Assembly: GCA_947561715.1 (NCBI GenBank)
Contig: OX387201.1
Location: 17,932,001 to 17,996,000 of the forward strand
Direction: 5' to 3'
DNA length: 64,000 bases
DNA from: Ascidia mentula
Lineage: Eukaryota > Chordata > Ascidiacea > Phlebobranchia > Ascidiidae
Part shown: positions 1 through 64,000 of the stretch, piece by piece
Layout: the number at the start of each line of letters is the position of its first letter
Numbering within the stretch: the first letter of the stretch is position 1
The notes under the pieces: generated by a model
Told to the model about the DNA's origin: nothing
Seen by the model: only the letters and a program-made list of their open reading frames with translations
The model's database searches: none
Position numbers and translations under genes: made by a program

Positions 1-529
1 TTATGTAGACATGATGACATAGGGTAAATTGCATAGGTAATGCTTTTTCCAATCCTAATGCAATCGTTTTTTTCCAAACTTTAGACATTAGTCACACAGG
101 ACATACACCAGCCGGAAACTACAATTACTTTCTTTTATACTTTTACCAAACAGGAAATAAATTTTAGAATGTTTGCTAATAATTCACACACAAAATACTA
201 AAATATCTATTGCATCACACTCAAAAGAACGCAAAATTACACAACCCACCATTACAAACATGTCCATTGCCAATAACGACTCTCATGTGGTAAGTTACGA
301 CACGTCTCGCCCAGAATGTAGAGAAACACATCGCTGCGACCAATATTTTAGGAATGGCTCCATAACGCCACCGAGCCACGCCACCACCAGAGCATGAAGC
401 CAATAATATGGGTAATGTGAGCTATATGCAGATGGCAATTGCTTTACAACAACACAGGGTAAGATACTCGTGAAAGGAGATCACCCAAGAATGTCCAGAA
501 ATATTTAAGGGTTAAAAATCTTAGAGTTA
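1..529. other. No gene seen
   Basis: AT-rich sequence. Short open frames on both strands have no recognisable domain, no splice context and no repeat elsewhere in the window. Confidence 0.5.
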
Positions 530-1010
530 CAATTTATGTTTAACATGTCTTTTTTTCATGCAGCGGCGACACACCAAAAATACGTTATGTTTGTAGTAGG
601 TTTCTGAATTTGACAAACCAAAATTTCCAAACGTAACTTTACTATGAGTCTTACAGGTAATTTCAAAACTCATTTGTACTTTCATCTGCGATCGGCATCA
701 GTCTGACATGATAAAAATTTAAACAACAACAAAATATGCATGGAATGCCACACCTTTCTAAGTGTAGACATTTTTAGCTTATTTCTTTCCTCTGACTCTC
801 GAATGTACAAGCAAGTCAAGCTGCCTTTACAAACTAACCTAGATCAATTCTTTGTAAAATTAGTTCCGTATTTTTGTTGAACGTTGAGCGAGGAGAGTTG
901 AATGGGGCGGTGTTTCGCTTGACTAAACATCTGTTTTGGCATTCATCGAAATTTACTGAGGATAAATAAAGCGACGAAACAACACTTTTGAAGTTGTGTG
1001 GTGTCAATAA
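530..1010 (+). repeat. Degenerate fragment of the long tandem repeat
   Basis: Two blocks match later repeat units. The block near 540-720 resembles 18250-18425 (the FFMSGDSS-coding segment). The block near 841-980 resembles 18590-18720 (the module running from GAGGAGAGTTGAAT to ATAAAGCGACG). Many substitutions and indels separate them, so this is an old copy that precedes the better preserved units. Confidence 0.6.
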
Positions 1011-2589
1011 CATTTATTTTTAGCAAACGTCTTGAAAAGAGCTTATTGATGGCGAAATAGCAATTGTATAAACCACGTACCATGTCAAGCGAAATTGTTT
1101 GCTGTTCAGTCTTTCAAAAAGCCCGCCCGTGATCAACGTGTCTTCCAGCGCACTAATTTAAATACGAGACTAAACTTCATGCAGCATGTGGCGAGGTTCG
1201 CTTTGGATGAAATTTAACTTCAGGCAAAAGCATGATTGCTCAAAATTGCAATATTTTATGACAATGATAAACATTAAAGCACTTCGTGGTATGTGTAAGC
1301 TGCATACAGATGGCCACTGTTTCGACCAAAATTTCGTGGTATATTGTTTACGGGTAAAAAAACAGCTAAGGAGCACACATGCTATAATAATTTAGAGCAA
1401 TTTATTGTATGCAAAGCTTATATACAGGTACACCAGATCCTGTACATCTCCTTCAATAAAAACTTTATAATAAACATTGAAATAACCACAACTTCCAACA
1501 ATGACAACAGCCCACCTCGTGGATAGCACATAATTAAACCAATCAATCAATATTAAACTAAGTTTGGGAAATGCTGTTGCTCCTAGGCCACAATATTTTA
1601 AGCACCTCTTCAGGACTGATATTTTCAACTTAGTTTACAGATGCATTTTGTTATAACCACAAGCAAAAATTAAAAAAGTTACCACCACCAGCAACATTAC
1701 CCCTAGAACGGCTGCATCAAGTTACTTCGGTATATTTGTTGGATACAGAGCGACGAAGTGGAGAGCGTTCTGCTTCACTGAACAGCGGCATATATTTCAT
1801 GGGTATAGTACAAGTCATTAACCAACTGCTCACGAAAACCTATTTGCGGAAAGTTGTCCCATAATCCCAACACGTCGATTTGCAAACAAGCACATATGGT
1901 AAATACGATTTGAAGTCAGCAATTTTGAGCGCGAGAACAAACGTACTCTTTTATACCCCACGATGCAAAGAAAGACAACTCAACTGCCGTGAAAGGATGG
2001 TTCCTCAGCGCTGCCGAGCATTTCAGAAAAACGCCAGTACAAAAACTTTATGAAATCTATCAACTTATGGAGGTTCAAAAAGTTAACATTCGCACCACAC
2101 AAAATGACCTCTTTTAATTTCCTGATGGAAGGGTGAAATTTTACTTTCCTGCATTGAAAATGCGCGAAACTTGGTCGCAAGCATTTAGATTCATCGAAAA
2201 AGTAGTATGGGGAACAGCACACGCTGCAACAATGAAATTTAAGAGTTACTCGCTAAAGCAGCTCCTAGTATTTAAATGCCCATGGTTGTAGAATTCATCA
2301 AAAATACTCGCATCAAAACCTCTTGAGTGGAAGTTGTACGATGAAATTAACGTCTATGGAGGCAAGCGAGTCCTTTACATCAATGCATTTCTTTTCAAAG
2401 AAAACTTATTACCAGAGCCTCTGCTCTTTAGCAACAATCAAATCGAAGTGAGGGGTTCAACGGACAACCAAAACGTTGATATTTTTGTCTTGAATTAGAC
2501 CACGTCAAGACTGACTGACCAAGCATTCAAAAAGATAGGCAACATCGGAGAGGTGCGCTACCAGCGACTACTACGTGCGTCTTACATTT
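1011..2589. other. No gene seen
   Basis: No recognisable coding or RNA gene. A weak echo of the ATAAAGCGACG module (AGCGACGAAGTGGAGAGCG and a following CTTCACTGAACAGCGG) is near 1745-1790, suggesting very old repeat remnants. Confidence 0.4.
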
Positions 2590-3449
2590 TCCATACAAAG
2601 CCTTTGACACCAAGTACAGCATTAAGAGTTTGTCGACTGCCTCGTTTTCCATACAAGGCTTAAACTACTAAAACCCGTTTAGATAGCGTTTCCTTAGTCA
2701 CCCAAGCCAATGTATTCTCACCAGCCTAAATTGTCAGCTTTTTTTTCGTAACAAAATGTTATCAATATCTTGTGCATGTATGATGTTGATCGTGTACGGC
2801 TTCCCCACGAGGCAACGAAAGACGTTATATTAAGGATGGCTCCACAGTGTCACAGAGCGAATAGAATGACTAAGAAAATACGCCACCAGGGCAAACAACA
2901 AGCATTAACCCCAAAATACGAATTTGTGAGCCGATACAAATCCTCCCTAGATCCGATTTAGTTTTGAAATTATTCAGGTCGGATGAGATAAATGTTTGGG
3001 AGGTTCTACTTAGTTTGAAAACGACTTTCCAGCATCGAATCGCCGGTTTGCAGAAAATCCAATAGCACATGCGTGCTTAAATAGGAATTTTTTGTTTGTG
3101 GATTATGAGATTATGTTGCAACAAGAACAATCTTTATTAGTAATTTAAGTTTGTAAGCTTATACCTTGATTTGCTGGAACGTTTACGCTGAGGATTTTTT
3201 TTTCTCGCCTGAATAAACCTTTTACTTATTTTTTCACCAGCTTTCAAATAAAGAATCAAGTCAAGCTGCTTTCACCATCTAACCTCGACCAATGCTTTGT
3301 GATATTATTTCTGCTTTTTTGTTGAACGCTGAGCGAGGAGAGTTGAATAGGGCAGCGTTTCGCTTGACTAAGCATCTGTTTTGGCGTTCATCGAAATTTA
3401 CTGCGGATAAATAAAGCAACGACGCAACTCTGAATAACAAAATGACATC
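2590..3449 (+). repeat. Partial, diverged copy of the long tandem repeat
   Basis: Matches 5840-6290 and 17270-17700: the same order of GTATTCTCACCAGCCT, CCCCACGAGGCAA, AAGGATGGCTCCACAG and AATACGCCACCAGGGCAAAC is seen. It then continues at 3240-3430 with the ATAAAGC module. The hammerhead segment that follows this block in units 1 and 2 is absent: similarity stops near 3070. Confidence 0.65.
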
Positions 3450-4956
3450 GGTGTTAATGGCGCTTTGGTGTATCCATATTAGTACCAGGTCAGCTTCCAA
3501 AACGTAAGTGATGCAATTACACTTATGTGAATATGAAGACTATGATTATTTCAGGCTGTGTTAGACTAAAATAAAACAGCTTTGTAAGCAATAGAATTGA
3601 TCTTCAGACTGACTAACATCACAGTCAAGACTCTGTAGTCAAATATAATTAAAGTGAATGTCGAAGTGCGATATGAAAACCAAGTTTCTGCTGAGATTAA
3701 AGCTTACGATCCAGGGCTAAACAGGCCCACTGCTCTATACCGACTGAGATACCTGAGCTCAACTGTTGGAGTGGGTGTATATTGGTAGAAGTACGACAGT
3801 GCGGAAGGGCACAACTTTTCAAGCGACCTTTACAATAACCTAAAACATTTCTACCACCGAAAACAGTTAGCGGAAACGGCACCAATGCAATGAGTAAGGT
3901 TGACGACAATGTCTCGATACCAATGCCAGTGAACATATTGATCGCAATATTCTAGGGGCTTTCGCGGTAAAATGATATTTCCTTGTAATAGGACCACGTA
4001 ATGCACTACTAGGCTTTTGCGTTTGTGGAATTGATGTTTCAAAATTATTGAAGACGTATTACTGTTGATAGCCAAGGATATCAATAAACCTGTTGGTTTT
4101 CCGTCCTGTCATACAAAACACAGCATCAAAGCCACGCTCTTTTGCAATACGACTTACACAACCAGGCGTTTGATCTAAAATCTAATGATTTAAAAATGAA
4201 AACTAAATAGGCAACCAGCTGCGTCCACAAATTAAACTAAATTACATCTCCAATTAAACTGAATTAGTTCCGCATTTCTGGAGACGCGAGAAGAGTCGAA
4301 TGGAATGGTGTTTCGCTAGAATGAACAAGCACCGTGCCATTACATACAGTGCGTCCCAGCCGCCAGAAGAGCTCGACGTCACGTCGCCCCCTAAAACGTT
4401 ACCAGGCGTAAGTAGGTCGCTCCTGGAGGGGGTCCTGTGGGGACAGTTTGGAACGTGCAACAATCAAAGTGCACTAAAGCGGCAGTGTGCATTTTCGCAT
4501 ACATTTTTCGCCCTTTCAAGCCGCTATTCGCGAGCCTTTGAACTCACTAGTTTTAGAGCGATCAAAATAAATGGTGCAACCGCTCTTGCACAACACGTGA
4601 TGAATATGGAGAGTTTTGAACTGATTAACTTCTCATCATTACTGTTTACAGGCGATGTCATCTGAAGTCACCCTATCCTGTACATACAGATGCACTTTTT
4701 ATAATCAAAATAAAAAACAAGTGCAACGTAGGACACTTTGCGCAGCTTGGTTACATTGAGTATGCAGGCCTTGGCGAGGTGAAAGGGTATGGTATGAAAT
4801 CGAATCCATTTAACTGTTAAAAGCACCTTAAACATTTCATATGGAAACGATGGAAAAACTTAGAAGCAGATATTTAAAGCTCGTTTTGGTCTCGTAGAAT
4901 CATTAACGGGTAAAATCATAACACATTTTTGCCTTTGTTTCAAAATTTGGTGACAA

Positions 4957-5700
4957 GATCGTTCCGAGAAACGAATTTTCGTTCCAAAATGAGAAAAACA
5001 ATTCCGAGAACATTATTTTTAAAACAATTCCGAGAACATTATTTTCATATTTTGGTTTTTGAATAGTGTTTCCAAAATCACAATCTGGGTAATATCGCAC
5101 TAAAAATAGTGTTTCGGAAATCAAACAAGCCAAAAATCACCACTAGATGTCGACAAAGAGATGAAGAAAACGTGGTTTTGCTTCTGAATAGATGGTCGAT
5201 TTTGTTACGAATAGATGCTTTCTAAATGAAGAGACTTTCGCGAAAATGAAAATATAATTTTCGTTATAGGAAGAAAATTTTCGTTACTGGAATTACTGGT
5301 ATGGATTTTCGTTCCAGGGGAAAAATTACGTTTCCGGTGAAGTTGATTTTTGATCCAGGAACACAATTGTATTTCTACACTGCAAATTGTTGATACGCGA
5401 ACTAAGTTTCTGATCCGAAATAGAATTCAGTTTCGGGAAAAGAATTTGTGTTTGGGGAATGGATATTTGTTTTTCCTAGAACAGATCGTTGCAGGAACAA
5501 AACTTTTGTTGCGGGAAAATATTTTTTTGTAATTACAACGGAATTTTACTTTCGGAAACAAAATTAACGTTTTGGGAAAGAAATTTTTTGACGGGAACAA
5601 AATTTTCGTTATTGGAACATAATTTTCGTTACGGGAACATGATTTTAGTTACGAGATTAGAATTTTTGTTACGGGAAAATAAATTTTAATTACGGGACGT
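4957..5700 (+). repeat. 20-bp degenerate minisatellite, copy 1
   Basis: Irregular tandem repeats of about 20 bp close to GGGAACAGAATTTTCGTTAC. They recur at 15890-17130 and 21600-22680 in the other units. The repeats lack stops in several frames, which produces chance open frames rich in FREQNF, RYGN and FVTG. These are best read as by-products of the repeat, not genes. Confidence 0.7.
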
Positions 5701-6297
5701 GTTGACATTTTCGAGTGACTAAGCAACTGCTAAAAAAGCGACGTCTAGAAAAACGAACGAAAATGTATTAAAAATCCACAACAATTGAAGGCACTCTCCA
5801 TACTTCCAATAAATATAGCTCTCCTCATTAACTCACCTAACATAACGCTTTGACACCAAGTACAGCATTCAGAGTATGTCGACTACCTCAGTCACCCAAG
5901 ACAATGTATTCTCACCAGCCTGAATTCTTAGCTTTTGTTTCGTAACAAAATGATATTAATGCATTCTGCACGCACGTATGACAGTTTGACGGTTTCCCCA
6001 CGAGGCAAAAAAGCCAGCGCAGCAGTTGTTATCTAAGGATGGCTCCACAGCGTCGCAGAGCGGATAGAGTGACTCAGAAAATACGCCACCAGGGCAAACA
6101 ATAAGCATTGAACCAATAATACGAATTTGTAAGCAGATACAAATGCTCCCTACAACTCGATTTAGTTTTGAAATTATTCATGTCGGATGAGATAATTGCT
6201 TGAAAGTTTTTTAACCAGAAAAAAAACGACTTTCCAATATCGAATTGCCAGTTTGCAGAAAGCTCAATAGCAAAGCACACATGGTTACGAAACAATC

Positions 6298-6408
6298 AAG
6301 AGCCATAATAATCAATCAATTTCAACAGCTGCACTGATGAGACTTTTCAGATCTAAACAGTGCGTGTATACACCCTGTCTGCAGCTCTCATTGGTTATTA
6401 TGGCTCTT
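6298..6408 (+). ncRNA. Hammerhead ribozyme relic (type I layout, one core base changed)
   Basis: Same layout as the intact copy at 17732-17842. The outer stem I arms are 6298-6316 and 6390-6408, the inner arms are AGCTGCA (6327-6333) and TGCAGCT (6380-6386), and the core CTGATGA is at 6334-6340. Stem II is 6341-6353 and stem III is about 6358-6377. A GTC cleavage triplet is at 6377-6379. The second core strand reads TAAA instead of GAAA at 6354-6357, and stems II and III carry mismatches, so self-cleavage is probably lost. Type I hammerheads are known from retrozymes and Penelope-like retroelements; which element this belongs to is not shown here. Confidence 0.7.
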
Positions 6409-6792
6409 TTCGCATATAAATCAACGTGTCATAAACTAGTCCAACTTTCTGCCCCAACCTTTTAAATGAATCCATAGTGAAACAAGTGTCTAGAGCCTTC
6501 AAACGAGACACGGCTTTAAACAATACGATAAGGCTTAGGAAACCTAAGTTAAAACTTGTCCTTCACACACCCTTTTTCATGAGCGGCGACTCATCACAAA
6601 AACATATTATGTTCGAAGTAGGTTGGATAAACTAGTACCTGAAAGTAACATTGTTATGAGTCTTACAGATAATTTAAAAGCACATTTCTGCTGGTACAAT
6701 AGGCTGGACTTTATCTTACCAGCTTCAATGAGAACATTTAACCAATAACAAAACATTCATGATCTAAGAAAGTCTAATGCCACAAGTCTAAA

Positions 6793-6817
6793 GTCACACC
6801 TATATAAGAGGTGTGAC
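6793..6817 (+). repeat. 9-bp perfect hairpin with a TATATAAG-containing loop
   Basis: GTCACACCT (6793-6801) and AGGTGTGAC (6809-6817) are perfect inverted arms around ATATAAG. The element is kept in unit 2 at 18470-18494. A TATA-box role is possible, but no downstream gene is evident. Confidence 0.5.
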
Positions 6818-7549
6818 AATATAGGAGTCACACTTTTTACTTCTCATTTTTCCAACAGATTTCAAATAAAGAAGCAAGCCAAGCTATCTTCACAAACTAA
6901 CCTCGATCAATGCTTTGTAAAATTAGTTCCGTATTTTTGTTGAACGCTGAGCGAGGGGAGTTCAATGGGGCGTCGTTTCGCTTGACTAAGCATCTGTTTT
7001 AGCGTTCATTGAAATTTCCTGTGGCTAAATAAAGCGATGACGCAATTCTGAACAATAAATTGTCATTGGAGCTTTAGTACTTTACACCAATAATCCTGAA
7101 ATACACGCAGTCTGCCGAGAGTCACGAGCAAAGTGAACTAACTGTTAAAAACCTAAAAACCTAAATACAATCGTGCACTTTCACCCAGTCGGAAATTTAT
7201 ACCCGTACTATGTTTGTTATATCACCATGCCCACACCTGGCCAAACGGACATTGCCTTGGTATATATGCCTGGATTATATCACGAAAGGTAATGTCCGGC
7301 CGCACATGGCCATGGCATAATACATCTGGTGAAAACCTATGATTTGCCGTGGCAAGTACTGGTATAAACTATTATAAACATCTGGTTTAATACTGCATTA
7401 TCCACGGTTAATATCTGAATTATCCAGTGCACATCCCAATTTTACGCACGTGTCCCTGGTCTAAAGGAGGGATAACCTCAACACACAAAACATACAATTT
7501 TGTAGTTTAATTTTAAAACGAACTAAAGAACAGTGTCACTGTCCAGAAT

Positions 7550-9285
7550 TTATGAATTGCTTAAAACCGGCTCTGTGCTGAATCCACTCGAACCCGCATC
7601 TGTGCTGAAGCCACTCGAACCCGTATCTGTGTTGGATCCACTCGAACCTGCCTCTGTCCTTGCGATGGTGTCCTTTCGTCGCCGGTCCCTCCCATGGTTC
7701 CAGTCACAAGCCTGGCTTAGTACCAACTTTACTTCATTTCCAACAGCTTCATAAGAACTATTTTCAAATGTGGTGTACTGTAGTATTTCTGAAACAAATA
7801 CAATGACTTAACAATCTATTTTTAAATTATGTCTATTCATTGATAACTGATACAGCACAAATCACAAAAAGCACACAGATAACAATGTTAACCTCCATTC
7901 CAAAGATAAAATATATACTACTTACTTACTTGACAACATTAAATGAACTGTATGATTCTTGAATTTTATTTTTTGGTTTGGCCTTCTCTTCTCCCCCATA
8001 CCACTCCACGAAAATTGTTGGGCCAATGTTGGATCCATCAGTAACTTTATAAAATTTCTTACTGTGGCTCGCAAGCATTTCCGATTTTCTACTTGTATGG
8101 CAATCACTTTTGGATCCTTAAAAAGAAGTCCAACTCAATCACTGGCAAAACACATTGAAACTGCACAAATAAGGAAGTATAAAACCAACCTACTTTGCAT
8201 GTTTTTAGTAGTTCACCCAATTCCTCTTCTGTTTTTGCAGGATAAAATGAATGAAAACGTGGCAATGACCCAGTTGTGCTCTCATTTGTTAGTTGCATTT
8301 TCAACTTTTCTTCAAAACTCACAACAGTTTTTTGTAGTGTTCCTATTTCATCTAAAATTTTGTCCTGCTTTCTTTGCACTGAAAGTGTTGATGATTGCAG
8401 TTGTAATATATGGTGAATCATGTTCTGCATATCATCACTGTTTTTGACAACCTTTGCTGCAATGGGTGATTTGAGGGGTTGTGCAAAGAGTCGTTTTCTT
8501 GGTGATGATTGAAGACTATACCTAAAGATATTTAGTCGGAGCATTTTACCAAATTTATTTAGTAAAGATACTAAAATTCTCTGCAACTCTTTGCAGGCAC
8601 ATTGTGTTAACAAATACAATGGATTGTAAGGGCACAGTGGCTTGTGTGTGTGAAACATTCCCATCAGTCTCACTGTCAGTTTCACATGGTGAACTGATAT
8701 ATCCATCTTTCTGGAAATTCTTTTTATATGCCTTTGCTTGACATGTTTGAAAAGTGTCTGAAACAAGGAATGCATGTTCAGTGTGTCTTAAATCAAATCA
8801 TTTTTATTTTGCACAGTGGGACGCACATGAACAATAAATATTCAATATTTATGTGCATCGAACAGTAAATGGGCGCCTGACTCGATAACCTTTATGGTTT
8901 TATCGGTGCCCATGCCATTTTTTTTCCTTGTATATTGTTCTTACACGTAGTCGCTTTTTTTCGCAAAATAAACATGATTTGATAAATATGCAAAAATAAA
9001 AACGCCATGGGCACCAATAAACCACAAGGGTAATTTTACACAGTTTTAAAAGGGTTAAATTTGCACTTTTTGTTTAATTCTGAAGAATTACATCATACTT
9101 GATTGCTTTAAAATTTCACATTCATATGTAGGCCAGTTGGATTCTGGTGGAACTTTTTCCTCTGCCATCTTTTGTATATTTCCATTTAGAGGCCATTTGC
9201 AGTGGCTCTCTCCAACCATCCACAGTCTTGGCACAACATCTGTGGTGCCACCAACAGTAAATTGTACACAAAGAAATTTTTTCAT
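7550..9285 (-). CDS. DUF4806-domain protein of the CACTA-like transposon (about 5 exons)
   Basis: The start is ATG 9285-9283 (MKKFLCVQF). The first exon (9099-9285) has the N-terminal segment usual for DUF4806 proteins (VVPRLWMV, CKWPLNGN, SNWPTYECEIL) and ends at a GTATGA donor. Exon 2 starts at 8757; its donor is unclear. Exon 3 (8194-8521) encodes a predicted coiled coil (QRKQDKILDEIGTLQKTV) and FYPAKTEEELGELL. Exon 4 (7930-8116) completes DUF4806 (DPTLAQQFSWSGMGEK). Exon 5 (7550-7788) adds a Ser/Gly-rich tail with a repeated GSSGFSTD motif. Donors and acceptors of exons 3-5 are in matching phase. DUF4806 proteins are known from invertebrate transposons, but their role is unknown. The gene lies just 3' of the transposase and on the same strand, so an accessory transposition function is an inference. 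Confidence 0.75.
8887..9031. repeat. Imperfect inverted repeat inside intron 1 of the DUF4806 gene
   Basis: The arm at 8887-8916, containing ATCGGTGCCCATGCC, pairs with 9004-9031, containing GCCATGGGCACCAAT. About 90 nt of AT-rich sequence lies between them. It could be a small foldback element or simply a hairpin; no clear target duplication was seen. Confidence 0.45.
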
Positions 9286-9413
9286 TTTATTCAAATATAG
9301 TTTTTCTTTTTTCACACTCCTCTGCAAAATAAACACAAAATCGTTAATTTTATCCAAACATCACATATATACTATAGCAGAATTTCCAGTATTTGTTATC
9401 ATACTATAATTTA

Positions 9414-11656
9414 TCAGATATTGTGCAGCAATTCAACAGCAACAAACTTACTCTTGTAAGGAAACAAAATACATTTACTCACACTAGTGTCAAAAATAAC
9501 TACTTCAGAAATATCATTCAAAGAAGATACTTTAAAAATTCCTGCATTTGTAGAAAGGAAGGGCACTTTAAAAAAACACTTCACATACTTATACCTTTTC
9601 ACTATAAAGAATTTGTTATTATTACAATCCACAACAATGTCAACCACTTTTGCTATAGTATCATTATATCTTATAGTTGCATTGGCACGTGAGGCTGTGT
9701 TTAAAATACAACCTGAATGTAGTTTAGCCATTTCATAATGCTTTACTACTTTCTCATGAAAATGAGCCATTGCAAAACTTCGATCCGTTACTTTTCTGAC
9801 ACTTCCTCTTTCAAAGCCAATACTTTCCATTTTCATTGTCATAACAATATTTTCATTTTCATGAAAAGCGTGTGAGGCCACTTGAGACAAAGGCTTATAT
9901 CCAGATCGCACACAGTTTTTTAAAATTCCAAGATAGCTTTCAAATGGAAAACTACTTATCATGTCCAATGAACCATACATACAAAAATCATCCACTAGGT
10001 GCACAACACTATGTACATTGTAAGTTACAAATCCTTTACCATACAGAGAAGAGCACTCACAAAAAAATTTGTTAAGGAGATTTCCACACTCCAGCACATA
10101 CTTATTGCCATGTTTTGATATTAAAAGACGCATAGCCACACATAGCTTTAAAAAATGGCAATATTTCTTTTTTCCTATAATATTTTTGTCTTTCATGACA
10201 ACCAAGCCAACATACAATAAAAAAAGACGGAATTCAGATGCCTTCCAGTACGCAAGCTCGGACATGGGTCGCAACTTGCGATTGAACTCAATAGGGATAT
10301 AATCCTTTATTTGATTGAGCTTTTCATCCAAAGTCTTAAGTGCATGTGTTGATAGCTTGGCTTGGTTATGTCTGTATAAATTTGGATACAAATACATTAA
10401 CACAGCTCATTAAATGTATATACACACATTAACACACAAAATTACCTTCTCATGCCACGCCACCAGGACAAAAGCCGTTTCATTACTCCTAAGCAGCAAA
10501 GATGCATATAATCGAATATGAATCCACTAACCATACTAACACCAAAGTCAGCTAAAATAGACTTTCCAACATGATGCTGTTTATGAATTTGTAACTTGAA
10601 GTCACTGTCAGACCTCAGAGTACAGCTATTCTCAAGCAAACAAACATGACCTGAATTAGAATCGTAGACACCAGTGGCAGTGCACCTCTCACAGCTGTTA
10701 TATCCAGAGTGTGATTTAATTCTCTTTAGGCTGCTTCTAGCTGGAGCATCACATACATAAACTCCTTTATTTTCCATGAAAAAGACTTTGTTATTTGCAG
10801 TCATGGGATTTGAGAAAAGATGCTCGATATCATTTAAAAATTGTTGTAGAAAAACATTCACATCAGGCATTTCTCTATTGCGCGATTTTTGCGTACAAAA
10901 GATTCCAGCACACAATGGTCTCATCTTCACTTGGTGAACACTCACCAAAATCGGGTAGAGCTTGAAATCAGGTGAATGTTTGAAAAGTGGCAAACCATCA
11001 ATGTTAATCAACAATGTATACCTTACAGTTCCTCCTGTGTTTTTATAAGAATACAACAGCGCTTCGTGCAGAGCTCCTCTCCAATTTGCGAAGTGGACAT
11101 ATTGGCCTTCGAACATAGCTGTTGGTAACAGAGTTTTCACAGATGTTGGCAATTCACCATGGATGGTGTTTAAAGCTTTTAGCAACCTAGAAACAGCTGC
11201 TTTTGGTACATTCAACTCTGTTAATGCCCATGTGGTTAATATATTAGTGATGTTGGGGTTTGGTTCTGTGGTAGTACTGCAGTAACTTTGTTCCACACTA
11301 TTATTAACCACATGGGCATTTAAGTGATTACTTGGATCCATCTCAGTATCATTGGCACCAAAACGGCAATCATCAGATTCATCATCAGTTACACTAGAAG
11401 TTTCATTAAATCCACATTCATCATCAGTTACACTAGAAGTTTCATTAAATTCACATTCATCATCAGTTACACTAGAAGTTTCATTAAATCCACAGTCATC
11501 ATGAATAACCAAATGGTCAGCTTCCTCATTTAGTCTTTCTGGTTCTAAACCATTGCTCAAAGCCAGTTTTTTAGTTTTTCTTCTTACCCACTTTTGTTTA
11601 GCTGACAAAGCATCATACTTTTTATAGTATGTGCGTCGACTTTTACGTCTCGGCAT
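9414..11656 (-). CDS. TNP2/DUF4218-type transposase of the CACTA-like element (2 exons)
   Basis: Exon 1 is 10446-11656, starting MPRRKSRRTYYKKYD at ATG 11656. Exon 2 is 9414-10371. The 74-nt intron has GT-AG ends and matching phase 2, and the total is about 722 residues. Exon 1 has a basic N terminus and an acidic repeat (ECGFNETSSVTDD, about three copies). The transposase domain follows, marked by INIDGLPLFKHSPDF, FVCDAPARS-like VYVCDAPARSSLKR, HSGYNSCERC and FDYMHLCCLGVMKRLL. Exon 2 carries the DUF4218-like part (YWKASEFRLFLLYVGLVV, YNVHSVVHLVDD, FPFESYLG). These motifs are characteristic of animal relatives of the plant CACTA TNP2 family, where the enzyme cuts the element at its inverted termini. 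No internal stop or frameshift is seen, so it could be functional. Confidence 0.85.
11383..11502 (-). repeat. 39-bp coding repeat in transposase exon 1 (about 3 copies)
   Basis: Units run from CACTAGAAGTTTCATTAAAT to TCATCATCAGTTA. They encode the 13-residue motif DDECGFNETSSVT. The derivative copy at 41345-41588 has about six units, so the number varies between copies. Confidence 0.8.
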
Positions 11657-14150
11657 AAATTACGATGGGCCTTAATTTGTTATTCTGTAGCCAGCCACAC
11701 AAACTGAAATGTAATATTTATTCATGTTATGGTGATGTGACAAAACCAAATACAAGAATTAAATAAATATTTAGCTAACAGCACATTAATAAAGTTCCTA
11801 TTTGAACTAAAATATTTCCTCAGTTTGAGGAATACAAATATTACTTCAACATTCAACCCACTTACCTGTTTATTCCAACACAAAAGTAATACAATGTTTA
11901 TGCTATCACTTTTACCCCTATTTCAAACATTAAACTTACATTATTGACCAACGGCAACGATTACAAAAGATTTTAAACTATGCTGACGACATCGCATCAT
12001 CGCAATCGAAAACCACGAGGCAATTTTCACGCATCGTTAAACACAAAAATCAGTGATAGAAATCAAATCATACTGACAGTCCGTAACATCCTGTAATTTA
12101 AATACCGTTTTACAATTATTTGCATTGTTGAATAATTAAACACCATCTTTAAAGTAACACAGGCCTCCTTAGGATTACATAATGCAATTCAACCGAAGCT
12201 GACGATTTTCGCTTTTTTGGGGGGTTGTTTGCCGGTAACAGGCGGTCTACACGTCATTGCTATGGTGACGTAACACCATTACACTTGTTAGTTAGCCTAA
12301 TATGTCGAGACTATTAATTTTTGTAGGTATTGTACCAACCTTTAGCAAGCATCAGTATTTAGAATTAACAGCTTTCTTGGACAATTAGACAAACACAGAA
12401 ATGTTAACGCAATATGTCGGTAATTTTGTTTCCGACGAACCTTACTTGAACTTAGTGAAATATAACATCTATTTTGGCGCATCTTAACAAAGTCTTTAAA
12501 TGTATCTCATCTCATGCACGAAATATGGTGGTAATATAGCTGACAATACATTATATACCCAAGACGTTTTCTTAGTTAGGCCACCACAGTGATAACACGG
12601 GTATGAAAACACATTAACGCACGAAATATCCACGAAATTCCGTTGATAAATCAAGTGAAACACCCCATACCCGCACTGTGTTGGTATTTCGGGGTTAATA
12701 CAAGTGAAGGCAGACATGGCACGGTGGTATTGCAGGGATAGTTTCCGACTGGGCATATGCCAAAGAAACCACGAACGCCAAGACTTTTGAAATTAATTTA
12801 CAGGATACTACAGTTATTTATACTGATAAATATTTGTAGCGCAAAGTGAAATGTGATGTAATACTGTGTGTAGAGCAATATAGGACAGTGGGGCTTATGT
12901 TATCTGCCAAAAAGACTAATTTAGTATTACTTGACACGCAAAATGATGCAAAATGCAGTAAAATGTCAGTAAATCTTTAATTGACTGTGCCCCAGTTGAA
13001 ACTTATTGATAACTTTTTGTGTATCTTGCAAGCATAAGAAAATTTTCCCCGAGATTGCCGAATCGATGTATATGGCACACTTAGTGCGTCCACATTAACA
13101 CAATGTGGGGCTATTACTTCTAAGTGTAAACCTATTAGTTTATAGAGAATTAAGGCCCGAAACGTTATTTTCCTTTTTTCCAACGCTGACATCACACAAA
13201 AACGGATAACCCAATCGCAGGGACTTTTTTCATGAAATAAACCACGCCAAGACAGACTGCCCTAGCACTTAAAATAAATGATGTAAAGGACCGAAGACGC
13301 CAAGCGAGTCGCAGGCACGAAGAACATAAATATGGCGCAAACGCGGCGAAACCGGCGGGCGATCAACACAATCGGTGTTAATAGCGCTTTGGTGTACTCA
13401 TATAGTACCAGGTCAGCTTCCAAAACGCGGGTGATGCAACTGCACTTATGTCAATATGACGATTATGATTATTTCAGGCTCTATTAGACTAAAATATAAC
13501 TGCTTTGTAAGTAATGGAATTGATCTTTAGATTGACTGACATCACAGCCAAGTCTCTGTAGTCAAATTATATTGAAGTCAATGTGGATGTGGGACTCTCC
13601 TATACCGAGTAACATGAGCTCAACGGATATTAATGAAAGTTCGACAGTGCGGAAAGGCACAACTTGTCAAGCGACCTTCACAATTACCAAAAACATTTTT
13701 ACCACCGGAAATAGTAAGCGGGAACGGTAGCAATGCAATGATTAAGTTTGACCACAATGTCTCGATAACAATGCCAGTGAACCTAATGATCGCAGTATTC
13801 TAAGGGCTTTCGCGGTAGAGTGAAGTTGTTTGTTTTCCTTACATATTACTGTTGATAGCTAAGGATATCAATAAAGCCTGTTGTTTTCCGTCCCTTCATA
13901 CAAAACACAGCATCAAAGCCACGCTCTTTTGCAATATGACTTGCACAACCTGGCAATGGAGCTAAAATGTATTGATTTCAAAATAGAAAAGTTAATCAGC
14001 AACCAGCTGCGTCCACAAATTAAACTAAATTACACCTCCAATTAAACTGAATTAGTTCCGCATTTCTGTTGTACGTGAGAAGAGTTGACTGGAATGGTGT
14101 TTCGCTTGACTGAACATCTATTTTCGAGTTCTTCGAAATTTAGCTGCGGC

Positions 14151-14159
14151 TATATAAAG
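14151..14159 (+). promoter_or_regulatory. TATA-like motif in a recurrent module
   Basis: TATATAAAG lies at the end of a module that begins near GAGAAGAGTTGA and contains TGTTTCGCTTGACTGAACATC. The module recurs around 895, 3335, 6950, 18635 and 20130. The TATA form is shared only with 20201-20209; other copies read AAATAAAG. Promoter function is an inference from the motif. Confidence 0.35.
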
Positions 14160-14278
14160 CGATTAGAGATCGAGTAATTTCCACCCTTAAATACTGACAA
14201 TCACACATTCTGGTGAGAATCACAAGCGAAATGATATAATTGTTCACCAATGAGGAGTGACAGCAAAATGTCAACGGG

Positions 14279-14700
14279 ATGAACAATAAAATCGCTGATG
14301 ACATTTCGCGTGTTACCATGTCTACTTTGCAAACTTCATCCCAGGATATCGACTTTGAAGCTTTGGCAACTGCACAAAATTACGATGACGGGCAGGCGTA
14401 TTGCACAGCATTGACAAGCCTACATCTTCAGAAAATTAAGAATTGTCCCCAAGTGTTAAACGGCTATGCGACGTGTTCTTCGTTATGCGAGCAACATGGA
14501 TTTGGTGTTTTCATGTTAGCGAGCCAAAGTAAAACAACGCACCCAAGCGCAACTTCCTTCGAACAGTTTCGGTCACGTCAACATAGACAAAGTTGGACAA
14601 AATGTGTTGATACTCACGGTGGTAGACCGTGCCCCTCCATGCAGGTTGCCACAGCAATCTTGTTTGGGTATTTCAGCCTACATGTCTTCAGATCGTAGAG
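14279..14700 (+). pseudogene. Ty3/gypsy pol fragment (pre-integrase and integrase core)
   Basis: The frame from 14279 reads DIDFEALATAQNYDDGQAY and TSLHLQKI, typical of the spacer between RNase H and integrase in gypsy pol. In another frame near 14560-14640 the integrase core appears as FGHVNIDKVG and LILTVVDR. The zinc-binding segment between them is missing. This is a frameshifted, internally deleted relic. The same fragment is in unit 3 (20250 onward), so it was present before the units were duplicated. Confidence 0.65.
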
Positions 14701-15889
14701 AGTAGTTTGGAATTATTGGCTTCCATCAATTAAATTTTGGGAATTCCCTCAAGACAATGGATTTGTAGAGAGCTTGTTTCGTTACCTTTAACATGCGAAC
14801 ATGACTAGTTGGATTAGCAATGTTGAGCACTTTTGGAAATACCCTCTAACCCAAAAGAACATTTGCAGATTTCTTTAACTGAGATGGGTTATGACACAAC
14901 TTAGGTTATGCCTAGGTAGTTCATTTCCTCATTTGACGACGAGCCCAAAACGCTTTTGCCTGCATGAAGAATATCTCTTAAACAGTTATTTTCGATGCCC
15001 ATGTCGAGACACAAGAAGGTCCGCGGAAGGATTCCAAAAATCATAATGTGTTCGTCTCTAAAATTCTTTAAAAGATCGAAGACCTTACTATGTACCGATT
15101 TGCCGAGAAACAACCTCCTTTGACGGATTCTAGCGACGGTCCGATGAAGGTGATGCAGTTAGCGGCCGAAACGTTTAAGCTTGATTTTGGCCGTCGCAAA
15201 CAATACGTATCCATCGGTCAACTGACACCAGCACCATGCCAGTTTAGGTAGTGCGTCCCAGACGCCAGAAATACTCGACGTCACGTACGCCCACCAAAAC
15301 GTTACCAGGCGTAACGACGGCGACAGTTTTGAACGTGTCATATTGGAAGTGCGCCAAAGCGTGCAGTAATCCTTTTTTGCATGCATTTTTCGCCCTTTGA
15401 AACCGCGGTTACCGGGCCTTTGAACTCAATCGTTTGAAGGAGCTCAAAATAAATGGTGCAACCGCTCTTAGCACTATATGTGATGAATTTGGAGTATTTT
15501 GAACTGAATAGCTTCTCACCATATACTGTTTACAGGCGAAGTCATCTGGCGTCACCCTATCCTGTACACACAGTTGCACTTAATACATTCATAATAAGAA
15601 GTAAGTTCAACGTAAGGCACTTTGCGCAGCTTAGGTTTTATTAGGTATGCAGGCCTTGGCGATCTGTACACGTGTTTCATTTTTTAATCATAAGCATTTG
15701 GAGAAAGGGTATGATATGAAATCGATTCGAGTAAACAGTTAAAAGCACCTTCAACATCTCATGTGGAAACGATGGAAAAACTTGGAAGCAGATATTTAAA
15801 GCTCGTGTTGGTCCCATAGAATTTATAGCGGGTAAAATCATAATACATTTTTTGCCTTTGTACCGAAATCCGTTACAAAATCGTTCCGA

Positions 15890-17130
15890 AAAACGAATTT
15901 TCGTTCCCAATAAGAAAAACCGTTTCGGGAACATTACTTTTGCGCCAATTTTCGTTATAGGAACATATTTTGGTTTTTGAACTGTGTTTCTAAAATCACA
16001 ATTTGGGTAATATCGCACTAAAAATAGTGTTCCGGAAATCCACCAAGCTAAAAATCAGCACTAGATGTCGACAAAGAGATGAAGAAAACGTGGTTTTACT
16101 TCGATTTTTTGTTACGAATATATGTTTTCTAAATGTAGAGACTTTAGATAAGATTAAAATGTGAATGAAATATAATTTTCTTTCTGGGAACAGAGTTGGC
16201 GTTGCTGGAATTACGGGAAGAGAATTTTTGTTCCAGGGTAAAGAAAAATTTAACTTTTGATTCACGAACATAATGGTCGTTCTTTGAAGAGAATTGTTGT
16301 TACGCGACCTAACTTTCGCTTTTTTTTATCGTGGAACAGAAGTTTTGTTACGGGAACAGAAATTATGTCACTGAAAGAAATGTGTGTTGGAGGAACAGAA
16401 TTTATAATCCTGGGAGAGAAATTTTTGTTACTGGAGCCTATTTGTTTCAGAGTAAGAATTTCATTTCCGGTGAAGTTAATTTTCGATCTAGAAACACAAT
16501 AAACGTTTTATCAAAAAAATTGTTGTTACGCGATCTAAATTTCAGATTAGAAATATAATTTTAGTTTCGGTAGAAGAACTTGCGTTGCGGTAAAATAAAT
16601 TTCATAATTCGAACAGATTTTTGTTACTGGAACAGAATTTGTGTTTCGAGAGCAGAATTTTAGTTCCGGGAACAGAATTTTCATTTCGGGAACACAATTC
16701 TTGTTTCGGGAAAACAATTTTTGTTTCGAGAACACAATTTTTCTTACGGGAACTAAATTTACGTTACCGGTGAAGTTAATTTTTGATCCAGGAACACAAT
16801 TGTATTTCTATGCTGCAAATTGTTGATACGCGATCTAAATTTCTGATCCGAAATAGAATTCAGTTTCGGGAAAAGAATTTGTGTTTCGGGAATGGATATT
16901 TGTTTTTCTTAGAACAGATCGTTGCAGGAACAAAACTTTTGTAAGGGGAAAATATTTTTTTTGTAATTACAACGGAATTTTACTTTCGGAAACAAAATTA
17001 ACGTTTTGGGAAAGAAATTTTTTGACAGGAACAAAATTTTCGTTATTGGAACATAATTTTCGTTACGGGAACATGATTTTAGTTACGAGATTAGAATTTT
17101 CGTTACGGGAAAAAAAATTTTAATTCCGGG
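15890..17130 (+). repeat. 20-bp degenerate minisatellite, copy 2
   Basis: Longest version of the GGGAACAGAATTTTCGTTAC-like array, interspersed with GATCTAAATTTCTGATC-type spacers. Collinear with 4957-5700 over its second half and with 21600-22270 over its first half. Confidence 0.7.
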
Positions 17131-17731
17131 ACGTGTTGACATTTTCGAGTGACTAAGCAACTGCTAAAATAGCGACGTCTAGAAAAACGAACCAAAATGT
17201 ATTAAAAATCCACAACAATTAAAGGCACTCTCCATACTTTCAATAAATATAGCTCTCCTCATTAACTCACCTAACATAACGCTTTGACACCAATTACAGC
17301 ATTCAGAGTATGTCGACTACATCAGTCACCCAAGACAATGTATTCTCACCAGCCTGAATTCTTAGCTTTTGTTTCGTAACAAAATGATATTAATGCCTTC
17401 TGCACGCACGTATGACAGTTTGACGGTTTTCCCACGAGGCAAAAAAGACAGCGCAGCAGTTGTTATCTAAGGATGGCTCCACAGCGTCGCAGAGCGGATA
17501 GAGTGACTCAGAAAATACGCCGCCAGGGCAAACAATAAGCATTGAACCAATAATACGAATTTGTAAGCAGACACAAATCCTCCCTACAACTCGATCTAGT
17601 TTTGAAATTAATCATGTCGGATGAGATGATTGCTTGAAAGTTTTTTAACCAGGTAGAAAACGACTTTCCAGTATCGAATTGCCAGTTTGCAGAAAGCTCA
17701 ATAGCAAAGCACACATGGTTACGAAACAATC

Positions 17732-17842
17732 AAGAGCCATAATAATCAATCAACTTCAACAGCTGCACTGATGAGAACTTTCAGGTCGAAACAGTGTGTG
17801 TATACACTCTGTATGCAGCTCTTATTGATTATTATGGCTCTT
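17732..17842 (+). ncRNA. Type I hammerhead ribozyme with complete core
   Basis: All conserved parts are present in order. A 19-bp perfect outer stem I pairs 17732-17750 with 17824-17842. An asymmetric internal loop is followed by an inner stem I, AGCTGCA (17761-17767) with TGCAGCT (17814-17820). Core strand CTGATGA is 17768-17774, stem II is 17775-17787 (one mismatch) and core GAAA is 17788-17791. Stem III, CAGTGTGT with ACACTCTG, spans 17792-17811 with a GTAT loop and one T-T mismatch. The cleavage triplet GTA is at 17811-17813. A15.1-U16.1 pairing is possible (17791 with 17812). Hammerheads of this layout occur in Penelope-like elements and retrozymes, where they cut tandem transcripts into units. 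Here the ribozyme lies inside a tandemly repeated unit, which fits that role. Activity has not been shown. Confidence 0.85.
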
Positions 17843-18119
17843 TTGCGCTTATAAATCAACGTGTCATAAACTAGTCTAGCTTTCTGCCCCAACCTTTTAA
17901 ATGAATCCGTAGTGAAACAAGTGTCTAGAGCCTTCAAACGAGACACAGCTTTACACAATCCTGATAAGTAAACAATCGAACTAACAACACTTCGGCGAGG
18001 TTGAAAAACCTGTAAACATCCTTGAAACGCAAAGGATGTAACTGCACTTATCCTTATTTAAAAGCGTATTAATTTGAACAGACCCACAGCTCTACTGACG
18101 AGTTACAATTGCCTTTAGT

Positions 18120-18425
18120 GCAATCCATGGATCAACTGATTTCAACATACCGGGGCAAGTTACTCATGTGACGAGATTAGGCAAGGATATTCAAGGATTT
18201 AGGCTTAACGTTAGGAAACCTGAGTTAAAACTTGTCCTTAACACACCTTTTTTCATGAGCGGCGACTCATCACAAAAAACATATTATGTTAGAAGTAGGT
18301 TGGATAAACTACTACCTGAAAGTAACATTGTAATGAGTCTTACAGATAATTTAAAAGCACATTTCTGCTGGTACAATAGGCTGGACATTATCTTACCAGC
18401 TTCAATGAGAACATTTAATCAATAA
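18120..18425 (+). CDS. Unknown open frame in repeat unit 2
   Basis: Open from just after a TAG at 18117 to the stop at 18423-18425, 101 codons. There is no early ATG: the first is MSGDSS at 18255, so a preceding exon or a relic is likely. It includes FNIPGQVTHVTRLGKDI, LVLNTPFFMSGDSSQKTYY and FCWYNRLDIILPASM. The same segment in unit 1 (about 6530-6750) is closed by a one-base A-run loss and an in-frame TAG, and an older copy is near 540-720. I do not recognise the family. The hammerhead lies about 280 bp upstream, so it may be a remnant of the retroelement that carried it. Confidence 0.35.
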   Translation, partial: AIHGSTDFNIPGQVTHVTRLGKDIQGFRLNVRKPELKLVLNTPFFMSGDSSQKTYYVRSRLDKLLPESNIVMSLTDNLKAHFCWYNRLDIILPASMRTFNQ

Positions 18426-18469
18426 CAAAACATTCATGATCTAAGAAATTCTAATGCCACAAATTTAAA

Positions 18470-18494
18470 GTCACACCTATATAAGAGGTGTGAC
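18470..18494 (+). repeat. Hairpin with ATATAAG loop, unit 2 copy
   Basis: GTCACACCT (18470-18478) and AGGTGTGAC (18486-18494) are identical to the unit 1 hairpin at 6793-6817, including the loop. Confidence 0.5.
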
Positions 18495-20200
18495 TATATA
18501 TGAGTCACACTTTTTGCTTCTCATGTTTCCAACAGATTTCAAATAGAAAAGCAAGTCAAGCTGTCTTCACAAACTAACCTCGATCAATGCTATATAAAAT
18601 TAGTTCCGTATTTTTGTTGAACGCTGAGCGAGGAGAGTTCAATGGGGCGGCGTTTCGCTTGACTAAGCATCAGTTTTAGCGTTCATTGAAATTTCCTGTG
18701 GCTAAATAAAGCGACGACGCAATTCTGAACAACAAAGTGTCATTGGAGCTTTAGTAACTTCCACCAATAATCCTGAAATACACGCAGTCTGCCGAGACTC
18801 ACGAGCAAAGTGAACTAACTGTTAAAAACCTAAATGCAATCGTGCACTTTCATATGCCAAAGAAACCACGAACGCCAAGACTTTTAAAATTAATTTACAG
18901 GATACTGCAGTTAATTATACTGATAAATATTTGTAGCGCAAAGTGAAATGTGATGTAATACTGTGTGTAGAGCAATATAGGACAGTGGGGCTTATGTTAT
19001 CTGCCAAAAAGACTAATTTAGTATTGCGTGACACGCAAAATGATCCAAACTGCAGCAAAATGTCAGTTAATATTTAATTGACAGAGCCCCAGTTGAGTTG
19101 AAACTTATTGATAACTTTTTGTGTATCTTGCAAGCATAAGAAAATCTTTCCCGAGATTGCCGAATCGATGCATATGGCACACTTAGTGCGTCCACATTAA
19201 CACAATGTGGGGCTATTACTTCTAAGGTTAAAAACTATTTATTTATAGAGAATTAAGGCCCGAAACGTTATTTTCCCTTTTTCCAACGCTGAAATAAACC
19301 ACGCCATGACAGACTGCCCTAGCACTTAAAATAAATGATGCAGGGGACCGAAGACGCCAAGCGAGTCGCAGGCACGAACAACATGAATGGGCGCAAACGC
19401 GTCGAAACCTGGCGGGCGATCAACACAATCGGTGTTAATAGCGCTTTAGTGTATTCATATAGTACCAGGTCAGCTTCCAAAACGCGGGTGATGCAATTGC
19501 ACTTATGTCAATATGACGATTATGATTATTTCCGGCTCTATTAGACTAAAATATAACTGCTTTGTAAATAATGGAATTGATCTTTAGATTGACTGACATT
19601 ACAGCCAAGACTCAAATTGGATTGAAGTCAATGTGGATGTGGGACTCTTCCATACCGAGTTACCTGAGCTCAACGGACATTAGTGAAAGTTCGACAGTGA
19701 GGAAAGGCACAACTTGTCAAGCGACCTTCACAATTACCAAAAACATTTTTACCAACGGAAATAGTTAGCGGGAACGGTAGCAATGCAATGATTAAGTTTG
19801 ACCACAATGTCTCGATACCAATGCCAGTGAACACAATGATCGCAGTATTCTAAGGGCTTTCGCGGTAGAATGAAGTTGTTTGTTTTCCTTACATATTACT
19901 GTTGATAGCTAAGGATATCAATAAAGCCGGTAGTTTTCCGTCCCTTCATACAAAACACAGCATCAAAGCCACGCTCTTTTGCAATACGACTTGCACAACC
20001 TGGCATTGGAGCTAAAATGTATTGATTATAAAAATGAAAACTAAATCAGCAACCAGCTGCGTCCACAAATTAAACTAAATTACACCTCCAATTAAACTGA
20101 ATTAGTTCCGCATTTCTGTTGTACGTGAGAAGAGTTGAATGGAATGGTGTTTCGCTTGACTGAACATCTATTTTCGTGTCCTTCGAAATTTAGCTGCGGC

Positions 20201-20209
20201 TATATAAAG
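20201..20209 (+). promoter_or_regulatory. TATA-like motif, unit 3 copy
   Basis: TATATAAAG in the same module context as 14151-14159. Only the motif supports a promoter role. Confidence 0.3.
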
Positions 20210-20249
20210 CGACTAGAGACCGAATAACAATTATATAAAAATGATATAA

Positions 20250-20660
20250 TTGTTCACCAATGAGGAGCGTCAGCAAAATGTCAACGGGATGAACAACAAA
20301 ATCGCTGATGACATTTTGCGTGTTACCATGTCTACTTTGCAAACTTCATCCCAGGATATCGACTTTGAAGCTTTGGCAACTGCACAAAATTACGATGACG
20401 GGCAGGTGTATTGCACAGCATTGACAAGCCTACATCTTCAGAAAATTAAGAATTGTCCCCAAGTGTTAAACTGTTATGCGACGTGTTCTTCGTTATGCGA
20501 GCAACATGGACGTGGTATCCCCCAATTAACCCTTCTGCGTAATTCGGTACTTTGCACAAAACTGCCTCCCTAATTCTGATACTGTCCAGAACCCTGCATT
20601 AACGGCTCACCACAAAGCCAAAGTAACCCATGCTGATTTAACTTATTGGACGTCGTGTTC
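20250..20660 (+). pseudogene. Ty3/gypsy pol fragment, unit 3 copy
   Basis: Repeats the 14279 fragment (DIDFEALATAQNYDDGQVY) up to about 20515. It then joins a segment from CCCCCAATTAACCC to TTATTGGACGTCG that is nearly identical to 23280-23418, where it lies directly upstream of a gypsy RNase H relic. All parts are non-coding now. Confidence 0.55.
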
Positions 20661-21090
20661 AGCTATAAAACGAATAAAAACAATACAAAACGCCACTGGC
20701 CAAGATCTCGATTGCTCACACACAACAATGTAAAAGAGGTGCTATCAACGCGACGCCCAGAAGAAGACTCCTGGTTTTGGAGAAAATCGTTTCGTTTTCA
20801 AAAAGCACCAACCAATCATACAAAAAATAAGTAGAGCGTTAAATAATAGGAAAAAGAGGGGAGACGAAGGTAATAAAATAGTGTGGTGAAAGTAAGTGAA
20901 GTGCGAGACTTAAAAGCAATGTACGTGGGTAAAACAATATGTTAAATGAAGTGGAACCAACGAAATAAAACAGTGAAATATTAAGGTGACAGGAAGAAAG
21001 GTGAAAACAATAAAATACAAACAATAACAATAACTAACGAAAGTGTACGGTGACGTGGAGTAAATAAAATTCGTTACACGTGCTGTAATC
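20661..21090. other. Purine-rich unrelated insert in unit 3
   Basis: Replaces the 14520-15360 part of unit 2. It includes a long AG-rich stretch (about 20830-21010) with no gene signal. Similarity to unit 2 resumes near 21085 at CCTTTTTTGCATGCATTTTT. Confidence 0.5.
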
Positions 21091-21599
21091 CTTTTTTGCA
21101 TGCATTTTTCGCCCTTTGAAACCGCTGTTACCGGGCGTTTGAACTCAATCGTTTCAAGGAGCTCAAAATAAATGGTGCAACCGCTCTTAGCACTATATGT
21201 GATGAATTTGGAGTATTTTGAACTGAATAGCTTCTCACCATATACTGTTTACAGGCGAAGTCATCTGGCGTCACCCTATCCTGTACACACAGTTGCACTT
21301 AAAACAATCATAATAAGAAGTAAGTTCAACGTAAGGCACTTTGCGCAGCTTAGGTTTTATTAGGTATGCAGGTCTTGGCGATCTGTACACGTGTTTCATT
21401 TTTTGATCATAAGCATTTGGAGAAAGGGTATGATATGAAATCGATTCGAGTAAACAGTTAAAAACACCTTCAACATCTCATGTGGAAACGATGGAAAAAC
21501 TTGAAAGCAGATATTTAAAGCTCGTATTGGCCCAATAGAATAAATAACGGGTAAAATCATAGTACAATTTTTGCCTTTGTTCCGAAATCCGTTACAAAA

Positions 21600-22680
21600 T
21601 CGTTCCGAAAAACGAATTTTCGTTCCCAAATAAGAAAAACCGTTTCGGGAACATTATTTTTACGCCAATTTTCGTTGCAAGAACATATTTTGGTTTTTGA
21701 ACTGTGTTTCTAAAATCACAATTTGTGTAATATCGCACTAAAAATAGTGTTCCGGAAATCCACCAAGCTAAAAATCAGCACTAGATGTCGACAAAGAGAT
21801 GAAGAAAACGTGGTTTTACTTCTGAATATAAAAAGGAGTCGATTTTATTACGAATAGATGTTTTCTGAATGTAGAGACTTTAGAAAAGATTAAAATGTGA
21901 ATGAAATATAATTTTCTTTCTGGGAACAGAGTTGGCGTTGCTGGAATTACGGGAAGAGAATTTTTGTTCCAGGGTAAAGAAAAATTTAACTTTTGATTCA
22001 CGAACATAATTGTCGTTCTTTGAAGAGAATTGTTGTTACGCGACCTAAATTTCGTTTTTTTTTAATCGTGGAACAAAAGTTTCCTACGGGAACAGAAATT
22101 ATGTCACTGAAACAAAATGTGTGTTGGAGGAACAGAATTTATATTCCTGGGAGAGAAATTTTTGTTACTGGAGCCTATTTGTTTCAGAGTAAGAATTTCA
22201 TTTCCGGTGAAGCTAATTTCGATCCAGGAACCCAGTTGACGTTGTTTCATGAAAATTGTTGTTACGCGATCTAAATTTCTGATCAGAAATATAATTTTAG
22301 TTTCGGGAGTAGAACTTTCGTTGCGGTAAAATAAATTTTATAATTCCAACAGATTTGTGTTACTGGAACAGAATTTGTGTTTCGAGAGCAGAATTTTCGT
22401 TTCGGAAACACAGTTTTTGTTTCGAGAACACAATTTTTGTTACGGGAACTAAATTTTCCTTACGGGAACAGAATTGTCTTTGCGGGATTAGATTTTTCGT
22501 TACGGGAACGAATTTTTCCTTACGGGATCAGAATTTTCGCTATAGGAACAGAATTTTCGTTACGGGATCAGAATGTTTGTTATGGGAACGGAATTTTCGT
22601 TTCGGGAACAGAATTTTCTTTGCGGGATCAGAATTTTCGTCACGGGAACGAAATTGTCCTTACGGGATCTTCCTTCTTAC
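21600..22680 (+). repeat. 20-bp degenerate minisatellite, copy 3
   Basis: Contains the cleanest tandem run, about 22370-22670, with period near 20 bp and units such as GGGAACAGAATTTTCGTTAC and GGGATCAGAATTTTCG. Frames stay open for over 110 codons by chance of the repeat. Confidence 0.75.
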
Positions 22681-23040
22681 AAGCGTATGAAAGTCTTTCC
22701 CGAGACTGGCAAAATCGATGCATATGGCACACTGGCACACTTGCGTTCACATTACACAATGTGGTGCCATTACTTCTAGGGTTAAAATCTAATAGTTTAT
22801 AGAGATTTGAGGCCGAAAGGTTATTTTCCCTTTTCCAAAGCTGACATCACAGAAAAACGGATACCCCAATCGCTGGGATTTTTGTCATGAAATGGGCCAC
22901 GCCAAGGCAGAAGCATTCAAAAGAAATGATACAAGTGGCTGAAGACGCCATACGAAGCGCAGGCGCGAACAACGTGAAAAGGGTGCAAACGCGGCGAGAC
23001 CGGTGGGCGATCAACAACATCGGTTAAATGGCGCTTTCGA

Positions 23041-23279
23041 GACCCTATGGATGTCTCGTCGGATGGCAGACGAAACCGCGAGAAATTCAAACTTATGAGT
23101 AATAGAGGCAATATTGTTTTTATAGGGCAATTGTTTCGACCTCATTAGTGCAACTATGAGGTGACTTATACAAAGATTTTGACCGCTATATAGTCGGCAG
23201 CACTTTTTGATGTTGTGTGACGGAATTATTTCGGCAGCTTAGCAATTCGGCGGTTAGATGTTTTTGGGAGGCGATGTTA
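23041..23279. other. No gene seen
   Basis: Junction between the tandem repeats and the gypsy relic. On - at 23125-23150 there is CTAATGAGGTCGAAAC, which looks like a decayed hammerhead core but lacks the stems. Confidence 0.4.
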
Positions 23280-24087
23280 ACCCCCAATTAACCCTTCTAC
23301 CTAAATCGGTACTTTTCACAAAGCTGCTTCCCTAATTCTGATACTGCCCAGAACCCTGCAATAACGGCTCACCACAAAGCCAAAGTTACCCAGGCTGATT
23401 AAACTTATTGGACGTCGTGTCAAACTAAAAACGTTCAAAATTTCGCACAGCTGTTTGTGGTCGATACAGACGCGTCCGAAATCGCTGTAAGATTTCTTTT
23501 GTCACAGAAAGTGGGCGGTAAGGAGGTAATTGTCTACTGGAGTAGATCTCTAAACCGTGCCAAAAGAAACTATTCAACGAGGAGAAAAAAAGTTGCTTAC
23601 GGTAATATTTGAGACCGAACTGTATCGAAGCCATCTTCTAGGTCTGAGGTTTTTCTGCGAACAGATCATTCTTTCCCTCGTTGGTTATGACAGTCGAAGG
23701 AACATTACAGACAGTACGTACGTTTGGTGGAATATTTTCCGCGTTTGACTACGACATTCAACATAGACCGGGAAAAAATATCGTAACGCCGATGGGCTGC
23801 CACGTGTACACGACAGAAGTGTAAATTCTAACTTCCTATACAAGTTGACGACAGAAGCGGTCTTGGTGCAGGTGGTGGACATTAATAAAGCCTGTGAATG
23901 GCATAATACCGTGTACCGCCCCTTTAACTCGACATTGGTGATCGCTTTTCCATAGACTAAGGAAAGGTTTTGTACGTGGAAACTGATTTGTCGGTTGATA
24001 TTGTACTCAAAATAGTTCTCTCTCCAAGTTAAGGACAATGGGTTATGGTTGGCATCTAGATATTGTGAACACTCGGAAGTCGCCAGT
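23280..24087 (+). pseudogene. Ty3/gypsy pol relic (RNase H), left flank of the Polinton
   Basis: RNase H is visible around 23440-23600: LFVVDTDASEIAVRFLLSQ, VIVYWSRSLN, AKRNYSTRRKKVAYG. Further on, short pieces match the relic at 55640-55850, including GACATTGGTGATCGCT and CATCTAG followed by AAGTCGCC. The element stops abruptly at the Polinton terminus (24088) inside what would be the integrase zinc-binding region. The sequence resumes at 38924. Frameshifts and stops are present throughout. Confidence 0.75.
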
Positions 24088-24500
24088 AGTAAAGGGTGAC
24101 AGAGTAGAGAACGGGGAGAACTTCCTTCCTGTCTCTCTGCTACTCTTTCCGGTTAGGGAGACAGGAAAGAGTACTCTTTCTGTTCTCTTTCGTATGCATT
24201 TCAAAGGGGGACATGTGTCAGGGAGATACTCACAGTTACTCATGAGCCTTCCGGTCTTGATTGGGAGTAAAAATAAGATTCTCCTATTGTTTGTCTCTTT
24301 CCGGTGTCGCAATCGTGATTCTATTTTTATCTTGAGCGTCTGAACTTTGTTTGAGATGTCCTCGCCAAGGAATTCGAGGTCACACGCAGTTCACTGAGTG
24401 GTCGTGTGGCGTTTGTGACACTATCTGGTGGGTTGTTTCCTGAATTGGACCGTTATTTCTAATGATGACGTGGTCGATAAACGATCTTGTCAATCACTTG
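24088..24500 (+). repeat. Polinton left terminal inverted repeat
   Basis: About 413 bp, nearly identical to the reverse complement of 38491-38923. The difference is a handful of substitutions and an extra roughly 18 bp in the right copy near 38525-38545 (ATCAATCATGTCATCGCAAC). Sequence identity stops at CAATCACTTG on both sides. Confidence 0.9.
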
Positions 24501-24641
24501 AGTATAATCTCGCATACTCGGCGTTGCGGGTGAATTCCATTTGGTATAATTATGTGTGCATGGTGATTTGCCGCAATTCAACTGAAGCACTGGGCGGGAA
24601 ACGTTTGAGCGGTTGATTAGTTGCACGGATTGCTTTTCGCA

Positions 24642-25247
24642 ATGGAATTTGCTCACCCGTTTACATGTCTAATCTCCGGTCCAACTGGAAGTGGGAAGAC
24701 TTGTTTCGTCTCCCGTCTGATACAAGAGAATCTCATCGTGCCCCGCCCGGAGCGGATTATTTGGTACTACGATCAGTGGCAATCCGCGTATGAAAGTCTA
24801 CCCGATTCGATCGAGTTTGTTCACGGTGCGCCAACCTCTGTGGATACGGGCGTACGAACCCTCTTGATTCTCGACGACTTGATGTCCGAAAGCAGTAAAA
24901 TTGTCTCACGTTTGTTCACCCAGGGCAGTCATCATAAAGACACGAGTGTAATTTACATCGTTCAGAATCTTTTCCTGAAAGGCAGCGAGCATCGGACAAT
25001 CAGTTTGAACGCACACTATCTGGTGGTCTTTAAAAATCCCAGGGATTCGTCAAAGATAAACCACCTCGCCAAACAAGTATTTCCATCCCATGTTAGGGCC
25101 GTGCGAGACGCATATATGGATGCGACATCGGCCGCACATGGTTATTTGGTATTCGATTGTCGGCAAGAAACACCTGACAAGCTTCATCTGCGAACAGGGG
25201 TGTTCTGCGGTGAAACATCGTTCGCTTACGTTCCGAAGAACTTTTGA
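24642..25247 (+). CDS. A32-like genome-packaging ATPase (FtsK-HerA superfamily)
   Basis: 201 residues from ATG 24642. Walker A, SGPTGSGKT, is at about residues 12-20. Walker B, LLILDDLM, is near residue 74. A sensor-like IYIVQNLF follows near residue 104. This matches the short ATPases of Polintons and adenovirus-like capsid lineages, which power packaging of linear DNA into the capsid. It is the first gene after the left terminal repeat, and the next small gene starts 2 nt after its stop. Upstream TTG codons extend the frame, but the ATG fits the family length best. The frame is intact. Confidence in the family is high; packaging in this host is inferred. Confidence 0.92.
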   Translation: MEFAHPFTCLISGPTGSGKTCFVSRLIQENLIVPRPERIIWYYDQWQSAYESLPDSIEFVHGAPTSVDTGVRTLLILDDLMSESSKIVSRLFTQGSHHKDTSVIYIVQNLFLKGSEHRTISLNAHYLVVFKNPRDSSKINHLAKQVFPSHVRAVRDAYMDATSAAHGYLVFDCRQETPDKLHLRTGVFCGETSFAYVPKNF

Positions 25248-25248
25248 C

Positions 25249-25586
25249 ATGTCCCGTCGACTCGATAAACACGCGGCGGTTTTGAATACGCTGTGCAAAG
25301 CTGAGCCAAGAGTCGTGCGCGCGATCATAAAAGCGGCCGGCCCTGATTTGATGAAGTGTATTTGCGAGTGTAGCCATAACGTGCTAAGGGGTAACATTGA
25401 TTTAACCGAGCGCGACCGACAGAAGTTACTGCGGCACAAGAACGTTTTGCGCGAATTGGTCAAAAAAAGACGCCGGTGACGCGAAAACGCAAGTTGATTC
25501 AACGCGGAGGATTCCTGTCCGCACTGCTGGGACCTCTCATTGGAACAGTGGTCCCTGCTCTAGCGGGTTTATTCGCTCGGCGCTGA
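25249..25586 (+). pseudogene. Small basic Polinton protein with GGFL hydrophobic tail, split by a frame break
   Basis: The first part (25249-25479, 76 residues) starts MSRRLDKHAAVLNTLC and ends in a basic KKRRR. In the -1 frame the sequence continues through RKRKLIQRGGFLSALLG and an Ala/Val/Leu-rich stretch to a stop at 25584-25586. A run of seven A at 25462-25468 is the likely site of the frame change. In related Polintons, as I recall, both parts form one protein. The GGFL plus hydrophobic tail resembles the end of adenovirus pX-type core proteins, which is a weak likeness. A programmed or transcriptional slip at the A run cannot be excluded. A second, decayed copy is at 25895-26208. Confidence 0.55.
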
Positions 25587-25894
25587 TGGAATCTGTGCAA
25601 AAGCTTGAAGAGGCGGATAAACCAATGACGATGGTCGAGCGCAAGAACGACGATACGACTGACCGAAAAGCGTCTGTTGCGCACGTTTATTGAAAAGTAA
25701 AGTGACAACAGAGACATACGTCAAAAACGTTGTGGTTCATTGGAGACTTATGTGATACAACGAAGGTTCTTTAAAATTTGTTACACGATTTTAGGAACGT
25801 CATATTCTCCGCTCAAACAAAATTCTAGTCAGGCAAACAGCTCGCTTGACCACGCTAGGTCGTTCATGCGTGAATTGAAAGTCTTGTGGTTAAC
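25587..25894. other. Spacer created by an internal duplication
   Basis: The beginning (to about 25690) repeats a shortened form of the start of the 26210 gene (MESVQKL, then MTMVERKNDDTTDRK). The rest has no recognisable gene. The first copy therefore lost most of that gene by deletion. Confidence 0.6.
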
Positions 25895-26208
25895 ACGCGG
25901 CGGTTTTGAATACGATATGCAAAGCCAAACCAAGAGTCGTGCGCGCGTTCATAAAAGCGGCCGGCCCCGATTCGATGAAGTGTATTTCTGAGTGTAGCTA
26001 TAACGTGCTGAGGGTGACGTTGATTTGATCGAGCGCGATCAATAGAAGTTACTGCGGCACAAAAACGTTTTGCGCGAATTGTTCGAGAAAAAGACGCTGG
26101 TGACGCGGGAACGCAGTTGATTCAACGCGGGGGATTTCTGGCCGCACTCCTGGGGGTCTCTCATTGGAACAGTGGTCCTTGCTCTAGCGGGTTTATTCGC
26201 TCGGCGCT
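25895..26208 (+). repeat. Second, decayed copy of the small basic gene
   Basis: Aligns with 25273-25585 (GCGGCGGTTTTGAATACG, GCGGCACAAAAACGTTTTGC, TTGATTCAACGCGG). It carries in-frame stops and small indels. Together with 26210 onward it marks a tandem duplication of about 0.64 kb at this place in the Polinton. Confidence 0.75.
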
Positions 26209-26209
26209 G

Positions 26210-26848
26210 ATGGAATCTGTGCACAAGCTTGCTCTGATCGATCCAGCTGTTTTAAAGACAATGCGCGACAAGGCGCCAGCTTCGGCGTCACCAGTTGATC
26301 GCGTTTTATCGGAACTGGATCGTGAAATGCATGATCTCATTTACGACGCAAGGCCAGCCGAGGAAAAGGTCAAGTTGTACGGGCAAGCCCTGCAGCGCTA
26401 TCGGTTCCTCAGCGAAGAACAAGCGAATAAACCCATGAAAATGACGATCATCGAGCGCAAGAACGACGATACGACCGACCGAAAGGAGGCTATTGCGCAG
26501 CGCGTTGTCCGAGCTATGCCGAAAACACTAAAAGTTAAAGCCGAGTCATTGATTTCGTTTATTCGCGAAGCGTCCGGAATCGAATTTTTGCCATCGGGCG
26601 AACTTGTTTTGAAGGGCGAAAGCGTTGCTAATAGTAATATCGAGGATTTGATACATGGTGTGTTGCGCAAAAAATCTCCTCGAGGCCTGAAACCGATTGG
26701 CGAAGCTAAATTCATTGCAGCACTGAGTGATGCGAACGCGCCCAAAACGCTTTTGGCTAAAAGGGCTGCGCCGGTGCCGTCTACTTCACACATTCCACGT
26801 CGTCGGAGCGTTGTTCGTGAGTCGTTGTCGCGATGGCAAGAGATTTAA
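26210..26848 (+). CDS. Conserved Polinton protein of unknown function
   Basis: 212 residues from ATG 26210 (MESVHKLALIDPAVLK). It is charged and helix-rich, with a central KVKLYGQALQRYRFL and a C-terminal GELVLKGESVANSNIEDLIH followed by an Arg-rich segment. Proteins of this pattern sit between the packaging ATPase and the integrase in many animal Polintons, but I know of no proven role. Its last 16 nt overlap the integrase start, so the two are likely read from one transcript. A truncated repeat of its 5' part is at 25587-25690. An upstream in-frame extension covers the GGFL tail of the duplicated small gene and is probably not used. Confidence 0.7.
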   Translation: MESVHKLALIDPAVLKTMRDKAPASASPVDRVLSELDREMHDLIYDARPAEEKVKLYGQALQRYRFLSEEQANKPMKMTIIERKNDDTTDRKEAIAQRVVRAMPKTLKVKAESLISFIREASGIEFLPSGELVLKGESVANSNIEDLIHGVLRKKSPRGLKPIGEAKFIAALSDANAPKTLLAKRAAPVPSTSHIPRRRSVVRESLSRWQEI

Positions 26849-27879
26849 GCCGCGCTTACTACGATCCCGCGCACCCTGGCAGTCTTGGTGGTGTGAACCG
26901 GCTACGGACTGCTGTGGGTGCAAGCCATAAAACGGTGAAACGGTGGCAAGGCAGTCAAGATACATACACATTGCATAAGCCCCGTCGTAAACATTTTTTG
27001 CGTTCACGTGTCGTTGTGTCTGGAATCGATTCTTTGTGGCAAATAGATCTGGTCGAAGTACAGAAACTTGCTCGTGAAAATCGTGGTGTGCGATATTTAG
27101 TAACCATTATCGATGTATTCTCTAAATACGCTTGGGTGGTTTGCATTAAGCGAAAAACCGGTTCCAACCTAGTGTGGGCCGTCGATCGTGTGATTCATGC
27201 GAGCGGGCGGCGACCGGATCAACTGCAAACAGATGCGGGTCGCGAGTTTGTGAACAGTGTCTTTCAAAAGTGGCTTTCGAAGCGTAACATTCAATTTTAC
27301 ACGACGTACAATCAGGAAACGAAAGCGTCGGTGGTGGAACGCTTTAACCGCACACTGAAAGAGCGTTTGTGGCGCCACTTTACGCCCACGGGCAATAATA
27401 ATTTCACTGGCGCACTGCCGCGCATAGTGAAGAGTTACAATCGCAGTCATCATCGCAGCATCGGCATGAGTCCCGCAGAAGTCACTCACGCTAAAGAGGA
27501 GGAAGTTTGGAGTAATTTGTACGGCGAGCAAGCCTGCCCGGACACTTGCACATTGCCGGTCCGTGCACCTGTTCGCGTTGCTTCCGCTAGCGCACGCTTT
27601 AAAAAGGGCTACGTTCCCCAGTGGAGCCAAGAATTGTTTTTGGTTCATTCGCGACGCAGTGGACGCCCGCCCACTTACAAAGTGCGCGATTACAGCGGCG
27701 AGGTTATTCGGGGGACGTTCTACGAACAGGAGTTGCAACACAAACGTACCTTTGAGGTGGAGAAAGTCTTGCGAACCAGAAAAAGGCGTGGTGTCAAGCA
27801 GTATCTGGTGAAGTGGCGACATTACGGTGAGAAATTCAATTCCTGGATCGATGGACGATCGTTCCAGCACGGCGAATAG
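26833..27879 (+). CDS. Retrovirus-like integrase with C-terminal chromodomain
   Basis: 348 residues from ATG 26833. The DDE core has D72 (WQIDLVEV), D134 (LQTDAGREFV) and E169 (SVVERFNRTLKE), with 34 residues between the last two, as in rve-family integrases. The C terminus (about residues 309-344) is chromodomain-like: FEVEKVLRTRKRRG, QYLVKWRHY and SWID. In Polintons this enzyme joins the inverted termini to host DNA and makes a 6-bp duplication. The family usually has an N-terminal zinc-binding HHCC, which is not clear here. The frame is intact, so integration function may persist. Confidence 0.93.
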   Translation: MARDLSRAYYDPAHPGSLGGVNRLRTAVGASHKTVKRWQGSQDTYTLHKPRRKHFLRSRVVVSGIDSLWQIDLVEVQKLARENRGVRYLVTIIDVFSKYAWVVCIKRKTGSNLVWAVDRVIHASGRRPDQLQTDAGREFVNSVFQKWLSKRNIQFYTTYNQETKASVVERFNRTLKERLWRHFTPTGNNNFTGALPRIVKSYNRSHHRSIGMSPAEVTHAKEEEVWSNLYGEQACPDTCTLPVRAPVRVASASARFKKGYVPQWSQELFLVHSRRSGRPPTYKVRDYSGEVIRGTFYEQELQHKRTFEVEKVLRTRKRRGVKQYLVKWRHYGEKFNSWIDGRSFQHGE

Positions 27880-28105
27880 AAGCGAGTGGAGCTTTTTCGG
27901 CAAGGAAGCCCCACGGTCTGAAGTGGTCTTTGTATTCCAAATCGTCGTGATTTATTCGGTGATTGTGACGAGCTTGCTCAACTTAACGGTTGGAAGTCCT
28001 AGTCAAAGCCTGTGGACTACGCTGTTAGCAAGCTCCGTCGGTTACGTATTGCCCGCACCTAAGCTGAAAAAACGGCGCAATGTACGTGACCCTGCCATCG
28101 AATAA
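27851..28105 (+). CDS. Small Polinton membrane protein
   Basis: 84 residues from ATG 27851 (MDDRSSTANRSEW). Two hydrophobic segments are visible: VVFVFQIVVIYSVIVTSLL and LWTTLLASSVGYVLP, followed by a basic tail. The start lies inside the integrase 3' end (29-nt overlap), and its end overlaps the penton gene by 26 nt. This compact packing supports a real gene. Similar two-helix proteins with a GYVLP-like end occur at this spot in other Polintons. The function is unknown; a virion membrane or entry role is only a guess. Confidence 0.7.
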   Translation: MDDRSSTANRSEWSFFGKEAPRSEVVFVFQIVVIYSVIVTSLLNLTVGSPSQSLWTTLLASSVGYVLPAPKLKKRRNVRDPAIE

Positions 28106-28820
28106 TTCCGTGGACATCTTCCCGAACAATCGTCCGTCCGAATTTACAACAAAGCTACCCGCCGTTATTTCCCTGGACACTGGCGAGTGGGAAGTTAGCC
28201 TGAGCGAGATTATATTCCCGCATTCGTGGAATAATATTGGCGAATTCGAAGGCTGGTTTGACTTGGCGCAAGGTGGCAGCACGCAGCGCTACACGCTTAA
28301 TGCGGGCCATTATGAAACCGGGCGAATTTTAGTGCAACGAATGCGGAAAATGGAAGATTTCAAAATCAAACGCTTGACCGGTCACGGTCTGTTTACCTTC
28401 GATGAGACAACGCAACGCACTGGTGCGCACGTTCCAGAGGGTTTCGCGGTGACCCTCTCACCGAAACTGGCACACTTGTTGGGTTTCGAACGCGTCGAGC
28501 TGCCCCCGGGTCAGCATACGAGCGCGCGCCGATGCGACGTTTCCACCGATTACTCCGCAATATATGTTTATACGGTCATCATTCAACCTCGCGTGGTTGG
28601 AAACACGATGGCGCCGCTACTAGAAATAGTTCCGGCAGGCGACGGAATTGGCAAATTACACCGTGTGCGTTTCACGCGTTTGGCATATCATCCGGTTCGC
28701 ATTCGACATTTCGGCAAAATCCAAACGGCTTTATATGACGGTTTCGGCAAACTCATATCATTTGAACGTGGTAACGTGATCGTAACGCTACATTTCCGTA
28801 AGAAGCCGCTTCGCCTTTGA
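28080..28820 (+). CDS. Minor capsid (penton-like, single jelly-roll) protein
   Basis: 246 residues from ATG 28080. The N terminus MYVTLPSNNSVDIFPNN followed by GEWEVSLSEIIFPHSWNN is the hallmark of Polinton penton homologues. Those proteins occupy capsid five-fold vertices and are predicted to have one jelly-roll fold. The rest is beta-rich with no signal peptide. The start lies within the upstream membrane-protein gene, and the stop is 2 nt before the next start. No break is seen. The identification rests on family motifs and on position before the major capsid gene. Confidence 0.88.
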   Translation: MYVTLPSNNSVDIFPNNRPSEFTTKLPAVISLDTGEWEVSLSEIIFPHSWNNIGEFEGWFDLAQGGSTQRYTLNAGHYETGRILVQRMRKMEDFKIKRLTGHGLFTFDETTQRTGAHVPEGFAVTLSPKLAHLLGFERVELPPGQHTSARRCDVSTDYSAIYVYTVIIQPRVVGNTMAPLLEIVPAGDGIGKLHRVRFTRLAYHPVRIRHFGKIQTALYDGFGKLISFERGNVIVTLHFRKKPLRL

Positions 28821-28822
28821 AC

Positions 28823-29236
28823 ATGACTCATCACATACCGTATAACGCTGAGGCCGACTTTAGAGATTACGAGAACTATTATCACTGCCAGGCCGGCCGG
28901 GGCTTACCGCATTTCGCTGGCGCGCTTTCGATGCGCGGACATGGGCTCGGTAACCTGTTCGCCAGTTTAGGCCGCGCCGTGTTACCGGTGCTAAAATCAG
29001 GCGCGCGACAAGTGGGCAAGCAGTTTCTGGAATCAGGTGTCGGTTTTGCAAGTGACGTCATGGCCGGACATACTCCGCGAAAGGCGGCTATAAAGAGGTC
29101 GCGACAGGCGGCTCACAGGTTATTACCCACTGCGAGTCATAACTTGACGTTGCCACCTGGCGAACCGGCGAAGAAGCGGAAACGCAGGAAACCGGCAGGC
29201 AAACGCAAGCGCAACCGTGACGACATTTTCGCTTGA
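28823..29236 (+). CDS. Polinton core-like protein, Gly-rich with basic tail
   Basis: 137 residues from ATG 28823 (MTHHIPYNAEADFRD). A glycine-containing amphipathic middle (GHGLGNLFASLGRAVLPVL, KSGARQVGKQFLESG) is followed by a strongly basic C terminus with several KKRKRRK-like clusters. This layout is common for a gene placed between penton and major capsid in Polintons and adintoviruses, and it recalls adenovirus core or pVI-type proteins. DNA binding by the basic tail is likely; membrane action of the middle is speculative. The frame is intact. Confidence 0.75.
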   Translation: MTHHIPYNAEADFRDYENYYHCQAGRGLPHFAGALSMRGHGLGNLFASLGRAVLPVLKSGARQVGKQFLESGVGFASDVMAGHTPRKAAIKRSRQAAHRLLPTASHNLTLPPGEPAKKRKRRKPAGKRKRNRDDIFA

Positions 29237-29239
29237 GGG

Positions 29240-30541
29240 ATGGCGTTAATCAGTGAGCACTCGATGCGTTGTGCGAAAAGCGAATTGGATTTATTTACAC
29301 TGAAGCCGACGCAAACCAGCGTAAACTCATCGCTCTTTGTCGAACATTTACCCCTAGCTACGGTAACAGACGCGGGGCCGTATGATTTTTTGATCGCCGC
29401 GGACGGAGAGCATTACATTGACCTTAACGACACGTTGCTGTCGTGTACCGTTCGTATCACCAAAGCTGATGGCACAAATTTGGACGCGGACGCTCCAGTG
29501 GCACCGTCAAATTATTTCGCACACGCCTTGTTCAGTCAAATGGAACTGTCTCTCAACAATAAAACGGTGACGCCCTCCAGTAATAATTACGCTTACAAAT
29601 CGTACATCGAGACACTTTTATCATTTGGATCGGAAGCGAAGAATACACAACTGACCACATCGCTTTGGTATGGTGACGACGCAGGGCAGATGAACGCATT
29701 GACGCGAAGTAACAGTGGATTTCAAACCCGTCGCGCGATGGCGGCCGAGAGCCGTTCAATCGAAATGCTGTCTAAACTTCACGTCAGTTTATGTCAGCAG
29801 TCCAAGTACATCTTAAACGGCGTCAACATTCGCCTGCGTCTTACGCGCGGTAAGGACGAGTTTGCTGTGATGGCCGCCGCTGATGCGAATGTGAAAATCA
29901 ATGTGATGGATGTGCGATTATTCGTCCGCAAGGTCAAACTTAATGCGGCTGTAACTGTCGCGCACCAAAAGATTTTACAAGCCAATTCTGCCAAGTACGC
30001 GATGCGCCGATCGGAAGTTCGCGTTTTCACGGTCGCCGGCGGTAGTATGACCACGGTTTGCGACGCTCTAGTGACCGGTCAAATACCGGTCAGATGCGTG
30101 TTCGGGTTCGTCGACGCCGCGGCCTACAACGGGGCCTTTGACCGAAATCCCTTTGAGTTCAAACACATGAACATTACGTACCTAGCTTTGCACGTAGATG
30201 GTCGTATCTACCCCGCCACCGCATTTAAGCCCGATTTCCAAGGCGGTCATTACATAAGAAGCTATTTATCGCTTTTCACGGGTACCAATTCGCATTGTGA
30301 AAACCGGGGCAATTCCATATCGTATCGCTCGTACCCGCGCGGATACTGCTTGTTTTGTGTGGATTTGACACCTGACCACAGCGACCTTGCAACCTTCGAC
30401 CTCTGGCGTTCCGGTTCGGTGCGCTTGGAGGTGCGATTTAAAAACGCGCTCGCTGCGCCTGTAGCGATAATTGCATTTCTTGAATTCGACAATTTACTGA
30501 CTATCGATCTTTATCGCCACGTGGTGACGGATTTCGCTTGA
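29240..30541 (+). CDS. Major capsid protein (double jelly-roll)
   Basis: 433 residues from ATG 29240 (MALISEHSMRCAKSELDLF), 3 nt after the previous stop. Recognised by family features: SSLFVEHLPLATVTDAGPY near the N terminus, IDLNDTLLSCTVRITKADG, and HALFSQMELSLNNKTV, with a late ITYLALHVDGR. Polinton major capsid proteins form trimeric hexons with two jelly-rolls, like adenovirus hexon. There is no stop or frameshift, and length is as expected. Together with the penton, ATPase and protease it makes a full morphogenesis set, which suggests that virion assembly was under selection until recently. Confidence 0.92.
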   Translation: MALISEHSMRCAKSELDLFTLKPTQTSVNSSLFVEHLPLATVTDAGPYDFLIAADGEHYIDLNDTLLSCTVRITKADGTNLDADAPVAPSNYFAHALFSQMELSLNNKTVTPSSNNYAYKSYIETLLSFGSEAKNTQLTTSLWYGDDAGQMNALTRSNSGFQTRRAMAAESRSIEMLSKLHVSLCQQSKYILNGVNIRLRLTRGKDEFAVMAAADANVKINVMDVRLFVRKVKLNAAVTVAHQKILQANSAKYAMRRSEVRVFTVAGGSMTTVCDALVTGQIPVRCVFGFVDAAAYNGAFDRNPFEFKHMNITYLALHVDGRIYPATAFKPDFQGGHYIRSYLSLFTGTNSHCENRGNSISYRSYPRGYCLFCVDLTPDHSDLATFDLWRSGSVRLEVRFKNALAAPVAIIAFLEFDNLLTIDLYRHVVTDFA

Positions 30542-30543
30542 TA

Positions 30544-30996
30544 ATGGATGAGCTGCAAATCGGCGCCTTACTCTCACGTGACCCGGCGACAGAGCGTGTT
30601 TTTCACGGTGTCTTCGCACGAGACGAACTCGCTTCGTTACGTCATCGACCCCCTGCGTTGTATATTGTGAACAGCGATCTATCCAGTCCACCTGGAATAC
30701 ATTGGATTGCTTTTCATTTTGACGCTCTCGGTTATGGTGAAATGTTTGATACTTTCGCCAGACCACCGTACCTTCAGGAGTTTAGCGCTTTTTTAGAAGC
30801 CAACACTACAGTAAAGCCGTTTCGTTTCAATACGCGTGTTGTACAGCACCCATTATTCATCTCCTGCGGAGCGCACTGCATTTATTTCTCGGCATTACGC
30901 GCACGCGGCTTTAGCCTGCGGGAAATCGTGAATTTGTATTCAGATGATTTACGTGGTAGTGATTTGTTGGTGGAGAGATTTGTATCGGATTTGTGA
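30544..30996 (+). CDS. Adenain-like cysteine protease
   Basis: 150 residues from ATG 30544. The catalytic order of the adenovirus protease/Ulp1 clan is visible: H53 in GIHWIAFHFD, D69 in EMFDTF, Q101 in VVQHPLF and C108 in FISCGAHC. In this family the enzyme matures capsid and core proteins. The gene begins 2 nt after the major capsid stop and is the last in the rightward block. It converges with the leftward gene at 31350-32021 across an AT-rich spacer. The frame is intact and all catalytic residues are present. Confidence 0.9.
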   Translation: MDELQIGALLSRDPATERVFHGVFARDELASLRHRPPALYIVNSDLSSPPGIHWIAFHFDALGYGEMFDTFARPPYLQEFSAFLEANTTVKPFRFNTRVVQHPLFISCGAHCIYFSALRARGFSLREIVNLYSDDLRGSDLLVERFVSDL

Positions 30997-31169
30997 GTAA
31001 AAATACATGAATTATTTCTGGGTGTTTTGTGTCTGACAAGGGGCATTTTCTCTCTGTATTTTTTTATTCCACGCGGAAAAGACGACAAAACAACAAACAT
31101 CGGCACAAAAATCCCGCGACAAGGCGCAACACATTCTGCGACGATAAAATACTCCGTTCTACAATGTAT

Positions 31170-31315
31170 CGGTTTCCCCCCCCTATAAAAAAAACTTTAT
31201 TAAATTTAATTCAATTTAAATTAAAAATTTATTTAAATTTTTAAAATTTTATTAAATTTAATTCAAATTAAAAATTTATTTAAATTTAAAAAAAAAAAAA
31301 AAACTTACCGGGTTG
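31170..31315. terminator. AT-rich spacer between convergent Polinton genes
   Basis: Nearly pure A/T with two copies of a roughly 75-bp block (TTATTAAATTTAATTCAA...) and a run of 16 or so A. It lies between the protease (+) and the 31350 gene (-). It probably holds the 3' ends and poly(A) signals for both directions, which is an inference. Confidence 0.4.
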
Positions 31316-31349
31316 AAATCGGGGCCGGGGGAGGGTCTTAAATACAAAA

Positions 31350-32021
31350 TTAGTACACTTGGGAGTCCTGTGAGGGACTGTAACTTGGTGAATCTGGCGA
31401 GGCAGGTGTATCCGGTGTTTCCGATTGGTCAATCTCACGTATCGCGCCAAACTGCGAGCATAATTGCTCGATGGTGCCCATAACCTTAGCTGTCACACAA
31501 TCGGTAAGCACTTTAGAACCGAAACATTTATAGTATTGACAATCCAAAGCGATCGGAGCTATGTACTTCTCCGGTGAAAAAACTGCTCTAGGCTTAAAGC
31601 ACATGGTTACACCTGTACTCTGCAATTCAATCGACTTTTGACGAATGCGCGACGCGATAATACACTCGGTGTCATCAGATGCAGTTGCGTAATAAATTAA
31701 CATTAACCGTTCAAATCCATCCTCGATTTTCGGGAAAATGGGCACCACCGGACTTTCGAGCATGAGCGTTTTTGCCATGTCATAGAGGCCTTGGAGTTTG
31801 AAGCACTGCCCATCGTATTTCATATAGAAAGACGCACAGCGCAATTTCGTGCCTGCAACAAATATGAATTCTGTGTTAGTTGTCTTGCGTTAACGGCACG
31901 CTGGCACACAGCTTAAATTCTAAAAACGATTGCACTTGCCTGATTTCTTTTGCTCACGGCAGATGGCAGCGACAACTTGTTCCGTGCTTTGAGCAGAAGG
32001 ACCTCCCTGCACCCAGTTCAT
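31350..32021 (-). CDS. Unknown Polinton protein, two exons with a GC-AG intron
   Basis: Exon 1 is 31940-32021 (MNWVQGGPSAQSTEQ). Exon 2 is 31350-31852 (TKLRCASFYMKYDG, then GLYDMAKTLM). The intron (31853-31939, 87 nt) starts GCAAGT and ends TTGTTGCAG, a strong non-canonical GC donor, with matching phase 1. The product would be 194 residues, with a Ser/Pro-rich C terminus (SPDSPSYSPSQDSQ). I do not recognise a domain. It lies directly downstream of the polymerase, on the same strand. If the intron call is wrong, the second exon alone has no ATG until SFYM. Confidence 0.55.
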
Positions 32022-32252
32022 TGCTTGAATATTCCTGTTTGGCACAAAAAAAGGGCAAACTGGCGTGTCGGTGGGCGTGGTCACATGAACCGTGAGGTTT
32101 TATGTCTTGTCCCCCGCGTTTAATGGCACCATCAACTGACCATCAATTAAGAAATCTCGTTTCTTAGCATTTTTTTATTTGGCATGAATCGCATTTTCGA
32201 AAAAGTACGAATTCTCAAAAACGAAAGTCGAAATGAAAATACACGCATTTTG

Positions 32253-35200
32253 TCATAGCAGCAAAGGCGACGTGGTGACACCGTCGGGGAGAACTATCCG
32301 CTTGGCGTAAAAATAATTTAATCCAACGCGATTTCCGCTGCGTGTGAAAAGTCGCTGATTTACAACTTGAAAGCCGACGTTGGTTCCTTCACGCGGCCTC
32401 CCTGTTTTGAGGACATGTAAATAATCATCAGCGTTAAGTGGGTTTTGTGCCTTGCATAAACCCTTCGAAGCACGCTTCATTGTATCGCCTTGACAGAAGT
32501 AAGTCTTCGCGGAAAGCGCCACAACGGAGTGACCGTAGAATTCACATTTGTACCATTTCACGTTGACAAAAACGCTCGTGCGGGCGGCAGCAGTCGGCTT
32601 GCTCAAAACGGCCATGTGATGTCATATCTTCTATAAAGCAATCCCGGTGCATTTTGCAAGCTTTTGCGGGAAAGTAAGTTTCATAATTCTCATAAAATTC
32701 ACGGCGTAGATCCGGTTTTATAATTTCGTCAATCGTGTCGGCGCTAAGTGCAATGTACACACTGTCGGTGTCACATAGGCAAATCTGGTACCCCTGTCGC
32801 ACAAAGTACCGTTGAAAGCAATCATATACAATCTGGAGGAGATTTAATTTGGCCAGCTCGTAGACGAAGTATGACATTTGAATGGGCCTATCTTGACGCA
32901 CTCGCTTCTTCGTGGTTTCCACCTCATACAGGTCTTGATTGATTTCTGTCATGTGGTATAAGTTGGGGTCTTGTACAACGCGTCCCGCCGTCACAGTACT
33001 TCACGTTCATAAGCTTGTCTTTTCTTAGAAGCACTGAACCGTATATACCGTTGCCTTGGTGATGAAAATAATCAGGTTAAAGGTTAACTCTGTGCCCCAA
33101 CAAAGTTTTCGCACGATTACAGATCACGTTTTTTCAATTGCGGCTGTTGCCCGCCAAACGCCACAGGCCACTATAGTGACCCAGCAAACAACGTGATTGC
33201 AGAAAGACTGCTTAACAGTGCATGTCAGGAAGCAGCAATCCAATCGATACACGATTATCGGTTCGTCTAACCAAGCAAAGTGCAATTCTCGCGTTGGTAA
33301 AAATGGGCGCGCGAGGCGATCGTTACACGCGTTTAAACAACCAACGGAATGTGGACCTTGTGGGGTGTAACTTTAGTGAAAAGTGGGAGCTAAATGGACC
33401 TTAAAACAGCGGTGACATCATAAAAAAAGCCTCACCTGACAATTTATAAAAGTCCGCCAAGCTCCGTTTGGCCGGGTCAACATCACCTTGTCGCCGCGCC
33501 GCCGTGACCGTTTCCGCAAAATGGCTGAAACATGCTCGCGGTTCAAATGCAATCACGCGGTAAATTTGCGTAATTTTAAGGCCATGCTTCAAATACCACT
33601 CGGCCAAAGGGGAAGCAAGAAGAATCCGTTCGGCGTGCATTGCGCCTATAAGCATCTGTCGCTTGGTTTTCAGTAGGCCCTGCTTCTCTGCATACGCGGA
33701 CATTAAAGGTCCTATGTCTTCACGACCAACTTTCGCGGCCTTGAATATAGGCGAAAATTCCTTGAATGTGTCCCACAGTTCCTTAGGCACGTGTATGTCG
33801 CATTCTACGGCACCGAAAATACTGCCATCGGCTATTCCGGCCAACAACGACTAAGAGGTCACCACCGGCGGCAGACGTGTGTGCGGCCTGGGTCCTGCGG
33901 ATAGAAACGCCTGCACGTGCGCATCGGTTCGTTTCAGTTCGTTCCATTGACACTCATAGATTTCAATTAGCTGATATTGGAGCCCACGGAGATAGGCTGC
34001 AATTTCCACCGTCTTTCGGCGGACTTCCAATGTGCGTTCCGGGTCACTGAAGCTGAATTTTTCACTGCACCGAACACAGCGGTTGAAGTAGCACCCGTGG
34101 AAATTATACAGGGTATTCCCCCGGTCTGCATACCCGTCAACTGGTATACGTTTTCGACCAATGCACACCTCTCCGCCATTCATCTGTCTCTGAATATGAA
34201 CACCATCGGCAAAGGAGCGCCAGCGAAGCCATTCATCAGCTAAGAAACCATAACGCGCCGATCGGTCAACTTCGAACAGCTTTGTTTCTTCGTTTAATGT
34301 GGCCACCGAATAATAGCCTGTTGGCATTTTAAGTCCAGTAGAATGACAATACATAATGTTACAGTCAAACCCAATAACAGCCTTGCATAACCGTGCGTTT
34401 TCACCAAATTCCAGCGCCCGAATCCGCGTTTCGTCCCGTTTATGATACCGGGAAAATATAATCGCCGGACCGCCCCTAAGATTGTCTCGTATCAGATGGA
34501 ATAGATGCTTGTGGCGTTCGGGGAACAACGCGAAATACACGTCGTCGTTTGTCTTAATGGCATCTTTCATGGCGATCTTGAGTGACAAGCCGGACAGAGA
34601 TATACCTTGTTTGAGCATGTCCACTTCCGAGCGAGTGAATAACGCCCGGAGGTTCCCCATCGCTTGAACGAACGGCACCACGTCAAGCAGATTGTAGTGC
34701 ATAAGATAATCTTTAAGGGTGCTCATTTTCTGTTGCTTCCAGACACCTAAGCATCCATCGCACGTCTCTTGAGAAATGCTCTCGCGCTTCAGTGAACTGT
34801 AAAACGCTTCTCTTGGTGGTAAACTTGTCACGTTTAACTTGGCGATGCAGTCCACAAACTCGTACGGAAATACACTCTTCGATTCCTCGCAGTCGAACGC
34901 TTTCAAGAAACTTGCGTAATTCACGTTTGGCGCGATATAGTTTCGTGCGTCCAAGAAAGCGAAGCGACTGGTTTGAATACATAAGAAATTATTTCCTTTC
35001 TTTGCCACGAAACCAATCTCGTCGTCTTTTAATGCCACTATGAGCCACTGTCGTGTCAACGGAAGGTCATACCGCCCGGAATTAAAACCCACTACGGGGA
35101 TGATTTGTAAATAAGCAAGCAGATCATCTCGCAGTGATTCGATGGGGTGCACCCCCTGGCTGGGGTCGAGTAACAGCGCTTGCTGTACTTTTGTTTCCAA

Positions 35201-37634
35201 AAGAGCCAGAAGCCATTCAAAACGCTCCTGCATTAAATGTGTGGCCCGACCTTGAATTTCCCCCAGGTAACCCACAAAACGATTCATAAGTTCCTGTGGT
35301 TGGCCGTTTGTCACAAAGCATTTACCTTGCTGAAACCCTGGCACGTCGCTGCACATCGCAACACTAAGTGGTATGTGCTCAGCAAGACATGCAGTTTTCG
35401 CGGTCGCCTCAGGTAAATCCCGCTGGCTCATCATTGCTTCCCAATCATAACAAACAACAAAGGGGTAGAATCGATATTCCGAAGGAACGTGGATACCGAA
35501 TATTCGCAAACAGTCGAAAACTGTCGGAGCAATACGAAAGCAGCCGCCTGGGAATACTTCACGTGTGATAAGAGAACAGGTTTTCTGGTGCTGGAAGCAT
35601 CGGTCCATGCGATTGAAGACCGCTTTGCAGACGGGGCAGGTGAAGTTCGAAGACGTTAATGTTCAAATCAAAGCAAGCTTCAACCGCCGGTAGAAAACTC
35701 AGGCGCACACCGGGAAAGCCCGCAATGCAATTTTTGCCTGTGAACCGTTGACATAATTGCATTGCTGTGGGACTTGGCGCGCCGACGACCCGTGACGTAC
35801 TCATGTGTGAAGCAATACACCGGAATAAACACAGATTATCGGTGATCGGCCGCCCATCGGCGGTTCTGTGAAATGTCACAAGACCAGTGTTGCGCGTCAG
35901 ATGTCTTGGTAAATTAACAGGACTTCCAATCCATGCGTGCAGTGTGTAATAAACATAGAAAGTGATGTTTGTCAATACGTCAACATTCCATTTCGAGTCA
36001 GGGCGTTGTCTTCTAACCGCCTCAAGATGGTCGCAGTCCGCAAGATTTTGAAAAAATTCGAGCAGATCATCACGCGATTGTATTAGTGTTGGATGTGGAA
36101 AGAAATTGGCATTATTTTCCGATGCATGATAATAGCGACGTTCCCCCGATTGATTCACAAGAATGAAGCCAAAACTGCAATTAATTTTAAATGCCATCTG
36201 CCCGTCACCCAATATAGTATGGACGATTGCATCAACAAGAGTCCAGGCTATTGGCAACGAGAAATTGTACAATGACGTCACACGGCCAATACGCGCGTGA
36301 GTACGTATTGTCATCCAGCGCTGGGCAATCAAATCATCTCGCGGTGGCCGCTCGTCGGATATCAACAACTGTCGGTTAGCGCCGCCGCCGGTTTGAAAGC
36401 GTCTAACCACAAATGAATGTTATCAACCCGCGCACAAACGTCGTGATGTTTAACACACCTACCTACTTTCGCCGCCGACGGCGGGTGTAGCATGTTGACC
36501 GACATTCTCTATACACCTGATCAATAAAATAATTTACATGAGGCAGTTTCGTGACGGTGACGGCCGTCTTACCATTTCGCACCGCCCGGGTTAAGCAATG
36601 GTGCGAGATTATGGGCCGGCGTGTCATTGCCACGCGCGTCCGATAACAACGGCTCGTCATGCTTCAACAGGTTTAAAATACCCAAGTCACGCAGAATTTC
36701 ATCGATCGTGTCGGGGCAGGCGGCCATTGCATCGACCACGCTAGGGGCGCTGTTAAAGCAACATCGGGTTATCGATTAGATTAGACAGTTACACAGGCAC
36801 ATTGCATGGATACCTTGCGTCCGCATCGCCAACCGGTTGCAATTCGACTGATTCCAGTAAATCAAAAAAACTCACTTCACTTGGTGGCTGTGAAATATCC
36901 CCAGAAATGTGTGACTGGGCAATCGGAAGCGGTGTGCCAGAGTTTTGATTGTCTGCCGCAGGTGCTCTGCTGTGTGAAAGCGAGTAATGACGTTAAAATG
37001 CTATGGTTTACCCGGCCCGTCTTACCCGGATTCGTTCTCGTTGGTTAACATGGAAGGCTGTGCCAGATTTAAATTTTTCAACGCGGCGCTGTATTGGCCG
37101 CTAACGCCTGCCGTCGCCTCATGTACAGGAAACATGTGACTTTGACTTTGTTGGGAGAAGTCCATGACGTATCTACCCTGAATCACATTATCAGACGCCG
37201 ACGCCGCGCTAAAAGGGGATAATAAATTATAAACTGTCAAGGATAAGAGCGGAAAAAGCATAAATTACGTGTGACTTGATGCATTGCCGGACTGAATCGG
37301 CCAAACGCGGAATCTTTTAGACACCTCCTGTCCGCTTGCGTTAAATACCAGACACAGTTAATAACGGAAAAACAAACAAATCGTAGACAACTTACATCGG
37401 GCGTTTGTGTGCACCCCCGCAATGCCTCTCCCTGTGACGTTTGATATTGTGAAGCGAGATGAACCTGTAAGAGGCGGCTTTAGCACCTGCGGTGGCGATT
37501 TATAATTGAAAGGTTTACCTTTTACCGCAGTCATTGCACGCTACACATTGATTACATTGTGATTCATGTTCCATGGCTTCATCTGCTTTGGCAAAATGCT
37601 TGCCGCAAAAACCGCAGTGAAATCGCACAAGCAT
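32253..37634 (-). pseudogene. Protein-primed family B DNA polymerase of the Polinton, intron-containing and broken
   Basis: This polymerase would copy the element. Exons, all on -, are 37519-37634, 37396-37464, 37026-37208, 36814-36969, 36573-36749, 36463-36516, 33436-36402 and 32253-33054. Introns 1-6 are all phase 2. The order is two C2H2 fingers (FHCGFCGKHF; CNDCGKR split from the HNIKRH exon), a linker, an OTU-like NLCLFRCIASH, a further finger (CPVCKAVF), exonuclease motifs (CYDWEAM, NSGRYD, YNLLD), polymerase motif A-like FDCNIMY, motif B-like GNGIYG and motif C CDTDSVY. The breaks are a deletion with frame change near 35645, a TAG stop at 33851-33853, a frame change near 32990 and another near 32615. 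The protein is therefore probably inactive. Confidence 0.85.
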
Positions 37635-37726
37635 TTTCGATTTTGAAGGTGCGCATTCAATGCACTAATTTACGTTGGCAAGTCTCTCTATCGCGAGACA
37701 CTTAGAAACTCTCCATGGGCGCACTC

Positions 37727-37735
37727 TTTTTTATA
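37727..37735 (-). promoter_or_regulatory. TATA box upstream of the polymerase gene
   Basis: On - the sequence TATAAAAAA lies about 95 nt upstream of the polymerase ATG (37634), in a GC-rich setting. A very short frame starting at 37716 (MESF, then stop) lies between them. Spacing fits a core promoter, but no start site data exist. Confidence 0.5.
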
Positions 37736-37739
37736 CTAG

Positions 37740-38490
37740 TCAAGAGTGTCACACCGTGAAAAACAACGGAAATCGGTGCGACAAAAAAACAATCAAAGGA
37801 AATGCATGGATTGATTGTAATAGGCATCAATCTCGGAGTTTACGCCTGTGAAATGCGCGGGAAAAGTTTCCGATCACCTTTTCGCATGATTTTTTACAAA
37901 GATCCACGCCATATGGCGAAAACCAATGATCGCCATACTGCCCAGGCAATATGGGCCAATAAACCAGATGGCTAAGAGAACGGCATGCGCGTCATGAAAG
38001 ATGTGAAAATCCGTAGAAATCGGAAACATAGGGATACTTCAACATGGGAATGAATGGGCGCGACTTCAATCGGGAAACCCTTAAAAAACAACGGCCTTAG
38101 ATACGCATTGACAATAGTGTGACTACCAAAACGGCGATATCTCTCTGCGGAAATATTACACAACTCTAGCCTGGGAATGTTTGGAATTCACATTGTTCGC
38201 TGACATGAAGGCACCATATGCATAGCATAATATTCAAAAACAGACTGCATGGAAACAGCTTGCACGGAAACAGCTTGCACAAATCGAATGCTGGGAAAAT
38301 AGAAAAAAAATGTGGAAAAGCGAATTTGTCATGGGACTGTGGTCTGATCAGGAACCTCGCAAAAAAATGCATCTGCGACCCACACTAAAAAAAAAAGGGG
38401 GGGGGGGGGGGGCGTCTAAGCGGAGGCGGGAACAATTAACGAATGGATAACGCGATACATGGAGGCTGGTGAATTCCCTGGAGCAATTCA
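37740..38490. other. Polinton right-end non-coding region
   Basis: No supported gene. It contains a run of 10 A followed by 16 G (38387-38412) and a small direct repeat (GGAAACAGCTTGCA near 38248-38280). It links the polymerase promoter to the right terminal repeat. Confidence 0.5.
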
Positions 38491-38923
38491 CAAGTGATTG
38501 ACAAGATCGTTTGTCGACCACGTCATCAATCATGTCATCGCAACGTCATTAGAAATAACGGTCCAATTCAGGAAACAATTCACCAGATAGTTTCACAAAC
38601 GCCACACGACCACACAGTGAACTGCGTGTGACCTCGAATTCCTTGGCGAGGACATCTCAAACAAAGTTCAGACGCTCAAGATAAAAATAGAATCACGATT
38701 GCGACACCGGAAAGAGACAAACAATAGGAGAATCTTATTTTTACTCCCAATCAAGACCGGAAGGCTCATGAGTAACTGTGAGTATCTCCCTGACACATGT
38801 CCCCCTTTGAAATGCATACGAAAGAGAACGGAAAGAGTACTCTTTCCTGTCTCCCTAACCGGAAAGAGTAGCAGAGATACAGGAAGGAAGTTCTCCCCGT
38901 TCTCTACTCTGTCACCCTTTACT
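38491..38923 (-). repeat. Polinton right terminal inverted repeat
   Basis: Inverted partner of 24088-24500. On + it ends GTCACCCTTTACT at 38923. An extra stretch near 38525-38545 accounts for the length difference. Confidence 0.9.
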
Positions 38924-39115
38924 ACAACTAGCACAGGAGGATCTAAGACGTAGAGCAGATTTGCCGGGCATATATCTAATGTCAATGTTAGAAAAAACTG
39001 CATAAAAACAAAGGCGCCATTGATCCACTCGATGCAGCATATTGAGGTTGATGTGGTTTGTCCTCAACCACTCACGCGATCTGGGTATCAGTTTATTTTG
39101 GTTACATACGGTATA
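38924..39115 (+). pseudogene. Ty3/gypsy integrase relic, right flank of the Polinton
   Basis: Aligns with 55855-56040: both contain the sequence before the integrase core and then MQHIEVDVVCPQPLTRSG (here) or its equivalent, followed by YQFILVTYGIF. It continues, with almost no gap, the relic at 23280-24087, so the Polinton split one gypsy copy. Confidence 0.75.
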
Positions 39116-39905
39116 TTTACCTTACTACTTTTAATTGGTTCGTGCTTGGCCGATGCGACACAAAACGACAAACTAAACAGGTATTGCTGAAATTTCGCCG
39201 TCTTTGATTTCGGTTATTTGTTAAACGAACAATAAAATGTCGGTTGAAACTTGCTGTCTGAGCTATCCCCGTTACATCCAATGTTACCCCTGTACCGGTA
39301 TTCGATGTTACGTCGGTTCTAATTACAGCAAAATAAAATTTAGGAATGTCGTGCACAGTTAAAAAGGTATAACCATAACTAATACCCTGCCTTAAACGCT
39401 AAAAAATGCTTTGCGACGCTCTAACAATTTTAAACAACACGCGACGTCCTTTTTGGAAACCTCGGGTTTTGCGTATGGTGAGTAGCCCGAATAAAAAAGC
39501 ATATTTATTAAATGTTTTTTTTTTAGGTAGGGGTTTGTTACCGAGAAGACTAACGGACGAAAAGTAGCTATTAATTCAATTCACTTTGTTTAAGATCAAG
39601 ATCTACCAACGGAAGTTTACTGAAACTAAAATCGTGAAACTAATGGTGGCGTTCTAGGTATAAAAAAACATACCTAACAGGTCTACCAGGTCGTCCACCT
39701 ACGTTAATATTGTTTTAACCCATAAAGCAAACGACAAACGTTCGAAAACGTTTTGGGTGTTGTTTATTAACTCTGAATATATATTTCTTTTTCAAAGCCG
39801 ACAAATGTGGCGTTCCGTCCTGTTTTGATGGTAAGCATAAACGACTCCGTCAATCCACACTCGCACGTCGGCTATCTGTGCGAAGACGAATTTTTTAGTA
39901 AATTA
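39116..39905. other. No gene seen
   Basis: AT-rich, no domain or repeat recognised. It separates the gypsy relic from the 3' end of the serine-protease-like gene. Confidence 0.5.
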
Positions 39906-41344
39906 TCAAAGGTTAAGAATTCCTCTCAAACTTGGGACTTGGAGTACCTTGTTGTAGACATTCAAGTTGTCACATGCAAGACCGTATGGCACAACCCCAT
40001 GAAGGAGGAGCTGATTTCCTTGATTGGGATGGCGGCAGACAAGACCGCCTACACCGCCACCCTTCGAATAAAACAATTTTATTTGAAACTGCAAAAATAT
40101 GGGACTTTTTGCTACTGTCAATTTTGTTGACGCCATGTAAGTGAAGCTTATTATCTTTGAACGTTGGTTGCTACCGGTTTCGATACCCGAATTGGCAATT
40201 TCGTACAACACTAGTTTTTACCTCGACATGTTTTCACTTAATCATTTTAATGCATATTATAAATACTAACAGGACAAAATCCTGTCCCAGGAATGCTTTC
40301 TGCACAAAACTTTGGGTCTCCGGCGGACACGCGGTATGTTCCCAACGATGCAGTTAACGAAGAGCAATTTGTAATTGGAACGATATCAGAGGCAAGTTGA
40401 AGCAATACGTCGGAAGCTGGAACGCTCGAGCCTGCAACAAAATTATGCTTTTCAAATACATTTAGAAGTATAGTTTTATTATTAAATTACTCATATTTAA
40501 TAATTATTTGAAATAATCCTAAACTAAGGAGATAAAATATAATTTTGTAGTTTGCAATGTCGAAGAAATAGGATTCATGCACTGGTTCTCTGCAAGAGCC
40601 AGTGCACAACCGCTTGGCGAAGGTATGTGTAAGTTTATACGGAAAGCTGTATACGCACTTGTTCTTCCCCAGCCCGCTACGTAGCAAGTAGTCCCGGCAA
40701 AGGAATTGCTGTCATCGTCTGTTCTTGTTCCATCTGACACCAAGTTGACTGGCATCACAAATTGGTTGAACGTAGCTTTTCTCGACAGCTGTCAAATAAA
40801 CAGTTCACGCAGCCCCAAGTAATGCACTTTTTATCAATTACATTTCGTAAATGTTTGCGCTTTGCTATTATTAAGTTCTTTGGCAAAAGATTTTTCGGGC
40901 CAAAATTCACCAATGCACAGCAGTAATTTCAAACATTTTTTGAATTCTATAAATAGGCGCTTTAATATTTCCTGCCGCATGTTATAACTGGAAGACTTAC
41001 AGGGCATTTTAACTTTAGTATCTTCCGCTTTAAAAATTATACTCACTCTGACCCAGTCGGAAATTAATACCTGTACTATGTTTGTTATATCACCATGCCC
41101 ACACCTGGCCAAACGGACATTGCCTTGGTATATATGCCTGGATTATATCACGAAAGGTAATGTCCGGCCGCACATGGCCATGGCATAATACATCTGGTGA
41201 AAACCTATGATTTGCCGTGGCAAGTACTGATATAAACTATTGTAAACATCTGGTTTAATACTGCATTATCCACGGTTAATATCTGAATTATCCAGTGCAC
41301 ATCCCAATTTTACGCACGTGTCCCCGGTCTAAAGGAGGGATAAC

Positions 41345-41588
41345 CTCCACTAGAAGTTTCATTAAATCCACATTCATCATCAGTTACACTAGAAGTTTCA
41401 TTAAATTCACATTCATCATCAGTTACACTAGAAGTTTCATTAAATCCACATTCATCATCAGTTACACTAGAAGTTTCATTAAATCCACATTCATCATCAG
41501 TTACACTAGAAGTTTCATTAAATTCACATTCATCATCAGTTACACTAGAAGTTTCATTAAATCCACATTCATCATCAGTTACACTAGC
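41345..41588 (-). repeat. 39-bp repeat expanded to about six copies
   Basis: Tandem CACTAGAAGTTTCATTAAAT units, about twice as many as in the full-length element at 11383-11502. The repeat is the point where the internal deletion is joined. Confidence 0.85.
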
Positions 41589-42391
41589 TCAAAGCCAGTT
41601 TTTCAGCTTTTCTTCTTACCCACTTTTGTTTAGCTGACAAAGCATCATACTTTTTATAGTATGTGCGTCGACTTTTACGTCTTGGCATAAATTACGATGG
41701 GCCTTAATTTGTTATTCTGTAGCCAGCCATACAAACTGAAATGTAATATTTATTCATGTTATGGTGATGTGACAAAACCAAATACAAGAATTAAATAAAT
41801 ATTTAGCTAACAGCACATTAATAAAGTTCCTATTTGAACTAAAATATTTCCTCAGTTTGAAGAATACAAATATTACTTCAACATTCAACCCACTTACCTG
41901 TTTATTCCAACACAAAAGTAATACAATGTATATGCTATCACTTTTACCCCTATTTCAAACATTAAACTTACATTATTGACCAACGGCAACGATTACAAAA
42001 GATTTCAAACTATGCTGACGACATCGCATCATCGCAATCGAAAACCACGAGGCAATTTTCACGCATCGTTAAACACAAAAATCAGTGATAGAAATCAAAT
42101 CACACTGACAGTCCGTAACATCCTGTAATTTAAATACCGTTTTACAATTGTTTGCATTGTTGAATAATTAAACACCATCTTTAAAGTAACACAGGCCCCC
42201 TTAGGATTACATATTGCAATTCAACCGAAGCTGACGATTTTCGCTTTGTTTGGGGGTTGTTTGCCGGTAACAGGCGGTCTACACGTCATTGCTATGGTGA
42301 CGAAACACCATTACACTTGTTAGTTAGCCTAATATGTCGAGACTATTAATTTTTGTAGGTATTGTACCAATCTTTAGCAAGCATCAGTATT

Positions 42392-42874
42392 GCAGCGTAC
42401 AAGTAGGATTCCCTATGTCACTGCTTTGCTAAGCTAAAGTCTGTTTGCGTGTTCTTGCTGATATAGACTACTGAATTAAAAGCTCCGTGAACAGACTTCT
42501 TTATTAATGGAAACACACGATTGCAATTACCAGGTGGCTTAAGTTTAACTAGTTTCAAGCGCGTTTAACACGTGACTGAATTGCAGCGAATTTAACTATT
42601 AAAAGAACATGCGAACGTTTACAGCGCGATGGCAAGAATAACGACAGGGCCGAGAGAATACGAGCGACTGAGAGAGCCTGGACTAGACTGAAGTGTTTGA
42701 AGGATTACGAAATGAGCGTTTTATAACAAAGTGTCAGAAAAAATGTGTTGTCCAGCAGGATGCCAGAAAGCCAGTGGGTGCTCCGGCAGGAAAGCTTAAC
42801 ACCGTCTGCAGTCTTCGGTCCGTATGTGTTCCAAATGTGTAAAGAATTAAGTAGGGAAACATGCGTGTTGCTAC
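42392..42874. mobile_element. 483-bp insertion with 6-bp target duplication
   Basis: Absent from the full-length transposon, where the corresponding site (CATCAGTATTTAGAATT, near 12350) is uninterrupted. AGTATT flanks it on both sides (42386-42391 and 42875-42880). It begins GCAGCGTACAAG and ends GTGTTGCTAC. The ends are at best weakly inverted (both contain TTCCCTA about 17-25 nt in). No protein is evident. The class is unknown. Confidence 0.75.
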
Positions 42875-45800
42875 AGTATTTAGAATTAACAGCTTTCTTG
42901 GACAATTAGACAAACACAGAAGTGTTAACGCAATATGTCGGTAATTTTGTTTCCGACGAACCTTACTTGAACTTAGTGAAATATAACATCTATTTTGGCG
43001 CATCTTAACAAAGTCTTTAAATGTATCTCATCTCATGCACGAAATATGGTGGTAATATAGCTGACAATACATTATATACCCTAGACGTTTTCTTAGTTAG
43101 GCCACCACAGTGATAACACGGGTATGAAAACACATTAACGCACGAAATATCCACGAAATTCCGTTGATAAATCTAGTGAAACACCCCATACCCGCACTGT
43201 GTTGGTATTTCGGGGTTAATACAAGTGAAGGCAGACATGGCACGGTGGTATTGCAGGGATAGTTTCCGACTGGGGACAAGTGCAAGGTAGAAGTTATAAG
43301 TTGAATTATCATAGTTCGGATGAATTATTAATTCGGATATGGTGAAGAACTGTTCTGTTCCGGAAACACTCGATCGATTCCAATCTCCCAAAACAACTCC
43401 TGTCGTCTCTCTTACTAAGTTAGCTCGTGATATTTTGTTTCAAGGAAGTCAGTAAATTCAAACAAGAAACAAAATAGATTGGTGATAAATGTAGTTTAAA
43501 TAGAAGACAGTAGCAATAAAATTACCCGGCACTCGTGACCACCCATTCGTCAGAAATTAGAGATCCGCCACGAAAAACATTTTGCACATCAGGCAAGTGG
43601 TACAGGTAAGCCATAAACGGATAATCTCCTTTGCACGTTTCTTCGGCACCTGCATTGTTCCCAAAACAAGACATAATGCGAATATATTTGTTGTTTTGCA
43701 GTTGCTTGGCCGTGGTGCGCTCCAACAAGGTTTATCAACGGCGGATTTTATTTAGTTAGGTACCCAGCTGATGACAGCCACTGCAAAGTTTGACTTTGCC
43801 TAGGGACTTGGGTGCATAGACCAAACCTGCATTAATGAGACCTGATAGGTCGAAACAGTGGCCGTGAAACATAATTACAATTACAATATTGTTTAGGACG
43901 GGAATTTTTTAGAACAGAATTTAATGCACACCAATTAAAATATATTCGTTAGTACAACTGGAAACTGCAAATTCAAAACATTTTAAGTTACCCAAGATTC
44001 TGGGTGAAGTCGTGGTCGGTAAAGGAGTGGCTCGTTCTAAGCAAATGCATGGATCCAAAAGACTAAAAAACTTCGTTCCTTAAACAAAGCAATAAATTTT
44101 GTTTCAAGTGCAGTATATTCACGAGCAAAACAAACTATAGCAGAATTGTAACAAGCAACAATTTCAAGTACGTTTCCATACCGTGCTGTGACTTGCAACC
44201 TGCTACACATTCATCACACCTGCCACAATCACAATTTTGTGTGACGCAATCTGTCGAATCTGCGGTACCTGCAAAACAATCACTCAATTAGTTTGTATGT
44301 GGTTTATATACTACATATATCATAACTGCAAATTTATTTATGTTTCAATAACAGCAAGCTGCACTAAGTTTGCACCTCCTGTGAACTGGAAATGTACAAA
44401 CTGCACTTTACGTGTAGTATTACTGATAGTTAGTGGCGATGGAAAGCCGTGAGATAGGTGCTGGTGTACACGAACTGACCTGCGCACAAGGCACGACAAA
44501 GAGCACACGGAACATCACCGGGAAAAGATGGTCGCTGATGTTTGCAAGTTTTCAAACAAGCTGACATGCCTGAAAACGAGCAGCAAATACTGTGATATTA
44601 TAGGATGTGTATCAGTCGGGTAAAATGTTATGAAATATAGGAACACAGTCAGGTTTTTTACCGGCACATTCGCCAAGACAAATGCCACATTTGATCAGAC
44701 GGGTCATAATGGTAGGGTTTATAGGTGGGCATGTTGAACCTTTATCTTGCCAGGCCTGTGTCATACATGTTGAATTCAAACCTGGAAAATGAATACAAGA
44801 TATCATAAAAAATTGTATCCTTGTGAGGAAATTTCACAACAATGAATATGTCACAATGTCCACTTTAAAGTAGTTAAACTACGAGATGTTCATAACTTTA
44901 AAATATTTTTGGCAAAAAAATAGCTTGATTTTTGGTCGCCGCTACTTTTCGTGCAGTTTTCTACATTTTTTAGATGGTGCAGAACTAAAAAACTTTGGAT
45001 ATATGTTTATTGTAGATGTACCTTTAGTTTTACGCAAAGTTGCCGTGGCCGTGTCATATGCACTTTAAAGGTGGTGTAAAATTCCTGTGACCAGGTTAGC
45101 TAGCTGTGGAAACGGTCGAGATTGCCGTAATACAAAGACAATTTAGTAAAATTATTTCGCTGTAGATTTAAAAAAACGTGAGGTATGTGATGTTTTTCAC
45201 AGCCATTATTGAAATGAATGACGTCATTTAACATTTGCATTCGGTTTGATAACTGATAAAAGTTATTCGGATTCGTCTGCGTTGGCGCACTCATTCATTA
45301 AGATCTTTTAATACCACAGCAGCAAAATTTCGTCTAATGGTATACAGTTTCTGTTCGTATTACGCGAATCCGAAATATCCGAGGTTTGCTAAATCTGAAC
45401 AAGACAATAACTGAAAATTAATATTTCAGTTGTTAAAAAAAAATATCACACCATCTCAAGTTCTCGAAATTATAGAGCCACAAACCACTATTCTCCTAAG
45501 GTTATGTGGTGATGTTCTTCCTCGGCCCGTGTGCAATAAACGCCCGGAAAACAAAACAAAGGTGGTTAAACTGGTTGCTCTATGTGACTAAGCCTACCTT
45601 GTGGATGTAGCGTTTAAATGTACACGGCAGCTAGGCTCAAGTTCGTCAGCAGTAAAACACATATCGTGACGATAGCAGCTTCCGCATTCATCAGAAACCT
45701 CATCAGCAACGCACTGTTGAAGCGGGTCGGCGAACATTGACGGCATTGAGCAACCCCATTCTCCATAGCATATAGTCTATCTTATAAAATTCCTGTTAAC

Positions 45801-47210
45801 CTATTCCGAGATTCACTTCCCATTATCGCCCTATGATTGCAACGATTTCCACCCTTTGTTATTACCACGTTTGTGAAAAGCTATGCTTTAAACATAACAT
45901 CGTTTTTGTCTTACAATGCTTACAAGGGCAAATTTTGCGCTTAACTTGAGCTCATGAAAGCTTGATTTCAAGAAAAGTGTTGACGTTAACGCAAATTACA
46001 ATTTAGCAAACACGTTCAAGAAAGTTTGAAGAGCGACTGCGCAAATTAATGAACATAACTTGACATCGAACACGTCCAACGGAAAGTGTGGAGGTTTTTG
46101 TACATTTCACTCTGGTGACTATTTACGAAATGCTGTGCGCTTACCAACACAGGGACTCAAGCAGGATTTAAAGTCCATTAATCGTTGTTCGGGTTGAGCA
46201 GTGAAATTGGGACAAGAAGCCAAGTTTCGTAAAGAAAACTCCGTCTCTAATACATTATAATGACGCTCTTAAATATAGGACTACCGTATAATTGTTGTTG
46301 ATTGTCACACACATGTATATACTGCGCATTGTATTGTTTTCCTTACAATGGCATAAAGGTAATTTAGCGCCACGATTTTCGTAACGTAAACTCAGTCTGT
46401 GATACATTTAACTGTTGAAAATACAATACTGATCTAACGTGAAAAGCAAGTTTACATTTCCTACTGTTGTTGTTCTATCAAAATGTGGTTGACAATTAGG
46501 CGAGCACAACATGCCGATCATGCACATTACGACAACAGTATTCCAAGTGGTACGCGAGCAGTTTAGTTGTAGCTACATGTTATCTTGCGGTTGACGTAAA
46601 TTGGTTACTTTAACCGCAATGGAACATGTAGCTGTATATTCTTTGGCAACCTGTTTCAATAAAGGACACTATAAGGCTACCAGCGGCGAAAATATAGTGC
46701 CTCCGTATTGTAGACATTGTTATGGTTGTAGACGATGTGCAATGGTATGTGATTATAATAATGTTGGGAAACACTGCATTACGTAGGCCTGTATGTCCTG
46801 CCCTATTGTTAAACAATATACCGCATCTCGATCTGATGCAACACCAGCATGTTTCGTTAGGGCTGCCCACGCTTGGTCCTTCGCACACCTCTCTGAAGCA
46901 CCATTCGCATGTATCTGTGTTAAATGTAATTAGTGGATTACACGAATTAAAAATGGATTACACGAAATTCTGCTGTCATACGATACCCTTTGAAAATATT
47001 TGTGTTGGGGCTAGTATTTGCGTACCCTGGTAATCATACTCATGATTTAAATATATATAAATCTTCAAGAACTTATTTAAAACAATAACATCCATGTAAC
47101 AGAAAAAATTACCTTGGGCTCTGGCGCATTCCAAGGAACCAAAGAGTATAACCAACACAACCCAAACACACTTTATTATACCATGTAGATACTCATAGAA
47201 CTGTTTAACC

Positions 47211-47532
47211 TAGTACATGAATACAAACATAACTCTAAAGTCTCATTGCAGGATATCCAAGGGACAATTGAACTGGATGCTTCATCCCCACAGTATTTTC
47301 TCCTGTTGATTCATGCATTGTTTGTCAAATACAGCTCCAAGCTGTGGTTTAATACACTACATAAACGGAACGGAACAGCGGTGCACACTAACGTAGGTTA
47401 CAACAAAATGCCCTTGGTGGCACAGAGGATAACTTATGTAGGAGGTGGTCACGCGACACTACCACGTTGTACAAGCACTAATGCGAAACACACTACATCC
47501 CCCTTTACTGAAAATGCAAAATCGGAATTTCA
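47211..47532. other. No gene seen
   Basis: Short open frames only. Lies between the 5' exon of the cysteine-rich gene and the gypsy relic. Confidence 0.4.
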
Positions 47533-48990
47533 AGTCTAGACAAACGGATGGTTTTACCAACCGACCGGAACGCGTACGCAGTTCACGTTGTTCTGGAATC
47601 GGCCGTATGTGTCGACAGTTACTAGGCAATGACCGGTTTGGGGTATCGACGATGCAAGAGCGTGGAAGTGAGGTTTAAGAACGTACAATGCCTCCCTCTC
47701 CACCGATCCAAGCGTACGTTTCCGGGGAAAGTTCAGGTAGAAGCCGTAGCCGTTGTCGCTTGTCGTAATTTTGCTTGATTTCGAGATCTTTAGCTCTGAA
47801 ACTCGATAAATAAGACCAGTTATGGACAAGGAACGACGTCCAACACGGAATTGTCGCCTTCAATCGTTTTCCCATCAACAACTCCGCTGGGCTGTATCCG
47901 GAAGCCAGCTTTATTGCACGGTAAGAAAGTAACGCCAAATAGGGGTATTCGGCTTTGCTTAGTGGACTTTTGACCCTCTTTACAGCCCGCTTCTCCATTG
48001 CTTTGTGGATACAGCGTGCTGCTGGTCTGGTGAATGAAGCCATATTCGTTGGCGAAACACTGAAAAATATATAGGAATTGTATTGCGGGCCGTTATCCGA
48101 TATCACTATGTCTGGAATCCCATGGCGGGAAAAATAGACTTCAAGTGACTGATAATGTCCCATGAGCTCGTGCCATGAGCGAGTAGGAACATCTCAATGA
48201 ACCTCGAGAAGTAATCTACGACCAATAGATACATTTTACCTTGGAAATAAAGCAAATCTGTTCCTACTTTTTCCCATGATCTACTGGGCAGGAGAAAAGG
48301 AATCATTGGTTCTGCTGGCATATTTGTATTCCTCTGACACTTAATGCAGCTGGAAACAAATTGATCAATGTCGTTGGTAATACCTGGCCACCAGACGGAA
48401 CCTTTGGCTCTTCGTTCACACTTCTCCATCCCCTGATGTCCAATATGTATACTGCGCAAAATTTCATTTCGCAGAACTTCAGTAATGACAGGTCTGGAGC
48501 CTTTTGAGAAACAATCCGTCAACAACAGTTATATCGTGGCGCAGTTGAAAATATGGTTGCAGCGAATCGAAATAGACTCGTTTAGGCCAACCGCCTTTAG
48601 TAAGTTGAAGAACTTTTTGACTTGATACGTCACACATCGTTGTGTCACAGATTTGCTGTATCCGTGTTTGAGATGCGGGAATGTTAGCAATTACCGCAAC
48701 AACGTTTTCTTCAATCGCATGTTGCAAAGTAACTTCAATTGCAGAGAGCTACTTTGGAGAAGGCGATCTAGAGAGTACATCAGCAGCATGTAAAGAATTA
48801 CCAGGTACATGAACTTTTCGCACGACCAAGCTACTGCCAAAGATTCTTTCTCAATTTGAGCGTATACCTCTGTTCTGTTTTCGTTAATGCTCGTGATGCG
48901 TAGACCGTTTCTTCGCTGTAATAAAACAGCCCCGAGTCCATACGATGATGAATCAGCAGAAACGAGTGTTTAAGGTTCTATACATTTACA
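47533..48990 (-). pseudogene. Ty3/gypsy pol relic: RNase H scraps and integrase
   Basis: Read on -. RNase H pieces are near 48960-48740 (SSYGLGAVLLQRRNGLRI, then FHVPGNSLHAADVLSRS after a deletion). The integrase zinc-binding region follows (HIGHQGMEKCERRAKGSVWW, CIKCQRN), then the core (WEKVGTDLLYFQGKMYLLVV, HGIPDIVISDNGPQYNS), ALLSYRA, GYSPAELLMGKRL, and the pol end ELRTRSGRLVKPSVCLD. At least two frame changes (near 48130 and 47680) and missing segments make it inactive. It is more similar to a standard gypsy than the copies flanking the Polinton. No long terminal repeats were found. Confidence 0.8.
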
Positions 48991-49757
48991 CATATGCGGG
49001 CTGTGTTGCTTTTTTTGCCAGAACAATTACTAGTGTTTGGTAACATATGAAGGCCGACTACTATAGGCGAAAAGATTATTATCTAAATAAAATGGCAATT
49101 CTGCTTTCCGCAATATTCGAACTTATTTGCTTCAGTTTAGAACCTTGCAGGTTTGCGCATCTGATCGTGCACAACATAGAAATGCACGGCAACACATCAG
49201 TAACTTGCACTGGGAACCGAGAAATGAAGCAGTCAGGCTTTATGTAAAATAACGCAGATTTCCAGACTCACAACTACCGACCAATTGTCTTTGCAAAAAA
49301 TGATAAATTAATATCATGTACAGCTCGTTGTTCCCATTTTTTGAAAAGAATATTTATAAATTATCAAATCTCTAAATCAACGGTGTAAAATTTCTATTTT
49401 TAAACTGCAAAAAAAAAATTGCGCACATGTGATTATGCAAAAAAATTATATCTCATTTCCTAATTTGATTATTATTTCTATTTTCGTTATAATACCTCTA
49501 GTGACACGGTTTAAGTTTTAGTGTTACTAAGTGACGCTTGGGAAAAAATGTCAGAGTTTTTGTTTTTTGTTAAAAATCATTTATTTTTGAAATCACGAAA
49601 ACAAAACACAAATAATTCGGAAACAGGAAATAGTTTTCGTGTTGAGATTCTGCTTCAATCCGAATCACTGGAATCTGGATCGGATGAGGGGAGGAACTGT
49701 TGACCTTCAGCCAAACCCAAAACTCCCGGCTGAAAAAAGTCACAAAAAGTTTTAATT
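48991..49757. other. No gene seen
   Basis: AT-rich. It ends at the stop codon of the NACHT-LRR gene and probably includes its 3' untranslated region on -. Confidence 0.45.
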
Positions 49758-52700
49758 TTATGAAATTTCACAAATAAATGTTTTTATACAAATATAAATC
49801 CTCACAGGGTTTTCCATATTAGCAAGTGCTTCCTTCACCATCTCAAACGACTCTGGATCCATTTTGCACCAACGCAGATCCAACCCCCCAACCTTCGGTA
49901 AAATCTCACAAATTTTTTTCCCGTCGTCTTTTCCGCGAAACTCGTTTCCATACAGGTAGAGAAATCCCAACTATTTGAAATATAAACATCGTTTGTTGGA
50001 AATATTTCTACACTATTTGAACCAGAAAGAAGCAACATTTTATCCCAAAACTAAAAAGATTTCGTGTTTTTTCTTTAAATAAATAAACTTTTGCAAAAAA
50101 ATGCCAGGGATTTAAAACAGAATCTTGGTTACAAAATAAATAAAAACACAAACAAACCTTTGATTTCATTCTTTTTATTGCTTCACAAATAATCGTTAAA
50201 TCTTCGGAGTTCAGGTCGCATCTCCACAGCACCAGCACCAAATCATTTCTTGTAACTTTTGGTAAAAATTCCGCCAAAACCTGAACGATTGAGTGAAGTC
50301 GGGTCATGGAAAAATTCAACATCCGAGGACAAAACCTGGTGATTTTTTCTTGGTGGCATTTTTGGACTTCCTTCAAATCCAGAAATAAATCTGAAACAAA
50401 ACAGAAGCAAGTTTATTAAAAAAGCAGATGTCTGGTTTCCACTTTTAATAAAATCAATAAAACTTACTTTATTCTTGCACAGAATTCCCCACGCTTAAGT
50501 CGGATTTAATCAACACAAGAACCAACAAATCAATCCAATATAAAACGTTTAAATTATCACAAAATATAAAAATTACACGACAGAAATAAACGCGTCTTTC
50601 CTCCACAACATTTAATCACAACTGAAAAAAACTGCATTGAGTGTTCGGTTCAAACAATGACTGTGTGACGTAACAAACCCACCCATTGTTACGCAAATAA
50701 ATGTTGTGTTTACAACCACGCATTAAACTGTTGGCATTCATATCATTTACTCACTCAGTAGATCGTATCCCCCGGGTTCAGATCGGAGATATCTTGAAAG
50801 CGCATCCAATAATTTCGCACGTTTGTCTGGAATTTGGTTGGGCGAATTGTTTTTGCCTTTGTTTTCTAGAAACACAGCAACTGTTTTCTTAAAGCTGAGC
50901 GGAACCTGTGCATTAACAAGCTTTAATCCAATCTGTATTTACATCGTGTACTTACGCAACACTCCATGATGCTTAGGATGCAAACGGAAAAATCTTGAAA
51001 GTGCATCCAATAGTTTGCCACTATTGCCTGGAAAATTTAACACATTTTTAGGGAAAAAAGAATTGTAGACATGTATTTCGCTTTACAAATGACTTTTACT
51101 TATTGTCTTTGCATCCAATGTGATTTGTATTTCTGTACAGGCCTGTATTCAAGCTTTACGTGCATTAATATGTGGTTGCACGGTACTGAAGTATGCTCTT
51201 ATTTTGGTGACATAACATAATTGTAAAATTGTGAGCAACATTGGTCTGCATACCTGTTTGCTGACTCGCAGAATCTGTGACGTTGCCAACAGAAGTAGCA
51301 TCACACTTAGACTCATAACCAGCCTCAGCATTGTCACTTCTTGTAGCTGAAAAGAAAACAAATATATGAACCTAGCAAATGTAATTGATATAACAATGGT
51401 TTTGACTTTTGCTTTACTTACCACTTGTCTCTCCAAGCAAAAGGCCACAAGTAAACCGTCGCGTCATGGCCCAGTGTGCGTTTCTAACCAATTCTTCCAG
51501 AATTTTGTCAAATTCTTTATCTGGCATGAAGAAGGAAATGTAGTAAGCCCCGAGGAATTCCTGCAGAGTTTCATGTGAGTAGTAAAAAATTGCTTCGGCA
51601 CCATCAAAAACTTTTCGCTGTGGTAACCAGGAATACTTGGGTAGTTTGATAATAACATTTTGTACTTTGATATAATCCAGACCCACTTCAGAGAGGTCTG
51701 TATGGGTAAACACAACAGTTTTACGAGCCTTTCCATTATACGCCATTTGGCCAAGGGCTTTTATCACAAAGTTTGTATCCTTGTCCTTCGTATGTTCTGC
51801 CACATCAAGTTGTTGCAAAACAGCATTAAATATGTTGGTAATTGTGCCACAACTGTTTTTGTCACCAAATAAACTGGCATACAAAACAAATTGCAAAAGT
51901 AATGGATTGCGACAAAAATTTAGCACTTCTGCAGATTCAGTTTCAAGTTTTGTCCACAGTTCACTTGCTTTTTCACCAGCATAAAAATCAAATAGCTTTT
52001 TCATGTTTTCTGTAGATAAATCATGGACATTAATGATGGATTTTGGACGAATTTCCACAGGAATTGTGAGCAGGGAATGGGGGCGGGACGTAAATATCAA
52101 AGATGATTTTTTGAAGAAGATTTTTCCGCAGAGATTGGCAACAAGTTGTTGAACTGTCAAACGATTTTCGTAACTTGCACTTATTGCTGTCATATTTTGT
52201 AGCGACCATGTTGCCTGATCTAACCCATCAAATATAAAAACACATTTTTGAGCATTTCTTTTCATCCATTTAAATGCAGCATCTCGTACAGTTTGTTCAA
52301 CATCAGGAAACTGTCTATCAAGTAGAAGCTCTTGTAGTGTTAGTTTTTCATCTCCAAAGTTTAAATACATGAAGCTTAGATGCACCACCAAATACTTCTT
52401 TTTCATGTGCTTAATCAGTTTCTTGGACATGGTGCTCTTCCCTGACCCCGCTGCTCCAACAATTGCAAGAAATTGATCACCTTTTTCAATTGTGGAAATC
52501 AATTCCTCAAATGTTAGGGGTTCGCCCTGACCATGGTCTACTTTGTCCTTTGCTGTTGGTGGAAAATTGGTCCCTTCATTTTTGGTATCGATGCCTCTGT
52601 AGAAGTCAATGACCTCTAGGGAAGGATTGACATCAGGAACTCCCTCTTCACATAAACCAGGAAGAGGAACCACAGCCTTAAGATCATTCTGTTGATTTTT

Positions 52701-53508
52701 GATGATTTCGATGGCTTTGAGCTGCCTTTTCTCTGCAGGCAAAATAGACCAGTGAACACAATGTTTATATTGCAAGATCTTATTCCAAGTTTGCAGTTCA
52801 ACTGACTTTAGGAGAACAAAAACATTTCATTTGTTTTATGGCATGGTATAGACACTGCTTTAATGTTTACAATAATTTTGTGCTTACTAAAATGTACGCG
52901 ACCAAAACTAATTGCCACCCCTTCTGATTAAATATCTTTGTTGGCTAAACTTTTTGAATGTGACCCTGACCTATGAGTTATAGTAAGCATTTTATTTTAC
53001 CTTCATCTTGTTGCTCATCTCCTTTGGTGTTTGATGAATCTTATTAGAAAAATATAGTTTAAAACAGTTGAAAACTGGAATTGGATTATAAAGTAGCTGG
53101 CTTTCAAAATAGGAACATAAACATAATTTACAAACGGATGTTTTTCTTTATGAGAATGTTCAGTGGTTGTTAACTATGACATGTATTTGTAATACCTGGT
53201 GTATTGTAGAATTTTTTTGTTATTTTCACATCACCCTGAACTCCAACAATGCTATCAGCTATGTTTGCTCTCTGTGTTGATACTTGCAGTGAAGGACCTG
53301 GTTAAAAAACATAATTTAATACAAATCAAGCAAAGGAGGGCCAGAAACTGTATTATAAAATGAGTTACTTTGAACAATAATACCAAAACTTTATTGTGAA
53401 ATTAGTTGTTCAAGCACACTTCCTACCTGATCTCTGTGGTTCAGTTTCAAAATCGGCCACACGTTTTGCATCTGGCATTGGTTTCCTCGGGGCTTCAGGG
53501 CTCGACAT
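49758..53508 (-). CDS. NACHT-LRR (NLR-type) receptor, nine exons
   Basis: ATG 53508 (MSSPEAPRKPMPDAKR). Exons are 53427-53508, 53196-53297, 53001-53039, 51422-52801, 51254-51346, 50956-51027, 50755-50826, 50158-50390 and 49758-49970. All junctions have GT-AG ends and matching phases (seven of eight are phase 1), giving about 761 residues. The large exon holds NACHT: Walker A GAAGSGKST near residue 191, Walker B VFIFDGLD near 266, and later ASELWTKLETESAEVLNFC. Exons 6 and 7 are each 72 nt and encode similar helices (KLLDALSRFF and KLLDALSRYL), an exon duplication. The last two exons encode ribonuclease-inhibitor-like repeats (DLVLVLWRCDLNSEDL; GGLDLRWCKMDPESFE). There is no death, CARD or TIR domain, and the N terminus is only about 75 residues. 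It likely senses danger or microbes in the cytosol. The frame is intact. Confidence 0.85.
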
Positions 53509-55599
53509 GATGAATATTGGCTGTAGCTTCTTTCAAATGCAAAGCAACATCAAAATATGACAAAAATTTTAACTGCAAACAAAAACAGAAAAAAAATTTT
53601 TTCAAACTGAAACTTGAGTTAAGTCATTCAGTATCATTAACAAATTGTTTTGTCATATAGTTGCAAATAAGTCAACGAATCACCAAAAATCTACCACCGC
53701 CAACAACTGACTTCGGTTGTTAATCAGCATTAATCTCACACACCAACGCTGGTAGCAGAAACTACCACAGTATGTAGATACAATGAAAAATAACAAATTC
53801 TATGTTAAATGCCCTTCTGGAATTACTGATTTACAACAAGTAGATGTTCACAGTTTACCAAAGTTAAAGTACACCTTTTGCTATCTGGGCTGGTTTGCGA
53901 TCTCAATTATCGTTGCGCAGACGACTGATGACGCTAAGTAAAGGTGGCGCTATTGAGTAACCATAAAAATATTCCCCCAAAAAACAAAAGAAACTAAATA
54001 TTGTTATCAATGCTGGGTCGATTTTTAAAATGCTTATTGCTGATATTATTCCAAATTAATGACATTGGTATTAGAAAGGATTTTTTCGAATAGCTTAAAC
54101 TACAGTGTCGACAGGCTCATAACATTTTTCCTGTATTGAGACTGGCGTCATGACACGACTCAGCTTTGTTGTACAACATAAAAAAACAATGTTTACCCCT
54201 GGTAACGAGCAGTTTTTGTTTCAGATTGGTGTTGGGCCGACCACATACACTTTAAACTCTATTGATTGGTTTTGATCTTCAAATCAGCACATAATGTAGG
54301 CCTAAACTACTTTCCAGAGGAGTAATTTTCAGTACAGTCATATTTGTTTCCGCAATGACCTGTCTTTACACATTCGCTTGTTTGACATATTTTCTCGCAT
54401 ATTACCCGACTTTTCTTGTTTATTGCTCATAAATATTTCTTTCCAGGAATCACAAAATCAATGCCATTTAAATCTTTACAATACGCCATATGGCCAATAT
54501 ATGTTCTTACACTTAACTTTGCATTACTACTAATTGGTCTCAAGGAAAAAGCAGTGTTTTGAACGCCGCTTACGTGACACAAACATGTTGTTTCATGGCG
54601 GGTCTGAACTTTGGCTTCTCCAGTTTCTCGATTTGTTTGATCAGAAAACATAAAAGCGAAGCTGAATGCGCTGGAACTTTTGACGTCACACCTGACAAAC
54701 AAACCTTATGTACACGAAGACAGATGACTTTATTTACTCATACATTCTAACTAAGTGTGGCGAGAATGACACAATGCACTAATGTTTATCTTTTTGCTTT
54801 CTTTGATTATCTGTGTTGTTTATTTAAAGCAGTCTTTATTACCCATGCGCACAACACATCGCAATATTCTTTTGTTTTTCATCGGTTTCCTGCTCTCACG
54901 TTTTATCAAATTCCCAATTGGATTTCCGGTAACGCTCCATTGGTTCACGTGCAAGTCGTTGATTAATTGATTGGCCGGTGCAAGGAGTGCTGCGTGAATG
55001 ACCCGCTTTTTTAGGTGTGCGTCGCGCAATACAGTGGTTTTCATTGTTGCCAAGCGAGCATTTTGTTGTCGCCCATTTACTGAAACCAGTGCAAGGCATT
55101 TTGGCCTAAATGGTGGTTATTGCAGGTTCCGGGCCATTTCTGGATTAGGGACACAGGGTTAGCGTAATGACCTTATTTGAGTCTCTAGGGTTGTATTTGG
55201 TAATAGGGGGTCGCCGCTTAAATTCCACTAGGCTCCATTCACGCCCTGTCGAAATAATTCCGTAATAACTTGGCGAGGAGCCAGGACCTTGTCACCACAC
55301 CCACTGGTTTCGCTAGCTAGGCTCGGGTGTAGTGTCTTTTTTCACGGTCGTTTAACAATGAGTTTTAACTTTTTTAATGCAATCGAATTGTGCTGCGAAA
55401 GTTTCGAAGCGACGGATCAGGTTAAAACGACATTTGTTCCTGGCATCCATCAACGATGACATAAAATGGTCTATAGAGGATGGCAAGGGCAACCTCTATG
55501 CTGTCGAATACAAAGAACTAAAGAAACGAGCCTTGCACCAAAGGACCAATGCCGGACGATCAGAGAGGCAACGCGAAGCTCCCACGACGCGTGCAATTG
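53509..55599. other. No gene supported
   Basis: Holds the probable NLR promoter side. Several frames of 60-90 codons on both strands lack recognisable domains or splice pattern. From about 55370 some lysine-rich frames precede the gypsy relic and may be its decayed RT/RNase H part. Confidence 0.4.
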
Positions 55600-56584
55600 C
55601 CCAGGGAAACTGGACGCTCATTTCTTCATGTCCTTAAGACGCTTCATTTCGACATTGGTGATCGCTCTTCACTTGACTAATGCAAAAAGTAAAGGAGTTG
55701 TGCGTGGAAACTGATTCCGGGGTAAAGATTGTGCTTAAAGTAGGTCTCCCTCTAAGTTTAAGACAAGGGGTTATTGTTGCACTACAAGGAGACGCACTCG
55801 GAGGTGGGCATCTAGGAATCGTGAAGACCCTCTCGAAAGTCGCCGAAAATTACTATTGGTACAGGTGGAGTTAAGCAGTAGAACAGTTTTGTCGGGGTTG
55901 TATCGAGTGCCAATATTATTACAAAAAACGCACAAAGGCCACAGACACCATTGGTCCACCCCACGGTAAACAGCCCGATGCAGCGTGTTGAGGTCGTTGT
56001 ATTTGGGCCTCTATCACTCACGCGATCAGGGTATCAGTCTGGGTATTTCCACCCAATACGCTTTTGACAGGGCGACCACTACGACTGTCCGTAGATTTGT
56101 TTGGGGGAACGTCGGAAAAGGGAACGAAATGTCATACGAAACCGAAATCCATCGTTCACGCGATTGTTTGGAACTAACGGAGGACATGATGCGAAAAAGT
56201 CTCCGACTCCAGCAATAGCGGATGACACGTTAATACGATCGGCGACAACACGGGACGCCACGTTCAGTCGGTGTTTACGTTCTAATCACGAACCCAGCAG
56301 TCCTGGTGGGAAAATGCAAAACCTGCAGCGACCTTTCCAATTACCCTATCGCGCGTTGTCAAAGTGGCCTCGAGCCCGTCAACTATGTCATCGAGGACGC
56401 GGCTGGTAAAAAGCAAATGGTTCACTTCCATCGAATGAAGCTCACAACCGATACCTTCTCCGAAGCCGGAAGTGTGCAAACGAATCATAAAGATAAAGTC
56501 GAGACCGTCGGCCTACCTGCGTGTGGCCACGTTTGCATTCCAAAAACTAAAAGTTGCAAACTGAGCCAGCGGCCCGCTGATTGA
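55600..56584 (+). pseudogene. Ty3/gypsy integrase relic
   Basis: Zinc-binding region: GGGHLGIVKTLSKVAENYYW, then CRGCIECQYYYKKR. The core remnant follows near 55975. The C-terminal part is LEPVNYVIEDAAGKKQMVHF with HRMKL (about 56370-56450). Stops and frame changes occur between them. It is the same family as the relic split by the Polinton and gives the uninterrupted sequence across that target (near 55840-55870). Confidence 0.75.
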
Positions 56585-59169
56585 CCGACCCAGTCGGCCT
56601 GTGCGGAACGCAGGCAAACCGAGATTTATCCAGCGACAGAAACACAGCCCCAACGGAAACAGTCTTTCAAATATTTTATGTGGATGTTATGTCACAGCTT
56701 TAATTCTTTTTGGCAACTTAGATGATATTTCTAGGCCAACGAGCGAACAAGTTTAGTATTTCACCGAATAAACCTAAATCGTCGTCTCTCATACAAAACA
56801 GTTTGACGTGAAAAAGGACCAGTTACCTGCTACTTGTAAAACGTAAACAGTCACCCTACTTTAACCTTCCAAACATATACAAATAACAAACCAAACATGT
56901 CGCATATAGTTTGTCGAATTACTATCCATAAATAAATAGACACACTTTTGTTTAATCGGACACTTAACTCTGAAGTGCAGCTAACCTCTGTTGGTTGAAA
57001 CGATTCTTTAAAAAAAAACTTTTAAACAACTGCACTGTATAGTCCAAATACAGCCGACAGTCAAAAGCACGCAAACTTTCCGAGGCGCAACGAATAATAT
57101 GACTTTCACATCCGACGAACAGTTTTCATGTTTACAGAGGTTGATTTTTGAGCGTTTGTTAGAGCAATAGTTTTGTTATCTCAAACATGCAGCAGCTGAT
57201 TTCTTTTTTCCAGTTTTTAGGATGTTGAGACCGCACCCAAACCTTTCCTAGTCTAGAAAACTATTTCCCGGCAATTTGAATGCAAAAAAAATGCGCGCAG
57301 TTATGACGTAATTGGGAAAATAGTGGCACAACATGCGATGGACTTGACCGAAATCACCTGTTCGTTCGCCAAGAAGTTGCCACGTCTTCTTCAGAAAAGT
57401 TTAGAAAAATTTCTGGGGTCGTGACACATGTTTCGCGCATACATTTTCACCACTTCCTGGCCTCGTATTTTCTTGGGCCGTGCGGAAAACAAGTGGCCTC
57501 CTAAGCGAACTCTGCTGTGAATTATATGTTTTGCGGGAATAAATGAATGCAGGCAAATATACGTTTATTCTAAAAAAATCGCTAAATGCGTTCTTTAATG
57601 GTTTACTTTCACACATTGGGCACTGGTAGCTTGTAAGCCCCATATAGGTTTGCGTCGTAACACCAGCATGTCACACTAACTTGTGTTCCGTAATATTGGC
57701 ATATAATTTCTTTAAATATTATACGTAACAAAATAGGTCATTATTTCTAGCAAGTAGCATGATTAAACGACCAACACTATTTCTTTTAAACAAAGTCAAA
57801 AAAGATAAAACATGACTATGTCCGTTATGCCAACGTTAAAAAGAAAACAAAATTATAAATTAATTGTTAAGTGTTTCGTGAAATCATATGCAAACTGTAT
57901 GTGTTCCTTCTGGCGAAAAGGTTGGGCGAGCTTGCTTTAACTGCACGCCACGCTATTCTCTTTGTTGCGTCACACAAGAGAAAAACTTTACTTGTGATGT
58001 GATCAGTGAAGTGTAACGTTTTGGCGCACTGTAACTTTCGCACTCCCTATAGTTAAACCCTAGTATACTATACTATGGTTAAACGAATAGAATGTGATTG
58101 CCGTTTTCCCTAAATAATCGGATTTGCTCTTTATTGGGGCAGTATAATCTTTTTGTTGTGTCGATTCATGTTTTGTAAATACAATAATTCAACATCGTGT
58201 AATAGTTTGCGTTAGAGATAACAATATTGTCATCAGTATGAAACCGCATTTTGAATCTAACTTACATAACGTTGACATACGTGCCCTTTTGAAGTAGGCA
58301 GTACCAAACATGCACATAAAAGCTATCTGTTGTTTTTTTGTTGATCAAATTTATATTTTTAAATAGAGTTGCAGACATTTGACAACAAAACTAAGAAGTG
58401 CATCATCTGTTTGATTAGTTTTTCCATTAGCGACAACAGCTGTGTTTCATGAAATTTCACGAGCATCAATCTCACACATCAGCAACCTAATTTGACAAAC
58501 AATTTTGTTGTTTCTGCTTCTGGATAACCAAAGCCTAAAGTTACACCTTAACCTCCAAACGCTAAACATTTTCAGCTACGTTTCCAAGAATATTTGCTAT
58601 CAATCTACAGCTGATTATAGCAAAGGAACCAATAAACAAGTTGCTTCACAGCTACCTTGAAAGATTGCACAAATTCAGTTCCACATTTTACTAAATCAAT
58701 GGCGACGAGTTGAAAGGTCGGGGTTACGCTTTACTGAACAGCATTTTGTTGCTGAACATGTATTAATTCAAAAGAAAACATATAAGAAAAAGAGAGAGTT
58801 GTTTCTATATAAGATAATTTTATTAAAGAAATATTTTACAAATCGCACTCATAGATGAAAAATAACCATTCGTGAAAATAATTTAATCATACCTACGGGG
58901 AATCACCGAACGGTATTCGTGGATTCAAATCTTCACTAGATTAAAGACCACCGTCATTTCGGCGAAATGGAAATTGACTAAAACCGAAATTATTTCACGC
59001 ATCAGTGAACACGACTTCAGACGATTGCGTTCACACAAATACTGCATTGACTCATGACAAAAACAAACCATGCGTTATAAAAACAAGCATTTCAATCAAC
59101 AAAGTTAGCAATACTTTTTAAACAATATCTATACTTTCAATAAATATAATTTCCATTTTTGAACACCTA
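56585..59169. other. No gene seen
   Basis: AT-rich DNA with no coding, RNA or repeat structure that I can support. A weak echo of the long-repeat module (GGCGACGAGTTGAAAGGTCG) is near 58700. Confidence 0.45.
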
Positions 59170-62100
59170 CAAACTGTGAAGTATGGCACAAATACAGTGA
59201 CAAGTTTGACGACATATTTGAAAATGTTCCGAACTAAGGAATTTTTTTAAACTCGCCTCAAATGTAACCAAGAGCATATGGAACAACATGTTAGTGCTTA
59301 TTTTTTACACCGGTAGCTCGTATAACAACGAAATAACTTTCAGTCCGACAGGGAGCCATGCGACATGCAGCTGCGATCAACCTAAACAAGTTCGCATTCA
59401 ATGCGACAAATTTGACGACATATTTGGAAACGTTCCGAACTAACGATTTTTTTTTAAATTACCTTAAATGTAGCCCAGGGCACGTAGAACAAGATGCCAA
59501 TGCGTATTTTGGGCACTCATAGCTCATATTCCAACGAAACGACTTTACGTCAACAGCGTACAGCCTAGGATGTAAGGTGCACATTCCAGTCAACACGTTT
59601 GATTACAAATTTGGAAATGTTCCGAACTAAGGAATTTTTTTTGAACTGCCTCAAATGTAGCCCAGGGCACGTAGAACAAGATGCCAATGCGTATTTTGGG
59701 CACTCATAGCTCATATTCCAACGAAACGACTTTACGTCCACAGCGTACAGCCTAGGATGTAGGGTGCACATTCCAGTCCACATGTTTGATCAAAAATTTG
59801 AAAATGTTCCGAACCGACGAATTTGTTTTAAATTGCCTTAAATGTAGCCCAGGGCACGTAGAACAAGATGCAAATGCGTATTTTGGGCACTCATAGCTCA
59901 TATTCCAACGGGGTGACTGCACGCACAATTACTCTAATTGTCTACTAGTAAGTTTTCCCTTGACGAAAGCATGGCCGTTACTGTCTAAACTCAACAACGA
60001 ACTATTTCCATGCTATAAGATACAACACTTCTTTAAACCTCCTGACACAAGCAAAGAGTTTCTGTAAACTAGATTGCTGGCTGATTCCAGCGAAATGTTT
60101 TGAACTAACCAATGCGTGTTTATGACGCAACAATACAATAGTGCTGAATGATCTACTGTACAGTTTCAACATAGTGACTAGCCTCAAGAAGCAGCGACAT
60201 GTTTGATTACAAATTTGGAAATGTTCCGAACTAAGGAATATTTTAAAAATTGCCTTAAATGTAGCCCAGGGCACGTAGAACAAGATGCCAATGCGTATTT
60301 TGGGCACTCATAGCTCATATTCCAACGAAACGACTTTACGTCAACAGCGTACAGCCTAGGATGTAAGGTGCACATTCCAGTCCACATGTTTGATTAAAAA
60401 TTTGAAAATGTTCCGAACCGACGAATTTGTTTTAAATTGCCTTAAATGTAGCCCAGGGCACGTAGAACAAGATGCAAATGCGTATTTTGGGCACTCATAG
60501 CTCATATTCCAACGGGGTGACTGCACGCACAATTACTCTAATTGTCTACTAGTAAGTTTTCCCTTGACGAAAGCATGGCCGTTACTGTCTAAACTCAACA
60601 ACGAACTATTTCCATGCTATAAGATACAACACTTCTTTAAACCTCCTGACACAAGCAAAGAGTTTCTGTAAACTAGATTGCTGGCTGATTCCAGCGAAAT
60701 GTTTTGAACTAACCAATGCGTGTTTATGACGCAACAATACAATAGTGCTGAATGATCTACTGTACAGTTTCAACATAGTGACTAGCTTCAAGAAGCAGCG
60801 ACATGTTTGATTACAAATTTGAAAATGTTCCGAACTAAGGAATTTTTTAAAAATTGCCTTAAATGTAGCCCAGGGCACGTAGAACAAGATGCCAATGCGT
60901 ATTTTGGGCACTCATAGCTCATATTCCAACGAAACGACTTTACGTCCACAGCGTACAGCCTAGGATGTAAGGTGCACATTCCAGTCAACACGTTTGATTA
61001 CAAATTTGGAAATGTTCCGAACTAAGGAATTTTTTTTGAACTGCCTCAAATGTAGCCCAGGGCACGTAGAACAAGATGCCAATGCGTATTTTGGGCACTC
61101 ATAGCTCATATTCCAACGAAACGACTTTACGTCCACAGTGTACAGCCTAGGATGTAGGGTGCACATTCCAGTCCACATGTTTGATCAAAAATTTGAAAAT
61201 GTTCCGAACCGACGAATTTGTTTTAAATTGCCTTAAATGTAGCCCAGGGCACGTAGAACAAGATGCAAATGCGTATTTTGGGCACTCATAGCTCATATTC
61301 CAACGGGGTGACTGCACGCACAATTACTCTAATTGTCTACTAGTAAGTTTTCCCTTGACGAAAGCATGGCCGTTACTGTCTAAACTCAACAACGAACTAT
61401 TTCCATGCTATAAGATACAACACTTCTTTAAACCTCCTGACACAAGCAAAGAGTTTCTGTAAACTAGATTGCTGGCTGATTCCAGCGAAATGTTTTGAAC
61501 AAACCAATGCGTGTTTATGACGCAACAATACATGAGTGCTGAATGATCTACCGTACAGTTTCAGTATAGTGACTAGCTTCAAGAAGCAGCGACATGTTTG
61601 ATTACAAATTTGGAAATGTTCCGAACTAAGGAATTTTTTAAAAATTGCCTTAAATGTAGCCCAGGGCACGTAGAACAAGATGCCAATGCGTATTTTGGGC
61701 ACTCATAGCTCATATTCCAACGAAACGACTTTACGTCAACAGCGTACAGCCTAGGATGTAAGGTGCACATTCCAGTCCACATGTTTGATCAAAAATTGGA
61801 AAATGTTCCGAACCGACGAATTTGTTTTAAATTGCCTTAAATGTAGCCCAGGGCACGTAGAACAAGATGCAAATGCGTATTTTGGGCACTCATAGCTCAT
61901 ATTCCAACGGGGTGACTGCACGCACAATTACTCTAATTGTCTACTAGTAAGTTTTCCCTTGACGAAAGCATGGCCGTTACTGTCTAAACTCAACAACGAA
62001 CTATTTCCGTGCTATAAGATACAACACTTCTTTAAACCTCCTGACACAAGCAAAGAGTTTCTGTAAACTAGATTGCTGGCTGATTCCAGCGAAATGTTTT

Positions 62101-63310
62101 GAACTAACCAATGCGTGTTTATGACGCAACAATACAATAGTGCTGAATGATCTACTGTACAGTTTCAACATAGTGACTAGCCTCAAGAAGCAGCGACATG
62201 TTTGATTACAAATTTGGAAATGTTCCGAACTAAGGAATATTTTAAAAATTGCCTTAAATGTAGCCCAGGGCACGTAGAACAAGATGCCAATGCGTATTTT
62301 GGGCACTCATAGCTCATATTCCAACGAAACGACTTTACGTCAACAGCGTACAGCCTAGGATGTAAGGTGCACATTCCAGTCCACATGTTTGATTAAAAAT
62401 TTGAAAATGTTCCGAACCGACGAATTTGTTTTAAATTGCCTTAAATGTAGCCCAGGGCACGTAGAACAAGATGCAAATGCGTATTTTGGGCACTCATAGC
62501 TCATATTCCAACGAAACGACTTTACGTCCACAGCGTACAGCCTAGGATGTTAGGTGCACATTCCAGTCAACACGTTTGATTACAAATTTGGAAATGTTCC
62601 GAACTAATGAATTTTTTTTAAATTGCCTCAAATGTAGCTAAGAGCATATGGAACAACATGTTAGTGCTTATTTTTTACACCGGTAGCTCGTATGCCAACG
62701 AAATAACTTTCAGTCCGACAGGGGGCCATGTGACATGCAGCTGCGATCAACCTAGACAAGTTCGCATTCAATGCGACAACTTTGACGACATATTTGGAAA
62801 CGTTCCGAACTAACGAATTTTTTTAAAATTGCCTTAAATGTAGCCCAGGGCACGTAGAACAAGATGCAAATGCGTATTTTGGGCACTCAGAAGAGCATAT
62901 GGAACAACATGTTGGTGCACCGGTAGCTCGTATGCCAACGAAATAACTTTCAGTCCGACAGAGGGCCATGTGACATGCAGCGTACGATCAGACTAAACAA
63001 GTGGAGGCGAAACAATAATGGACATTGTTTCCAAATTGTAGGCTAATCCCTTTTGTTGAACTTTAGTAACTTTCCGTCACATCATCACAACATGTTTTTT
63101 CAATTTCCACAACTGACAGCTTCCAACGAAACGCAGTCAAGCAGACACTCCTGGTAGATCTGTGACGCAACAATATGCTAAGGCCAATTAATGACAAACT
63201 GTATAGCTTTCAGTGTATCAGCCTAGAACCAAAGCAGTGACAAGTTTAAAAACAAGATTAAAATTTTCGAACCGAGGAATTTTTTTAGACTCGCCTCAAA
63301 TGTAGTTGTG
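59170..63310 (+). repeat. Satellite array with a 1395-bp higher-order repeat
   Basis: Monomers of about 187 bp are anchored on AAATGTTCCGAACTAAGG and GTAGCCCAGGGCACGTAGAA. Some are extended to about 417 bp by a block containing ACGCACAATTACTCTAATTG. From 59565 the order is short-long-short-long-short, repeating after 1395 bp (59565 and 60960) for just over two periods. Outer monomers (59200-59400, 62600-62760, 62880-63000) are diverged variants reading AAGAGCATATGGAACAAC. A 101-codon frame on - recurs at 60002, 60606, 61397 and 62001 because the repeats are so alike; it has no known domain and is unlikely to be a gene. Confidence 0.88.
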
Positions 63311-63713
63311 TAGCTAAGAGCATATGGAACAACATACGCTGCTTTTTTGCACTCATGGCTCGTATACGAAAGAAACCTGAAATCTATTTCCTTTTTAAAT
63401 GCGGGACATTTCAGTTCTTTGATCAAACCTCAACCTTATATCACATTGTATATACAACGCTTTTCCGTAATCATAAATTTGTTAGAAATTTTACAGTCAT
63501 GTAGTGTACAGTTCAAGTAGTTTGTAAGCTTTTAATTTAGCATTAAGAACTATGCCGGTATTGGTATAAAGCCACTACACCACGTCAAGGTTCCGGCAAT
63601 CGTAGTGGTTTTATTTTACAGATAAAACAACATTTAGACACAAACAGTCCAAATGAAGAAAAGAACTGATGTAAGCAATGAAGTCATCTCTCTGAAAAAT
63701 AACACAATTATGT
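63311..63713. other. No gene seen
   Basis: Sequence beyond the satellite. It may be the 3' untranslated region of the following minus-strand frame. Confidence 0.4.
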
Positions 63714-64000
63714 TCAATATTGCATGTAAGACGTTGCCTTGAAACCCAAGTCATTCGAAGCCTTAGCATAAGTCACATTAAACACCTTTACAACGTAATA
63801 TGTGATAGCTTCAAAGTGCAACACTTCCTTTAAAAACAAATTAGCATCCAATTCCTTTTTATTTAACATATCGGCAACCATGCTTTCTTGGACAACTGCA
63901 TCCTGTTTCAACTCCAATCCGCTATACGATTCCCTAAAGACTTGACATCCAATAAGCCGTTGTCGTACGCGATTTTGACCGAAAAAATGATTTACCAATC
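63714..64000 (-). CDS. Possible 3' exon of an unknown gene, cut by the window edge
   Basis: Open on - from the edge to the stop at 63714-63716, about 94 codons. It includes VRQRLIGCQVFRESYSGL, AVVQESMVADMLNKKELD and LHFEAITYYVVKVF. The composition is protein-like (mixed hydrophobic and charged), and there is no repeat similarity to the satellite. No domain is recognised. It could equally be chance. Confidence 0.25.
   Translation of the reverse strand, partial: LVNHFFGQNRVRQRLIGCQVFRESYSGLELKQDAVVQESMVADMLNKKELDANLFLKEVLHFEAITYYVVKVFNVTYAKASNDLGFKATSYMQY

Follow-up and report, generated by a model that had tools for sequence, protein, structure and literature searches.

Plant LTR retrozymes are non-autonomous elements with a hammerhead ribozyme, and have as features of their own a type III hammerhead, LTRs, PBS/PPT and a 4-bp target-site duplication (TSD) (PMC4918200; features via PMC7229834). 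Animal non-LTR retrozymes carry type I hammerheads in tandem units of ~170–400 nt, reach thousands of motifs per genome and, where target duplications are present, have duplications longer than 4 bp (Cervera & de la Pena 2020, PMC7229834). Tunicates are not named in the available text of PMC7229834, and nine type I hammerhead loci are described from an ascidian, Didemnum vexillum (PMC8704543). Penelope-like elements (PLEs) have been named as candidate movers of retrozymes, since both carry type I hammerheads and the two co-occur (PMC7229834, PMC7761336). At AT-rich targets, one such Penelope protein cleaves the two strands and extends them both, and two adjacent internal RNA start sites account for the genomic tail, a feature called unique to PLEs (Frangieh et al. 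2024, PMC11167929). Penelope elements of rotifers have head-to-head pLTRs with a 31-bp tail on one of them, TSDs of 8–10 bp, and are mobilised in trans (PMC3846280).

We analysed a 64,000-nucleotide stretch of the Ascidia mentula genome (C69:17932001-17996000, hereafter the window), with genome searches over the 196-Mb assembly of 79 contigs, and describe a hammerhead-bearing insertion in the window, the retrozyme family to which it belongs and the form that insertions of this family take. The family resembles plant LTR retrozymes in being non-autonomous and in carrying a hammerhead, and animal non-LTR retrozymes in its type I hammerhead, the size of its tandem units, its abundance and the length of its target duplications.

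The hammerhead in the window and the insertion that carries it

The initial annotation had described a type I hammerhead with all of its parts in order, which our analysis bears out: each part lies where it was placed, including the predicted cut (Table 1), and the open stem is stem I. Identity with plant LTR retrozymes is ruled out, as an open stem I does not make a type III hammerhead. Perfect pairing held for the inner and outer parts of stem I, but stem II and stem III contain one mismatch each, A.G and U.U respectively, and the activity of this copy is for that reason probably reduced, though not necessarily lost, to judge from its sequence. The minimum free energy is -44.1 kcal/mol (z -5.95), and the catalytic stem II is absent from the corresponding fold. 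The covariance-model check gave a divided answer: no Rfam family matched at its gathering score, but in E-value mode, with 361 bases searched alone, the best match was RF03152 (RAGATH-1-hammerhead; 30.1 bits, E 0.0032, gathering score 56.3).

Table 1. Features of the retrozyme insertion and its surroundings, in window coordinates
Feature	Position	Strand	Remarks
5'-truncated retrozyme copy, short inverted and direct arm	17732..17854	+	123 bp
Short inverted arm, m280 to m262	17732..17750	-	exact reverse complement of 17824-17842, monomer m262-280
Direct arm, about m189-m292, up to 3' site A	17751..17854	+	start judged
Candidate target-site duplication AATCAA, left	17728..17733	+	weak; 2-nt overlap with arm
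Candidate target-site duplication AATCAA, right	17854..17859	+	1-nt overlap with arm
Type I hammerhead ribozyme	17761..17820	+	inner part of stem I 7 bp long; predicted to cut after 17813
Inner stem I	17761-17767/17814-17820		7 bp
CTGATGA box	17768-17774		
Stem II	17775-17787		
GAAA box	17788-17791		
Stem III	17792-17811		
Triplet GTA	17811-17813		predicted cleavage after 17813
Outer arms	17732-17750/17824-17842		19 bp without mismatch
Duplication block with retrozyme insertion	16755..17968	+	95% to 5322-6532
Other window copy of duplication block	5322..6532	+	self-comparison
Second copy of retrozyme insertion	6298..6419	+	core mutated, GAAA to TAAA

The perfectly paired outer stem I of the initial annotation is the short inverted arm of a head-to-head insertion. 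The window site is a decayed, single truncated unit of a retrozyme, of which 17753-17854 correspond to monomer positions m191-292 at 92% identity. Its left end, m280, lies between the two preferred 3' sites of the family (A and B, below) and fits neither, and its candidate duplication measures 6 nt, against a control mean of 4.7 nt for the longest shared end string. Very short inverted matches (9–17 nt, counted without a control) are present in the one-armed copies L053, L054, L064 and L078, so that the 19-nt arm of the window is unexceptional. The left cDNA of this copy would have been just 19 nt long, and may thereby have created the perfect outer stem by accident. Perfect inverted stems flanking ribozymes of this kind can therefore be insertion scars, which is a caution for their interpretation.

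The initial annotation had further placed the ribozyme within a tandemly repeated 6-kb unit, which it would process to unit-length RNA. Retrozymes and PLEs, which it invoked, proved the right neighbourhood, but self-comparison resolves the supposed array into three partial, diverged copies interrupted by an insertion of ~5.6 kb (about 7184-12753). When a 181-base query around the motif was compared with the genome, at least 50 matches resulted (best 40 of 1379 candidates scored); at least 36 of these are dispersed places that match 17753-17854 alone, at 91–94%, the flanking query bases being unmatched, while the remainder comprise four local copies and at least 10 shorter pieces. Four of the five paralogous loci fetched, on the same contig, match both flanks and skip 17732-17861, while the fifth (L035) matches the left flank alone. 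In those four, 25–44 unrelated bases stand in place of the skipped interval, and hence they provide a candidate empty site rather than a clean one. The insertion and its left arm are common to all four local copies, and we conclude that the retrozyme entered the locus a single time, before the duplication took place. Two of the four are damaged, one having TAAA for GAAA and another a rearranged stem III. Ten ORFs in or beside the duplicated unit were compared with Pfam and none matched at E 0.01.

These observations bear on two alternative accounts of the ribozyme. That it is a hammerhead-like sequence arising by chance might seem to gain from the absence of an Rfam match at the gathering score; a pattern scan for the core and three stems, however, gave a single match across the window against zero in 200 dinucleotide shuffles, and a 35-base family signature, allowing up to 2 mismatches, occurs at 815 genomic places against 0 for its reversed control. 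The family counts contradict a chance origin, the probability of which is negligible, and the non-chance origin claimed initially stands. The other account is a giant retrozyme or Penelope-like unit of 6 kb, processed by its hammerhead, and the fact that the ribozyme is present twice in the window, in related blocks that lie 11.4 kb apart and belong to two of the three units, is what might be expected of it. Yet the ribozyme is dispersed through the genome without the flanks of the unit, is missing from four of the five fetched paralogs (those matching both flanks) and is damaged in half of its local copies, and the ORFs tested are without a Pfam match. Being neither intrinsic to the units nor intact in them, it is very improbable as their processor, and we reject this account; the window ribozyme came in with a dispersed element and is not a processing site of the 6-kb unit.

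Several other features of the window were recorded. The insertion that splits the units (7184-12753) contains a sub-threshold DUF4218 ORF (9414-10406, minus strand) and a 39-bp tandem repeat, and a partial copy related to it lies at 41044-43274. A Polinton/Maverick-like element with inverted terminal repeats of ~435 bp (94%) occupies 24086-38925 and has an integrase+chromo ORF and a sub-threshold PolB ORF. A 20-bp minisatellite (GGAACAGAATTTTCGTTACG-like) is found at 5591-5697, 16611-17122 and 22348-22667, and arrays like it are numerous genome-wide. A 187-bp repeat array with higher-order structure lies at 59195-63002. For a NACHT ORF in the window 65 relatives were found, and all of those whose source is named come from tunicates (Ciona, Clavelina, Styela).

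A retrozyme family of about 293 nt and its insertions

The pattern CTGATGA-N4-30-CGAAAC occurs 4600 times in the genome, compared with 75 times for a reversed control. Head-to-tail monomers are spaced at 293 nt in L050 and 292 nt in L051, and the monomer has a GC content of 47.8%, which is below the 50% given in the text of PMC7229834 and above the 45% of its Figure 1. When the 293-nt monomer was tripled, its longest stop-free run was 89 aa; the retrozyme codes for neither RT nor GIY-YIG endonuclease. Among 88 distinct hammerhead strings, stem I has at least 5 bp in 72, and stem II is mostly invariant, so that covariation evidence is weak. We regard this as a new, abundant retrozyme family of the animal type, going by a comparison of its features with those of published retrozymes. 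A search of a phage collection returned no match. In Rfam's E-value mode no hammerhead was found at E 0.01 for L050, L048, L106 and L038, the sole matches to these four loci being microRNA precursor families, all below their gathering scores; in L048 and L050 it is the head-to-head retrozyme palindromes that score in this way, and hence such palindromes pass for microRNA precursors in loose Rfam searches. A second retrozyme family, seen in L004 and L005 (GACCTTTTAGGTC-like stem II), has an inverted arm of 30–34 bp, also on the 5' side.

Insertion anatomy was studied in 87 loci (L040-L126) picked from query or signature matches, mostly exact signature matches. These contained 89 clusters, reduced to 88 on dropping a 35-bp fragment in L079 and to 80 distinct insertions on dropping eight with shared flanks. 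Thirty-eight of the 80 consist of two arms placed head-to-head, 42 have one detectable arm and none is tail-to-tail. Their 3' ends cluster at two sites, A, for the most part m291-m2, and B, for the most part m262-264. The cleavage site follows m251, and A lies about 41 nt and B about 11 nt past it. With class limits of m284-m12 for A and m254-279 for B, drawn once the ends had been seen, one arm ends at A and the other at B in 31 of the 38 head-to-head insertions, or 31 of 34 when the count is limited to those in which each end could be classed (P 3e-7 if the two ends were independent). The seven exceptions comprise three A/A pairs and four with another end, and B/B pairs do not occur. The two arm ends are offset by a median of 30 nt (range 22–38 nt). 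The outermost bases share an end string of at least 7 nt in 29 of the 38, compared with 6.3% of 1406 mismatched pairs, such a string being absent from the other nine, and the median overlap between arms is 2 nt. Predictions set beforehand were applied to a hold-out of four small loci, three of which share a flank; the one informative locus, L146, agreed. A hairpin common to the RT start sites was looked for and was not convincing.

Head-to-head arms and two-site ends are not among the features that PMC7229834 describes for animal retrozymes, and its main text does not use the word 'inverted'. In PMC7229834, PMC7761336, PMC11722881, PMC8490949 and PMC8704543 we came across neither head-to-head nor tailed retrozymes.

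Penelope-like elements as the probable mobilisers of the family

Genome searches gave at least 121 GIY-YIG matches (best 150 of 382 candidates scored), and the matches listed include 24 neighbours within 10 kb, of which 17 are head-to-head, none tail-to-tail and seven on the same strand. Penelope-like tandem units of 2870 bp are present on contig C67, and one unit encodes a protein of 892 aa in which RVT_1 and GIY-YIG domains occur together; the protein has 1928 relatives, and the species-named ones among the best 120 of these are animal. Ten Penelope-like pairs were fetched from the head-to-head pairs, which number at least 17, and in all ten a tail of about 28–40 extra bases is present on exactly one arm and none on the other, the call for L142/L143 being made from the duplication offset alone. 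Like GIY-YIG PLEs, then, the retrozyme has head-to-head arms with a tail of 30–40 nt on one of them, a TSD of about 8–10, tandem copies and a hammerhead (PMC3846280, PMC11167929); unlike them it lacks RT and endonuclease, and it has no significant similarity to the fetched Penelope pieces (L127-L145, including the units L127 and L129). Penelope recognition of the retrozyme RNA is hence without an explanation in shared sequence. Separate retrozyme copies do lie within the Penelope pieces L128 and L141; in L141, on C72, the copy (687-801) is about 400 bp outside a Penelope-like head-to-head pair.

Since retrozyme insertions look like Penelope insertions, the strongest candidate mobiliser is the Penelope machinery, which probably moves the family, given an insertion anatomy that matches both the pairs of the same genome and published biochemistry. 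Source loci would be transcribed and the RNA cut by the hammerhead; a Penelope-like RT/GIY-YIG protein, going by published work on another species, would bind this RNA and cut both strands of AT-rich DNA. From each cut end, reverse transcription may then start at either of two sites within the RNA that lie ~30 nt apart, and the two cDNAs would be joined head-to-head, often via microhomology, with duplication of target bases; in these last steps the anatomy is seen in the insertions and the enzyme is putative. Two details depart from the Anolis system: the retrozyme start sites are AT-rich, unlike the AC-rich stem-loop at which reverse transcription starts there, and the Anolis protein shows no strand difference in start site, unlike the two-site rule of the retrozyme (PMC11167929). 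These departures weigh against the Penelope reading, as do the seven exceptions to the two-site rule, the 42 one-armed insertions, the nine pairs without an end string of 7 nt, the class limits drawn after inspection of the ends, the missing sequence similarity to Penelope pieces and, in the window copy, the left end that fits neither site and the 6-nt duplication.

Tandem monomers and the flanks shared by eight of 88 insertions might instead indicate satellite DNA spread by recombination, the inverted copies being rearrangements. Shared flanks do mean that part of the spread is by duplication, but the shared end strings at insertions, the single orientation of pairs and the preferred outer ends all argue against recombination as the general process, and we reject it as very unlikely. 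Mobilisation by LINE-type machinery deserves more weight, with the inverted arms as products of ordinary twin priming. Twin priming likewise yields head-to-head inversions and variable duplications, which counts in favour of a LINE. Against this are the two preferred sites, used one each in 31 of 38 head-to-head insertions, and the use of two sites by Penelope-like pairs of the same genome as well; from this comparison of retrozymes with Penelope-like pairs we consider a LINE unlikely. A truncated retrozyme at 17732-17854 that belongs to a Penelope-mobilised family is, taken whole, the best explanation, with a probability of about 0.8.

Templates and implications

The arms cross the cleavage site unbroken, and the template was therefore circular, or uncut at that point. 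Among arms longer than 300 nt, a subset selected after the data had been seen, five of 15 (in L044, L048, L055, L064 and L094) end at m250-252, the cleavage site, having crossed it once uncut, where ~1% would be expected by chance; over all 121 arms, six 5' ends fall at the cleavage site against 2.9 expected, which is not significant (P 0.07). The long arms suggest that such templates were linear, with one junction left uncut and the 5' end produced by the ribozyme. It is conceivable, at odds that we place somewhat short of even, that animal hammerhead retrozymes are SINE-like partners of Penelope elements, copied from both cut ends at two RNA sites, and that part of their templates are linear, ribozyme-cut oligomers and not circles. 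Insertion in the Anolis system is unchanged by hammerhead mutants, which speaks against the ribozyme-cut part of this proposal (PMC11167929).

The insertion signature can be counted, and the retrozymes share it with the Penelope elements of this genome as well as with published Penelope biochemistry. Hence, the question of how retrozymes are mobilised is now testable in any sequenced animal, and also in one in vitro assay.
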